A stretch of 64,000 nt of DNA from Bryopsis sp. KO-2023 (taxonomy: Eukaryota; Chlorophyta; Ulvophyceae; Bryopsidales; Bryopsidaceae). Below the pieces are notes generated by a model that saw nothing but the letters and a program-made list of their open reading frames with translations, was not told the DNA's origin and searched no databases. Within the stretch, counting starts at the first letter, position 1. Each line of letters starts with the position of its first letter. This document shows, piece by piece, positions 1 to 64,000 of this stretch. The DNA lies in NCBI GenBank assembly GCA_030272585.1, contig BSYQ01000003.1:5146001-5210000 (forward strand). The letters run 5' to 3'. The position numbers were made by a program, and so were the translations under genes.

Positions 1-3000
1 ACAGCCGACTTACTTGAGGAAACGCACCACCCTCCTTATTTTCCGTGAAGCTACTGGCTGTGTCCATTTTCTCATCGACCTCCTTTTCCTGAAAACATAA
101 AATAAACCAAAATCTTTGCCAGATTCACCAAATTTCCTCCAACCAAAAAACACCTTCCCTCGTATTTTCTATCTTTTCATATGGAAACATCCCAGTATAC
201 CCTAATGAGTGTGTACAAATCAAAAATTTTCACCTTTTGCATTCCCTCGATAGTTCCCATAGAAATCTGCCTGGTACCAGCTCCTTGACCTCCAGCCATC
301 TCCTTCTTGGTCTGTTCCAGCAACTCGTAGTCATCTTTGATTGTGTCCCTCTCTTGTTTCACCCTCTCAAGCTCCTCTTTAATATTAACTGCCCGATCCT
401 TGGCCACCCTTTGCTCTTCCTGTGCTTGATGCAACTCCCCCCTCAGCTTTTCCCTCTCTTCATTCCACTCTCTCGCACCATTCCTAAGTTTCTCAGCCTC
501 TTCTGCCGTTTTGCTCAGCTCCTGTTTGAGCTTTTGCATCTCAACATCCTTTTGTTTCCCCTCTTCGTTGACCACTTGCAGTTTATTGCCTAAGAAATTG
601 GCTTGCATCTTGTACTGCTGGGCCTCCGCCAGCTTTCGCTCCAATTCTGCCTTTTGCTTATTTAAAGTCCCCCTGTGCGATATCAATTTCTGATTTTCTT
701 CCCTCAAGCTATTGACTTCCTTCTCTATTTTGGTCTGGTTAGCTTCGTTTTCTTTGACGACCTGCGAAGCCCTTTCATACCCAACACCCAGTGCCTCTTT
801 CTCTTTCTTCTCCAAATCCCTTTCTTTTTGAAGGGTGTTTTTCTCCCCTTGGACAACAGCAAGCAGTCTAGCCTGCTCCGTGGCTTTTCTCAGCTCCGAA
901 TCCAGTCTCCCTAACTTTTGTTTCAAATCGTTTTTGTCGGCCTTGGTCTTCTCCAATTCTTGTTGTAATTGTTTCACATCCGAGCGAGAACTCTCCAGAT
1001 CCCCATCCGAGGAACGCTTGGAATCAGCAAGTCTGCTTTCCAAAAGTGCAATTTCAGCACGAGCTTTCTCAAGGTCCGCAGTCAAAATTTTCCCCTGCAA
1101 AACCCCCCAAAATGTGGTTTCAAAAATCAACAAAATGGTAAGCTCAGCATCAAAAAGTCAAAGCAGGCTTTTTTTCTTATTTACCTCTTCTTCCCTCTCC
1201 TCTACAGGATCCAAAGATCTCCTGCCATGAAAACCTGGCAGGCCCCGGGTTCGAACCTCGCCTCCCTCATCATTTTCGTTGTGCTCGGCAACCCTCCTGA
1301 TTTCTTTTTTTGCTTCGTCCAGCTGCGCCAGCAGCAACCGGTTAGAGTCCTTCTTCCCACGCACCTCTCCCTCGAGGTATTGATTGCCCACCAACGCCGC
1401 TTCCAGTTCAGCCTTCATTTTCTGATTGTCGAATTCCAGCACCCGCAGCTTGCCGATGTTCTCGATATTCCTCGATTTCAGCTTTTCGAATTCATCTTTC
1501 ATTTTTTTCACTTCTCGGTCTTCTATGGACCTGCACAATACTCCGACATTTCAAATCCACACAACCCTTTTCTCAAATCAAAAGGTGGTAGCCCAGCTGG
1601 ACCCACCTCACAAAAAATATATATTCCCTTTCAAATCCCCCCATTCCACAGAAGATATATTTTTTGTTTTCTATTTTTATTTTCTATTTTGTGTTAGAAG
1701 AAATTCCAAAACTTTCTAGACACTGGGTCAGCTAAACACTGCTCCCCCATTTCATTTTTTTTTTTTGCACACCCAAAACCCACCTCTCCGACACTCCATG
1801 CCACATCCTCGACATTTCTCTGGACATATCATCCCCAGTCAGTCTCTCAGCCTGGGTCTGGGTTCCTCTCGAAGCAACGACGATATCATGCACAGCCTCG
1901 CTCCCACCCCTCTCTTTCACAACCATCACGACCTCCACATACTCGTCTTCCGATGGCGCATTCATCGAATTCGGATATTGCTTGCAGGCACCAAATCTGG
2001 GTCTACCTGCTGGGGGACTCGCTCTGGATTGCAACGAGGAGCCTTGCCACAGCGACCCCATTTTACTCATCAATTCATTTGGATCCCCATGCTCCTCTTC
2101 TTCCCCTTCTTCATCCAAGTCTGTGGCAGCCTCGGGCTCAGGCGGCTTTCCAACCCATCTTTCAGGGTCATCCCCTCCATCCTCATCGCCACCACCTGCG
2201 GACCTGCTACCTGTGCCATTTCCATTTCCTGATGGACTGTAGCTACCTCCTGGTCTGCTGTCAGACCCACCTGCTTCATCTTGACCTCCCCCGGAACCAC
2301 TCCTGTTTCCTTCTTCGTCTTCATTATCCTCTGACCCCTTTCTTGCCTGAATAAACCAAATTGGATCAACAATCCAGAAAAGTGAAAAAATACTAGAAAA
2401 CAAAAAAAAAGCGTAGAGGTGCCAGAAACTTTCGAACAGCCAAAAAATGTTGCTGATTGACTCGCATTTCCAAAAAAAGTAAGACAAAAAGAGTTGCCCC
2501 CCCAAACCCTGGACAAAACACGTTTCAAATCAATCCTTGGTAAAACTTATGTATCTCATCACCGACCTTGGCTATCATTTTCATGATATCAGGAGGCAGC
2601 TCCCTCTGCTGAACGTGTTGAGGTACGAATTTCGCAGCCTCGTCGCTTCTCTGTGCCACCGCATCTACAGCCATCATCAACATCTTGTTTTCGTTCCTGA
2701 GCTCCACACATTTTCCTTTCGTGGATTCCAGGTCGCCTTTCAATTTCTCTTTGGCATCCCGCAGCCTTTCGATTTGGTCCTGCAGGGCTACATTTTGGGT
2801 GGCAAGGAAACCGCTGCCCGGTGACCCAGATTGAAACATCTTATCAAACTCATGGACTTTCTTGGTTGCTAGGTTGAGTTGGGAAGCGAGCTCCCTGTTC
2901 TCGGCATTTTTGTTGTGATTTGCTTCCTTCAGATCAGCCAGCTCCCTCAGCAAAGAGTCTTTCGCCACCTGATAAAAACACAATGCCAAATTTAATTTAA

Positions 3001-6000
3001 TTTCAAGGAAAAACATAATTTTCGAGCTAAACCAAACAACTTGAAAAAAAAAAAGATACTTTCACAATCGAACCCAGAAACTGAGTGCAAGCAGACAAAA
3101 TTCCCCTTCCTTTTCCCCCCACAACTTTTTACGAAAAACTGACACTCAATCTCTACATATTTTTATTTTTTTTACCGATTTTAAGTCCTCTTGAGCGGCC
3201 TCAATTTCGCTGTCCATATTATACACGGCATCCTCTAGCTCCTTGACACGCTCCTTAGCCTCACTCAGCTGCTCCTTCACAATCTGGTTGCTCTTCTCAG
3301 CATTCAAGAGCTCGCCCTTCAAAAATCCTGCCTCCATTTTCAAACCTCGGGCATCCTCCGTGGGGCCTTCGGTGGGGCTTGCAGATGTGGGCCCCCCCAT
3401 TTCCTTGTATATAATGATTGGATCTGGCTTTTGCAGCTTTTCCAGCCTGCCTTTTTCTTGACCCAATGAATATACCATACCCTTCAAATCCCTGTTCTCT
3501 TTCACCATTGCTTCCACCACTGAAACGACATCCGTCTCAGGAGCTCCATGCACATTTTCCCCCAGTTCTAAGACCTCCTCCTCGAACAACGGCTCAAGGC
3601 CAGCAGACGAACCCTCTTTCTGACTGCTGGCACCGCTGCTCCTTCCGCTGTTTCTGGAGGGACGGCCAATCGCAGCCTTGACTTTATCAAGAGTGCGTCT
3701 TTCATCGTCGAGCTGGTCGATGAGGCCATCGTTGGCAGCAGCCAAGTCTTTGGAGTCGGCTTCAGCCTCTAGCACCTAATATATAACAAACGGAATTTTG
3801 TCTTCAATCCACCCAAACCTAGATGAACCCACTCATCAAATTTTTATTGTTCGAGCATTATCATTCCGAAACATTTTTTTCGACAGAGATTTTTGCCCTT
3901 GCTTCTTGTTTTTTTTTTTTTTTTTGGGGGGGGGGGGGGTGAGGAGGGAGGGGGTTCCAATTCATTGCATACGTACCTTTCTGGCCAAATTTTCTGCACT
4001 GCTGTTCAAATAGCTGTATTCCTCCCACAGTGCCTCCAACTGGAACTCAACATCGACCTTCTCTTCCACAGCCAAATCCAATTGTTCAGTTACCACCTCA
4101 ACTTCCTTTTCCATAGCCAGAAGCTTCACAGCCAATCTGCAAATGCAACACAAGCGTCCCATTTTCATACCCCTAAAAACGCTGTGCTGCTCCTTTTTCA
4201 AAGAACACGTCATTTTCAAAATCCACAACCTCCATTGCTTCTTAAACTCTTTTTTAACTCTCCAGAACCCACTCTACCACTCATATGACTAATGTTTTTT
4301 TTTCATATTCCAGGCAAAACATCTGGAGAACGACGTTTCGTTCAGAGCACCGACCACCCACCTGTCATTCTCCCCCGTGATTCTCTCGATTTCTCTGCCA
4401 GCCTCCTCCATATCTTTTGCATGCTCCTCCCTCCCTTCTTCCAAAACCCCCACCTGCTCAGTCATCCCCATCAACTTCCTCTCCAGCTCATCCACAGCAT
4501 GGAACGCCTTGTCGTTCTCCTCTCTCAGCCTCCTCAAATCCCCTTGTCCAATTTTCCGATCCTTTTCCAATATCATCTTTTCCCCCTCCAGCTCCCTGAG
4601 CCTCTCTTCACTCTGCACCCTCCTTTTCACCGCCATATCCCTCTCTTTCCGCCTGTCTTCCACGTCTTGGTGGATCACCAGCACATCGCCCCTCAGGCTG
4701 CGAGAAGCCGTGATCACAAGGTCGTTCAGCTCCTCGCATTTCCCGCTCTTCTCATCCAACTCTTTTTTCATTTTTTCGGACGAGATCCCCAGGTCTTCCA
4801 GCCGTTTGACAGCAGCATTCTTTTCTCCCACCTGCATTCCAGAAAATACAGCAAAAATCTAGACGATCAGAGGCGAAAAAATCACCCCAGAAAGCTTTGC
4901 CATAGGGCATTTTCCTTCGCACAGAGAGATAGTCTACAAAGAAACCTAAAGTTTGGTTATGCACCCAATGCAGTGCGTGAACGAACAGGACACTTGCCTC
5001 TCTTGCCAAATTCTCTTCCAACCCTCGAATTTTGTCCTGCATGGTGTTGATCTCTTTTTTGTGTGTCCGCTTAGCACCGTCCAGCTCTCTGTCCAACTTC
5101 TTCACCAGTGCCCTGGCCTTGTCCCCATCTTGAATTGCCGTTGCTAATTGTGCACCCATATCCCATGCAGCTTGTTTCGCCCTACTGAACTCTGCACCGT
5201 CAAAATCATATCAATTAAAAGCTATTGGAAAATGATCAAATCAGAGCATCAAGTTTTTCCATCCAAAGCAAAGGAGGTCAAATCTAGACAGCCTGCATAC
5301 CTTCTTGGTCCTTCTTGATGCATTCTGTAACAGGAGCGAGCTTTTCCTGTATCCCTGCAATGCCCCGAACTCCACTGATGAAGCTGCTCTCTATTTCTGA
5401 TCGAACCTCACGGACATCCCTTCTGACGTCAGCCAAAGCCTCCCCAGGAACACCATCCCTCCTGACATCCCAAGCCTCGTTTCTTGGGCTCAATTCGGCT
5501 CCACACATAACTTCCTTCTCATACATCACCACATCTGAATTCTGCGTCATTTCCAGGCCCCTCAACATATCCTCTGTGCCGCGCAGCTTCTCCACCACAT
5601 CCTTTTTGACCCTGTCTGATGCTTTCAAATGTTTGACCAAAGCATCCAGGCTCTGCACAATGCTATCCACCTCACCCTTAATATCCTCAGAGGCTTTCAG
5701 TGAGGGTATTGGCCTGACTGGTGGTGCGGGCTCAGGGGTAACTGGACTTGCACTCGACCTGGGGGTGTCAGAGAAAGGGCCCCCCCTTGGAGTCACAACA
5801 GACAGTATGGGGGAGCCAGGATCGAACATTCCTTCCCCGTCTCCACCCTCATACTCCTCCTTCGCCGATAATGCCTTGAACGATTCTCTCAACCCAGCAA
5901 ACTGGTTCTCGGAAAAGCGTAACTTCGTATCCACATCCAGCTTCTCCTCCTTCAGCTTCTCCATGGCGATCTCAGCATCCCCCAGGCTGACTTGCAGCCC

Positions 6001-6788
6001 TGCACATTTATCGTTCATGTATCTGAGAGCCTCGGCACTTTCATCAGCTTCAGCTGTGGCATTTTTGTACAGCTCCTTATAATCCATTGCTTGTTGTATC
6101 GCGGCCTCCAGCTTTTCTGCCTTGAAAGCTGCTTCCTTGTTTGCACACTGCAGTTCGGACTCCACCAGCGTTACTCTCTCCAGAGCCTTAGCTTCCCTAT
6201 CCAGCACTGCAGCGTCTCCGCCCTTCAGTTTCTCCACCTCCATCGTTAACTGTGTCACTTTGTCTTTCAGAGCTTCCCTCTCTATTCTGCAGTTCCTGAG
6301 TCGAGACTTGAGTTCGACAACCTGTGACAGCCATCGACACAAAAAAACCTTGCTTCCCATACAAAAGGTCATGCAGCTGGTTAAAAAAACAACACTAACC
6401 CAGCGAAAAAAAAAAGCAGCACGTCGAAATTCGATCTTTTCCAGAAAATTGCTTCAAAATACAGCGAAGAAAGAATGTCACAGCAGTCTTGCTCTACTGG
6501 CTGGCTAAAGACTTGCAAGCAAGTAAAGAGAAAATTCAAAGTTTTTTTTTCTCTATCTAAAAATGATGGAAAAACCTTTTCTTGCAGATAGCTCGGGTCT
6601 CCAGGAACTCGAGCGGCATCAGATTTCCGCTTGGAGACCTGGGCCAATTTCTTCTTCAGTTCCAAAATCTGATCCGCCAACTCCACATTGAATTCTTTCC
6701 ATTTGTTGATCGAAACATCCGATGCCGGACTCGAAACGAGCCCCCCCTCCTCCATTCTTTCGCTTCTTGGGGTTCTCTGCAACCACAT
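1..6788 (-). CDS. Long coiled-coil protein (gene B), 3' end outside the window
   Basis: No family recognised. Predicted exons in gene order: 6788-6576, 6321-5301, 5191-4998, 4831-4362, 4136-3977, 3775-3176, 2968-2567, 2346-1784, 1530-1185, 1094-234 and 88-14. Phases agree at every junction and give 1,635 codons with no stop; the last donor (GTAAGT) lies at 13-8, so the protein continues off the window. Almost the whole product is heptad-like, rich in Glu, Lys, Leu and Gln, and interrupted by Ser/Pro/Gly-rich linkers (about 5700-5830, 3330-3660) and an acidic Gly/Ser-rich segment (2100-2346). No transmembrane segment or catalytic motif was seen, so a structural or scaffold role is likely but inferred. 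The start chosen is the Met at 6788, before RTPRSER; a TTGCAG just inside it could instead be an acceptor from an upstream exon. Intron 3 appears to use a GC donor (position 4997). The junction after 2567 uses a weak GTCGGT donor; reading on instead would end the protein at 2525. Confidence 0.72.
3909..3939. repeat. T17-G14 homopolymer block inside an intron of gene B
   Basis: On the plus strand 17 T residues (3909-3925) are followed directly by 14 G residues (3926-3939). The block lies in the gene B intron 3776-3976. It is simple sequence; the lengths may contain sequencing error. Confidence 0.9.
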
Positions 6789-8411
6789 TTCTTTTTAAAA
6801 CGATAAAAGTGCAACTGGTGGGTGTGCACTGCACTGGGATGCACAAAGATGTATAGCTAGATTGATTCCATCTGTTCTAGAACTACTGGTGGTTCTGATT
6901 GTCACCGAGCAGTGTAACCCATTTTTCGAAGACCTCCGGAAATTCGATTTTTTGGGGCAGGCTTGAAAAAGAAGAAATTTAGGGTTCGTGGTTGGGACAT
7001 TTCAAGAATTGCTCCCAGTCCATTTATTTCGGTTGCATTCAGAAAGATCTGGTTACAAACAGTCCATGGAACATTCTGGAGGAAACGATCGGAAAAGAAA
7101 TGTCGCTGCAAGGAGATATCTCAGGATCTGAAATCGAAACTGGCGGCCGACTCTTTGGGACGATTCTACGGAACGCTTAGTCACACTCAGCGAAAAACTG
7201 AGCCCACCGCAAGTTTGGATATTTCTCAAAAAGTTGCACCGACAAGTCGATTCCATTAGAACCTTATCGCTGGCTCCTACCACGCAAAAAAACTGATCTG
7301 CTGTGTGAAAAAGGCGAATCTTTTTTTCACAGCAGCCAGCGCTTTGTTGCAGTGCTTTTGCGGGAGGTCGTTTGGAGTTCGCTGAGTTTTCTTGCAGACG
7401 CTGCTAAGGCTGGACGCGAGTGAACAGCATCAAACGTATTTTCAAGTCTATTTCAGTGCGCCGAGAAAAATCTTGCATGCTAGCGCAGCCGATCTAGAAT
7501 CCAGGAGGCAAAAAAAGCCTTCCCGCTGTGCACGAACAGGCGAACAGTATACCTGGTGTCCTGCAGCCCCGTTTCGATCGGCTCGTGTACTGCCTCTTCA
7601 AATGTGTTCAAAACTTAAAAAAAAACGTGCTTAGAGTTTGTTGTAGAAACAAAGCTTCGTGTTCGTGTGAGTGAAGCGAAGCGATTGTTGGCCCTGGTTT
7701 TGGACCCTTTCTGTAAGCGTTGGAGCCGAAGGACGGGTCGCACCACAAGAAAACAGAGCCGCCTAGTCCCATCAGCCGTCCAGTCGCATCTGTGTTCACC
7801 ACGGCGGCTGTTGGGTTGATTTGGTGCTTGCCCACTGGGTATGGATGGTGTGTACGATAATCCTGGGACATGATTCGTTTTGCCGTTCAAGAGAGGCCAA
7901 GCCCTCCTCTCTGGGCGTATCGCTGTGCTGTGTGAGAACAAGCGACTTTGTGTGGGCACAGCTTTCAAGCTGTTTGGAGCGATCAATAACCGACTGCTAT
8001 AGCTTCGATCTGGGCGGATGCTACACCAGGAGTATCAATCAGCAATAGCACACAAGCGTAGAACTCGTTCAAACCGTGTTGCACACTATTGCACGAAGCT
8101 CTTACAGAAACCTGCGTCACAGTAGACAATACCCCCCAACAGAGGACCCCTCTCCACACTTCACGTTCTTCAAACTCCTGGAATTCTTACAAAGACCAAA
8201 CATAAAACAAACTGCCACAATTAAAACTTCGTCAAATGCCACACTCTCCTTCAAAACAAATCTGAGTACGCCAAGTCTTCCAGTTGTGGGACGGGTTGGT
8301 CTCTGCGTTCCACTGGGGTGTCAAAATCAACCATTCCTGCAACAACACACAATACCAGACTTCGGTGAGAATGGGCTGTTGAGAGTCAGGGATGGTTGTT
8401 TGAACGCTCTC
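6789..8411. other. Intergenic region between gene A (3' end) and gene B (5' end)
   Basis: This 1.6-kb stretch separates two minus-strand genes and should hold the gene B promoter and 5' UTR and the gene A 3' UTR. It contains open frames of up to about 120 codons on both strands (for example around 7615-7986), but they lack coiled-coil content, splice-consistent continuation or any recognisable domain. I call no gene here. Confidence 0.6.
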
Positions 8412-11400
8412 TCAGCAAAAGTCGAACAAATTCAGCTCAGTTTGTTTGTTTGAGGTGGAGCAGGGCAAGCGAAAGGCGCCAAGGTAAGTAGCGAAAACAC
8501 ACACTTTTGCACATGAAGCATACGCACCTCTCGTGCCACGGTTGACTTCTTCCCGCCACTCTTTCACGGCGGTCGAGCCCCCAGTGGAATCTGTAGCTCT
8601 TTCATTCGAGGAGGGTGGGGTTCGTCGCACCGGAGTAACCCCAGGTGTCATCGCACCTGAGCAGTTTAAAGAGGAAAGTTAGGCGGTGTATTTTCAGAGA
8701 AAAGACACAATAAACACAGGACACCCAACAATGTGGCGTTTTCCTCATTGAGCTGCCAAAAGCGAGCACCAGATCGCACCTGTGGTCGTGCTTTTCCATA
8801 GACAAAAAAACGAACCAAGCGAATGGTCACTGTACGCCCTTTCGCCACACGACAGTCGGGAAAAATATTTCTACTATTCTACTGACCTCTAGCCACAGGT
8901 GTCTCCGAGGCCCACCTCTTGCAGGAGCCGTCTTTGCGCCAGTCCATGTCTTCAGCATTCTTGCGCGAATCCAGGTACTTTGTTTCAACAGCGCGACGGG
9001 GCAGGGGATCTTCGTCTTCTTCGGTCACGAATCGTGCAGGAGGCCTGGTGTTCCTTTCCAATCGCAAATTGCGCACCTTCGCTTCCTCCAGTTGAGACCG
9101 CACGGTGGCGATCTGGTCCAGCATGGTCTGCTGCAGCAGAGCCTGTGTAGCAAAGGAAAACACACATCACCCACCGTTCCCAGTGCAAGGAAAACATTCA
9201 ATGGAACTCCTGAACTCTTTAGTAAAGACGCCACCTTCGATCTTGTGAGGTTGTCGTTCGTGTCCTGCAGCTTTTTGTTGTCGTTTTCCATCAGTTTGTG
9301 GTTGGAGCAGCATGTCTTGAGCTGGGTGGACATCTCCTGGAGTTTCATCCTCATATCATCCCTTTCTTGGATCGCCACAGTCAATTCGCGCAACAGGCAC
9401 TCGATTTTATTGCGAAGAGTGCTTTCACCGCTGGCCTTGTCGCCCTTGACGACGTCCAAGCTGGTCTTGAGAGCAGCCATCTAGAGAAACAGCAAAAACC
9501 CCACCCCAATTTACATTGATTTCTTGTTCAATGCCTTCCAGGTCATTCCCACAGCAGCAACACCAGATAGGCTTCCCTCCACAAAACAAAGTCTGACTAT
9601 TTTCTCTGCTTGCGATAAAATTCTGCTCAGGACCTCAATGTAGGTTTCCATGATATGGTCCGAAAACCAGAAGTTACCTCGGAGTTCAAATTGTCGACTC
9701 GAATCCTTTCTTCCCTTGTGACAGTTTGTTGATCGACCAGCTTATCCTGCAAGTCGTGATTTGTCTCCGTCAACCTGTCCACTTGGACATGCAAGTTCCC
9801 AGCCTCCTCCCTGAGCAACTTTTCGTGCTCTCTGTATCGGTCCAGATCATCCTCCAGCTTGCGGGACCTCCTCTTCTCGTCCTGAAGAGAATCCTCCCCA
9901 GATGCACGCGTCTTGTCCAGCAATTCCTAATGATCGAGAGGGTACAAAAAACAGAAGCTTCATCAGCTGCTTTCGATCAATTGAAAGTGTTGCACTTACG
10001 TGGGGACTTAAGCATCGTCAATGCTTGAGAATTCGCTCGATTGATTTCGCACTGTTTTTCTTTCTTTCTGGAAGGAAGGGCTGTCATGTTTTTACCTTTA
10101 GTTCCACAACTTGTCTTGCCAATCTGCTGCATCTGTCTGTCAACTCGCCCTCTCGCTGGTCGCTGGAAGATTTATGTTCAGCCATTTTTGTCGAAGCCTT
10201 CTCCATGGCAACAGACATCTCTGCACGGATGTCTTCCATCTAAAACATTACAAGCAGCAAAGAATCCTCTCATCTTATCGGAAACCACTTTGTTTTTTTT
10301 AATTCCTGTAGCGTACAGGCAAAGTCGATGCAAGGAATGGGAAAAACTCACATCCAATTTGGCACGGCGACGAGTCTGTTCCAGCAGCTTCTCCAAACTT
10401 TCCCTTTCTGAAATCTCTCTTCCCAGCTTGCGATCGAGGTCGTCTCTCTCCACACACAGACCTTCGACTTGCTTGTGCAATCGGCAGATTTCATCCCTGA
10501 CGTCAGCGGCAGCTTTTTCGTACTGCGTACAAGTGTCGGTCACAGCACTCAGCTGGTGTTGAAGATGCAATGCCCGTTCCCCGGTCGTCTCGTTTTCCTG
10601 CAGCAAAATGAAGAAAAGAAAAAAAATCATCCTATGCTGAGTGAGTGGGTTTCGTGGAAGGAGAGAACCCTCCCAAAACATAAGAAATACATATATACAT
10701 ATATATTGCAGCCTATAACAAATTTTCATGAATGGGCTGCCTTTTGGCCGTGTGTAAACTAATTTCAATGTATACACACACATATATATAGTAATGATTT
10801 TGCCACAAGATTGTTGAAATCTGCTCAAAAAATTAAAAATAAAAATTGGATGAAACGGCTGAACAATTTCGCACCGTCTTGAGGCCAGCCGCTGAGGACT
10901 CCGACTGCTGAAGCTGTTCTTCCATTCGACGCAAAGTACCTCGCAGATCAGAGAGTTGCATGGCCAAGCGAACACACTCATCCTCTCCCTAGCACACACA
11001 GGAAAAAAAAATCTACTCATTTCTGTATATGTATATGAATGCTGCTAAACATCAAAGGAGAAAAAAAGTGACAAGTGACAAAAAATGACCCCCAAAAAAT
11101 GGAAAAAGCTGGAAAAAATACCTTGGCAACGGCGAAAAGCAATCGAGAATGGACATCGACCCCTGCGTCGATGGAGAGCTCCTGAGCTTTTATGTCCAGA
11201 GCCCTTTGCAGGTTTCTCACTTCTTCGGTCTTGTGGAATGCAACTTCTTCGCTGGCACGGAGCCGGGCCTCTGACGCCCTCAGATCCTCCTCCAATTCTC
11301 GAACCTACACATTTCCAATTCCACATCTCACCACGGATTCTTTTTTTTGAAAAATGTTGTACTTGAATGGGAACAGCAAAATGCAGAACATCTATAATTT

Positions 11401-13295
11401 GGTTTATTGCATATTTTGGGAAAATATAAAAATAACCTGGAATCAGCCAAATGAGTTGTGAATCTGAGCAGGTTTTTTTTTTCTTGATATTAAAAGTAAA
11501 AACGTTGCCAGAGGTTCTGCATTTCCACCTTGTTTTTGAAGAATCCACATCGAGATTGCAATTCAACAGATGATTTGAGCGTTGAAATTTTGGCTTCCAA
11601 CTTGCGAATGTATGCCTTATCGTTGGCCACATTTGCCTGAGCAGCACAATCACCATAAATTCAAGTTTCACATGCCACCAACAGGAAAAAAAAAATCGAA
11701 ATTTCACTGCAGATCCTTTTTTTTTAAAGTTTAACCTTCACAATGCTGATACACTTTCGAAGAAATTGTCATCAAATTTCACTCGAGCTTCTTCTCAATG
11801 CAAGGAAATCAAGCAGGACAAGGGAACTGGTGCAGATTTTCGGCCCCTGGCATATCATTTCCACTCACTTCCAATCGGCTCTTTTCTGCAGTGAGCCTAT
11901 CAACAGTCCTTCTGGCCAAGTCGAGCTGCTTATCTTTGCTGGAGGCATCGCTTTTGATACCTTTCAACTTATCCCTCAGGTCCCACACTTGATTTTCCGC
12001 ACGGTCATGATGCCGGCTCAATTCCTGTTAAAACATCGAGAGATTTTTGGTTTTTAGATTTTTCGGATGGAGGGGAGTAAAATGCCTTCCCAACAAAAAA
12101 ATGCAAACCCAGGAAAATGCGAATGCTAGTGGGAAGCAGACACTGAAATATTAAATCAAAAAATAAAATCAAAGAAGGGTGAAGGGTAGGGTTGCGTTAC
12201 GCAACCCCAGGACTCACTTTGAAATCTTTTCTGAGACCTGACAGCTCGTTTCTCAGCTTTGCTTGGTTGTGTCGCTCCGACCATTTGGTACCCTACAAAA
12301 CATTGTCCAAAAAATGAAAAAGATAATACAAGCAATAAAAGCGAAACACATATGATGTGGTATGAAGTTTCAAGTCAACAGTGAAATTTTCCATTGGACA
12401 ATTATCTGATGGAAAAATTACACAATATGCATGGATATTCAGGGAAAGTATCTGATGTGCTAGCATCGATAGCCTCAAGGCTGCCAGGTTCACTACTAAT
12501 CAAAAAGTTCTTCCAGAAAAACGAAATTACGGTTCTAAAAAGACCTCTTCATTGAAAAACAGTCCCAAATATTTCCATGCATTCGTTCAGAACTTCTACG
12601 GAGGAAAAAAAAACACCAGACAGCAGTTCTGACACAATCCGTCCAGACTAGGTTTTGCAATCACTAGACCCACGGGTCATCAACACGCTTCTGTAAGTCC
12701 TTTAAGTCAGGTCAATAAAACCGTGCTGCTAATAAAAAGCAACGAGTCAACGCTCGATGTTGAAACAATAAAAAAACGCTCGCAGAGATCTGTCGGGACG
12801 TCGAACTGAAACACCCGGCCGAACGAACGAACGAAAAACGAACCAAAAAAATGGCACGAACCCCCGAAGAGAGCTCAGGCGAAAGAGTCGCACATTATCA
12901 CAGCAGTCGACGGCTTCCGCGACACTGAGGTCGAAACCGAGCGCGCGTGCCTGGCGTTTTCGCGGGAAGCGTACGCCAGACTGTCACATGGTCTCTAGGG
13001 TTTCAGCGCTGAGTCTGGCGAGAACTGGTGACCAATGAGGGCAGCTTCCGCTTCACTGTTCGCACACCCGCGCAACACACCTCCCTCCCAAAATGATAAC
13101 CAAAGGGAAAGAACATACTGTGGTCCGCACCATGAACGGTTGGCAGCCAGCAGCATACTGCTCTTGAGGCTCTTTCGATTTGTACAGCGGGGCAGATATT
13201 CCAGTCACTGCGCGGGCCGGACTCGGCGAACGCGATCGATACAGACAAGTGGTGCACCGACCCTCACAGGTCGCATCTCGGTCAAGTCCTGACAT
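8412..13295 (-). CDS. Coiled-coil protein (gene A), 728 aa
   Basis: No family recognised. Twelve predicted exons: 13295-13131, 12292-12218, 12024-11869, 11636-11529, 11304-11122, 10988-10875, 10597-10352, 10239-10096, 9926-9678, 9480-9235, 9142-8887 and 8656-8412. Phases agree throughout and total 729 codons including the stop. Nearly all internal junctions are phase 0, so exons are whole-codon blocks of heptad-like sequence rich in Glu, Arg, Lys and Leu. The N-terminal exon has a Ser/Arg/Pro stretch (RSRSPSPAR); the C-terminus is Thr/Pro-rich (VRRTPPSSNE). The first exon is the weakest part: it lies 0.84 kb upstream of exon 2 and is joined on phase and ORF evidence alone. The last exon has an alternative donor just before 8535 (GTGCGT); if used, the end would differ. 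A filament, basal-body or scaffold role is possible but nothing in the sequence proves it. Confidence 0.68.
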
Positions 13296-14479
13296 GTATG
13301 GCGGGCAAAGAAAAGAACAAACGAATGAAGTGTGGTAAGAGCACTTCTCTCAGCTGCAAGGGGCTGTTCCACGACAACCAAGTGTCACGGTGAAGAGAGG
13401 GTCGGCGGGCATATTTCCGTGATTGCGACCAGGATTCGGTTGGCCAACTGTCGTGTGAGCGAGCGGATGCTCTGGTTTGATCGAGACAGTGGGGTCAAGG
13501 ATTTCAACCACTTTCCGACGCCCCTACAAAGGTTTTGGGACTTTGTTGGGAAATGTTGTGCGAAGATGCCATTGTCGGTGAAACAAGGAATTTTCTCTTC
13601 GTTTCCTGCTCGATAAGTTTTCTTTCGTTCGTGTGGTATGTTGTTACCGACCAGCCAGTGCGGAATTGTAAGCGACCCCGTGATTGTTCGCTTTCCGCTG
13701 TGACGTTTGAGTTGGGTGGATATTTGGTGTTTTCTGTTTACGATCTGTGGGAGATGGAGTGGCGGCGGAGTGTACCTGTGCTGTGTCTTCCTGTTCGCTG
13801 ATTGCCAGTGTAACGCCGCAATTTGCCAGAAAGATGTGGAGATTATCGCGACAAGGACGGGGACGCGGTTCAAACCAGTCATTCCTAAGTTAAGGGTGGC
13901 TGGGCGCTTGTTTTTCACACCCCACCCAGTACATGCTTGAAAGGCGCGCGACAGAACACCCACTCAGTGCACCATCGAACAGAGAAACCGACGACACTGT
14001 AGGGTGCACTGGCCTTGTTAAGGTGAAGCTTCCACGCGCTTGGCAAGCCCGGGACATAATCGCTGTTTGGGGCAAATGTGGGAGAGGAGGGAGATTTTGA
14101 AATTATTATCCGTAATCAATATTAGACTCATAAATGTGCACCTCTTGCATGCAGGAATTATTGCCAACAGTAGAATATCCAGGGAAATCCTGTTTGGGCT
14201 CTTTTGATAGATTTTCAATCAGGGAAAAATTGACAAAGGGATCTCTTTCCGAAATGTGTCTTAATGAAGGAGGGCATCTCCTCCACAATGAAAAAATGTT
14301 TTAGTGATTTCTACACATGAGTATTTTTTGCTAAACGTTCCCAGCGGGGAGCAAATTTCGACGAAAAAGGAATTTTGATTTTCTTTTAAAAGGTGGTTAC
14401 AACCATTTTTTGAGATGACTAGTTTTCAGCATTCAAAGTTTCCTTCTCTTTCCAAGCAGGTGTGCTGCTGGCATTGGAA
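13296..14479. promoter_or_regulatory. Divergent intergenic region between gene A and the VHL-like gene
   Basis: Gene A is transcribed to the left and the VHL-like gene to the right, so their 5' regions share this 1.2 kb. The part around 13.3-14.0 kb is relatively GC-rich, with open but unconvincing ORFs on both strands. A T/C-rich acceptor ending at 14459, just before the VHL-like start codon, suggests that a 5' UTR exon of that gene lies further left in this interval. No core promoter motif could be assigned. Confidence 0.45.
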
Positions 14480-14779
14480 ATGGGCAACTGTTTTCATTGT
14501 GCAGCCGATTGCATCTCCGAACCTCCAACCAAAGTGCATTTCATCAACAAGACCGGAAAAACCATCGAACTGTATCAAATCCGAGCTGACGGCGATGAAA
14601 TCAAAACAAACAAGGTCGTGAAACCAGGGGGTGAATTGATGTGCAAGAGCAATGGGAGTGATTGGACTTTCAAGTGCACCGTGGGTGATCCTTTGAATGT
14701 CGCTGGAAATGGTGCCAGGGTGGTTTATCCAAAAGATGGCCTGTTTCAGGTCGTACTGGAGCCACTGTACGCCGCCTAA
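14480..14779 (+). CDS. Small VHL beta-domain-like protein with N-terminal acylation-type motif, 99 aa
   Basis: A single coding exon; a splice acceptor (CCAAGCAG) ends at 14459, so the 5' UTR is probably spliced. Residues about 16-95 resemble the beta domain of the von Hippel-Lindau protein: a VHFINKTGKTIELYQI start, then a strand with ADGDE, then a W-containing strand (SDWTFKC) and a hydrophobic end. In VHL this domain recognises substrates, while a C-terminal alpha domain with a BC box binds Elongin C. Here the protein stops after the beta domain and has no BC box. The N-terminus is MGNCFHC: Gly2 and Cys4/Cys7 could be myristoylated and palmitoylated, although position 6 is His rather than the preferred Ser/Thr. 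The VHL relation is from pattern memory and should be checked by profile search. Confidence 0.6.
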   Translation: MGNCFHCAADCISEPPTKVHFINKTGKTIELYQIRADGDEIKTNKVVKPGGELMCKSNGSDWTFKCTVGDPLNVAGNGARVVYPKDGLFQVVLEPLYAA

Positions 14780-15690
14780 ACCATTGAAAGTGGACCCCCC
14801 ATCCCCCCCCCCAAAAAAAAAGCAAAAAAAAGTATTATTAGAAGTAGGTTCGGAAGGCAAATAATTGTTCGATATGAGGGAGTTGGGAAGGTTTCCTGAT
14901 CATCATTCTGTGATTTCGCTGGTAGTTGAGAGTCGAATTGTGTAGTTTTTGTTTCTTCCTCCTATTTTTTGAGTTTTGGTTTGTATTTTTTTCAACCCTT
15001 TTTTTTTTGTTGGAGAGGCAAGAGGCAGTCTTTTTTGAGATTGTGTATGCAGATTTGGAGATGATTTTTTTTTTTTTAAAACCGTGAATCAACTTTCGTA
15101 TCATGTGTTGAAAGAAAAGGCTTTGTTGGCGTTAATCTGATCATCAATGGAAACAGAATTCCCTCCCTTTACATACACACATACGTCAATACATACTAAG
15201 ATATAGAGAGTCTTTGAACCACCAAGAGGGAGGGGTTTTGTGGTGGAAGCGCTCAGCCGCTACACCCAGAATACCAATACCCTTCGGCCTGGTTTCAGGC
15301 CGCGGTGCGCAAAGTTCCTCTCTCTCATTTCGCGCGGCGCAAGCATCGAGTCGTCAGAAACGTCAACACAAAAAACGCTTTCAAACAAGCCGACTTTTCG
15401 AAGACCATGTTGGTCAAGGATGTGGACTTTTTTTGGCGCGCGCGCGCAAGGCATCGATGTGTAAACGTTCCGAATCTTGATTCTTGTGCAATAAAAAGTT
15501 CCGTATATTCACACATGCCGCCGAAAAATGACGCCAAAACTGTTTCTCGACCATCGCGGGATCCTGGATTCATTTCTTCTGCCAGAAAATGAAGTCAGGA
15601 TTTCTGTGGAACACGAGTTGACCAATATTTGGGGCCAGAGCTTTGGAGAAGAAGGGAAAAAAGTGAAACGAGCGATCGCGCCAACATACA
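14780..15690. other. Intergenic region between VHL-like gene and PKA-R gene
   Basis: This 0.9-kb stretch holds the 3' UTR of the VHL-like gene (T/A-rich, 14.8-15.1 kb) and the likely promoter and 5' UTR of the PKA regulatory subunit gene. The right half (15.24-15.45 kb) is more GC-rich, with a short alternating GC run (GGCGCGCGCGCG) near 15436-15447. No gene seen. Confidence 0.5.
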
Positions 15691-17160
15691 ATGGGGCAAG
15701 GGTGCAGCACGGCGCTGCCGATAGATGCGCCGAGGGTGGAGGGTGAGGCTGCAGGAAAGATCGGCAGCCCTGAAAAAGATGCGCCAGCAACTTCGGCCCC
15801 TCTCGAGGGCGCCCCTAAAAAGTACAACCCCTCCCGACGAAAATCGGTAAGAAGCGCAGAATTGAAAACGAAAGAACACACAAACACAACGGGGATGCTT
15901 TACACGAAGAGCGGTGCTGTTCGTGTGGAGTTCGCATTCTCTCTTATGGAATTTAACAAGTTTCAGTTTCGCTCAGGTCAGTGCAGAAGTGGCGAGTATT
16001 GCCATGGGGAAGCCGGTCATAAAGAATGTGATTCCAAAATCAGAGGAAGCCGAAGCCCGTATTCGTTCGTCCATCAAGAGCAGTTTCTTGTTCACAGGTC
16101 GGCGGCTGCACTACGTTCTTTAAAAACTGTAGTCGTGACTTGTCACAAACAGAGGGGGTCGCGAAAGTTTGCAAAAGAAAAGCGCTCTTCTACCAGCGTG
16201 TATCTTGTTTTTGAAACGTTGTTTCTTCTTATCTCCCCTCTCAGATTTGGATGAGGAGCAAATGAATGATATCATTTTATCCATGGTGGAGAAAAAAACG
16301 GCGGCTGGTGATATCATTATCAACGAAGGGGAGGACGGAGACAATTTCTACGTTATCGAGAACGGCACGTATGAGGCGTTCAAAGAGAACAACAAAATCT
16401 TCTCTTATGATAACAAGGGAGCATTCGGGGAGCTTGCGTTGATGTACAATTGCCCTCGAGCCGCCACAATCAAGGTTGAATTCGTGCACAAAAGGAAACC
16501 TGTGTTAAACACAGAACCGCAGCTTGGTTGGTAGACGTTGAATCAAACCAGTTTTGTGTGTCCAGGCCTCGAGCGATGGAATATTGTGGGCTGTAGATCG
16601 GGTGACGTTCAGAAATATCATCGTGTTGTCGATGGCTCAAAAGCGCCAGAAATACGAAGCTATCCTGACGGAAATGGACATGTTCAGTGGCCTCTCCATC
16701 GAGAACAGGGCCGTCATCGCAGACTGCTTGGCGGCAGAAATTTACAACCCTGGTGACTACATTCTGAAAGAAGGCGAATCGCTGGAAACGGATGCCAAAT
16801 TCTACATCGTGGAAAAGGGCATCATCGAGTGCTTCAAGACCTTCGACGTGAGTTGCTTGAAACATCCTAGTGCTTGATTCTGAACCAAACTATGGAATGG
16901 AATTATTGAACTGGGCTGTTTCTGTTTTTCAGGGGGAGAAGAAGCTTGTGAAGACATTCGAAACAGGGAGTTTCTTTGGAGAGATCGCCTTGGTTTCCAA
17001 GCAAAATAGACAGGCCGATTGCGTCGCTAAAACTCCTGTGCGAGTTCTGTGCATGGGAAGAGACGCGTTTGAACGTCTCATGGGACCGGTTGAGCAGATC
17101 TTGTCGGAGAAAATCAACGAATACGCAGATTTTAACGAGAAGTTCGCAAATGCTGTTTAA
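15691..17160 (+). CDS. PKAR: cAMP-dependent protein kinase regulatory subunit, 338 aa
   Basis: Five predicted exons: 15691-15846, 15977-16097, 16245-16474, 16566-16847 and 16933-17160; phases agree and total 339 codons with stop. The family binds and inhibits the PKA catalytic subunit and releases it when cAMP binds. The inhibitor sequence is RRKSV at residues 49-53, the phosphorylatable (type II-like) form, followed by SAEV as in typical R subunits. Two tandem cyclic-nucleotide-binding domains follow (about 93-215 and 216-335). The first has a complete phosphate-binding cassette ([16 protein letters not shown]); the second has FFGEIAL with Arg289 in a divergent NRQAD context. Only 48 residues precede RRKS and they do not look like the N-terminal dimerisation/docking helices. 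The protein instead starts MGQGCS, a good myristoylation motif with an adjacent Cys, so membrane anchoring is likely. Land plants are not known to have this subunit. Confidence 0.93.
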
Positions 17161-20044
17161 ATTCTGTCCGGGGACTTTGTCGAACTCCCACCGAGGCAAC
17201 CTTGGCAAAGAATAGAATAACAGGGATGTCGCTAGCTGAAGCGGAGATGTAAATGATCGTGAAAATGTGCACACAGTATTCCTTGATTCTTGAAGATTTG
17301 TTAGAAATTAACAAAAAAGCAAAGTTCCATGTTACAAGCACCCAACCACCAATAGCTCTACCAAGCATCAAAGGCATATATATGTACAAATATATACTTA
17401 GTATTTATTGTTATTATTATTATTATTTGTTGCCCTGAATTGGCCCCAGAAATTCCGAAAAGTGATTGTGGTTTCCAATTGGGGCATTTAAAAGCATGAG
17501 AAAGCGTTCACTTTCTTCTCGTACTAAACAAAATATGGAAGCGTTGAAACTTCCCACAAGGAGATGAAAATGTCCAGACCACCACTCTGCGGAGAATCAT
17601 CTACTGCCAAAATTTGATATGTTCGCATCCTAAAAATTAGACGACTTCACAGGCAATGTCCCTCCAAATACCACATCCAAAAATACGCCCATGACACTCG
17701 CATATGTAGTTTGGTTGACCCTCCTCATCTATCACTCCTGTTTCCTTGCTGTACTGCTACTGCTGTGAACACTGGGTTACAGATAGACGTTGTCCCAGTG
17801 ACCTGTTGCATTTCCCTGGTTGCAATTAAGTCGTTTTTTGTTATATTAATATAGTAGTGTTGAAACGAGGTACTGCGATTTGTATTCTGACGGCTGGGTT
17901 GGGTAGTTTCTGGTTCGCACAGTTTGGACAGTGGATTCGGACCTCGAAACAACTGCTATTTGTTTCATGGGTTTTAGAAACAAATCGGGTTTCAAAGTCC
18001 TAAATGCCAATGTCCAAATGTGCTATTGAGTTTGGTAGACACGTTTAGACGGTGATTATTGGGAGTTTTGTTTATGGCTCGTGATCTCTGGGCGACAGCT
18101 TATTCAGGCGTTCTGTGGCCGTGTTGTGGGAGATGGGATCAGAATATGATATTGTGAGGATGTTAAGTTCTGTTGACTTTGTTTCATAAATATAAGACGA
18201 CCAGATGAAGTGTTCCATGTAAAAGTGTGAAAAGGATTCCTGACTCTTTGCAGCACTCCTTTTTTCTGAAAAAAAATGGGGACGAATTGGAAAGCAATTG
18301 GAAATCAGTGCCGGCACAAATGGATACGTTAATTTGCGTAATGTCATGAAAGAATAGTTAAAAAGATTATTCTTCACAATAATACAATATGAATGGTGCG
18401 GCATATATCAAAATTGAGCCCATCTGAGAATAACTACTCAATCCAAAGTCACGGATCATCGAGATAGTCTGAAAACAGTTATAAACTATTCACAGAACAA
18501 TGCCTGGTTTCCAATAGCATTATTATACTTTATTATAAAGTTTTGAAAACTATTGTCCGCATAGTACTTTGCACATGACTGACCATTATAATTGGTCAAA
18601 ATTGGATTCCTTTCAAGATTTGCAACACACTCACCTCGGTGTTACGACCGGCTCGATTTTTGTTGATTAAAAAAGTATCACATGAGCAGCCATCCCACTT
18701 CAATTCCAACAGTTGAAACTAGTCTAAAACCTGCATCCATCATGCTATTCGATTCGGTGCTCTCCTGCCCTCGAACACCTACACCAAATAAATGTGTTCA
18801 ACCTGTTGCAGACAAAAAAAAAGAAAAAAAAGAAAAAGCATCCCTTTATCCTCCCATTCTGTGTTCAGTTGTGTAACAGGTAATCTATGAGATTCCAACA
18901 AACCAATAATCTGATTCAGTAAAAAGCATAACTCTTTCCTTTCAGCACCCTCAGCCACAGTGAGGTGTGGCTCAACTGTTCATAAAAAACGACTGCTTGG
19001 TCGTACGGCATCGACCCACAAAATCGCTGCTTGCCAACCCCTGCACATCATCGGAACAGCCAGGACGAAAAAAAGGGGCCTGCAGCATCCCACACCAGTT
19101 GTCAGCAAGCGCGCTCAAGAAAGGTGGGTACCCCTTCGCGTTTACACCACGCGCGTGCGTCACGCAGTTTTCTGGAGTTGAACTGGAGGTTGGTTCAGGA
19201 CAAGATACCGGTTAAGATACAATATACCAAGGGCAAGTCGTCGCGGTTGTATGTATCAGTTCTGGACGCTTGATTATCTATTTCGCGGCGTAAAAGGCCC
19301 ATGGACTCGATTTTTTTTTTCGTTGTTGGGGTGGAATCAACGCGCGCGTGTCGTGCAGTTGCACCTCGGAGCGGACGATAGCGCCCCGACGAGGCGCTGT
19401 AGGAATTCGTATGAAGAGGGGGGGCGTGTGACTTCCCAAAGTATGGGTGTTTTATTTTGCGCGTTGAAAAAGGTTTCATCTGTTTACGCTAGAGACGCGG
19501 TCGAAAGAACTGTTTCGGAACGAGAGCGCAAGGTTTGCGTGAAGAGTCGCAAAGTTTGCATCCTTTTTTGTTAAATATGAACTTGGGTAAAGAGCCTTTT
19601 CAAAAGCAACACCCATTTTCTTCACGGGAACATGGTTTTCAACGATTCTTGTATTGTTATGGTTATTATTGTGATTTCTTGTGGTTTGTTTTTTCTGGGG
19701 GGGAAAAGTGAGTCGAGCATTTCTGAGCTTTGTTAGTCATGCATCAAAAAACACTAAAATAGTAATAATACTCTTAATTATTTTAAAATTGGGTAAATCA
19801 AGCGTTTCATCCGTAAAACGGAAATGAAAGAAAATGTAATATTCTTGCTGAGGACACATGCAAGAGTTATGTCGGTTAAAATCATTGGACAGTCCCAAGC
19901 ACCAGTGCAAAAAATAAATAAAAATAAAAAAAAATCCATCAGCATCGACCAAGACGAATGTACTGCTAAAGATGCCTAAAACATGCGATTTCAAGTCGTT
20001 CCCAACGTTTCTTTTTCATTTTTTTTTGCTCAAATGTGATCAGA
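17161..20044. other. 2.9-kb intergenic region with GC-richer segment near 18.95-19.56 kb
   Basis: The left two thirds (17.2-18.9 kb) are AT-rich and hold the PKA-R 3' UTR and no recognisable gene. The segment about 18.95-19.56 kb is GC-richer, like the other 5' regions in this window, and has short open frames on both strands without protein resemblance. It may be promoter or 5' UTR exon of the phosphatase fusion gene starting at 20045; an AT-rich stretch separates them. No tRNA, snRNA or repeat family recognised. Confidence 0.5.
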
Positions 20045-23000
20045 ATGAGTGAGGATGGCACTTTTTCCTCAAGCGGTGGGAGTTCGGAGGATGAATCGGA
20101 GGAGTTGGATTTGGGATTTGAACCCGTCATGTCGAACGGGGGGTTTTATCCACTGACCCCTCAGCAACCGGCATCTAACCACAAGCAACCCATCAACAAC
20201 GAAAACATGATCGGAACAGCCAATACTACAGCTGTGGGGCGAAGCAGGTTGCAGGGGGACGTGAGCTTGAACAGCGGAAACGCAAACGGAGGGAGTGCTG
20301 GAGCTTACGAGGTCAGGATTTTTTTTTTCAGTTTTTTTTTTTTTTTAATTTCTTGGTTTTCAAATTGAAACCATGCTGTCCTGGATTTCAGCAATTTCCA
20401 AGAGAAAGAGTGATTACTAACCCACCATGAGCACTGATTCGCTGGGGTTATCGAGAAGTGGGTTTTATTTTGGGGGGTGAACATTTCTGTGTGAAAATCA
20501 GTTGGGTGGCCAGAGTTCAGCACCGGGTGGTCAAGGCGATGGTTTGTCAATGCCTGTGGGTGATCCCCAGTTTGTCCCGGTATTGCCATCTTCATCCAGA
20601 AAGGAGGGGTCATTTTTGGCTTCCAGAAACGCACCAACTGCTGAGGGAAAGGGGAGGGATCAAGCGAGTCTCACTGATGGGGTCGCTAGGAATGAACCGA
20701 TGGCTGGTTTGCCAGCTGGTGCAAATCAGATGGATGATTCGGTGAGAACCACCACTTAATTTTTTATTTTTTTTGGATAGGTTTCGTGGGTTTGAAAAAT
20801 TTGGGGGGGGGGAGGGAAACGGGTTCGAAGGACTCAATGATATGAAGGGTGAGGTCCTGGATTGTGGAGTAAAAATTGGTAGTGGTGGCTGGCAGGGGTT
20901 CGTTGTGGCTCCGCAGCAGCAGGTTGGTGTTGAAGGTTCGGCCAATCAAGAACACCTGGGAAACCCTCGAGGAGTGGATGTCGTCGCTAGCAGTGAAGGT
21001 ATCTTTCCACCACGACATGACGTATGCCACTTTTTTTTACTTCGAAAGTGTAAACATACACAGATAGAGAAAAAAAATAAGGGAGTTTCTTCCTGTCTTC
21101 ACTGAACTTTCGATTGCTTAGATGCCATTGCGGTGGATGGAGGCGATGAGGTTGACCGCACTGGAAATGACCGCGAGCTGGAAACTGTCTTGGTGGGAAT
21201 CAACCAAGGCCAGCCTCGCGGCAATCCAGCCGCCAACTGTGAAACCGGCCCCACTGCCAATGAAATGCATGGAGAGCTCCAAGAACAAGCAGGCGAGGAA
21301 GTCCCTGAGAGAATACCGATTGGGGTTTCTGGGCGGACGTCCGGCAGTGGCCTCGATGCCATGCCTGGAAGGGTGGATTTGAATTGCGATACCGATCCAT
21401 GGACGGAGGAGATCGGGGTGGCAGAAAATGTATTGCGGGGTGGGGAAGGCGGAGTCAAAGATGTACAAATGGGGGAGCAGAGGGTTCATGGTGAAGGAAT
21501 TGGAGTCTTGCAGGTGTGGATAGAAGTTCCCCCCCCCCCCCCAAAAGAAAAGAAAGAAAGAAAGGAAGAAAGGAAGAAAGGAAGAAAGGAAGAAAGAAAG
21601 GAAGAAAGGAGCCCCCTTTCATTTTTGATCTGAATAAAAGGGCTGGCTGCTTGAATACGACCCCAGCAAGAATACAACAGAAACAGAAGTATTTTCTTTC
21701 TGTCGTTTGCTAAAGTGTTTTGTTTCTTTGTTTCGACAATGGCTTCCTTAGTTGTAGTTGATTTCTGGGTCATAGGGTGATGACACTGAAGTGCAGGCAG
21801 CACCTGTGGGAGGTGCCGTTGAAGCCCAGTCTGGCGCCCATCCAGGGTTTGAGGTGCGTATGTCTGACAGCACAACGGAGATAGCTCTTTCCTGGAAAAG
21901 TCAAAGTTGTCTGCCTCAGGAAGCCCATCCACAGCGAGACTCGGTCATCTATGTTTCCGACAAGCAAAAATTTGTCCGAGAAACCTAAGCAGAAAAGAGT
22001 ATAATTCTGCATGCTTCCTTTGTTGGGTTGCGTGATATCCTATGCGATGCTGTTGCAGGAAGAAGACTTGCTGGACTTTGAAGAAGATGATTTGCTGGAT
22101 GCTGACATCAGCGTGGGCACAACAGCCGCCAGTCGAGATCCCCGCAACCCACCCGAGCCCAAAAAGCCAAGACTTTCGTATCAAGCACCAGCCCCCAGTG
22201 GTGAAGCAGCTCCGAAAGTGACCCCCGTTTCAATGGAAGAGGTACGGTGTTCCCGGTGAAGTCCATTTTTTAGAAATATAATAGTTGAAAATACTAGTAA
22301 CTAAAATAGTTATATATTTGCTTTCGGTCGGGCATTAGCGAGGGGAAAACAAGAACCTGAAATTCCCCCGAGTTATGGTTTGTGAAAGTTATTTGGGCAT
22401 CTGATGGAAAGCACCTTCTATATTGACACGAATCAACGATCGATGGGTTGATTATGGCAGGTCCCAAAGGTGGTGGTGGCAGCTCCATGCGTGAAAGCCG
22501 ATATTGGGCAAGTGAAACAGGGGCAAGTCCCTGATGAAAATCCTGCCAAGAACGTTGGTGCACCATCCAAAGCCCCGATCGCCCCTGCTGAGGGTGGCCA
22601 AAAAAGAAAGAGGGAACCCATTCCAACCCCAGCAAGCAAAGGTGGTTACTGGTTTCCGTCAGTACCATATGACTGACATATGGGCCCTCTCTCAAGTTTT
22701 TTGAGTTTCCGTGTGGTTTGTTGTAGATATCGATGGATTCAGCATGGATAGCTTCGATGAGAACTTCAACATTTCTGTTGGGGATTCCGGGAAAGGCCGG
22801 CAAGTCGCAAAGGAGGGAAATTTCGATAAAGAAAAGTGGAGGAAACTGGTAAGTTGCAGACCCTCGACATGGATCTGCTTGAAACAGCTATCAGAAGCAA
22901 CATGTTTTTATGTACATGAGGAGCTTCTGAAGAACAAAACTGCTGGTTTTGCCTGGGGTCGATGATTTCGTGTTTTTTGTGCCAGAAAAGATAAAAGGGT

Positions 23001-26000
23001 GGGCATGTCTGACAAATCAAAAAAAATTGAACGGATGAATTGAATCGCACCGTGTGAATGAGATGGTGGGAAAAGTTGGCGGTTCAGGTTTCGTCTGACG
23101 GACAGCATCAGTACAGTGCATCTTCCAAGGAAAAGGAATGCCGAGAGCGCCCCAATCGAAAGGATGAACGCATCGTCACATTCAAGACGTCCAAAGTCGA
23201 AGTGAGTTTTTCCTTCTCTTCTGTTTCGGCCGTGTGCTTTTCCAATAAATGCATGAAGAGTTTCTGGACCCCTGTTTTCCCCCTTATCCTCCATTCTTGT
23301 GGATTTTTTTTTTGAAAAATGCAGGTATTCGAAATGGACACTCAATTGAACCTGAACATAAGAATCGAAGGGGAGGATCCGGAAAGCTATGTTGCTCAAA
23401 AAAGCGTTATTCTGGCGGATCCTCGCTACATCGATGATACAGACTATGCGAAAGGACTGAAAAGGGCTGAAGGATATCTGGACCACAATGGAAAGCAGCA
23501 GCTGATGTCGCACTCCACGTAAGTTTTTTGCCTCGAAACCAAAAAAAATTCCCTTCCATCATCTGCGACCCAATTTGGACTTGCATGTTGATTTTTCAAA
23601 ACCTCGTTTGTCCATCCCTTTCATCGCTTTTTCAACTCCCAAGGGGGATAAGAATAAAAATAGAATTCTTGTTCAAAATACGAGATAAAAATCATGGGGT
23701 AGTCCTCCTCGACTCGCCTCTGTTTTGGCGGTGATTTTGGTCAAGTTCTTTTTTTTCTCCTTAAGTGAAACATAGTTATGCAAATTCTGATGGGGTTTAT
23801 CCCTGCTGCTGTGTTGTTTTGTTGTTTTTTCCCGCAGGAGCATCCGCCACTCAGTGATTTCCGAATTGGGCGAAATAAACATAGAATCGATCCCGCACGT
23901 TCAGAAACACGTGATGGGCAGACTGAAGGAATGCAGGAAAAGCACCCAAGGGAGAACCATCCGCGACGAATGCAAGGAAATCAAAGACGACAAATTTTTC
24001 GATCTCGGATGCAAAAGGCTGCACACGTTCGTTTCCACGCCCATAAAGGAAAGGCTGTTGAAGAGCTCCGTCCCGAAACGGTGAGCAACCATTATTTGCA
24101 TCTACAAAAAAACGCCTGTTTCAAAACGAAACGAGGATGGGTTGCGGGGTGCATGGATCTTGAGAAAACTCAGAAATTTTCCTTTTCCTTTTCCTTTTTT
24201 TTTTCCGGCCTTTTTGTTCGACTGGGCTGAGATATTGGCACAGGATATGGTTCACGTTGTAGTTTCCAAAACTCCTTCAGTGATTTTTATTTCCTCCTTC
24301 TCCGCTTGTGATCAATGTCATATTTTTTTGCTTTTTTTTCCAGACGTGAGCTCCTGATCTCTTTCGGCATCGTACCATTTCCAATCATCGAACCTTCCCC
24401 TGGGGACTATTTCCAGAAACTCCTGGATGAGGATGCATGGTGCGTTGGCCGTCAGAAGCCAGCACTGGGTTTGCCCCGGTCAGATGCCACCAAACCAATC
24501 AAAAATTCAACACCAGCAAGGGAGGTTGTGAGGAAAGACAAGGCGCCCGATGGCAGGCACCGGGAGCCTGAGAAAGGGGGGGGTGCCAGGGATAGGCCGA
24601 TCATTACTGATTCGAGAAGAAACGATAACAGGAGGAGAGGAGGCAGGGATGTGAAACGGGACGACCGACCTCGAGATAACAGAAGGTTTGAGGGATTTAA
24701 ACTAAGTGCAGAACGATAAATACTGAGCGGATGCTCAAGAGGATAAGCTCCTTGATCACCAACAGGACCTCTAACTAGTGTGTTGGATTCTGCGTGCTTT
24801 TCTGGGAGCTTTTGGATGGATACAGATGATATCGTGTGTGTGTGTGTTTCGTTGGTTTGCTGTTTTTTTTATAGTTTTTTGGAAAGTGTTGCAGGGAAGC
24901 AGAGGAATGGAAAAACAGGCGAGACTTGCATCACTCCAGCAGAAGAGGGCCCAATCACAGTGACAGAGGACGGCGAAGGGATAATTCACCACCACGCCAT
25001 CAGAGTGAGGATAGGAAATGATTTTTTTTTTTCCGTTGCTCTGCCGTTTTTCATGCCTGGAAAAATTCCTCTCGCTTTTTTCATGGAGTGTTTCGACCAA
25101 GCATTCGTGTCTGTTTCATTTTGCCCCTGTTTTGATGTCAATATGGATATATGTTGGTAATATGCTGGCCATTTTTTTCTTCTTCTTTGAGTTTTCAGTG
25201 TTATATACCAGAAAACCTTCCAGTGTAATTTTCCAGGGCTGAAAACCTTCCTTATTGGTTTGATCCAGGGCGCGATCGTCACAGCTCTCCACCACGGCCT
25301 CCTCATCGTCACAGAAGTCCAATGAGACGCCGTGACTTGTCCCCCCATGGATCCCATCATCCCCACCACCACCCCAACCAGCCTCCACCACCGCCGAGAA
25401 GGAGGTCAGTTCTGTGACATGTGGATACCAAGTGTTCGTCTGCATTCAGTGTCAGGGAGGCCCATCCACAAGATATATATATATATATATATGAAACATA
25501 GTTCGATTCAAGGCTAATACCCATTGGACAGAGTGGAAGTGCTGGGCCATGGTGCCGATCGTAAACCAGTTGGAGCGTTTCACTGCACTTTGCTGTCATT
25601 TTGTTTCTACTTGGATGATGTAGCGTTGAAGTTGCACAAAAATGGCGAGCCAAATCGAGTGTTTGTTCGGTTCCTCCCAGGATGGATGAAATACTTCCCC
25701 ATGGCGGTCATGACAGCATCGATAGATCAGGGCAAAGAGGAGCCTCTGGCTGGGTGACCAGCGGCATGGGCCCCTTGGCTGCAAGGAAGCAGCCCTCGCC
25801 CTCACCGATACAAGCACCCCTCCCAGTGGCAGCACCCTTCCAAATGGATTTAAACCCAGTCGTTGCAGGTTTGTGTATACATCACCCCACCCCTCTCTGA
25901 AAGTAACCCTCACTGGTTGCTGCTGATTTCCCATCCCACAGCCCTGCTTTCAGTCTCGACATAGCCGTCGAATTCGCACGTTTTTTTTATCAATGTGTTT

Positions 26001-28068
26001 TGTCCATGTCCCGAGCTCGTATTCAAACTGGTTCCAATTTTTTTTCGTTTTTTCATTTTTCCCCCAGGTTTATCCCAGCAACGGCTTCAGAGTGGTCTGG
26101 TTGGGACGGGTCTGTCCTTGAACGATCAGCAAGCCATCCTGTTGGCTCAACAGCAGCAGCAACAACAATTGCTGAATGCACAGGGTGTCCAACCAGCCAA
26201 TCTCGGATTGGTCAATCGAGGAAATGTGATGGATGTAGCTGCCCAGCATGCAGGTCTTCCACTGAATGGCATCAATCATACTGGCATTGCCCAGCAGCAA
26301 CAGCAGCAGCAACAGCAGCAGCAGCAGCATCAAGGATTGAGAGGTCAAGGACAGCTGGTTGCAGGATTCAATCTGATGGCTCTTCCCCAGGCCCAGCACC
26401 ATCAACACAGGTTGGGAAGATTTCATGCTCAATCATCAATCCACCCTTTCAAAGGGGGTCGATCATTTCCGTATGGCTGGTTTTGATATCCATGAGAAGG
26501 GCAGGAATTGGGTGGTTTGACATTCCATTAATCTTCAAGTGTAATTGTGCCTTGTGCAGGATTCGTCTGAAGCTTTCCAGTGGAGGTTGCCTTTGTCCAG
26601 ACCCGGCCCGGAAAGACGACCCCAATCCGTACACGAGACTCAATGAAGATGCGTTCTATATCGGCGAAAACACTCTGGCAGTGGCGGATGGTTTGGGAGG
26701 TTCGTTTGTTTCTGGAAAAGATATGTTTATTTGTTTCGTATTCCTTGGTCGATCTCTAAGCAGAAATGCATGCAGGCATGACAATGACAACATTGAGATC
26801 GACACCAACTGGACCCCTTCTCTAGACTTTGCATGTTGCCTGTTTCGTTTGGATTTTAGAACTGTTTGTGTTGGGATGGAGTGGTGGAGTGCCTTGTGGG
26901 GTGGTTGGCTGTCAAACTGTCAGTCCAGTAGCCAGGCCAGAAAGCACCCGCTAGGATCGTGCAAGTGTTGCATCCATCCATGGATGCATCCACCTTTGGG
27001 CCCAAATTTACCTGGTTTACCTCCGTCAACGCCACGAAATTGATACCTAGGTGGTATCAATCAAGAAAGGCTTCCTGGTTTTCCTTTAGACTCACTGTCA
27101 GACTGGAAATTGGAACCAGTCTCTTGAACCGAGCAGATCCAGTGAGAGCAGGCGACCAGCACTTGTGATTTTGTAGCCCCAACCCCGATATCTAGCTGTG
27201 GGTCAACTTTTAGCTTCTTGAAATCCATCGATGCTGGTTTCGTCGATGCGAGTGGAAAGAATGAGCCAATCATTCATCCCCAGGAACCACTGTGCATACG
27301 TACAGGGGCCCTTGGTGTTTGTGAACCTACGTGGCCTCATATCGATACATATATCACGTTTATTGTTCAGGAACTTTGCTGCATGGGGTGAGCTCCGCTG
27401 AGTACGCCAGAGCCCTGGCAGAAACCGCTGCAAAAGCCATGGACAAACTAATCAAAGATTCCAATGGGCATCCATGGACTCCGAAAGTGGCCATCGAATA
27501 CGCATACACGCAGATCGATTCTCAGGGGGCCAGCACTTTGTGCCTGCTTGCGTTCGATGCCAACCAATCGATCTTGCACGTTGGCAAGGTTGGTGATGGG
27601 GGCTACGTGGTCCTCCGACCATCCGGGGTGGAAGACATGGAGGTGGTGTCACCTTGGCTGCCCTTTAAGAATCCCCAGGAGCACCCCATGGGCATCAAGA
27701 GTACCAACTACCTGACCAGCATGGAGCTCCGGCAGCGAATCAGCGGTTACCACCCCCAGCATGCGATAGAATCGCAGGTGCTCCTTCAAGAAGGGGACAT
27801 CATCATCGCAGCGACGGATGGCTTTTTCGACGTTATATATTTGCATGGGGAGAAAGGGAAACCGCTGAGGAGGCAGATACGGAGGGTGGGCTTGGCACCT
27901 GTGATGCTCGCCCAACAACTAACAGATTTAGCTAGGCAATTTGCAGTCACCAGAACCACCGATTGTCCCATTTGCGAGGAAGGCCGCAGGGCGAATGATG
28001 AACGAATAGCCTCCGGAGTCCAACCAGATGATATCGCAGTTGTTGCTGCACATGTTGTGCGTGCATGA
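20045..28068 (+). CDS. Multidomain protein: acidic region, unknown core, Arg-rich and poly-Q regions, C-terminal PP2C phosphatase (1,384 aa)
   Basis: Eighteen predicted exons: 20045-20311, 20502-20741, 20815-20998, 21122-21513, 21776-21853, 22059-22241, 22461-22641, 22727-22848, 23088-23201, 23325-23518, 23838-24080, 24344-24685, 24895-25004, 25269-25404, 25681-25868, 26068-26410, 26560-26699 and 27371-28068. Phases agree at all 17 junctions and total 1,385 codons. Residues 1-450 are acidic and Gly-rich, with a DFEEDDLLDADIS patch. About 509-800 is a core I do not recognise. About 800-930 is rich in Arg, Asp, His and Pro, like RNA-processing factors. Two Gln tracts lie near 1018 and 1067. Residues about 1107-1384 form a PTC7-like PP2C domain with NEDAFYIG, VADGLGG, GDGGYV, ATDGFFD and PDDIAVV, so the metal-binding Asp residues are present. 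Metal-dependent Ser/Thr phosphatase activity is predicted. Weakest points are the exon 3 acceptor, next to a G run, and the 672-bp last intron. Confidence 0.78.
21544..21612. repeat. Polypurine (AAAG/GGAA-type) microsatellite in an intron
   Basis: A nearly pure run of GAAA and GGAA units on the plus strand, immediately preceded by a C run (21530-21542). It lies in the intron 21514-21775 of the phosphatase fusion gene. Such polypurine tracts can form triplex DNA; no function is implied. Confidence 0.9.
26148..26327 (+). repeat. Two CAG/CAA tracts encoding poly-glutamine
   Basis: Within exon 16 of the fusion gene, CAG/CAA codons encode seven Gln at 26148-26168 and twelve Gln at 26292-26327. 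Both CAG and CAA are used, so each tract is interrupted at the DNA level. The tracts sit in a Gln/Gly/Ala/Leu-rich linker before the phosphatase domain. Confidence 0.92.
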
Positions 28069-28439
28069 ATTTTCCATAGCCATTTCCACAATGATCCCTG
28101 ATGAAATGGGCGGTTACTCTAGCAAGACGTGCATGCATTAAAGTAGAGGAGAACTGTCAACACTAAGGAGGTCTTATGGGTTGGTCAGACAGAGAGAGAG
28201 AAAGAGTTGTGAACAGAGTGAAGAAAGTGCCGACTTTTTAAACAATGTTTTTTTTAGCCAACATGATGGGACTGGCGAAACATGTAGTGGCGAAAACTTC
28301 GAAAGGTTCACATCCCAGAAAGGGTCCTTCGATCCAGTCGCACTGTGGAGCCCATGGAAACTTACAGACTTATTATTGCTGAGAACACCCCTTTCTCCGC
28401 ACCCCTCCCCCCCACCCAAAAGAATAAATCCATGAAGAG
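28069..28439. other. Short convergent intergenic region
   Basis: Only 371 bp separate the stop codons of the phosphatase fusion gene (plus) and the ankyrin-kinase-U-box gene (minus), so their 3' UTRs must be short or overlap. An AATAAA on the plus strand at 28423-28428 could serve the plus-strand gene but lies almost in the opposing stop codon. Confidence 0.6.
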
Positions 28440-31400
28440 TCAGGTGTTTTCCAGATAGCTTGGATTTGCTGTTTTCCAGTCAGACATCTCGCTTCGTAGG
28501 AGCATGTTTGTGTACAGATGCCGATGTTGCAGTCTCTGTCTCGTCATCGGTGAAGTGGCAGTCTTGGTCATCCATCTTTGAATTGCAATGCGTTCATATG
28601 TGAATCCATCGGAGGCCACGACTGGGTCCTCCATGACATCCTGAAGAAGATTGTTCAAAAAATTATTTGAGTGTGCCCACTCGAAAGCTGATGGTTTCAT
28701 AGTTCATTCAACTGGTCCTGCAAGTGTATGGAAGGTGAAAGCATGCACCTGGGTGATTGGACAGATGAATCGGTCGGGGGCATCATTGCTTTGGTTGCTG
28801 TTGTTAGATAAGGGGGGCGGGGGAGGGTTGGTTGAAATCTGTGCCACCCGCAAGATCTCCGTCATGGCTGGAATGACCTCGGATTCAAGATTTGGTCGCT
28901 CTTCCCTCTGCATTGAGCAGCATCTCAATGCAAGTCGGGCAAAAGTCTCGATGTCCTGAAATCACAGTTGTGCATCATCTTATTGCAATATTTCTGGTGC
29001 AGAATCTTGTCTGTCTCTCAAGCAATTTGACTGCTGGTGAAGATTTAGTGTATTTGATTTGACCCCCAGTCATACCGACAATGACTGGCCCTTGATAGTC
29101 TCATCGATCGTTTCTCCCAGGGTGTCCTTTTCCAAGGCATCAAGAACAACCTTTCGAATCCCCACCGGCTCATCCATCCAGATCAAGAGCTGCAAGAATG
29201 TAATTCCCAAAGCATACACATCCGTGAAAGACCCCACAATTCCTTCTGTGAGGTAGGCAGGGTCCATATATGCATAAGTCCCGATCGGAGCTGTGGTTCT
29301 GTAGCAACATTTTTTGTTAAAATTGTCGATTTCAAATCTGCCTAACAAAAACTCAACATGATCCAGAGTTTTTCACCCAGCTCATGACATACCTCACTGT
29401 TGATTGTGTGGACAATTCTGGCACCAGCTTTGAAAGCCCCACATCTCCCAGCTTGGCCGACAAGGAATGATCCAGGAGGATATTGGCAGGCTTGATATCT
29501 CTATGCAGAATTGGGTGGGGTCGGGCTTTGTGAAGGAAAAGCAACGCTGAGCTGACATCTGTGGCTATCCTCAATCTTTCCACCCACTTCAGAGGGCGTG
29601 ACTTGATCCTGATGGCATCAGAAAATGCCTTCAGATGGTGGGACACAACTGTAGGATAGTGGTTGTTTCTATTCATTCATAATGTGGTGCTTCCTCTAGC
29701 AGGCTGGGTTTCTTTGATCTGTTCGAAGAGGCCTCGAGGGACGGGAGGATTCGATTGAACTTCACCGCTTGCTGGCCAAGTGGTCTTCCAAGGTGCCGTT
29801 GTCCATCATCTCGTAGACAAGGCAGCCCCGATCTCGACACACGCCAAGCAGTTGAACAATGTGGGGATGGCGTATGCGTCCGAGCACTGCCACCTCTTGG
29901 TAGAACTGTTCCATTCCCTGCAAGCTTGCGGCGTCGATCATCTTGATCGCAACAGGAGTGAAATTCAAGTGTCCTCGATAGACGGAACCATAGCCACCCG
30001 CCCCACACTTGTTGTCCTCGCTAAAATTATTCGTGGCCGCCTCCAGATCTTCGTAAGTGTATTCCTGGAAGGGGTGCCCTGAACGTGAGTTTCTTGAAAT
30101 GGGTGAGCGCCTTGAGATTGAAAAACCGTTCCACACGCTGCAACCTGGCATTGAAGCAAGAGTTCATTCTTGGGCAATAACTCCGACGGGGTCTCAACGT
30201 CCCTCGACCCAACAGAGGTATTGACACTGGGGCCTGGCGGTTCTGCGTCCGAGGGACCCAATTTCGATCTTGCCCTTGTGGGTGGCGAGGACTGCGGTGC
30301 TGGCCTCTGTGGATTCTTATTGGGCAGAGGAGTAGTGAAAGACGATACTCTCAGACAGCCGCCATCGAGATCCTCTTGAACGTCTTCGTCCTTTTGGGCG
30401 GGTCGCCCTTTTCTGAAATTGAACACTTTTGATGCAAGAGATGCACTTCGTGGGGCTTTCTGGCACAAGCAACAATTAGGGTGTTATCTTGTGTGTTTTT
30501 TGTGCTGCTCTCTGTGTCACGCTCTGAAAGGATATGGAAGTTTTTTTCCCTCCTCTTTAATTTAATTTTTTTTGTTTGGTTGCAAATTTGCATACTTTTG
30601 TTGTGTTATGGTCATCGACGGTCGATTCCGCTCTCGTCTTGAGGAATGCCTCCTTTAACAGCTCCCTGATTTCGCTTTTCTGGGCGAGTTCTTTTGGTCT
30701 CCAACCCGCCTATCCTCGAAAGCAAAAAGCAGTTGGTTTTCGATAAACGCCATCGACACAGTGGACAATGCATCTATTTCAGCATCTTTCTTGTTGACCT
30801 CAGGTACCAGTGATCGTGCGTCCATGCTCGCACCCGCCGCCAAAAGCATTCTGACTACATGGGTGTGGCCCTTCCTGGTAGCGTCGTGAAGAGGAGTGAA
30901 ACCATCCTGCACAGAGAGATCGCAGCGTCATTTGCGTAATATCGGACCCGTGACTTGAAACCAACTGAAAAGGCAGCTGGATCACACCGCACTTGGTCCT
31001 GCGCAGCCAAGTCAGGCTTAGCTTCAAGAAGCAGCTCTGTGAGTTCCACGTTTCCAGCATAGGATGCCATGTGAAGGGGTGTATATTGTCCCTACAAGCG
31101 GAAACCACATTTGAAAATTTGAAAATCCTATGTCGACCACAGGGTAGTGGAAGAGGGTGGATGTGTTTTAAACAAACATTTTTGAAATTGCACCATCTAC
31201 AGGGTTTGGTCACTCCACCTGCATTTTTGAATTAACATGTGCTCCTTGATCCAACAGGATTCTGGCGACATCGATGTGCCCTGAGGCGGCGGCGTAGTGC
31301 AATGGCGTTTGGCCGTACTGTGTGAAGAACGTTCAAGACGTGAGTTGAGAGAGCGGAATTTTTCTTCGCAGGGCTTAAGCCTGACAACCTCGTTTCCAGG

Positions 31401-31826
31401 CTTTCGTTCTTTCGTGCAGTTTCTAGTAGTGCTCTATCTTCCGCGTCGAGAAGCGTGCACTGGCGGTATGGGTTCTGGAAGTGAATTGAAGTACTGAAGT
31501 CGCGCGAGGACATGGGCTCAGCCTACCACCGAATCCGTTTGTGCATGTGATTCGTCTCACTTCATCGCACAACGAGCTAACGATCGACTTTGGAACACAG
31601 ATTCGAGCCTCGACCACCAACGTTCCATCCCACTTAACGTTGGTGCTTGCCGTGGCGGCGCACAAATTGACAAATCGTTATTTCCTTCAAATGGGAAGCA
31701 TGTGATGTCGCTAATGTGCACCAGTGCTCATACCGCATCCTGCAAATTCGCATCACAACCCCTCCGCAGGAACTCAAGGACTTGCTGTGCGTTGCCATCA
31801 CGTGCAGCATCATGAATCATTGTCAT
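28440..31826 (-). CDS. Ankyrin repeat - protein kinase - U-box protein, 654 aa
   Basis: Eleven predicted exons: 31826-31734, 31317-31219, 31091-30993, 30906-30808, 30709-30596, 30459-30145, 30064-29766, 29608-29393, 29298-29076, 28955-28749 and 28640-28440; phases agree and total 655 codons. Residues about 1-150 form four to five ankyrin repeats, one per exon (YGQTPLHYAAASG, GQYTPLHMASYAG, DGFTPLHDATRKG). A basic/Pro-rich linker follows to about 273. The kinase (about 274-535) resembles plant U-box kinases: EDLEAATNNFSE entry, glycine loop GAGGYG (294-299), Lys314 in VAIK, HRDIKPANILLD (408-419), GDVG (427-430) where most kinases have DFG, and GTYAYMDPAY. A U-box (about 580-650) starts FICPITQ and DVMEDPVVASDGFTYER, so the protein should act as an E3 ubiquitin ligase. 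In plants the kinase and U-box usually follow a USP domain, not ankyrin repeats. Least certain is the 80-bp intron 30144-30065. Confidence 0.82.
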
Positions 31827-33058
31827 TTTCTCCCCAAAGGAAATGACAACCTAACGAAAGCCCAAAAGCAAACTCCCAGAAATTTTGTCAAAAACGGTCA
31901 AAATCATTGATAGTCCGGCTTGACCCAGGGGACTCCACGCTACGTCACTCTCTCACGAGCCGCTTGGTGCATCCAGGGTTAAAGCGGGCATCTCCTGGTC
32001 AGTCACCCAATTGATCAGTGTTAACAAGAACTGGAGGCTGGTTCTGGTGGATTTTGGTGAGTTTGAGTTTGGTTCATCTATCCCAGATGCTTTTTGACAT
32101 CAAAGAAACCATTCATCTGGCTTGCAAGGTCCCAGCCAACCTTGGCAACCCCTTGAGTGACTTTGTGCTGAAAATGTATGAATTCAAGACATATGAAAAA
32201 GGCAATCTGTCTCTTTCTTTTCCAAAGCAAGAAAAGAAATAGACAGTCACAGAATGATTTGATGGTCAGAAAAAAACACGCATCACCCGAGTTACCAAAC
32301 CCAATTCTAAAAACCAATCTCTTCTCTGCAGCAGAGTTTTGACATTCAAGACAGCTCGTTGTTAATGTTACAAAGCAAATCAAAAAGAAAAAGAGAAAAA
32401 CAAGGAGAGAAAAAAAAATGCAAATGGACAAGAAAGTAATTTGCCCATGCCACAGAGGTCTATTTTTTTAAAGTTATTATGTTGGTCTCTTTTCAGCTAT
32501 TGACAGATACCATCGTTCGTTCTTTCTATTGTTATTCTTTAAACCAGCAACCCCAGCAATTTTTTCTTTCTTTCTTTTTTTCCCCTTCCACCAAGTTTGT
32601 GAAAAATTCTCTCATAAAAGCACTGCTCCGAAATCAATCTAAAAAAAATCGTAAAAAAGAGAGAATGTTTGTTGCAAAGAGCAAAAAAAAAAACTGAAAA
32701 AAAACTGAAAGAAAGAGAAGGTAAAAAATCCCCATCAAGAGCATCGAAGTATTGACAGTGATTTTTCTTTTGAATAAGCCCATCAATAGTCGCCAATGTC
32801 CATTGGTTTCCAAAAGAACATTTTCGGAAGGGCAAAAGAATCATAATATATCTCAAATACAAGAAAAAGACCTAAAAAAGCAGTATGTGTGTGTGGTTCT
32901 TTTTTTCTCGTTTTTTTTGTTCCTTTTTCCACTACACCCTCTCCATCTTTCAAACCGAAACAAAGCACATAACTATCGTACGACCAAAGAGAGAAAAAAA
33001 AAACACAAAAACACCACCAAAAGAAGCATCCCAAAAAGAAAAAAAATCAAAAAATACA
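31827..33058. other. Intergenic region upstream of the ankyrin-kinase-U-box gene
   Basis: This 1.2 kb should hold the promoter and 5' UTR of the ankyrin-kinase-U-box gene and the 3' UTR of the HAD gene, both on the minus strand. It is strongly A/T-rich with homopolymer runs (32.3-33.05 kb). No gene or RNA recognised. Confidence 0.55.
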
Positions 33059-35194
33059 TCAATATGTCAACCCTCGTCTTTTGAACTCGACTTCTAGCTC
33101 CTGGGCACTTTTGAACCAGATTCCATCGATTCCGGCCTTGGATGCCCCAGTGACGTTAACTTCTCTATCATCCACCAAAATAACATCTTCGGGGTTTGCT
33201 CCCAAGGACTCTACCATGGTGTTGTAAGCTTCCACATCAGGTTTCCGCAGCCCCTGTCAGACCAAGAAGCTTTTTTGGGTTTGTGTGTGTGTGTTTCTTT
33301 TACGGATTGATAAATGAAACAGGTGCCTCAGATCAGGTGAACGGTCCCAGTTAGGCATCCTTTTGTATCAAGAAAACCATTCCTCTAATAAGATGCATCA
33401 GCAAGCAGAGGGGGGGGGAGGGGGGTTCACTACAGGTCGTCATTAGAGTTGATTTTTGAGTTCAACATTTGTGGAACGATCTTGCCTAGAGCACTCACTT
33501 TTTTTTCAAACTTTTATTTGGGATGCAAAACGGCCATGTTGAGGTTGAGATATGCATGGCTTTGATTTTTTACTTTTCGAAGTGCAACTTTTCTTTCAAT
33601 TTTAGAAGATGAGGATGAGCACCTTCATTGGGCCGTCACATGACACAAATGTCCATTGCACGCAACTGCTCAAATTTAGCTTGTTTTCAATCAACCTACA
33701 GAAACGAGGACAAGAACAAAAAGCCACACACACACACACACAATCAAGAAACTTGAACATATGCATCACACATAACCCAGCCGACCAATTTTGGCGAAAA
33801 ATGTGCCCACCCCGAAAACTCCCCGTAGAGTTACAAGAATTCCACCACCAACACACCCCATACATCAGTTTTCTTTTTCAAATAATCAGTGAAATATTTC
33901 CCCCTCTTTTCTCAAAATCACGACAAATTGAAAAAAAAAGGTACGAAATGCCTACAATTGTTTCAAAATTGTCATTAAAAGAAACACACACAAAAAACAT
34001 GGTGGAGGGGAAGGGGAGGCATTTATTTCTTGCTGAAACAGGATTTCTAACACTGACCAGGTCATTAAAAAAAAAACACTACTTACTTGTACCAGGAGGG
34101 GTAATTCGAGCAAGTATGCATTTCATAACCTGCCGCCTTTAATCGTTTCAGCAGCTGTTCCATGTTTGCAACATAATCATAGTTTTCACACTGAGAAAAA
34201 ACACCAAACAAACAACAAAGTCAATCAATCAATCTTTACCAATTCTCCCCCCCCCTCCCCCCCACTCCTTTTTTCAACACATCGGAAGAAAAACGGTCCC
34301 CTCCCATGCAGTGACTTACACCCAAATCTGGAACAGGGTTTTCCGAACGAAAAACGGATGGATTATGCTTCCTCCCACCATGGTTTTCAGCAATCCGGCC
34401 TTGTCGAAATCTCGGCCGTCCGAAAAGAAGTTATCCATCATCTGTTTCTCGTCGATGAGGCCTCTTTCGAACAGCAACCACGACTGTGGATGCTTGACTT
34501 TGAACAGCTCTTCCATCGTCATTCCGAAAAACTGGGGCACCACAGTGTAAAACGGATCCATCACGATAGTATCCTGAACATCACATCACAAAAAACATCA
34601 GCAAGCAACAGAAAAAATCCAACCCAACCAAAACCAACCACCCAAAAATGCCAACCTGGAGTTCTACAGTTGTGTGTGTGTGTGCATTCTAGATATATTC
34701 AAAAAAAATGTGTGTGTGTGAGGGGGGGGGGGGAGAACGCACCATCACATCGAAAACCAATATCGGTCGCCTCTGGGAGCGTCCGTTAGGATGAACAGAT
34801 TTTTCGACAGCCTGCGTGACTCCAATTTTCCTGTGGAACCTGCTGGAAAGATACACTTCAAAACGTTATGGCAAAACAAAGAATGCCCCAATGATATCCT
34901 TCAGAAATCAACTGAACTGAAACACACTGTGAGCATCGGCCCCGTATGATTCGTGTCGATCATGCCATGGTCACATACTAAAAAAAAAAAGGAATTCTCA
35001 TACAATCTGCAAAGAAAAAATCCAACAAAATTGCCATTCACATGGTTTTCTGTTCAGGACAGTCCGCACTTGTTCATGTTTCGACCGAGTCGAGCTGCGA
35101 TAGGACTGTGGTCATGACACACGTTCTCAGGTCCCCCCAACCCACAGCAAGCGACGTCGCTCAGAAATCCCATGGTGGATGTCTGGGAAATCAT
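33059..35194 (-). CDS. HAD-superfamily hydrolase, about 281 aa
   Basis: Predicted exons: 35194-35070 (tentative), 34839-34743, 34573-34322, 34190-34087, 33695-33623 and 33253-33059; phases agree and total 282 codons. All HAD motifs can be seen. Motif I is DVMDT, split by the second intron (nucleophile Asp plus general acid Asp). Motif II Ser is in HTCSNYP. The motif III Lys is in LRKPD. Motif IV is LVDDREVN. A helical cap lies between motifs I and II, as in subfamily I hydrolases with two-helix caps. It most likely acts on a small phosphorylated metabolite, but the substrate cannot be told. It resembles plant proteins annotated only as haloacid dehalogenase-like hydrolase. The first exon rests on phase and an in-frame Met; a different donor in the same ORF (at 35123) would also keep frame, so the N-terminus is uncertain. 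Confidence 0.82.
33727..33741. repeat. Short (CA)n dinucleotide repeat
   Basis: A run of CA dinucleotides on the plus strand in the intron between HAD exons 3 and 4. Simple sequence only. A similar TG run followed by a 14-base G run lies near 34711-34733, in the intron between exons 1 and 2 of the motif-I region. Confidence 0.8.
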
Positions 35195-35711
35195 ACCCTT
35201 TCGATCAACACGGATGCGCGCGTGGAACGTCAACAGGGTCGGATGATTTCTCGTCGTGTTGCACACACCCCTCCTGCTTAATTGCACCACTTTTTCGTCG
35301 AATGACGTAAATGATCGTTGAAATCTAGCGTACCGCCGTATTGCTCCGTCGATGAGTCATCCACAATGTGGAGTATTTTCTTGTTGCTGGGTTTTTGGGG
35401 TGGGAAAGCATATCAAGAGGGAGTCGACGTTCGTTGACTTATTATTTTGTCCCAGTGGAATTCATCGTGCGTTTCGGAAGACTTCTTTCTTGAAATCTGT
35501 ACGGGGGGTCGTTTTCCAGTGACGGTCAGTCCGCTTTTTTGTTCCTTCCGAAAAGAAAGTAGAGTTTTTTTTTTCTTTTCGCCGTGAAACGGGGGAAAAG
35601 ACGCACGCACGCGAGAGGGAGTGTATAGAGGGAGAGAGAGATTCGGTTGTGGTGGTTTTCAAAAAGCCATAGATTGCTGCGAGGTTCCACACGGAGGTCT
35701 GGAGGACGAAT
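35195..35711. promoter_or_regulatory. Divergent promoter region of HAD and Elongin A genes
   Basis: The HAD gene (minus) and the Elongin A gene (plus) start about 0.5 kb apart, facing away from each other. The interval must hold both promoters. It contains a GAGAGGGAG/GGGAGAGAGA purine stretch near 35612-35640 just before the Elongin A start. No TATA element was assigned. Confidence 0.45.
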
Positions 35712-38700
35712 ATGTCGACGTATATGCTTGGAAGGGTACGTTCGCAGAGAAAGACGAAAACAAAGAGGTGGAAAAGGAAAGAATCGCGCGTCATTTCTGT
35801 CTACTGTATAACCGTCGCGACCGAGTCCACCCTTTTGTCGTCTTTTCAGTTTTTGTCAGCGACGCTTATGCTCTTCGCGGTTTCTTTGGCACATCCTTTG
35901 CTGAATAACGAGCACCGCTGTCGCAGAAAATTCGTTTTGACGAGAGAGATTGGGAGTGGGGAGTTAATCTTGCCACGACGTTGGAAACGTGTGTGAGGCA
36001 CTTTTGTCCCTATATATATTTTCTTTATTTCACGTCTTTTTTTTTGTGCGGATAGGACCAAAGAGGAAGTAGGCTATTAAGCTTGCAGGAAATTTGCACG
36101 AAGACTTTGACCGATCATCGGGCAGCTCTAGGTGAGGGAAAAAAAAACAGACATGTGAATGTTTGCTTTTCATGCTCTCTTCTGATTTTGAATGATGCCA
36201 GATGCGGTTTTGAGGATTTCTGATGAATTTGAATGTCAGGCAACATCGCTGGAATTCTCTTCGACTTGGTGAAACCCATCCTTGCGCACTACAATGCTGA
36301 AGAGTTGGCGAGAGTGGAGGATTTGACGTGGTGAGTCTGGATTTTTTTTGGGGGAGGGGTCTGAACAGCAAAATGCAAGGAAATTGTGATTTTCCTTGCA
36401 TTAGGGGACATGTCAATTTTTTCCTGTGTCGGTAATTCATCTTCTGAACTAATCCAGGTTAATCCATGTCTTTTCCGAGCTTCCTGGTTGAATGCAGAGA
36501 TTTTTAGCCGCACCCAGCGTTATGATCCATTTTTCTTTGGATTTTAGTTCATTTGTTTCTTTATTTTTTAACTATGAATCCCTCGTTAAGATGTTGCATA
36601 TTTTGGTGGACCTTGATTTCTTTTTTGGTTTTTTGTAAATGTGACAGGAAATATGGCAACGTGGATTTGACGACAGACACGTGGCCTTTTTGGCAACGTC
36701 TGTGCAGGCAGAAATTCGGAGAGCCCAACATGGAGCAGGTACTTTCTGGTATATTGTATTTCTTAAAATCTCTTCATAGGAGCCGTCTCATTGATGTTTT
36801 GCATGTGCATGCATCACCAATTTTGATGTCCAACTCACGAAAAAAAATATATTGGATGGCAATACACTGGAATGAACATGTTGTGGCTGTGTCAGGTGCC
36901 GACTTTAAATCTGAGCGAGGATATAGAAATGCCCGAGGATGCAGGTGTGTTTGATTAACCTCATTGTTTCGATTGCTTTTTTTTTTTTTGGTATTTTTTA
37001 ATCGTCCGTGCAAATTAGTCAATGCTCTTGCTTGAACACCCCCTTTCCCCTTGCAGCCAAAAAGAAAAAAAATCATTTCGTGGAGGGGAGAAAAAGAGGG
37101 GATGGCAAGCTGATGTCAAATCTGGAAAAAAAAATTCAAGAAAAAAAGTTGCTTCAAAAAGTGGAAAATTAAATGCTGGGAGATTTTATCAAAAAAAAAT
37201 AAAATCATAAAATAAAGTTATTGATTGTGCTTTTCTGTGAAGGGGATTATCGGGTGTACTTTTTCGAAAAGGAGGCCGAAGTGGAGGAGAAGCGGAGAAG
37301 AGTTGCCGAGCGTGCCAGGTCGCTGATGGAGGCCGGAAAGAAGGAAAAGGAAAAGAGGAAAATCCAGGTATGTGAAAATATTGAAGTGTAGAATTTCATT
37401 TAGTATTGATAGATATCCAATTCTTTCGCTTATGCGACGCAACTTTTCCCCTGGTGCTCACTTTGGGAAGCAGCATTTTTTTTTTCAACGCTTTTAATCA
37501 CCGAACCGTTTGCGAGTTGTGAAGTGCCACTTGAAAAGGCAACTCTGCTTTTTTTTCTGATGAAAGTCGAACCGTGCAGAAAAAAAATAAGTTTCTTATT
37601 TTAACTGCATAAGTAACGAACTTGAGGATGGAGTGCAGTGACGCTCGACATAGTGGTATATTTCCAGCCATTTTTTTTGGTGATTTCCACCTTCGGCCAA
37701 TTCGACACCACCCACACCCACCCACCCATATGTATTTTATTACTTTGGGGGGGGTTATTTTGACTAGTCAAAAAATATCTTTATTGTTTGATGATGTGAA
37801 TGCAGTTCACCAATGATCTGGGCCCCAAGCACAAGAAGGGGAGATTCAGCTTCGCGACGACAGCTGGACCAGGTGAGCGATATATATATATATAATATAT
37901 AAGTATAAGTATATATTTCATTATAGGTGCAATTACTTGGATTATTTTTCTTTTGGCTGACCATGGCTAGCTTTGCTCCGTTGAAGCAAAAGCCCAGAGC
38001 TGGAGTGTTTTGAGAAATTGCATTTCTCAACTCTGTTTCTTTAATTAAAAAAAAACATGTATTGGCACAAATGAAATTGTCACAGATGATCTTATTTATA
38101 AAAAATTAATACCAAGTGTTTTTTTTTAAATATATTTGTCTGGTGCTGCAGTGCCATTGGAGACATTTTTTCATATCGCAGAAATTTCATCTTGGTTCAC
38201 TTTTCCTGCATTTTTTTAATTTGGTTTCTGGGGGGTGAATCGAATTCTATCGATGGCAAGTCTTGAACTCTGTACGTGTTTCTCGACATTCACAGCAAGA
38301 TCCAAGGGGAATCTGCTGAAGAATTTGGGGTTGGTGAAGAGGCCGGTGGTTCGTGGCAGGGCCCCAGGACAATTTGTCCCCCCCGCCGCCTCTCTGATGG
38401 ACAGGCCAACGGCTCAAGTGTCCACCAGCCCAGGAAAAGGTAAAAAAAACAACACAAACCTGTCTTGAGCACATCAAACGCACAGGACAGCAAAGCTTCC
38501 CGATCATTCACATTCAACTGTTCACTTCTTGTCCAATGGGGTTTCACAAAGAGAGTCATCGATACAGCCAATCGGGCGAGGTCCACGGTGTTTTTTCTAT
38601 GATTTGATGGATCGGGGTGGTTGCACAGGGACCCCAAACAGAGGTCGGGCTCCAGCAGCTTCGAGAAGAGTTCTTCCGAAGCCTGCAGCTGGAGCGAAAG

Positions 38701-38873
38701 CTCAGGGCCCGGCGAGGCGGGGGGCGAATCTCCAGCCCAGCCCCAGGAGGCCTCAAGGCCAGCTGCCCGGAGGAAAACCCTCCGTTGGGCAGACCTCCAC
38801 GGCGCGAGCCGGCATGACCAGGCTCCAGCCATGGGGAACCAGTCAAGCCGGCAAGCGAAAAGAAAGGAATTGA
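35712..38873 (+). CDS. ELOA: Elongin A-like transcription elongation factor subunit, 303 aa
   Basis: Nine predicted exons: 35712-35735 (tentative), 36056-36131, 36240-36330, 36648-36738, 36896-36944, 37243-37367, 37806-37872, 38296-38439 and 38629-38873; phases agree and total 304 codons. Residues about 17-125 match the Elongin A family: SLQEICTKTL, then GILFDLVKPILAHYNAEEL, VEDLTWKYGN, DTWPFWQRLCRQKFGE. In this family that region contains the BC-box segment that binds Elongin C, and the protein supports RNA polymerase II elongation and, in animals, can serve as a ubiquitin-ligase adaptor. A Glu/Lys/Arg-rich coiled-coil follows (EVEEKRRRVAERARS), then a basic Pro/Gly/Arg-rich tail with an RPVVRGRAPGQ element, probably nuclear. 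The length is close to plant Elongin A, shorter than animal. Only the 8-codon first exon is speculative; the N-terminus could start elsewhere upstream. Confidence 0.88.
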
Positions 38874-39738
38874 GAGGAGGAGGGGTCGGGGTTTTGGGTG
38901 GGAGAGGGGAAATTTGTAGGTGGGATTGTTAATAGAAAACCTTTAATTGGTTTCGGTCGGGAAGTTATACGTTGTCTTGTAACCCTGTGTGTTATGGTGA
39001 ACAAAATGTGGAAAAAAAATTAAGAAAAAAAAAGTAAATAGGGGGGACCAGACACAAGTTGCAAATTGGGGCCGGGTAGGAGAAGGGAAACTGAAATCGA
39101 TGAATTGTCAGTCCAATTCATGAAGTCAGACTGCTGTTTTACTGGTGAAGCAGAAAATGTTGATCCTGTGGAAGGGTTTTGGGGGATGTTTTGGAGCTAA
39201 AAATGTGTCATTGGGAAAGAGGTGGGGAAATGGGCTGTGGAAAAAAAAAAGTATTCTAGACAGCATGAGGGGGGTGAAATTTAGGATGCAACTCTGGGGG
39301 GAGGGGGAGGTCAGGCTGAATTTTCCGTTCGTGTTACCTGCCTTCCTTGTACTGGCCCCAGGTTAGATGAGCGATTGCTCGAGGAAATTGGGAAATATGT
39401 ATTTTAATCAACTGGGCAAGCAAGGGGGGAAGATTTTAATGTAATCTGGTAGAAAACCATTCTGGCATCATTATCGATCAGCAGTTGTTGAGACTTTTTC
39501 TGGAGGGATGAATTGAAATGAAGTATATATAAATATATTATAAAAAAAAACCGTAATAAATAAGAAATGCTTTCTGTGTTGGTGAAGAATCCGTGTGCAT
39601 TTCATTTCCAGTTTCTTTCTTGGTTATTGAAACCCACTCCGCACACAATCGCATGGGTTGTCCGATTCCGCAGTCAGTTCGTTGCGGCGTTCGTCCACCT
39701 GCGGTTAAAGCGGCGTGCTTTGGTGTTTCGTGCCCATC
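38874..39738. other. Intergenic region between Elongin A and the carrier gene
   Basis: 0.87 kb between two plus-strand genes, holding the Elongin A 3' UTR and the carrier promoter. It has several G-runs (39.18-39.31 kb) and a GC-richer end next to the carrier start codon. No gene seen. Confidence 0.5.
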
Positions 39739-41618
39739 ATGACGAAGCCCGGTTTCTTTCCCAAAGCTGTTGCTTTGGGGGGCTCGGGCCGACCCCGGGT
39801 GGTTCTGGGCTGCGTGGGGGTGACCGCGGCTGGGGTCCTGCTCCATAAGCAGTTTCTCAACAGAAGGGGAGAAATCCCAGCCATCAAAAAGTAAAGAGGT
39901 GCTTGCATCGATTTTTTTCGCGCGCATTTTCACGGAATCGTGTGGAATGCATGTATATACATCATTTGTTTGGGCTTATTCACTGTTTCGACACCCCCTT
40001 GCATAGATCACTTAAAATAAAAGTAAACGAACAAATACATAAATAAGTGTATTTCTGAGTACATTTGCTTTCACCTTTGCCAAAGTTAAAAAAATGATTT
40101 TTTCAGGCCCACCACATCCGAAAAGAAAAAACATAATGATGATATGATTGATAAAAACTGACAGGTGGGGAAAGCCAGGTGATGTCATCTCTGATATTGT
40201 GTGTGGTGTGGTGGGCGAAATTGCCCAAATCTTGGTCCTATACCCACTCGACACATTGAAGGTGCGATTTTGATGGTGGGCTTCCAAGATTAGCATCAAT
40301 CAACATCGATTGAAAAAAGAAAAAAAAAGAAAGCACTTTCTTGTTCACAGAATTAAAAAACGAATTTGCAGGCTGTCTTTGAGTCCCCACACATGAAACT
40401 AAGACACTGTATGTGAGAAATTCAAAAAATAAGTAAGTGTTGGTGATATTTCGATGTTATATCTCTGTCTTCTTCAAAAAAACCCTAAAATTCATAACTG
40501 AATATTTTCTATAAATCTTGGCTTTTTTTTTCCGGTGAAAACAATGAATTTGAGTGAAGGCAGGTTTAATAGGCCTCATGCTATTTGGAAGTCGAAACAC
40601 CTCCCTTTCTGCCACCGTGATTAAATGCTGACATCAATTTCAATTTAAAGGGCTGCAGTGATTGACGCCCCCCCCCCCTCTTCTCCCCGGCTGACAGGTC
40701 AGATGCCAGGCTCGAGGGACGACGTTCAAGACCGAATTAGGAAACTTTGCTCGGTCCAGAGATTTTGCATCGCTTTTCGCTGGGTCATTCGCAGCAGCAT
40801 GGTGTTCGATTCTAGTGGGGGCAGTGTATTTTGGGGTGTATTCCCATGTCAGACGAGTGGGGCTGCGAAATTATCAAAGGCAACAGGAGGGAAAAGGCGA
40901 TGATAGAACGAGCTGGGATGGATCTTTGCGAATAGAGCTGGTTGCTTCCGTTTGTTCATGCATTGCATCAGCTTTGGTGGATACACCGATCGAAATGCTC
41001 AGACATCAGGCCCAGGTATCGATAGCGAAACTGTTGTATTGAGTTTCTGCCAAAAATAGAGAGAAAAACTCTTTTTGTTTCTCTTTTTCATTTTTTTGGG
41101 GGAAGGATCCTCCCTGAATTGATTCAGTGGCGACAGTTTCCATTTTGGCACAGGCTGGTGTGTGGAACGAAGGAATGGTTCGAGGTCTCACCTATTGCTT
41201 CAAAAAAGGGGGCGTCAGGGCCCTGTATGTCTGCCTGATCCCATACTTGATCAAAACCCTGCCTTACGACATCGCCGAGCTCACCGTCCACGGCCATCTC
41301 AGCACCTTGTGGAAAAACTCAAAAAATGCTAGACTGGTGGCCATTCCTGACCAGGCTTTGGATTTTGTGGTGGGGGGAATAGCGGGGACGGCCGCCGTGC
41401 TATCCTCCACTCCGTTTGATTGCGTGAAAACTCGAATGGAGGCCGAAGTGGCTGGTGCCAAGAAAGGAAGGGGGTTTGTGAGGTGTGCGGTGGACATGGT
41501 TGGGAAAGAAGGGGCTGGAGCTCTTTTCAATGGATTGGTGCCTAGGTTGCTGTTGCATGTCCCTGGGACGGTGGTGTATTGGATGGTGGTGGATGCAATG
41601 CAGAGGGCAATGGCGTGA
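39739..41618 (+). CDS. Mitochondrial carrier family protein, 343 aa
   Basis: Four predicted exons: 39739-39890, 40165-40261, 40698-41015 and 41154-41618; phases agree and total 344 codons. Three repeats with carrier signatures are visible. The first is YPLDTLKVRCQARG, split by an intron after the Lys. The second, TPIEMLRHQAQ, has Glu and Arg in place of Asp and Lys. The third is TPFDCVKTRMEAE. Members move a metabolite across an organelle inner membrane by alternating access. The N-terminus is extended by about 55 residues that include a hydrophobic stretch (VVLGCVGVTAAGVLL), which may be targeting sequence or an additional membrane segment. The odd-repeat helix end LPYDIAELTVHGHL and the C-terminal HVPGTVVYWMVV look characteristic of a subfamily I cannot name, so no substrate is assigned. 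Confidence 0.9.
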
Positions 41619-42610
41619 AACAGTGGGGAAAGTTGAAACAGAGAGGAAAATATATAGATATGTTCATATGCAAGAGAATTACTTTTTTCGTTTCGTTGAT
41701 AATACTTGGGATTAATGAATATGGTCTCAATTGTGGGAGGTTGTTGACCACCGCCGATGTGGTGCAATTGGGGCAGGGATTGTTTTTGACAGAGCTGTTT
41801 GGGTTGTGCTGAAATAATATTAGAAACGTCACCTTGAGCAGAAGTACTTCTAATGTTAGTCAAACAATGACATGTTGAGACATTCGATTCTCATGCTGGT
41901 GGCTCTGGAAGAATGACCAATTACCCTTGTCAGATGCCTTTGCAGCAGAAGAATAAACGATTCCAGTGAGCTGGGAAAGTAGTGAAGTAAGGACAGGAAA
42001 AGACCTTAGAACGATATTGGTATGTGGTGCATTCCATCTCCCCAAAAAGTGACAGAGGTCACTCTGTCAGTTTATTTGTCGCTTCTGGAACAACACCTGA
42101 ACTCAAGAATGTTTCAACAGTGGAATATTTCTCAAACTCAGCTTGATCATATCACCCATTCCATCATATTTCAACTTCATCATAGAAATCAAGCAACTTT
42201 CAAGCAGGTTTTCTATTCAAAATTATGCAAAATCTCCAAGCTTGAAAAGACTTGAGTTTCTTGCAATGTGCAGCTCACAATGCTGCCCATCATCAACACC
42301 ATCACATGCCATACTTAAGGCAAAATAAAAGTATGAATCAGTCAGACAGATTCGCTTCACTTTCTTGTATGAACATTCTATATTTTCACAAAGGGGCTCC
42401 AGCAAACATTGAGCCTTGTAAAAGTCTCCACAGTCTTAACCCACATCTATTTCCCAAATGCACCTGCCAAACAACCCCAAAGGCCAATGGTCCTACTGAC
42501 ACTTCCCGCCGCCCCTCCCCCCCCTCCAGACAAAAAAAATAAAACCCAGAAATTGGTGCCCCACACCAACTGAGAGTACAACCTGTCACTATCAATTCCG
42601 ATGCATTCTG
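41619..42610. other. Convergent intergenic region between carrier and COG5
   Basis: About 1 kb of A/T-rich sequence holding the 3' UTRs of the carrier (plus) and COG5 (minus). Only short, unsupported ORFs. No RNA gene recognised. Confidence 0.5.
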
Positions 42611-45168
42611 CTAAACATCGCAGAGCTCCATCATGACTGGAAACACCTGCTCGAAATTTGGGTGGCTCTTGGCTTTGGTGGGACAGGCCTCCAAAGCTGT
42701 TTTAACCCCAGTCACTGCTTCCTCAGCGGAGTGCGTATCCAACCACAGAGAGTACTGAGAAGGGGACAACCCAGTTCTCGAATGTGGAGCCACAAGCCCT
42801 GGCGGAGCCCTGCTGTACAAATGGTACAGAGCAACAATTCGTGGCATCTCCTTCAGAAGGGGAGCCCCGGCGATGTCCGAAATTTCCATTGCCAACAGAG
42901 CTCGGAAGGCTCGCAGAGAGCGGAATGGCATCCCCAGCTTTTCGACAGGGAACAGGTATTTCCTGACGGCCGATTGAACAGCCAGGACATCTTTGGACAG
43001 CTGCAGCCTCCCTTTCCTGCCCAAGGGCCGAATCATGGAAGCGTGTCGAACGAAATACACCATCACTCGACATGCCATGCGCTGAACCAAGGAAATGGTG
43101 AACGAGGGGACCGTGGGGTTGGGCACCGGAGTGAACTTCATCAAGAACTCGCTCCGGAAGATTTGGAGCTTGGCTTCCAGGTCAGACACATACTTGGATG
43201 GCAGAGCCTGAGTGGATTCTCCGGAGTCCTCTCCCCAATTGTTGGAGGTCGCATGGATTTCCAAGATGGCCTGCTCCACCGTTTCTACCACAGCCTTGAA
43301 TATGGGGGCGATCGTTTCGATGGCGGCACCCTTGAGAAACTCCATCGGGTGCACCAAAGCTTCGGCTGCTGTCAGAGGGAGGTTTGGCACGGCCGAAACC
43401 AGGGATCTGTGCACCTCTTGGAGGTGCGAGCAGAGCGCAATATTCCGAGACTGTGCTGAGGTGCATCCACCCCCCATGGTTCGAACCTCCGACCCTGCTG
43501 ATGCCATCATATCCACTCGCTCCGCCAACAACAGCACAGCTTTTCCCACGGTTGAAGCTACCAGGGCTGCCACATGCAGGCTGCCCCCCACTGCTTTCAG
43601 TTCCTCGTGCATGGTAGCAATACACTGTTGAACGTCTGCAGCCAAGGGCAGATTCCTGGTGCCCCCAGGGAATGCCACAGACACCGCCTCGGTCATCCGA
43701 GACAGAGAACCCGTCAAGTACGCATTCTGAATCGGCTGACATGCAGCCATCAAGGAATCCAGGTGCTCCTTGCCCAACTCCAGAGGAGCTCCCTTCGACT
43801 GACATTGCTTGGCAAGTCTCTCGAACATGGCTTCCAAGATGCCAGCCAATGTTGGAAAGCCTTGCGTCAATGCCTCTCGGACGGTTGCTGGTCTGGATGG
43901 ATGCACCACCTCGCCAAACACGCTTCCGAAGGCTTTAGTCATGCTCCTCCAATACCGAGCCAAAATCGTGTCTCCGGAATCGCCCATGACCACATCGTGA
44001 AACTGGATATGCGTGATAGGATCTCGTTTTTTCCACACCACCTGCTCCAGATGCCAAATTCCCACCGCAGACTTTTCTATATGATTAGCCAGTTCTCGAA
44101 CTCTGGACCAAAACGCCTCTTGCCATCCTCCAGCCCCTGTACTGGAGGCACCCGTCAAGGCTTGCCTCAAATCCAGTGCCTGCTTGGCTTTGTGTTTCAG
44201 ATCGGAGACTTCTTTTGCTACGAGGGACTCTATGGCTGAGGGGAGCTCCTCGAGGTTGAAATACACTTGGAGAGCATTGCCCACATCGGCTTGGTTGAGC
44301 GAATTCAGCCCCTGTCGCAACATCTCCTCGGCCTGAAATCGGACACGGGAAGCAGTGCTCCTTAGAAACTCAGAGTCCGATTCCAAAATTTCGATCCCAC
44401 TTATATCCACATCACGCCCTAACAACACCACAAATGTAACCCAAATTTAGCTAGAAGATCAGAACTGAGCTGCGGACTATCTGTTAAGGGTTTCCAGCAA
44501 AAGAGTAGGAGAGCAGCACCTTGCAGAAACAAATGGAGCCATGTATACACCCATCCTACCCCAGCAAAACGAAAACAAGGCTTGATGAAGGGAGAAAGCT
44601 GTTCTGAAACCCTAGTTCAGGATCCATCAAACGACGCACCAGTGGCTTCTATTTCCGTGAGAAGCTTCGCGGCTTGCGCTGTGTCGGGAGTTGGTGCCGA
44701 ACCCCCCTTTTGACCCTCTTCGATTTGGGTTCGGAGCCGTTGAGTGAGCTTCAGTCTGTGGTTCACATGGCGCAGCAAGTCCACAGCATCCCGCAAGTTC
44801 TTGAGCTGACGAGTTTTCGTCCTTATGTGGTCACACGGTTCAAGCAGAGCCACACGCAATTGCCCGACAGTGCCTTGCATCCCGTGAACAGACGTCTCCA
44901 CACCGCGCGTCTTGACTTCTGTATCGGAAAGGTTCCGAACCACCCGCATGAGATCCGCTTGTTTCCTCAACACTTCGGATCGAATCCCAGTCTCCAAGTT
45001 CTGAATTCCATCGCGAAGCTCCTGCGTGGTCGACTGCGCTGACGCCTGTGCACCCGATAAGGCCCGGCTGGTGAATTCCGTCGGGTCGAAATCATCTCGC
45101 TGAAAGGGCTCCAGCCGAGCGTCGGACAGCACAATACCATCCGTGGCAGACGTCGCCCCCACAACCAT
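42611..45168 (-). CDS. COG5: Conserved oligomeric Golgi complex subunit 5, 778 aa (start uncertain)
   Basis: Two coding exons: 45168-44640 (the acceptor at 45177 allows nine more in-frame bases) and 44418-42611. The N-terminal exon has the COG5 hallmark LEPFQRDDFDPTEF, followed by a long helical coiled region (about residues 40-175). The second exon carries DVDISGIEILES, then GLNSLNQADVGNALQVYFNLEELPSAIE and KKRDPITHIQFHD, matching plant COG5 order closely. COG5 belongs to lobe B of the COG tether, which supports retrograde transport within the Golgi. The 1.8-kb second exon is unusually long for this window. The start is set at the first Met in the exon, because upstream candidate exons (45344-45300 and 45721-45495) cannot all be joined in one frame; they may be 5' UTR or a longer N-terminus. 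Confidence 0.9.
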
Positions 45169-47081
45169 CCCACCAAGCTGCAACAAACCTCACCCCACCA
45201 ACCCACCACCCTCAAAAGTACTTTCAGGTAGTAACGAATGAGTAATGGTGATGGGTTGATTTTGGCGATCGTCCAAGGTAAGACGAACCGAGGTCTCACC
45301 TCAGTCCAGTTGCAGGGCCCTGGAGGGCTCTCCCAGCAAGAATCCTGTAGAGCATAAACAAACACCAAATATGTCCCTATCTTTCTATCTATCTGTCTAC
45401 CTACAGATGTGAAATAAAAACACCAACATGACTGGCCAGTTTCCATGCAAGCTTGTGGTTATTGAGAACTGTGGGTGTAATACTTTATTCTTACCCATCC
45501 TGGCTTCCTTCTCCCCCTTCCGCCTGTTGCTCGTTCATCGCGCTGGGGTCGTTTTCCTTCCCCAGAAGGCAAGCGGTACGAGGCGAGGGCTGCCAGAGCT
45601 CCACGTCCTCCGACTCCACGTCGTCGGACGTTTCACTGGCGAGGGAAGGAGGTGGATTCCCGACCTCTTGTCGCCTGGCCCTGCGTCGGCGCCGTTCGCA
45701 AAACGCTGCAGCACCAGATACCTGTGGTCGAAAAAAGGAATCCTTTACGGACAGAAACTACGGTTCTGGTTTACATCCGTAGCCATCACGAAATATGCCT
45801 GTGCGCGTTGGAAAGCATATGCGCAGAGCGATGGAGTGCGAAGCTTTTCCATGATCAACAACAAAAACGAGACGTGTGGAAATATTTTCGAGCGACAGTG
45901 TGCTTCATCGTTGCCTGGTCGAGCTTTGGTCGACCCGGCGAGTCGAAGACACTTTGGCGCACTCCATCAGTATAGCCAGCGATGGCTTCTGCAACAGGTT
46001 TCTTGAGGTTTACTTACCGCAAGAACGATCGCAGTCACGAAAACTCCAGTGCGCATGTTGAAACCTCTTAGTGCAAGGAAAACAAAATATCCAAGCACGA
46101 CCCAAGGCTGGCCTTCCCAGTCCCATCTCGGACTTTAACCCGAGCCAAGCCTAACCGTCGTGCCACCACCTCATTTTCACTGACTGACATACACACTCGC
46201 GGTACACCTATCAACTTGCAAGAGTGAGAAGGGGAAGGACAAATTTGTAGTTCCTCCCCTAAGGATCTGAAACACAGATAAAGGAAAGTGGAAGTAAAGA
46301 AGTGGTGAAAGGATCGACGTGGAACCAAATCCGGAAAGGTTTGGAAAAAAGAGTTGTTCACTTGGGGTTTAAGTGTGAGTGGAGTTGGCTTTTGTGCAGA
46401 TGAAAAGCCATAATTGTATGGAATTGAGAGCATTCCAATTCGGGAGGTGGGCCTTTTTAAAACATTCTTTGCCATACTTTCCACTTGCCAAGGTAAGCTG
46501 CCACAATGGATGAGAAAACAGAGCGGCGGTTGATGAAATCAGCTACCGCCCCTTATCCTCTCAGTGTGCTTCTTGGTTTACATGAAATCCCCACCAGAAA
46601 AAATGCAGTTTTAACCAATTGCAACAAATAACACAAACCAGAACACACAATCCACCTGAGTGAGGAAAATGTACGCACACCCTCCCCCACCTCACCATCG
46701 GCCAACCAAGACAAAACACCTCTTTTCTCCAGCTTACTCTCTTTCCTTTCTCAATTGCACCATGAGAAAAGGTTGGATGTTTGCCTGAAAAAAATCCCTT
46801 TTTTCTTGCTTTTTTCTCCCCCTCCCTTGAAATCATGAGCAAAAGCCCCCCCCAAAAGAAACAACCAAAGCCCTTTCTAGAATTATCCATCCTCAAAGAA
46901 CATTATCAAAAATTCAAAAAAGAATTTTGTGGCGAACAACAAAAAAATATGATGCGCTCGATTTTGTGTGAGGTCGATCCATCCCATAACTCTCCAAATT
47001 CCCACCGACCCCAAACAAAAAATGTGTTTTTTTTTTCTCATAGCGAACCCCCAAATCTTTCCATTTCCCCCAGCCCCATTT
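45169..47081. other. Region upstream of COG5 with candidate 5' exons; PK 3' UTR
   Basis: Contains two exon-like stretches on the minus strand: 45344-45300 (45 bp, good acceptor and GTGAGA donor) and 45721-45495 (227 bp, acceptor ACCACAG, donor GTAAGA, open in one frame and rich in acidic and Arg residues). A possible Met-start segment lies just upstream near 45785. They are probably COG5 5' exons, but phases do not allow one continuous frame. The rest (46.05-47.08 kb) is A/T-rich, consistent with the pyruvate kinase 3' UTR and spacer. No RNA gene recognised. Confidence 0.45.
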
Positions 47082-50000
47082 TCACTTGACATCCACGATT
47101 TTAATGACCGAAGAATTTCCAATCCTGTGGAGTGCGACTACCGAATCCTTGCTCTTGCAGTAGTTCAAGGTTTTTGCATGGCCGATGGCAGCCGAAAGAA
47201 TTTCATCGATGGTGTCAGTATCAGTGGCTCTCGCAGATCCCTCAGACAACAACGGAATCAATCCTCGGGTCACCAAACAGTGCCTGGCTGGGTATTCTCC
47301 GCTGCATTCCCATGTCAGACTGTCGGTCGTCAAAACGGGCACAGCGACGGTCAAAACCGGGATGGAGGGTCGATACTTGGCGACCAATCTGGCGGTGGAA
47401 CCTCCCCTGGTCAGCACGACGATGAGAGAGGCTCGGACCTTATGGGCGGTTCTCACAGCGGACGATGCCAAGGATTCCAGGGGTGTCATGGGGACGGGGG
47501 TTTGCTTGATGAGGTTCTTGAACAAGGTGTAGTAATCCAGGGAGGCTTCCGCTTCTCGGCAGATCTTGGTCATCATCTGGAGGAAAAACACACAACACCG
47601 AAACGTCAGAAAATCGTGCACTTCCGTCATTGTACCAAATAATAAAAAATTATTGTTAAAATGGATGATAACCTGGATTGATGGAAACTGGCAGTTCTCA
47701 GAATCCCTCGCACCTTGACGGCTTCGACAGGGTATTTCCCGGCAGCAGTCTCTCCAGAAAGCATGACGCAATCGGTTCCGTCCAACACAGCGTTCGCCAC
47801 GTCGGTGGCTTCTGCCCTGGTTGGTCGAGGGTTCTTGCACATGGACTCCAGCATCTGGGTGGCGGTGATCACGGGTTTTCCCATGTAATTGCATTTGTGA
47901 ATCATCATTTTTTGGGCAAGGAAAATCTTTTCGGTGGGGATTTCCATGCCCATGTCTCCACGAGCAACCATGACGCAATCGGCCTGCTGGACGATGTCGT
48001 CGAAATTGGAGATACCCTCCTGGTTCTCTACTTTGGCAATGATTTTGATGTTCTTTCCGCCCTCCCCGAGAACCTGAGGGAAAAATGGATTGGAAAAAGC
48101 TTGTCAGTGCAGAATCTACAGGGGTGAAATCATCACGCCGAAAGGGACACAAAAAATTTACTAAAATTACTAATATTTTTCCAATAATAAAATAATTCAA
48201 TCCCTGGTTTCACCGATATATTACCCATTTTAATTTTTTAATTTTCACTCCTTTTTGTCAATTATTCTTCATTTTTAACATTTTATAGTCTTGGGGAAAG
48301 AGGGTCTTGCTATTAGTAATAAATTCCACTTCAGACAAACTTTTTGTTTGTTTGCGTACTTTTTTGATGATACCGATGTCAGACCCCTTTCGGACGAAAG
48401 AAGCAGCGATGAAATCGATCTCATTTGGCACTCCCCACTTCAACAAATCCTCTTCGTCCTTCTCAGTCAGAGTGGGAAGATCCACAACAACACCGGGCAA
48501 ATTCACGTTCTTCCTCTCTCTGCAAAAGGAAAAAAAAATTGAATTCTTTCATACACATATCGAATGATGAGAACGAATTCAAAAAGAACACACATATATA
48601 CACATACTTCCATCATGTGATTTTTCCCGAGTCCCTTGATCTCTTCTCCCCCCTCTCCCCCCTCCAAACAAAAAAAAAGCAAAAACTAAAAACTAAAACT
48701 AACATGCTGTCAAGGGGAATTCCACATCCCCTTCTACTGCTTTCATACTATAAATTCATTGTGTTCTTCTAATGAACATGAAAAAATACAAAAAAAAGAA
48801 AAACAAAGGCTCTGTTTTATTTTTTCTTGTAGTACATAGTGGAAAGTCAATATCTCCTCCTGTCAAATGGAAGGGATGAAAAAAAAGCAAAAAATAGCAA
48901 GCTTACCCCAGCACAACAGTGTTTTTGCACAATGCTCTCACAGTTCCCTTCTCAGGGTTTGTCGATACAACTTCCTGCGAAACAATTTTAGCGGATGGAA
49001 ATTAATGGCAAAAGAGATTAATTCAGCACAATCTATCTCGAAGATTTTTGCTTGATCAGCAAACGTCCATCTGAATTACATTCATAATTACATTCGCTTT
49101 CGTGAAAAAATAAGGTTGGCTGATGCTTGGAACATTGTGTTATTCCGTGGGATTTCCTGATGAAGGTTATTGTTGATGTGAAACCTCAAAAAACAGAATA
49201 TTGCTGGCATTCATAATCAAACCACAGTAGAGCATGGAAAGTTTTCAGGTGGATCAGACAATGTATTTTTGATTTATACATTTCCAAATGGTTCCAAAAA
49301 CACTTTTTTGGGGGGCTCCTTCCCCCCCCCACATCTTTTTGGCCTTTTTTTTCCAATGCTAATACTGACAAGCTCCATCTTGGAATGAGAAAATAACATA
49401 TTTCCAATAACATCTCTCATGTTAAAATTTGTCTTCTTACCAGAACGACACTTCCATCCGCACACAAGATTTCTGAACCTCTCTTGACATCGCGAGGCAA
49501 ATGCTTGTAGCTGCAAAGAGAATTTCCCAAAAAAACAAAAACTCAAGAATCTTGTGGAAAGGAGGAAAAAAAGGAGAAAATTAGAGATGCTGATGCTTTG
49601 CTGTTGTTGTTTGAAGCATCAGGTTAAAAAAATAATAATAAAAAATAGGGGAATGAAACCCATCCAAAATGGTTGCCAGAACTCACCTCATAGCAATCAA
49701 TTCAGAGTTTCCTTTGATTGTGTAATCCGTGGTGATGGTGATTTCCTGAAAAAATATCAAAACAAATTCAAAAGAAAAGTCACGGAACATAAGAAAGCCA
49801 GATGTTGGGCGAATGCTTCGAAACATGGCGTTCAAGGTTCCCCTGGAAAAAAAAATGCTTTCGCCTTTCACTTTTTTTGTTTTTGTAAAGAAATGCGGGG
49901 GGGATTCTCACCGTTCCTGAGATCAGCTTGACTGGCTCTTCGTTCTCGAGAAAACCGGTTCTGATTTCAGGACCCTGTACATATGCATGCAAATCAAATT

Positions 50001-51335
50001 GTCAAAATCGACCATGCCAACTCTGCATCCAGTCTCAGCGCATTTCCACTTCAATTCAATTAAAAACATCTCACCCATCAAGCCCCCGGCACGGGCAAAA
50101 AAAGAAGCAAGCAATCAAACCCAGCATTCCAATGAGGACATTTGGACAACGATAACTGATGTTTCGCAATTCCTTGATCCTCAAATATTTCTTGGGGAAA
50201 TATCACATTGTTCTGAGAGGAATTCCCATAGAAAACATCTAATTTTCAAATTTTTTTTCTGACCTTGGTATCAAGCATCACAGCACACATGATTCTCGAC
50301 CTCCTGGTGGCTTCCCTTAGATTATCCAAAGTTTCCTGTAATGCGTAAAAAAAAAACATCCATCAATCAGCCATAATCAAACTGAATGGAATTACAAAAA
50401 AAAAGGAACATTACATGATATTTGGTATTTTCATTACAAAAATGAAAATGTGAGGAATTCCCCCTCCAATTTTTTTTTTCAAAAACATTTTCACCATCTT
50501 TCCTGACCTGCTTTGAGGCATTCAAAAAAATAAAAATAAAAATAAAAAATATTCAGATGCCAAGGTTGGCATGGGGTGAAATGGCTGGAACCTTGTGAAG
50601 GTGGTTTTGATTCCAAGTCAAATGTTTTTTTCCAATGAAAATATGGAAAGCACAAGGAATGTTTACTAGACGTTTCAAAGAAAAACACGCACACGACTTC
50701 CCTGATTGGTTTTTTTGCTACGTTTTGTTTTTGATGGGTGTTCCTTGCGTCACCTGGTGATACTCGAACGAACCGTGGGAAAAGTTGAAACGAGCGACGC
50801 TCATTCCCGCCTGCAATAATTTTTCGCATTCCTCCACGGTCCTTGACGCCGGCCCAAGAGTGCACACGACCTGATATATCAAACGCAGCAAAAAACAGGG
50901 AACGAACCTTTATGAAACGTCGAGAGTTTCGTCGGCGAATCGATTTTCCATCGACGCTAAAATACGCAGTGGTGCAAACAAGATTCCAGCTCGTTTGCCA
51001 TCAACCAAAGCGAGGCGGGCAGTTTCGAGCGACAGAAAAGGGGAAGCCTTGCTCGACCCCCGCGTAACACGTTGACTTTCCACCCCTAACTTTCCTATTC
51101 TTCGTGATGCTCATTCCACACCAGTTGCCACTTGCGAGCCCAACCCCATGGACCCACAGGTGAATCAAAACAGGGAAACGGCACCCCACATTCCTGATGC
51201 GCAACCCCAGCAACGAAACACTCCACATGTACGCGAAGACGACGGCATGAATCTCTTGGTGAGCTCGCTCACCTTGGTCTTGCTGATTCCGGCGGGAGTT
51301 CCGAACAGGACGGCATCGAGGCCCAGGTTCACCAT
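47082..51335 (-). CDS. PK: Pyruvate kinase, cytosolic type, 508 aa
   Basis: Ten predicted exons: 51335-51273, 50870-50754, 50335-50264, 49974-49912, 49745-49687, 49510-49441, 48974-48907, 48519-48360, 48073-47714 and 47576-47082; phases agree and total 509 codons, the normal size for cytosolic pyruvate kinase. The enzyme converts phosphoenolpyruvate and ADP to pyruvate and ATP, the last step of glycolysis. Visible motifs in order: [35 protein letters not shown], the B domain ([15 protein letters not shown]), the [10 protein letters not shown] barrel strand, IAKVENQEG with the catalytic Lys, [14 protein letters not shown] (metal and substrate loop), [23 protein letters not shown] and [18 protein letters not shown]. 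The C-terminal domain is present. There is no plastid or mitochondrial extension ahead of the first Met. It is head to head with ECM29, 327 bp apart. Confidence 0.95.
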
Positions 51336-51662
51336 CGCAAAAGATACGTTCGGTCGGTCTGGGGTGGCTGCGCCGCAAAGGAAGAAACCAACACACGAAG
51401 CTACAGGAGTCGTTCGACTGACAGGCGGAGGTGAAGAAACTGGACCCTTTTTACCAACATGACCTTTGATTGATTTTTCGAAAAGTGTGTTGGGGGGGGG
51501 GTTAGTAAACTCGGCTTACGAAAACATCTGTAACGCTTGCTCAAATTAAGGGGCAGAAAAAGGAGTGGAGGTCGAAAACGAGTGGTTCGGTGGAAAAGAA
51601 ACACAAAAACTTCGAGTTTTTTTCAACGAACGAAAGGGGGAATAAACACAAAGAAAGAAAGA
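51336..51662. promoter_or_regulatory. Compact bidirectional promoter between pyruvate kinase and ECM29
   Basis: Only 327 bp lie between the two start codons, which point away from each other, so both promoters and 5' UTRs must fit here unless 5' UTR introns are used. The interval includes a G-run (51492-51500). No TATA box could be assigned with confidence. Confidence 0.55.
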
Positions 51663-54600
51663 ATGGCAGTCAGCGAGGATGACACGGTGGCGAGTTTGGA
51701 TCGAGTCTTGACGCGGCTGGCGATGACGGACGAAGACAAGTTGGAACCGGTTCGTTGATCATCTTTTGTTTTCTTCCCTTTGGCATTGATCTGCTTGTCA
51801 TACTGTACCCAGAAGAAAATACGGTTTATTGAGCCATGCTTGATCTTGGCTGTTTGCTGGAGTCTATCCATAAGAAATGTGGCTGGTTGGTTGGCTTATT
51901 TAGATCTGTGCTCCATCTAAGTGATAAGTGGCACAGGAAATGCGTTTAGAGAGCAGGCCTTTAGCCCAAAAAAATAAGCAAAGAAAAATTGACTTCTTCT
52001 TTCAAGTGCCGATGCATCTTGCGGTGAGAAAATTGAAAAAAGAAATTGAAATTGTAAATGTGAATGTAACTGAAATTTAGAATGGTGTAGAATTTCTGAA
52101 GAATTGTATTTTCAGGTCTTGTCCAAACTCATCCCTGCAGTGATAGGACAACTCAAAACTCCGACGGGCAAAATCCAAAAGAAGGTAAAAAATCTATGCA
52201 CGTCAACATATTTCAAATAAACCAAAGTTCAAATTATTTAAAAAAAATCATATTGTTTCAATCTTCAAAGTGTTTCATTTTCCCAACGGTTCAAATTAAA
52301 ACTCCTCTTTTTCCAGAAAGCAAAACTAAAAAATTTTTAAACTCATTTTTTGGAAAAAAATTTGTTTTCAAAATATGGTGTGTGTGGGACATCCAATTTT
52401 TTAGGTATTGGAAATACTGCAGCATGTGAATGCTCGAATCCGGGGGCAGCCGAAACTGGAGTTGCCTTTGGAGGCGCTGGTCGATTTGTTTTCTGATGCT
52501 GAGTCAGGCCCCATGGTGAAGAGCTTCGCACTGGTGTACATAGACATGTCCTTCGTGCAGTGTGCGAAAGGAGCCAGGGGTCGAGTGGTGAGTTGCACCT
52601 GTCGTGCGTTGTGTAGGGACATAAACCTTAGGGAAAAAAAAGAAACGAATAAACGAGATAAACGAGATAAAGCCCAAAGAAATGAAAAGAAACGACACCT
52701 ACGGTATAACTGTGTGCAAGCAAATAAGTGTAGAATATCTTTCGCAAGGGGGGAAGGCAACCTCAAGACCAGCAAAACCGTTGACTGAATTACTGGACAC
52801 GAAATTTCAGCCGAAAAGAAAGTGATGCGATGAAAATAAAGGAAAATGAAGGTTTCGTGTTGGGATGCCATTGCATGATTGGTGGATTTGATTGGGTTTC
52901 CAGGTGGCCAAGCTCCTGAATGGTATTTCTGGAAGAAACGCCCAACAAAAGGACATCCTTCTGAGACTTGCCGTTTGGGGACTGGAGGATTTCAAGACTG
53001 CCAGACCAGAAATGGGCTCCACCAAATCGGTCAAAGACTTGGTTTATGAAGAGTATGGGTTCCTGAAATCTGACGCCGACCTGGGAGTGTTCATGGATTA
53101 TTGCTTGAAGTGGTTGATGTACCAGTCGCAAGATTTGATGGTCAAAGTCAAGCGTGTCGACGGCCATCGACAAGCCTTGGTGAGAAAAGAATTGAAAACA
53201 GAAACGGGTGCTTAAGTGGAGCATCCTTTTTTCCTCGTATTTATGTTTTTGCATTTTACTTTTTTTTTTAACAGTGTGTGAGAATCTGATGTTGCTCATC
53301 AAAAATAAAGTAAAAAAGAATGCATCTTTTATAGGAGGTTTCCTCAAAGTAAAGCATGTTTCATTTTCATGGTAAGCAGGTGCTTGGCAATCAGGCTGGG
53401 GGGGATGCAGATGATATGGAGGTTGACCAGCAAGGTGGGGAAGCACAGCCACAGCCGCAAGGTCCATCCACCCCCCAGGGTTTGTCGGTCCATGATGTCA
53501 AATTGCTGGAAGGCAAGAGAGCTCCTTCTTTGGACGAGTTGTCTCGACGGAAACTGGGGATTTTGAGGTTCATCGCTGCTGCCGAGCTGGATGGAAACAA
53601 GACGGTCATGCATTACGCTGTGGCTTCGTGCGACCCTCAGGAACACGTGAGCAAGTAAATAAAGCGATAAAAAAACACACACACTAAAAACACGAAACCC
53701 CCCCAAAAAAAACACGAAAAAATCCCATCATAAAGCAGAAATCAGGGAACATATTGTGGGTCTTGTTTGGTGGTTGACCTCGCATGATCTGTTGCTTTTT
53801 TGTTTCCATCGTTTTGCTCTTTCCAGAAATGTGGTGGTGCTTTTTTTTTCTTTTTGTTAGGGAGGGGGACGAACTGTTCAAAAGGCACTCGCGGGTAGAC
53901 GCGCACAAGGGCGATGTCGACATGGAGGATGTCACGTTGGTGGCCAAGATTTTTTCCTTGTTGCATGGATGCTCGGGGGACGATGGCTCGCCCAAGGTTG
54001 AACCAGCTGGACCGCTGCTACAATCGAAGCTCCTGACTCTCATCGTCAGGAGCGCTGTGGCAGCCAACTCTTTTCCAGACAACATCCAGGCATGTATACA
54101 GCAAGACCCCTCCCCCTGCCACTCGCTTTTCATAGGATAATCGGAGAAATTGATTTTAATACATCTCTGGGTTGCTGCCAATTTGATTTTTTTGGATGGA
54201 TGGTTTGCTTCTCAACCATGGGCACCAAGTATGGGGGATTTTGATGTGTTGATGTGACAGGTCATTCGAGAGTGCATCTACAGCGGATGCACAGCGAAAA
54301 TCCGCCAGCAAGGAATGGAGTTTGCTGTGTGGATGCTTCGACATGCAGACGCCGAAAAGCTTCAAACCGTCGCTCCTGAAATGCAACAGGTGCTCAAAAC
54401 CCTTCGAATTAACGAGGGATACTCCACACATGCGTGCGATCACACATGGGTTTCTGTCGGTTTGCTAAACTAGATGTGCACTGATCAACCAGGAGCTGCT
54501 GAACCTGCTGGACGATGACCCCAATCAAGCATTGGGGGATAGCTCTGTGGCCAGCAAACGGGGTTTCACCTACCAAGCCTTGGGCCAGATGGCTCAAAAA

Positions 54601-57600
54601 GTGCCTTCCGTGTTTCAAGATAATCCTGATATTGCAGAGAGGCTGTTCCTTTCTTTGACCAGCGAACCTGCCGGGGTGAGAGCCCAGGTGCAAGAAGCGA
54701 TCAGCGTCATGGCCACAGCTTACAAAGGCAGCGAAGACGATGCAAGGAAAGATATAGAAAATTTGCTGATCAAAAGCATTCAGAGCAGCGAGGTAATTTT
54801 CAGTTCCTTTATAAAAAAAAACGGATAAGAGAAACATGGCATATGTACATTTGGGTGCTGGCTGGAGTGGCTGATGGCTATAGCTGAAACAATTCCAATA
54901 TCTTATCTGAGGCCAATTATTTATTTTAGATTTAGGAATAACTTCTGTAAACTCTATTTCTGGAATCATGTTTCATTACCCTATATATTAGAAGTTTTTT
55001 AATTTGATAAGATTTTGTGTGCGGTGAAATAGGAAACCTCATTGTTGATGAACATAATGCCAGTTGGGGTTAATGATTGAGGCTTGTTTTTCTTGGACTC
55101 TTTTTTTTTTTGGCAGGCTGCCGTGAGACTCTGTGCTGTCCAATGGGCTGTAAAATTGTTTCCTTATGAGCACATCCCTGCCAGATATATCTGCATTCTA
55201 GGTGCTGGGGATACGAAAGTGGAAGTGGCCGAAGAGGCAAAACGCGGCTTGAAAACAGTCAAAACCGACATCCGGCTACAGCCTTTGATCAAAAGCATGC
55301 AAGAGAATGTCGCATCGAAACATGCAGAAACTGTGCTGCCCGATCTGGATGAATTTCTGGATTATCTTAGAATCAAGCAACCCAAGTGAGTGTGTTGCAG
55401 ATATTAACTGTAAAGCACCGAGGCTGGACGCTTCTGTCTGTTCTGTCTGCCATAAAAAATCAAGGGGTGGTGAGTGGAACTGGTGTGTCATGGTATTTTG
55501 ACCAGGTTCAAGAACATCTCGGAGATGAACGAACCTTTGCTGTTGAGTCCGGCGGGTTTCTTGGCGCTGCTGCGATTCTTGAAGCTTTGCTGGGATGACT
55601 GCTGCAAAAAGGATGGGATCACGGAAGAGCTCATCGCAAAATATGCGACAGTCGTGGAACACGCCGTAATTCGAGACACCACCAGTGAACTGCTGGCCGA
55701 GGCCATGGGATTGATCGTGCATGTCGCAGAGAAGCGTTGCGATGAGATTGCCGACAGGTGTTTTGTTGTTCGATGCTTCTGTTACTTTGAAACATATCTT
55801 AGTTCGTACCGCTGGGGATATCAGAGTTATTACGATCCACATTACTGAGCGATGGTGCCAATGTGATGTTGTGTTTGAATTATGTAAGGCAAACCCCCTA
55901 AATCACCACCAGAAAGCAGCACCAATGCTGGAACAAAAATGGAAAATGCGGTTTGCCATCCCTCCACCACCGTATCATTTCTTGAAATGTTTGCTTTGTC
56001 AAGCTTACACGTGGAAAATGTGTTCATGGCAATTGGCAGGTACAGTGAGAGGGTGGGTTGGCTGAAGGCTTTCTTGCCTCATGTCGATCAAGATGTTCGA
56101 TTGCTGACAGGCAGACTGCTGGGCATCACCACAGGGGCGCTAAGTCCCAGTGCTGCTGAGGATTTGATTCAAACTTTGAGTGCACCCATCAAAGGGGCCA
56201 GTCAAGGCAAAAAGTTCGATGCCAAAGAGGGGTCCATCGGAGCAACTGGTACTTCAACCTACTGTATTATCTTGGGGTTTTTTTCCCGCCATCTGTTTTC
56301 ACTGGCCTGTTCGTATTTGGTTTGTGAGTTTTTGGTTTTTTCTCTAAGACCTCTCTTGAGACTGGATTGTTATCTTTGGAAGCATGCACACAGAAAGAAA
56401 GCATTAGAGCGATTGTGGGTGGGCTTTTTTGACATTCCTTAAGGCTCTGGTTCGCCGTTAGTGTGGCTTCTTGTGACTAATAGATACAGCAAGTCGTCAC
56501 TTTCAAATCAGATTTTTTTTTTTCCACCCACATTGCAGGCTACATTCTTGCCCAGTGTGCGACGCTCAAACCAAGGATTTCAACAGAGGTGGCAAAGGGT
56601 GCAGTTTCGAACCTGGTCGACTGTCTGGAGGATGCATCCCCGCAAATCAGTGCTTCAGCTGCTCTGGCTATTGGACACATCGGCCTTCAAGGCCCGCTCA
56701 CTTTGGCTGAGCCCAGTGCCCAGTCGATGATTGGAATCGCTGAAAAAATGGTGCAGCTTTTGTCTGGAAAGGACCATAAGATGGTGGGGAAGGTGGTCAG
56801 GGCAATCGGATTCCTGTGTGAAGGCTTGTGGGAAAATTCTGAAGTCACTGAGAAACTGGTGGAAGGTGAGTTTCCTGGATGTACTATTTTTTGAATGTGT
56901 TTTGCAAGCAGAATGCATTGATGCTGGAAACCTCCTGCAGTTCATCCATTGTCGAAACTAACTGTACAGTTGCTGGTTAACAGTTCCAGTTCCAGTTGTT
57001 GGTTTCTTTCTCTTGATTGTTTTTCCCCCACACATTTCACTCAGGGCTTCTGGCTTTGCGAACCAGCAAATCGGAGGAAGTGCAGTTCGCGGTTGGAGAA
57101 GCTGTTAGCTTTGCATTCGGTGGGGTCCCCGTAACCACCGACACCATCCTCAGGTGCAATTTCACATCGCTGGAGCACTCCATCGGCACCCTTGATGAAC
57201 CGGAGGCGATGCAAGATGTCGAAATGGCCGACTCTACCCCTCGTGGGGAGTCCTCCGGTCGAAAAGCCATGCAAGATCGCATTCTCGGAGCCATTTTCGA
57301 TGAGTGCATCACTCACAGCCGGGTGGAAGTCCGCACCTCTGGTTGCGTCTGGCTGGTCTGCCTCCTGGCCTACACAGGCAGACACCCGAGGCTGCTGGAT
57401 GTGTTGGAAAAGGTGCAAACTTTCTTGCTGATGTTGATCGGCGATGCAAATGAGCTCACCCAGGAAATGGCATCCAGGGGGTTGTCCTTGGTGTATTCGC
57501 TGGGGGGGGAGGAAGCTAGAAAGAATCTGGTGGCGGGTCTGACGGGGGTGCTGCAAGGTGGGGTGTCAGGAAACCGGGCGGTCAAAGTGGACAGCGAAAC

Positions 57601-60600
57601 CAAGGTGTTCGAGGAGGGTCAGCTGGGGAAGTCGCCAGGTGTGTGTGTGGGTTGGCAGAAGCTTTGTTTCTTGTTGAACTATCTGGGGGTTTTCATATCG
57701 TATATCACTGTTGGTAATAACCGTGGTACTAATCGTGGTTTTGTGTTTCACAGGGGGGGCCGGCATGAGCACCTACAAGGAGCTTTGTGCGTTAGCCACC
57801 GACCTGGGCCAACCGGACCTCATATACAAGTTCATGGATTTGGCCAACCACCAGATGGCGTTGAATTCCCGCAGGGGGGCCGCCTTTGGATTTGCCCGGA
57901 TCGCGAAGTTGGCTGGCGACCAGCTGCAGCCACACATTGCCAAGTTGATTCCCAAGCTGTACAGATACCAACACGATCCTAATGGGAAGGTCCAAGAATC
58001 GATGACCCACATTTGGCATGCTCTCGTGGCAGAACCAAAGAAAACAGGTATAATGATTTGTCCAACCCCCCTCCCACCCACCTATATACATACGGGGGGA
58101 CCAGCCAATAACACATCTCCGGGAACTGGCTGCACTCGGCCTTTTGGACTTGTGTAAAGTCGTTTCAATTCAAAATATATAGGGGGGACATGTTCGTGAG
58201 AGTTTTGTGTTGATGGTGCCTGTGTGTGTGGGTTTAATCTTTTCTGTTCTGTGTTTCTCAAGTCGATGAGCACTTAGATGCCATCATGAAAGAGCTGTTG
58301 AGGGAAATGGGCAGCCGGCTTTGGCGAAACAGAGAGTCCAGCTGCAGAGCAATGGCCGACCTCATCCAGGTTCGTCTCGATCTCGCTGGCAAAAAACACA
58401 AACGTTGCAAACTTTATCAAATGTGTTTTTCAAAGAAAAAGAAGCTACTGGAGGGCATCCCCAAAAGGATGTCCCCACCAATGCTTGCGAAAGTTTTGAA
58501 AGTCATGGTTAGTAAGAGGATTTTGGGTGGAGATGCATGCAGGGAAGGAAGTGGGCAGAATTGGGAATATACATGACAGACATATGGTCGATGGCGTTGA
58601 GGGTCGTAGATGATATCAAGGAAAGCACTCGGCAAGCTGGATGGGTATTGATGAGAACCCTGAAAGGCATCACTTTCCGGTTGACAGACACAGCACACAC
58701 CAATGCCAGAGGTAGGCAATGTTAGAAAAAAAAACGAAAGTAGGGCTACGAAAGGAGCAAGAGTGTGAAATTGTTGAACTTCGCAAGAAGCACAAAACTT
58801 GTCATCCGAACCATATTTTCCTTCAATTTTTGTCAAAGAATTATAAGCATCAGGCATTTTACTTGGGGGGAAAAGTACATGTCCAAAAAAGGGCCAATAA
58901 TTTGCACAATTCATCCAGTATTTCGCATCGGCAACAACATATTCTTGCAGTGGGTTCTCCTGTTCTTTTATCCCAAATGCTGCGAAATCGTTTCCATAAT
59001 CGTCTTTCGTATTTTCCTCCAGATGCTTCGGCTGCTGTGAATGTCATCCTACCCTTGATACTGGAAAAGGGTGTCCAGTCCTCATCAGGCGACATTCGAG
59101 CTCTTTCCATAGACATCGTTGCCAAAATGGCCAAGGGGGCAGGGCCCGGCCCTTTGACACCGATCCTCCCTGACCTCGTGTCCATGATGCTGGAAAGTCT
59201 CTCAGGACTGGAGAGCTCCAAGCTGAATTACATCGAACAGCACGCTCAAGGTATGGGGAAAACCATGTATTTGATACAGACCAATATGCCAATAATAATG
59301 TTGACCTACAGCAACTTCACCTGAAGTCAAAACAGTGGTTTCGGGGGTGGTTTGAAGCTTCTTTGTTCGTGGTGCCAACTTTGGGGGCGCTGTTTTCGAT
59401 TTTTTCCTGATCATATCGGTCGAATGCTGTTGTTTCTGACCTCTTGAAAGGGGATTTAAAAAAAAAAATAAAATTGATACTGGACGATGCGAGAATGGAG
59501 AAGTGTGTGGGTGTATATGACTCGCACATATGGAAAATACATGTGAGTTTTGAAAGAGCAATACCTTCACACACTTTTTTGGGGGGGCTTGGGTTGTTAC
59601 CCAGGAATGGGCATCGATGCTGAGAAGCTGGAAAACATGAGAGTGTCTGCCTCGAAATCCACCCCCATGCAGGACACCCTGGACTTGTGTGTGAGATATG
59701 TCAACGGTGAAGCCCTGGCCTCGCTTGTTCCGAAACTCGTGGAGATGGTCAGACGAGGTGTGTGGGTGCATGCTATCGCATTCGTTTGTTTTTTTAATGC
59801 CGAATTCTTTCATTAATATCCCCCCCAAGGACGTGCTGAATCGCGGTGGTAACCACCATAAAGTGTGAATCCCTCACCATATTTTAAACCCCACCACCAT
59901 CGAGCATATCAAAATTCATGTGGGGGGTGTGTGTGGGGTGTCCTTTCACTAGCACTGGACTGCCATGTATCATCAACTCGGAGCAAGATGAGGTCCCAGT
60001 TCAGAGTGGGAAAAACCACCGCTACTTATTTTTTCAATGTATTTTCCCTTTTTTCAATCCAGGTGTTGGCCTGAACACGAGAGTCGGGACTGCCAGGTTC
60101 ATTGGGCAGCTGGCCACGCGAATGACCTCAGAGCTTACCCCCCATACTGCTGCCTTGGCCAAAGTCATCGTATCGAAATCAATGACTGAGCATAGTGCCA
60201 CTGTGAGGAAGGCCTATGCATCGTGTCTAGCCTTGGTGGCGAAATATGCGACTGCCAAACGAGTGGAGAAAATCGTGATGGGCTGCCTGACGTCTTACCA
60301 GGAGCAGAGTATGTGGAAAAAAGATCAACGTTGCATGTACATGCTTTGCATTTTTTTGAATAATAATGTGAACATGCCCAACCCAAGAAAGATTTCCTTA
60401 ATAATGCATATACCTTTTTTTTCGATTTTTTCGAGGGGGGGGCAGAGGCAGCAATGCTTTCATCAGGAAAACTGCAATGGATAGTAGAAACTGCATCATC
60501 TGCTGATCCAAAGTAATTTGCAAAAAAAAAAATTGTGTATGTGGATCCAGGTGATCGAGATGCTCAGCACATGGCAGGATTGATTTTGAAAGAGCTGAAT

Positions 60601-62248
60601 CGTCAAGCTCCGGAAGCATTCCAGGCTCATGCGGCCTCGATCATCCCGGCGGCCTTCTTTGCTAGATTCAGCGAGGATGAAGGAGTGGGGGCTGTGTGGA
60701 AAGGTGTTTGGGATGAGGGGATACCCAGTGAAAGTGCTGCCGCGAGAATATATGCTGAAGAGCTGACGAAGGGGTTGATACTGGGGCTCCAGAGTCAACA
60801 GTGGGGTAGAAAAGCAGCTGCAGCCAAGGTATGGCTAGCTGAACTGGCCTAGGTGTTTGTTGAAGCAGGCATGAAGGTTTTGGGCCGGGTTGTAGGGGTT
60901 TTTTAGGGTTTTGTTTTTGTTTGTTTTTTTTGGGGGGGGGGGAAGGAAAAACCAGCCCTGATCTTTCTTATTCTATGTGTGTGTGCTTGATTTTTGAACA
61001 GGCGATTTCGTCGCTTTCGGAGATCAATGCCGAGGCCATACAGCCTCACGCACGAACCATTGCTGCTCAGCTCCTGAAAGAGGTCCCAGGAAGAATTTGG
61101 GACGGAAAGGAAAACATACTGCAGGCATTGGCATCTCTGTGCAAAAGATGTCCGAAGCAAATGGGGGAGGTCTCGACCGAGGTTATAGCAGCTCTGAAGG
61201 GTGCCTGCGAAAAAGGAAAGAAGAAATACAAGGAAACTGCGCTGGAGTGCTTGATATTATGCTTCGAGTCCCTGGATGATTTGGATCAATACGAGCAAGT
61301 GGCTTCTATGCTGATCGAGGCATGCAACAGGTGGGCTTCTGATTCTGAAGTGCCATTTTTCCAGTAAACCCTCAATGTTGTGGATATTGACTTCAGCGAA
61401 CAAAACCGTCCAAATCGATAAGGATAGGTGAGATGCACGAACTTCTTTTTTCCTAGTGAAAATTCAAAAAGAAATTGTTGTTTAATTATTCTTTTCTTGG
61501 GGTACAGGCATGCTGCGGAGGACAAGCCATCGACAGCAACATCAGAAACAGAAACAGCCACCGAAGCACCATCAAAGCTCCCCATCAAGAGCTCCATGAA
61601 ATGTCTGGGTGCTGCTTGGGTTCACACGAAATCTGATGTGCAGGTCAAAAACGGAGCCAGTTTGGCATCCTGTTTGGCAGGTGTTTTAATTGGTGTGCAC
61701 CCTTGGCATGTCAAAGTGGTGGCTGCGGAAACTGCCAAGCAATTTACGGAGGGCATCAGGGAAGACGCAAAAACCATTGCCACAGAATGGATCGAGAAGC
61801 TGGTGCTCGGTAAGCCTTGGCGGAGCATTTTCCATTCTATGTATATATTGGCCATCGAATTATCGTTTCTTTCACTTTGTTGTTTCATCTCTCTGCGCGT
61901 CGATTGGCACATCTGTGAAATGGGTTGATCAATCCGTATTGTGACTGATTTTTGTCGAGCCGAGTGGGAGGTGGTGGAATTCTGACACATTTCTCATTTG
62001 AATCTTGCAACTCAGGAGGTGTCGAGTGCACAAGGGAGCCCAAATATCAGCAGTTGCGAACCGCAGGGCTGGATTTACTGGAATCTTGTTTGAAGTCAGT
62101 CAATGATAAGCAAAGCTTGCCATTGTCCGCTGTGATGGACAGGCTGTCAGCCATGGTGGATGAAGAGAAGGTATCGGTTGTCAAAGCTCAAGCAGCTTCG
62201 ATTCTGGAGGACCTGGGTGGCGGTGGTGAAATGGTCGTGGATGGTTGA
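51663..62248 (+). CDS. ECM29: Proteasome adaptor and scaffold protein ECM29, 1,845 aa
   Basis: Twenty-three predicted exons: 51663-51749, 52116-52184, 52405-52587, 52904-53179, 53380-53654, 53861-54089, 54261-54389, 54493-54792, 55117-55385, 55506-55757, 56040-56248, 56539-56865, 57045-57638, 57754-58047, 58263-58369, 58543-58711, 59023-59250, 59605-59757, 60063-60308, 60551-60828, 61002-61330, 61508-61809 and 62016-62248. All phases agree; the length is typical for the family. ECM29 is a HEAT-repeat solenoid that binds the 26S proteasome, stabilises the core-regulatory particle contact and inhibits faulty proteasomes. Family landmarks: an N-terminal [14 protein letters not shown] segment, [65 protein letters not shown], and [11 protein letters not shown] with FRLTD. 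The sequence reads closest to plant ECM29 from memory. Intron 6 (54090-54260) uses a GC donor. Confidence 0.95.
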
Positions 62249-62628
62249 TGTCAGGAATGTAGAGGGAAGGTCAAATAGATGCTTGGAAAATTCTCGCTGA
62301 AACACTGCACAGATTGGGGAATTGTTGTAGCGATACGGGTGGGTGGGGGAGGGGTGGAACTAAAATCAGTTACATATCTTGAGATTGGTTGATGCTGCAT
62401 GAGATTCCCCACAATGCGTCTACGATCTGTTGAATTCACATTTTTACAGTTAAAAGTACGACCCCTGTTTCCAACCAAAGCCCCTTGAAATACCACAACC
62501 AAGAGTCTCAACTGCACAAACTACACCCAACTGAACCACTCCTTTCCTTAGATTCGGAAGTTATTTTCCCACACAGCTTGCGAGATGTTGTGCTGTGAAT
62601 GAGACTTCGAACATACTTTTTCCATTCC
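62249..62628. other. Short convergent intergenic region
   Basis: 380 bp between the stop codons of ECM29 (plus) and the unknown gene C (minus), holding both 3' UTRs. It has a G-rich patch (62339-62354). No gene seen. Confidence 0.6.
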
Positions 62629-63991
62629 TCATTTGTCGACTACACCTTGTCCCTTATGGAGGCGCTCTATTTTTTCCATGTGCTGCTCCCACTCTTCCTG
62701 CTTGATTTTTCTTGGGCTCACCAGTGGCTGCATGTACTTCTGGGCCAACGCCTCCTGCAGAGATTCTGAAAGATGAGAGATGGACTGACCATAAAGCAAC
62801 ATCCTGACACTAAACAATGATGGGGGCCCTTTGATGGGTATTCTGACACCATTGAAAGAGAGAACGATCTGTCTGGCGTTGGGCAAGTGTGGTGTTGGGA
62901 TAAAGATGGGGTTCTGGAATCAATGCAACATAATGGACTGGGGGTGGGGGCCACGTCCCCAAAGTCATTTTTTTCCTCATTTTTGACCTTGGTTGCAGAA
63001 GCCTTGGCGTTGCAGGTCTTGGAGAACTCCGCCAAAGCTTGCACGTTTTCACCTTCGCTTATTTTTTTAACACCAACCCATTCCTCGTGGTAGCAACCCA
63101 AGCCGCCATTACCCCCAGCATCGAATTTGTACGTCAATTTGACGCTTTTCATTTTCCCAACCTGTGAACGGATTCTGCCACAATCTCAGCGAAACAGCTG
63201 ACCTGTGCAAGTGCATCCTGAGCCATATTAATACATAGTATATATGCACCAGATCTTCTGCAAATGGCTTTGCTGACCTTTTTCTCATCCTTTCGGGCTG
63301 ATAGTCGTGATATCATTTCCTGCTTTTTGGTTTTATCAATGAAAACAGGAGTGTAGATAATCGGACCGACCCTCCAACCACGTTCCTGGCGTCCATCTAT
63401 CGCGCTCATAGGTCGGAGAGGTTTTTGGAATCTGAACCAACAATTTTAGGTTCTTGTTTCAATTTTTCCGCGCAAAAATACATAAACTCAGTGAGCTTCC
63501 AAGAGATGCAGTCCCCACTCGTACCCGGTGATAGCGGATGTCTGGACGCAATGATTGCCAGTGTTGTGCAGCCTATCCACACTTCTCTTGAGCTCCTCAT
63601 TGGTCAGCTTTCTTTCCGCAGGCAAAAACTGTCCCCAGCCTACAAACGAAGGCGTGAATTTTATGCCCACAAAAACCCGCCTCCGCAGCACAAGCTTGTG
63701 TTCAGTTTAAGAACACAACTGATGCAAGTCCGGCACTCACTATTCCTCAGCTCGTGAAGCCCTCTAATACAAAAGTACACCGTCACTGGCCAGATTTGCT
63801 GCATCCTTTCAAAGGAAAGTTTCCAAGAGACTATTTCAAGAATAATGGACACTGTTCTAGAGCTAGCACGCTTCGGCAGATGGCAGTCCATCGAAGGTAG
63901 TGACTTTTTCAACTTACACTCGTTTCGTGGGAACAGGAGCGAGCCTCCCTTTGGGGACGCGCCACCACGTATCAGTAACGGGGTGAATATG
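62629..63991 (-). CDS. Unrecognised protein (gene C), 5' end outside the window, at least 275 codons
   Basis: Predicted exons: 63991-63918 (starts at an acceptor CTACAG or runs further), 63763-63741 (23-bp microexon), 63639-63525, 63431-63278, 63161-62988 and 62913-62629; phases agree and total 275 codons ending at the stop at 62629. No family recognised. The N-terminal visible part has HPVTDTWWRVPKGRL and a helix ERKLTNEELKRSVDRL; the middle has RGWRVGPIIYTPVFIDKTKK and KFDAGGNGGLGCYHEEWVGV; the C-terminal part has ARQIVLSFNGVRIPIKG and a charged helix EEWEQHMEKIERL. The LTNEELKRSVDRL phrase is reminiscent of short helices in some flagellar microtubule-associated proteins, but this is weak. 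An in-frame stretch 62775-62722 has a T/C-rich acceptor-like end and might be a short intron. It is transcribed toward ECM29. Confidence 0.62.
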
Positions 63992-64000
63992 CTGTAGACG

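Follow-up and report, generated by a model that had tools for sequence, protein, structure and literature searches.

The DNA analysed (the window, 64,000 nucleotides) carries on its plus strand, at 20045..28068, 18 exons that, spliced over 17 GT-AG introns, form a single open frame of 1,357 amino acids, of which the C-terminal 279 are, by sequence, a predicted phosphatase of the PTC7/PP2C7 type. We put at about an even chance the reading that this is one gene of 17-18 exons ending in the PP2C7 domain. Its product would begin with a low-complexity, acidic N-terminus that carries two NLS-like motifs and continue through a middle region, an RS/RD/His-rich tract, and a poly-Q linker to the phosphatase. 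The 17 frame-keeping junctions proposed in an earlier note on this DNA were reproduced, and the protein length of 1,384 residues given there was corrected. The exons are as follows:

20045..20311, plus strand: exon 1; ATG 20045 is the first Met past an upstream in-frame stop
20502..20741, plus strand: exon 2, doubtful, 80 codons
20896-20998, 21122-21513, 21776-21853, 22059-22241, and 22461-22641, plus strand: exons 3-7, acidic, low-complexity N-terminus
22727-22848, 23088-23201, 23325-23518, 23838-24080, and 24344-24685, plus strand: exons 8-12, middle region
24895-25004 and 25269-25404, plus strand: exons 13-14, rich in Arg, Ser, Asp, His, and Pro, and RS-like solely in the stop-free reading frame that the splice phases impose
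25681..25868, plus strand: exon 15; in the fused model, ATG 25682 encodes residue 903
26068..26410, plus strand: exon 16, poly-Q linker
26560..26699, plus strand: exon 17, where the PP2C domain begins (NEDAF, VADGLGG), with no Met ahead of the domain
27371..28068, plus strand: exon 18, the remaining PP2C domain (GDGG, ATDGFFD, DDI) and the stop codon

Exon 2 has a weak acceptor (score 0.3) and is left out by the gene finder; without it, the frame is kept and the protein comprises 1277 residues. On the plus strand of 18-29 kb, the parse scored 77 nats above the empty parse (coding model trained without the gene under study, splice matrices still containing it), and the maximum gain in 40 dinucleotide shuffles was 0.152; on the minus strand of this interval, no gene was called by the gene finder. 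In-frame codon scores were positive in 15 of the 18 exons under a left-out codon model trained without this gene. The motif TGTAA, found within 1 kb of 11 of the 19 predicted gene ends, was not used as a poly(A) signal because its position was not steady and it was absent after 28068. The whole window gave no Rfam match at the gathering score, and the gene region gave none against plasmids.

The assignment of the C-terminal part to the PTC7-type PP2C phosphatases with all metal-binding Asp motifs, as made in the earlier note, held. The best PDB match was 6ae9, a rice PP2C that we take to be a PP2C7 member, both in the single-sequence search (6.4e-9; next chain 0.021) and in the profile search (2.8e-46; next 4.9e-05), the profile having paralogs in three of its four rows. 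On these sequence comparisons with PDB entries, PP2C7 appears to be the class of PP2C nearest to the domain. In the four-row alignment A1 (one row shortened, without motifs 1 and 2), the Asp residues of motifs 1, 2, 8, and 11 are D1109 (NEDAF), D1122 (ADGLGG), D1275 (TDGFFD), and D1345/D1346 (DDI), respectively, and the third-metal Asp residues, D1201 (GDGG, motif 5) and D1279 (TDGFFD, the additional motif 8 Asp), are invariant in all four rows. The motif list was taken from the available part of PMC4524716, and the residue placement was made in this analysis. Unlike two paralogs in A1, the window protein has CPDP (CPDP...NEDAF) in place of PHP-K and GGT (GGTLLHGVSSAEYA) in place of GGW; neither stretch is among the defining features given in the same part of PMC4524716, and the changes are regarded as divergence and not exclusion from PP2C7, because the 469-aa paralog also lacks GGW. 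Weak PP2C-like signals below the curated cut-offs came from SpoIIE (0.011) and Stp1 PP2C (0.003). A single-sequence AlphaFold model of exon 18 alone (mean pLDDT 39.4) was too poor for a fold search, and no match of the phosphatase to viral_contigs was confirmed. Seven PP2C7-like loci were matched in the same genome, one of them weakly, and start-to-stop predictions for three other PP2C7 loci gave 315, 469, and 427 aa.

Ahead of the domain, the acidic N-terminus, Arg/Asp/His-rich region, and poly-Q linker described earlier were all recovered: residues 1-420 have a net charge of -45, exons 12-14 are Arg/Asp/Ser/His/Pro-rich, and exon 16 contains runs of 7 Q (residue 992) and 12 Q (residue 1040). 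The NLS-like basic motifs KKPR (residue 395) and KRKR (residue 469) in exons 3-7, together with the composition, suggest a nuclear protein. For the middle region (exons 8-12), which ends Arg/Asp-rich, no relative was found in the databases searched and no family was recognised: the best PDB hit (E 0.67) was taken as noise, no match to viral_contigs or genome_contigs was confirmed, and the five matches within its own genome (E threshold 10) were all its own exons. Searches of Pfam and NCBIfam with the whole protein or its pieces yielded nothing above the curated cut-offs; besides the two PP2C-like signals, matches below them (TFIIA, LptC, IS91, HPTransfase, and MshA) were taken as noise, and RRM, PWI, or similar RNA-binding or RNA-processing domains had no Pfam match. 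The AlphaFold model of exon 11 (contiguous translation, mean pLDDT 48.4) was too poor for a fold search.

The fusion of the phosphatase to a large scaffold, as claimed in the earlier note, is plausible but unproven: the open frame and the splice pair between exons 14 and 15 agree with it, but the bridging exons 13-15 score negative, and continuity over this bridge (24.7-26.1 kb) was not confirmed. Two tandem genes, with the fused model reading through close neighbours, have a probability slightly short of even. Gene A would then be an acidic/RS-rich, nuclear-type protein starting at 20045, and gene B, from ATG 25682 to 28068, a PP2C7 of ordinary size (455 aa) with a poly-Q leader. Two features of presumed intron 14 bear on this division:

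25415..25417, plus strand: alternative stop, met by reading on past the exon 14 donor, which would end gene A at 905 aa with exon 2
25473..25492, no strand assigned: (AT)10 run

Exon 15 has ATG 25682 as its first full codon. This best alternative start lies outside the 25.9-26.6 kb interval in which the earlier note would have sought one. Upstream of this ATG stands the (AT)10 run, the sole (AT)n/(TA)n run of at least 16 bp in the 263,703 bases examined, possibly a TATA-like element or a microsatellite. The length of gene B falls within the 315-469 aa of the three other PP2C7 predictions, the composition shifts at the exon 14/15 border, and all three negative codon scores of the left-out model lie in the bridge (exon 13, -5.3; exon 14, -11.1; exon 15, -2.0). 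A division is also in line with the caution of Kerk et al., in the available part of their paper, that 'empty' N-termini may stem from wrong gene models (PMC4524716). Against it, the 3' end of gene A and the promoter and 5' leader of gene B would share the 264 bp between the alternative stop and ATG 25682; the smallest gap between same-strand predicted genes is 1496 bp (n = 7, all in the window, a small number and inflated by missed genes). Moreover, the strong in-phase pair formed by the exon 14 donor (score 6.1; equally good donors 1 per 3425 bases) and the exon 15 acceptor (6.1; 1 per 995 bases), which score 6.0 and 5.8 once this gene is left out of the splice-matrix training, would need coincidence or further untranslated exons. 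This pair and the scant intergenic room favour one gene.

On the grids tried, the unified parse led the best split by 6.3 nats in the full model and 3.4-3.6 nats in the left-out models, and a split at 25682 stood 6.6 nats below it in the full model (best left-out split, 3.4 below). However, the best single-gene parse of the left-out model drops exons 12-15 but for a 2-bp artefact exon, so its small lead amounts to about the cost of one extra gene start. The top-scoring split (-6.3 in the full model, -3.4 in the left-out one) would end gene A at 24719 by reading through exon 12, leave exons 13-14 non-coding, and start the phosphatase at 25347, 25682, or later. This arrangement is very improbable: exons 13 and 14 have good splice sites and, read in the phase-set frame, carry on the Arg/Asp/Ser/His/Pro bias, with R/D/E/S/H/P making up 26 of 36 and 39 of 44 residues, respectively. 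Windows equally rich in Arg and in these residues are rare outside this stretch (34 of 185,787 for exon 13 and 0 of 152,444 for exon 14). This shared composition ties exons 12-14 together and by itself provides no tie to exon 15. A phosphatase starting in intron 16 at ATG 26492, from which the frame is open into exon 17, is scarcely credible, given a codon score of -2.7 over 68 nt and the exon 17 acceptor (8.6 with or without this gene in the matrices; equally good acceptors 1 per 10,988 bases).

If the one-gene reading is right, the front part would most likely carry the enzyme into the nucleus and anchor it on RNA-protein particles or on the machinery of transcription, where the PP2C7 domain would dephosphorylate Ser/Thr of neighbouring proteins through bound Mg/Mn ions. 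PP2C phosphatases have no regulatory subunits and owe their specificity to attached parts (PMC4524716, available part). A PP2C7 joined to a nuclear, RNP-like acidic/RS/poly-Q scaffold with an undescribed middle domain, as a self-targeting phosphatase of the RNA-processing/transcription machinery, is a tentative proposal that we consider rather unlikely. Should the locus comprise two genes, it would caution that an in-frame model with 17 junctions can merge neighbours.

Like the PP2C7/PTC7 proteins (human PPTC7, yeast Ptc7, Arabidopsis At2g30170, At4g33500, and At4g16580, and rice 6ae9), the window protein has a C-terminal PP2C domain with Asp motifs 1, 2, 5, 8, and 11 and the extra Asp four residues past the motif 8 Asp; unlike them, it has up to 1078 residues before the domain. 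An acidic N-terminus and an RS/RD-rich tract are features of SR/RS-domain and FIP1-type RNA-processing proteins, and the window protein shares both, the tract lying in exons 13-14. PPM1G/PP2C-gamma belongs to a PP2C class other than PP2C7. This animal enzyme, with acidic and basic RNA-contacting regions and a target in the nuclear transcription machinery, offers an analogy in working only; unlike in the window protein, the acidic stretch is an intervening one, and the Lys-rich region belongs to the C-terminal phosphatase portion (PMC4830430, available part).

According to the available part of Kerk et al. 2015 (PMC4524716), a typical PP2C7 has a C-terminal domain, often after 'empty' N-terminal sequence, and 228 of 251 sequences have no known accessory domain. 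The view in the earlier note that PTC7-type proteins are normally short and often organelle-targeted therefore holds only in part; primary organellar predictions are given for 97 of 182 photosynthetic sequences. The same source describes SAP domains on PP2C7 in three Mamiellophycean algae and Bigelowiella, and PIN_Utp23 attached to PP2C7 in fungi; if fused, the present gene would extend these few nucleic-acid-linked PP2C7s to siphonous green algae. As in the SAP-PP2C7 of Ostreococcus, Bathycoccus, and Bigelowiella, PP2C7 would be placed on a putative nucleic-acid-binding part, in a green alga; unlike in these, the front is acidic/RS/poly-Q, and SAP is absent from the Pfam matches with E of 1 or less, a set from which filters remove most of those weaker than about 0.1. 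Since long-N-terminus PP2C7 and green-algal SAP-PP2C7 are already described there (PMC4524716), the architecture would be a variant and not a new kind.

The gene at 20045-28068 (+) was rebuilt from the raw sequence with 18 exons, 17 GT-AG introns, and a product of 1,357 residues. The 17 in-frame junctions claimed in the earlier note were recovered, and its length of 1,384 residues proved 27 too many. The start codon is at 20045, the first Met to follow an upstream in-frame stop, and the stop codon lies at 28066-28068. Exon 2 is doubtful, having an acceptor score of 0.3 and being passed over by the gene finder; leaving it out shortens the protein to 1,277 residues. Intron 4 holds an AAAG microsatellite (21544-21608).

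Genes were predicted using a small self-trained hidden Markov model, which models neither untranslated regions nor promoters and misses genes; the final set comprised 26 genes. Training used 263,703 bases out of the assembly's 91,088,769 (28 contigs): the window plus 20 other stretches. With this gene's coding sequence withheld from the codon model, the 18-29 kb interval still gained 77 nats on its + strand vs. a maximum of 0.152 in 40 dinucleotide shuffles, so most exons of the gene are real. On its - strand, zero genes were called, though a U-box exon (28440-28703), whose gene is cut off, lies there. The following features were observed elsewhere in the window:

125-6755 (-): predicted gene of 11 exons and ~1,614 codons; open frames coiled-coil-like by eye, no Pfam match in the single frame searched
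28440-29676 (-): convergently oriented neighbour encoding a protein kinase domain, then a C-terminal U-box, like plant U-box kinases
42614-44446 (-): COG5 C-terminal domain
47085-48209 (-): pyruvate kinase C-terminal domain
59888-60481 (+): ECM29 proteasome-adapter HEAT domain, inside a predicted 23-exon gene (51663-62248)

Across the whole assembly, 107 stretches matched the chlorophyll a/b-binding family (exon-wise, not a gene count), some as equal-scoring pairs or triplets. One Lhcb fragment of this genome shares 120 of 121 residues, as counted in the printed alignment, with the Bry-Lhcb1 chain ('Bry' standing for Bryopsis) of a siphonaxanthin light-harvesting complex (8hlv), and matches an Lhcb1 chain of 9k7v just as well.

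The phosphatase domain (residues 1079-1357) matched the plant 'Probable protein phosphatase 2C 1' (PDB 6ae9) at 6.4e-9, and a profile of this domain with three paralogs did so at 2.8e-46; the only Pfam signal was SpoIIE (0.011), under its cut-off. As previously claimed, the metal-binding Asp residues are intact (motifs 1, 2, 5, 8, and 11 in the motif list of Kerk et al., PMC4524716), and the PHP-K and GGW stretches are altered. Exon 17 supplies no Met upstream of the domain; therefore, translation must start in exon 16 or earlier, unless intron 16 is coding. Searching the genome with one paralog gave 15 matching stretches spread over seven contigs; these were taken as seven putative PP2C7 loci, including the window's own, and the contig 5 pair was weak (E ~0.005). 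Start-to-stop predictions for three of the six other loci gave 315, 469, and 427 aa, the last of which (contig 6, ~78 kb) has a strongly acidic predicted N-terminus. The contig 10 prediction (204 aa) has an incomplete N-terminus, and the short contig 14 locus gave no gene parse. The N-terminus of the window protein is acidic too, as had been noted, with a net charge of -45 over residues 1-420. NLS-like motifs occur at residues 395 and 469, and residues 781-900 are basic, the charge-hydropathy measure classing them as disordered. The middle region (482-749) had no relative in Pfam, NCBIfam, PDB sequences, viral contigs, prokaryote genomes, or the rest of this genome, the one eukaryote genome covered, so its newness does not follow.

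The front part and the phosphatase would be joined by a bridge of exons 13-15. The Arg/Asp/Ser/His/Pro-rich tract of exon 12 carries on through exons 13 and 14 in the frame set by splice phase; of the other four frames, three contain stops and the fourth has an ordinary composition. In sliding windows at every offset and in six frames across 263,703 bases, this stretch excluded, 34 of 185,787 windows (six clusters in three stretches) equalled or exceeded exon 13 in Arg and R/D/E/S/H/P richness, and none of 152,444 did so for exon 14. Because the tract keeps to the phase-set frame and is rare elsewhere in the sample, exons 12-14 were taken as one coding stretch, despite their codon score. Scored with the left-out codon model, 15 of the 18 exons were positive in frame, and the model's phase was the best in 15, the two sets differing in exon 3 (positive, not best) and exon 15 (best, negative). 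Exons 13, 14, and 15 scored -5.3, -11.1, and -2.0, and exon 12 merely +0.2. The full-model parse had 15 exons, lacking exons 2, 13, and 14; the left-out single-gene parse dropped exons 12-15 by joining exon 11 to exon 16 through a 2-bp exon, which is an artefact. The single-gene parse led the best split by 3.4-3.6 nats (left-out) or 6.3 nats (full model), about the cost of one additional gene start. Given the negative bridge exons, the dropped exons, and this small lead, the gene finder backs both halves and hardly the bridge.

Two neighbouring genes, to which we give slightly less than an even chance, would fit exon 15 opening with G-ATG, the stop met on reading through exon 14 (25415-25417), and an (AT)10 run in the 264-base gap from that stop to the exon 15 ATG. 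This run, the sole (AT)n/(TA)n run of at least 16 bp in the 263,703-base sample, may represent either a TATA-like element or a microsatellite within an intron. Against a split, the exon 14 donor (score 6.1, one per 3,425 bases) matches in phase the exon 15 acceptor (6.1, one per 995 bases). A single protein is, in our own judgement, an even call, standing nearly level with two genes; the gene or genes, the PP2C7 phosphatase, and the RS-like tract are all real. The single protein would act as a phosphatase tethered in the nucleus and working on Ser/Thr.

A literature search on PP2C with SAP or poly-Q in green algae returned only Kerk et al., which does not make the architecture unpublished. That paper (Kerk et al. 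2015, PMC4524716) reports PP2C7s to be most prominent among plants and green algae, typically with the domain in C-terminal position. Of 251 PP2C7s, 228 lack any known accessory domain; three Mamiellophycean algae and Bigelowiella carry SAP domains; and 'empty' N-termini, the authors warn, can stem from wrong gene models. If it is one protein, the window protein is a longer variant of the PP2C7 plan, and PPM1G, as described in PMC4830430, may by analogy model how it works.
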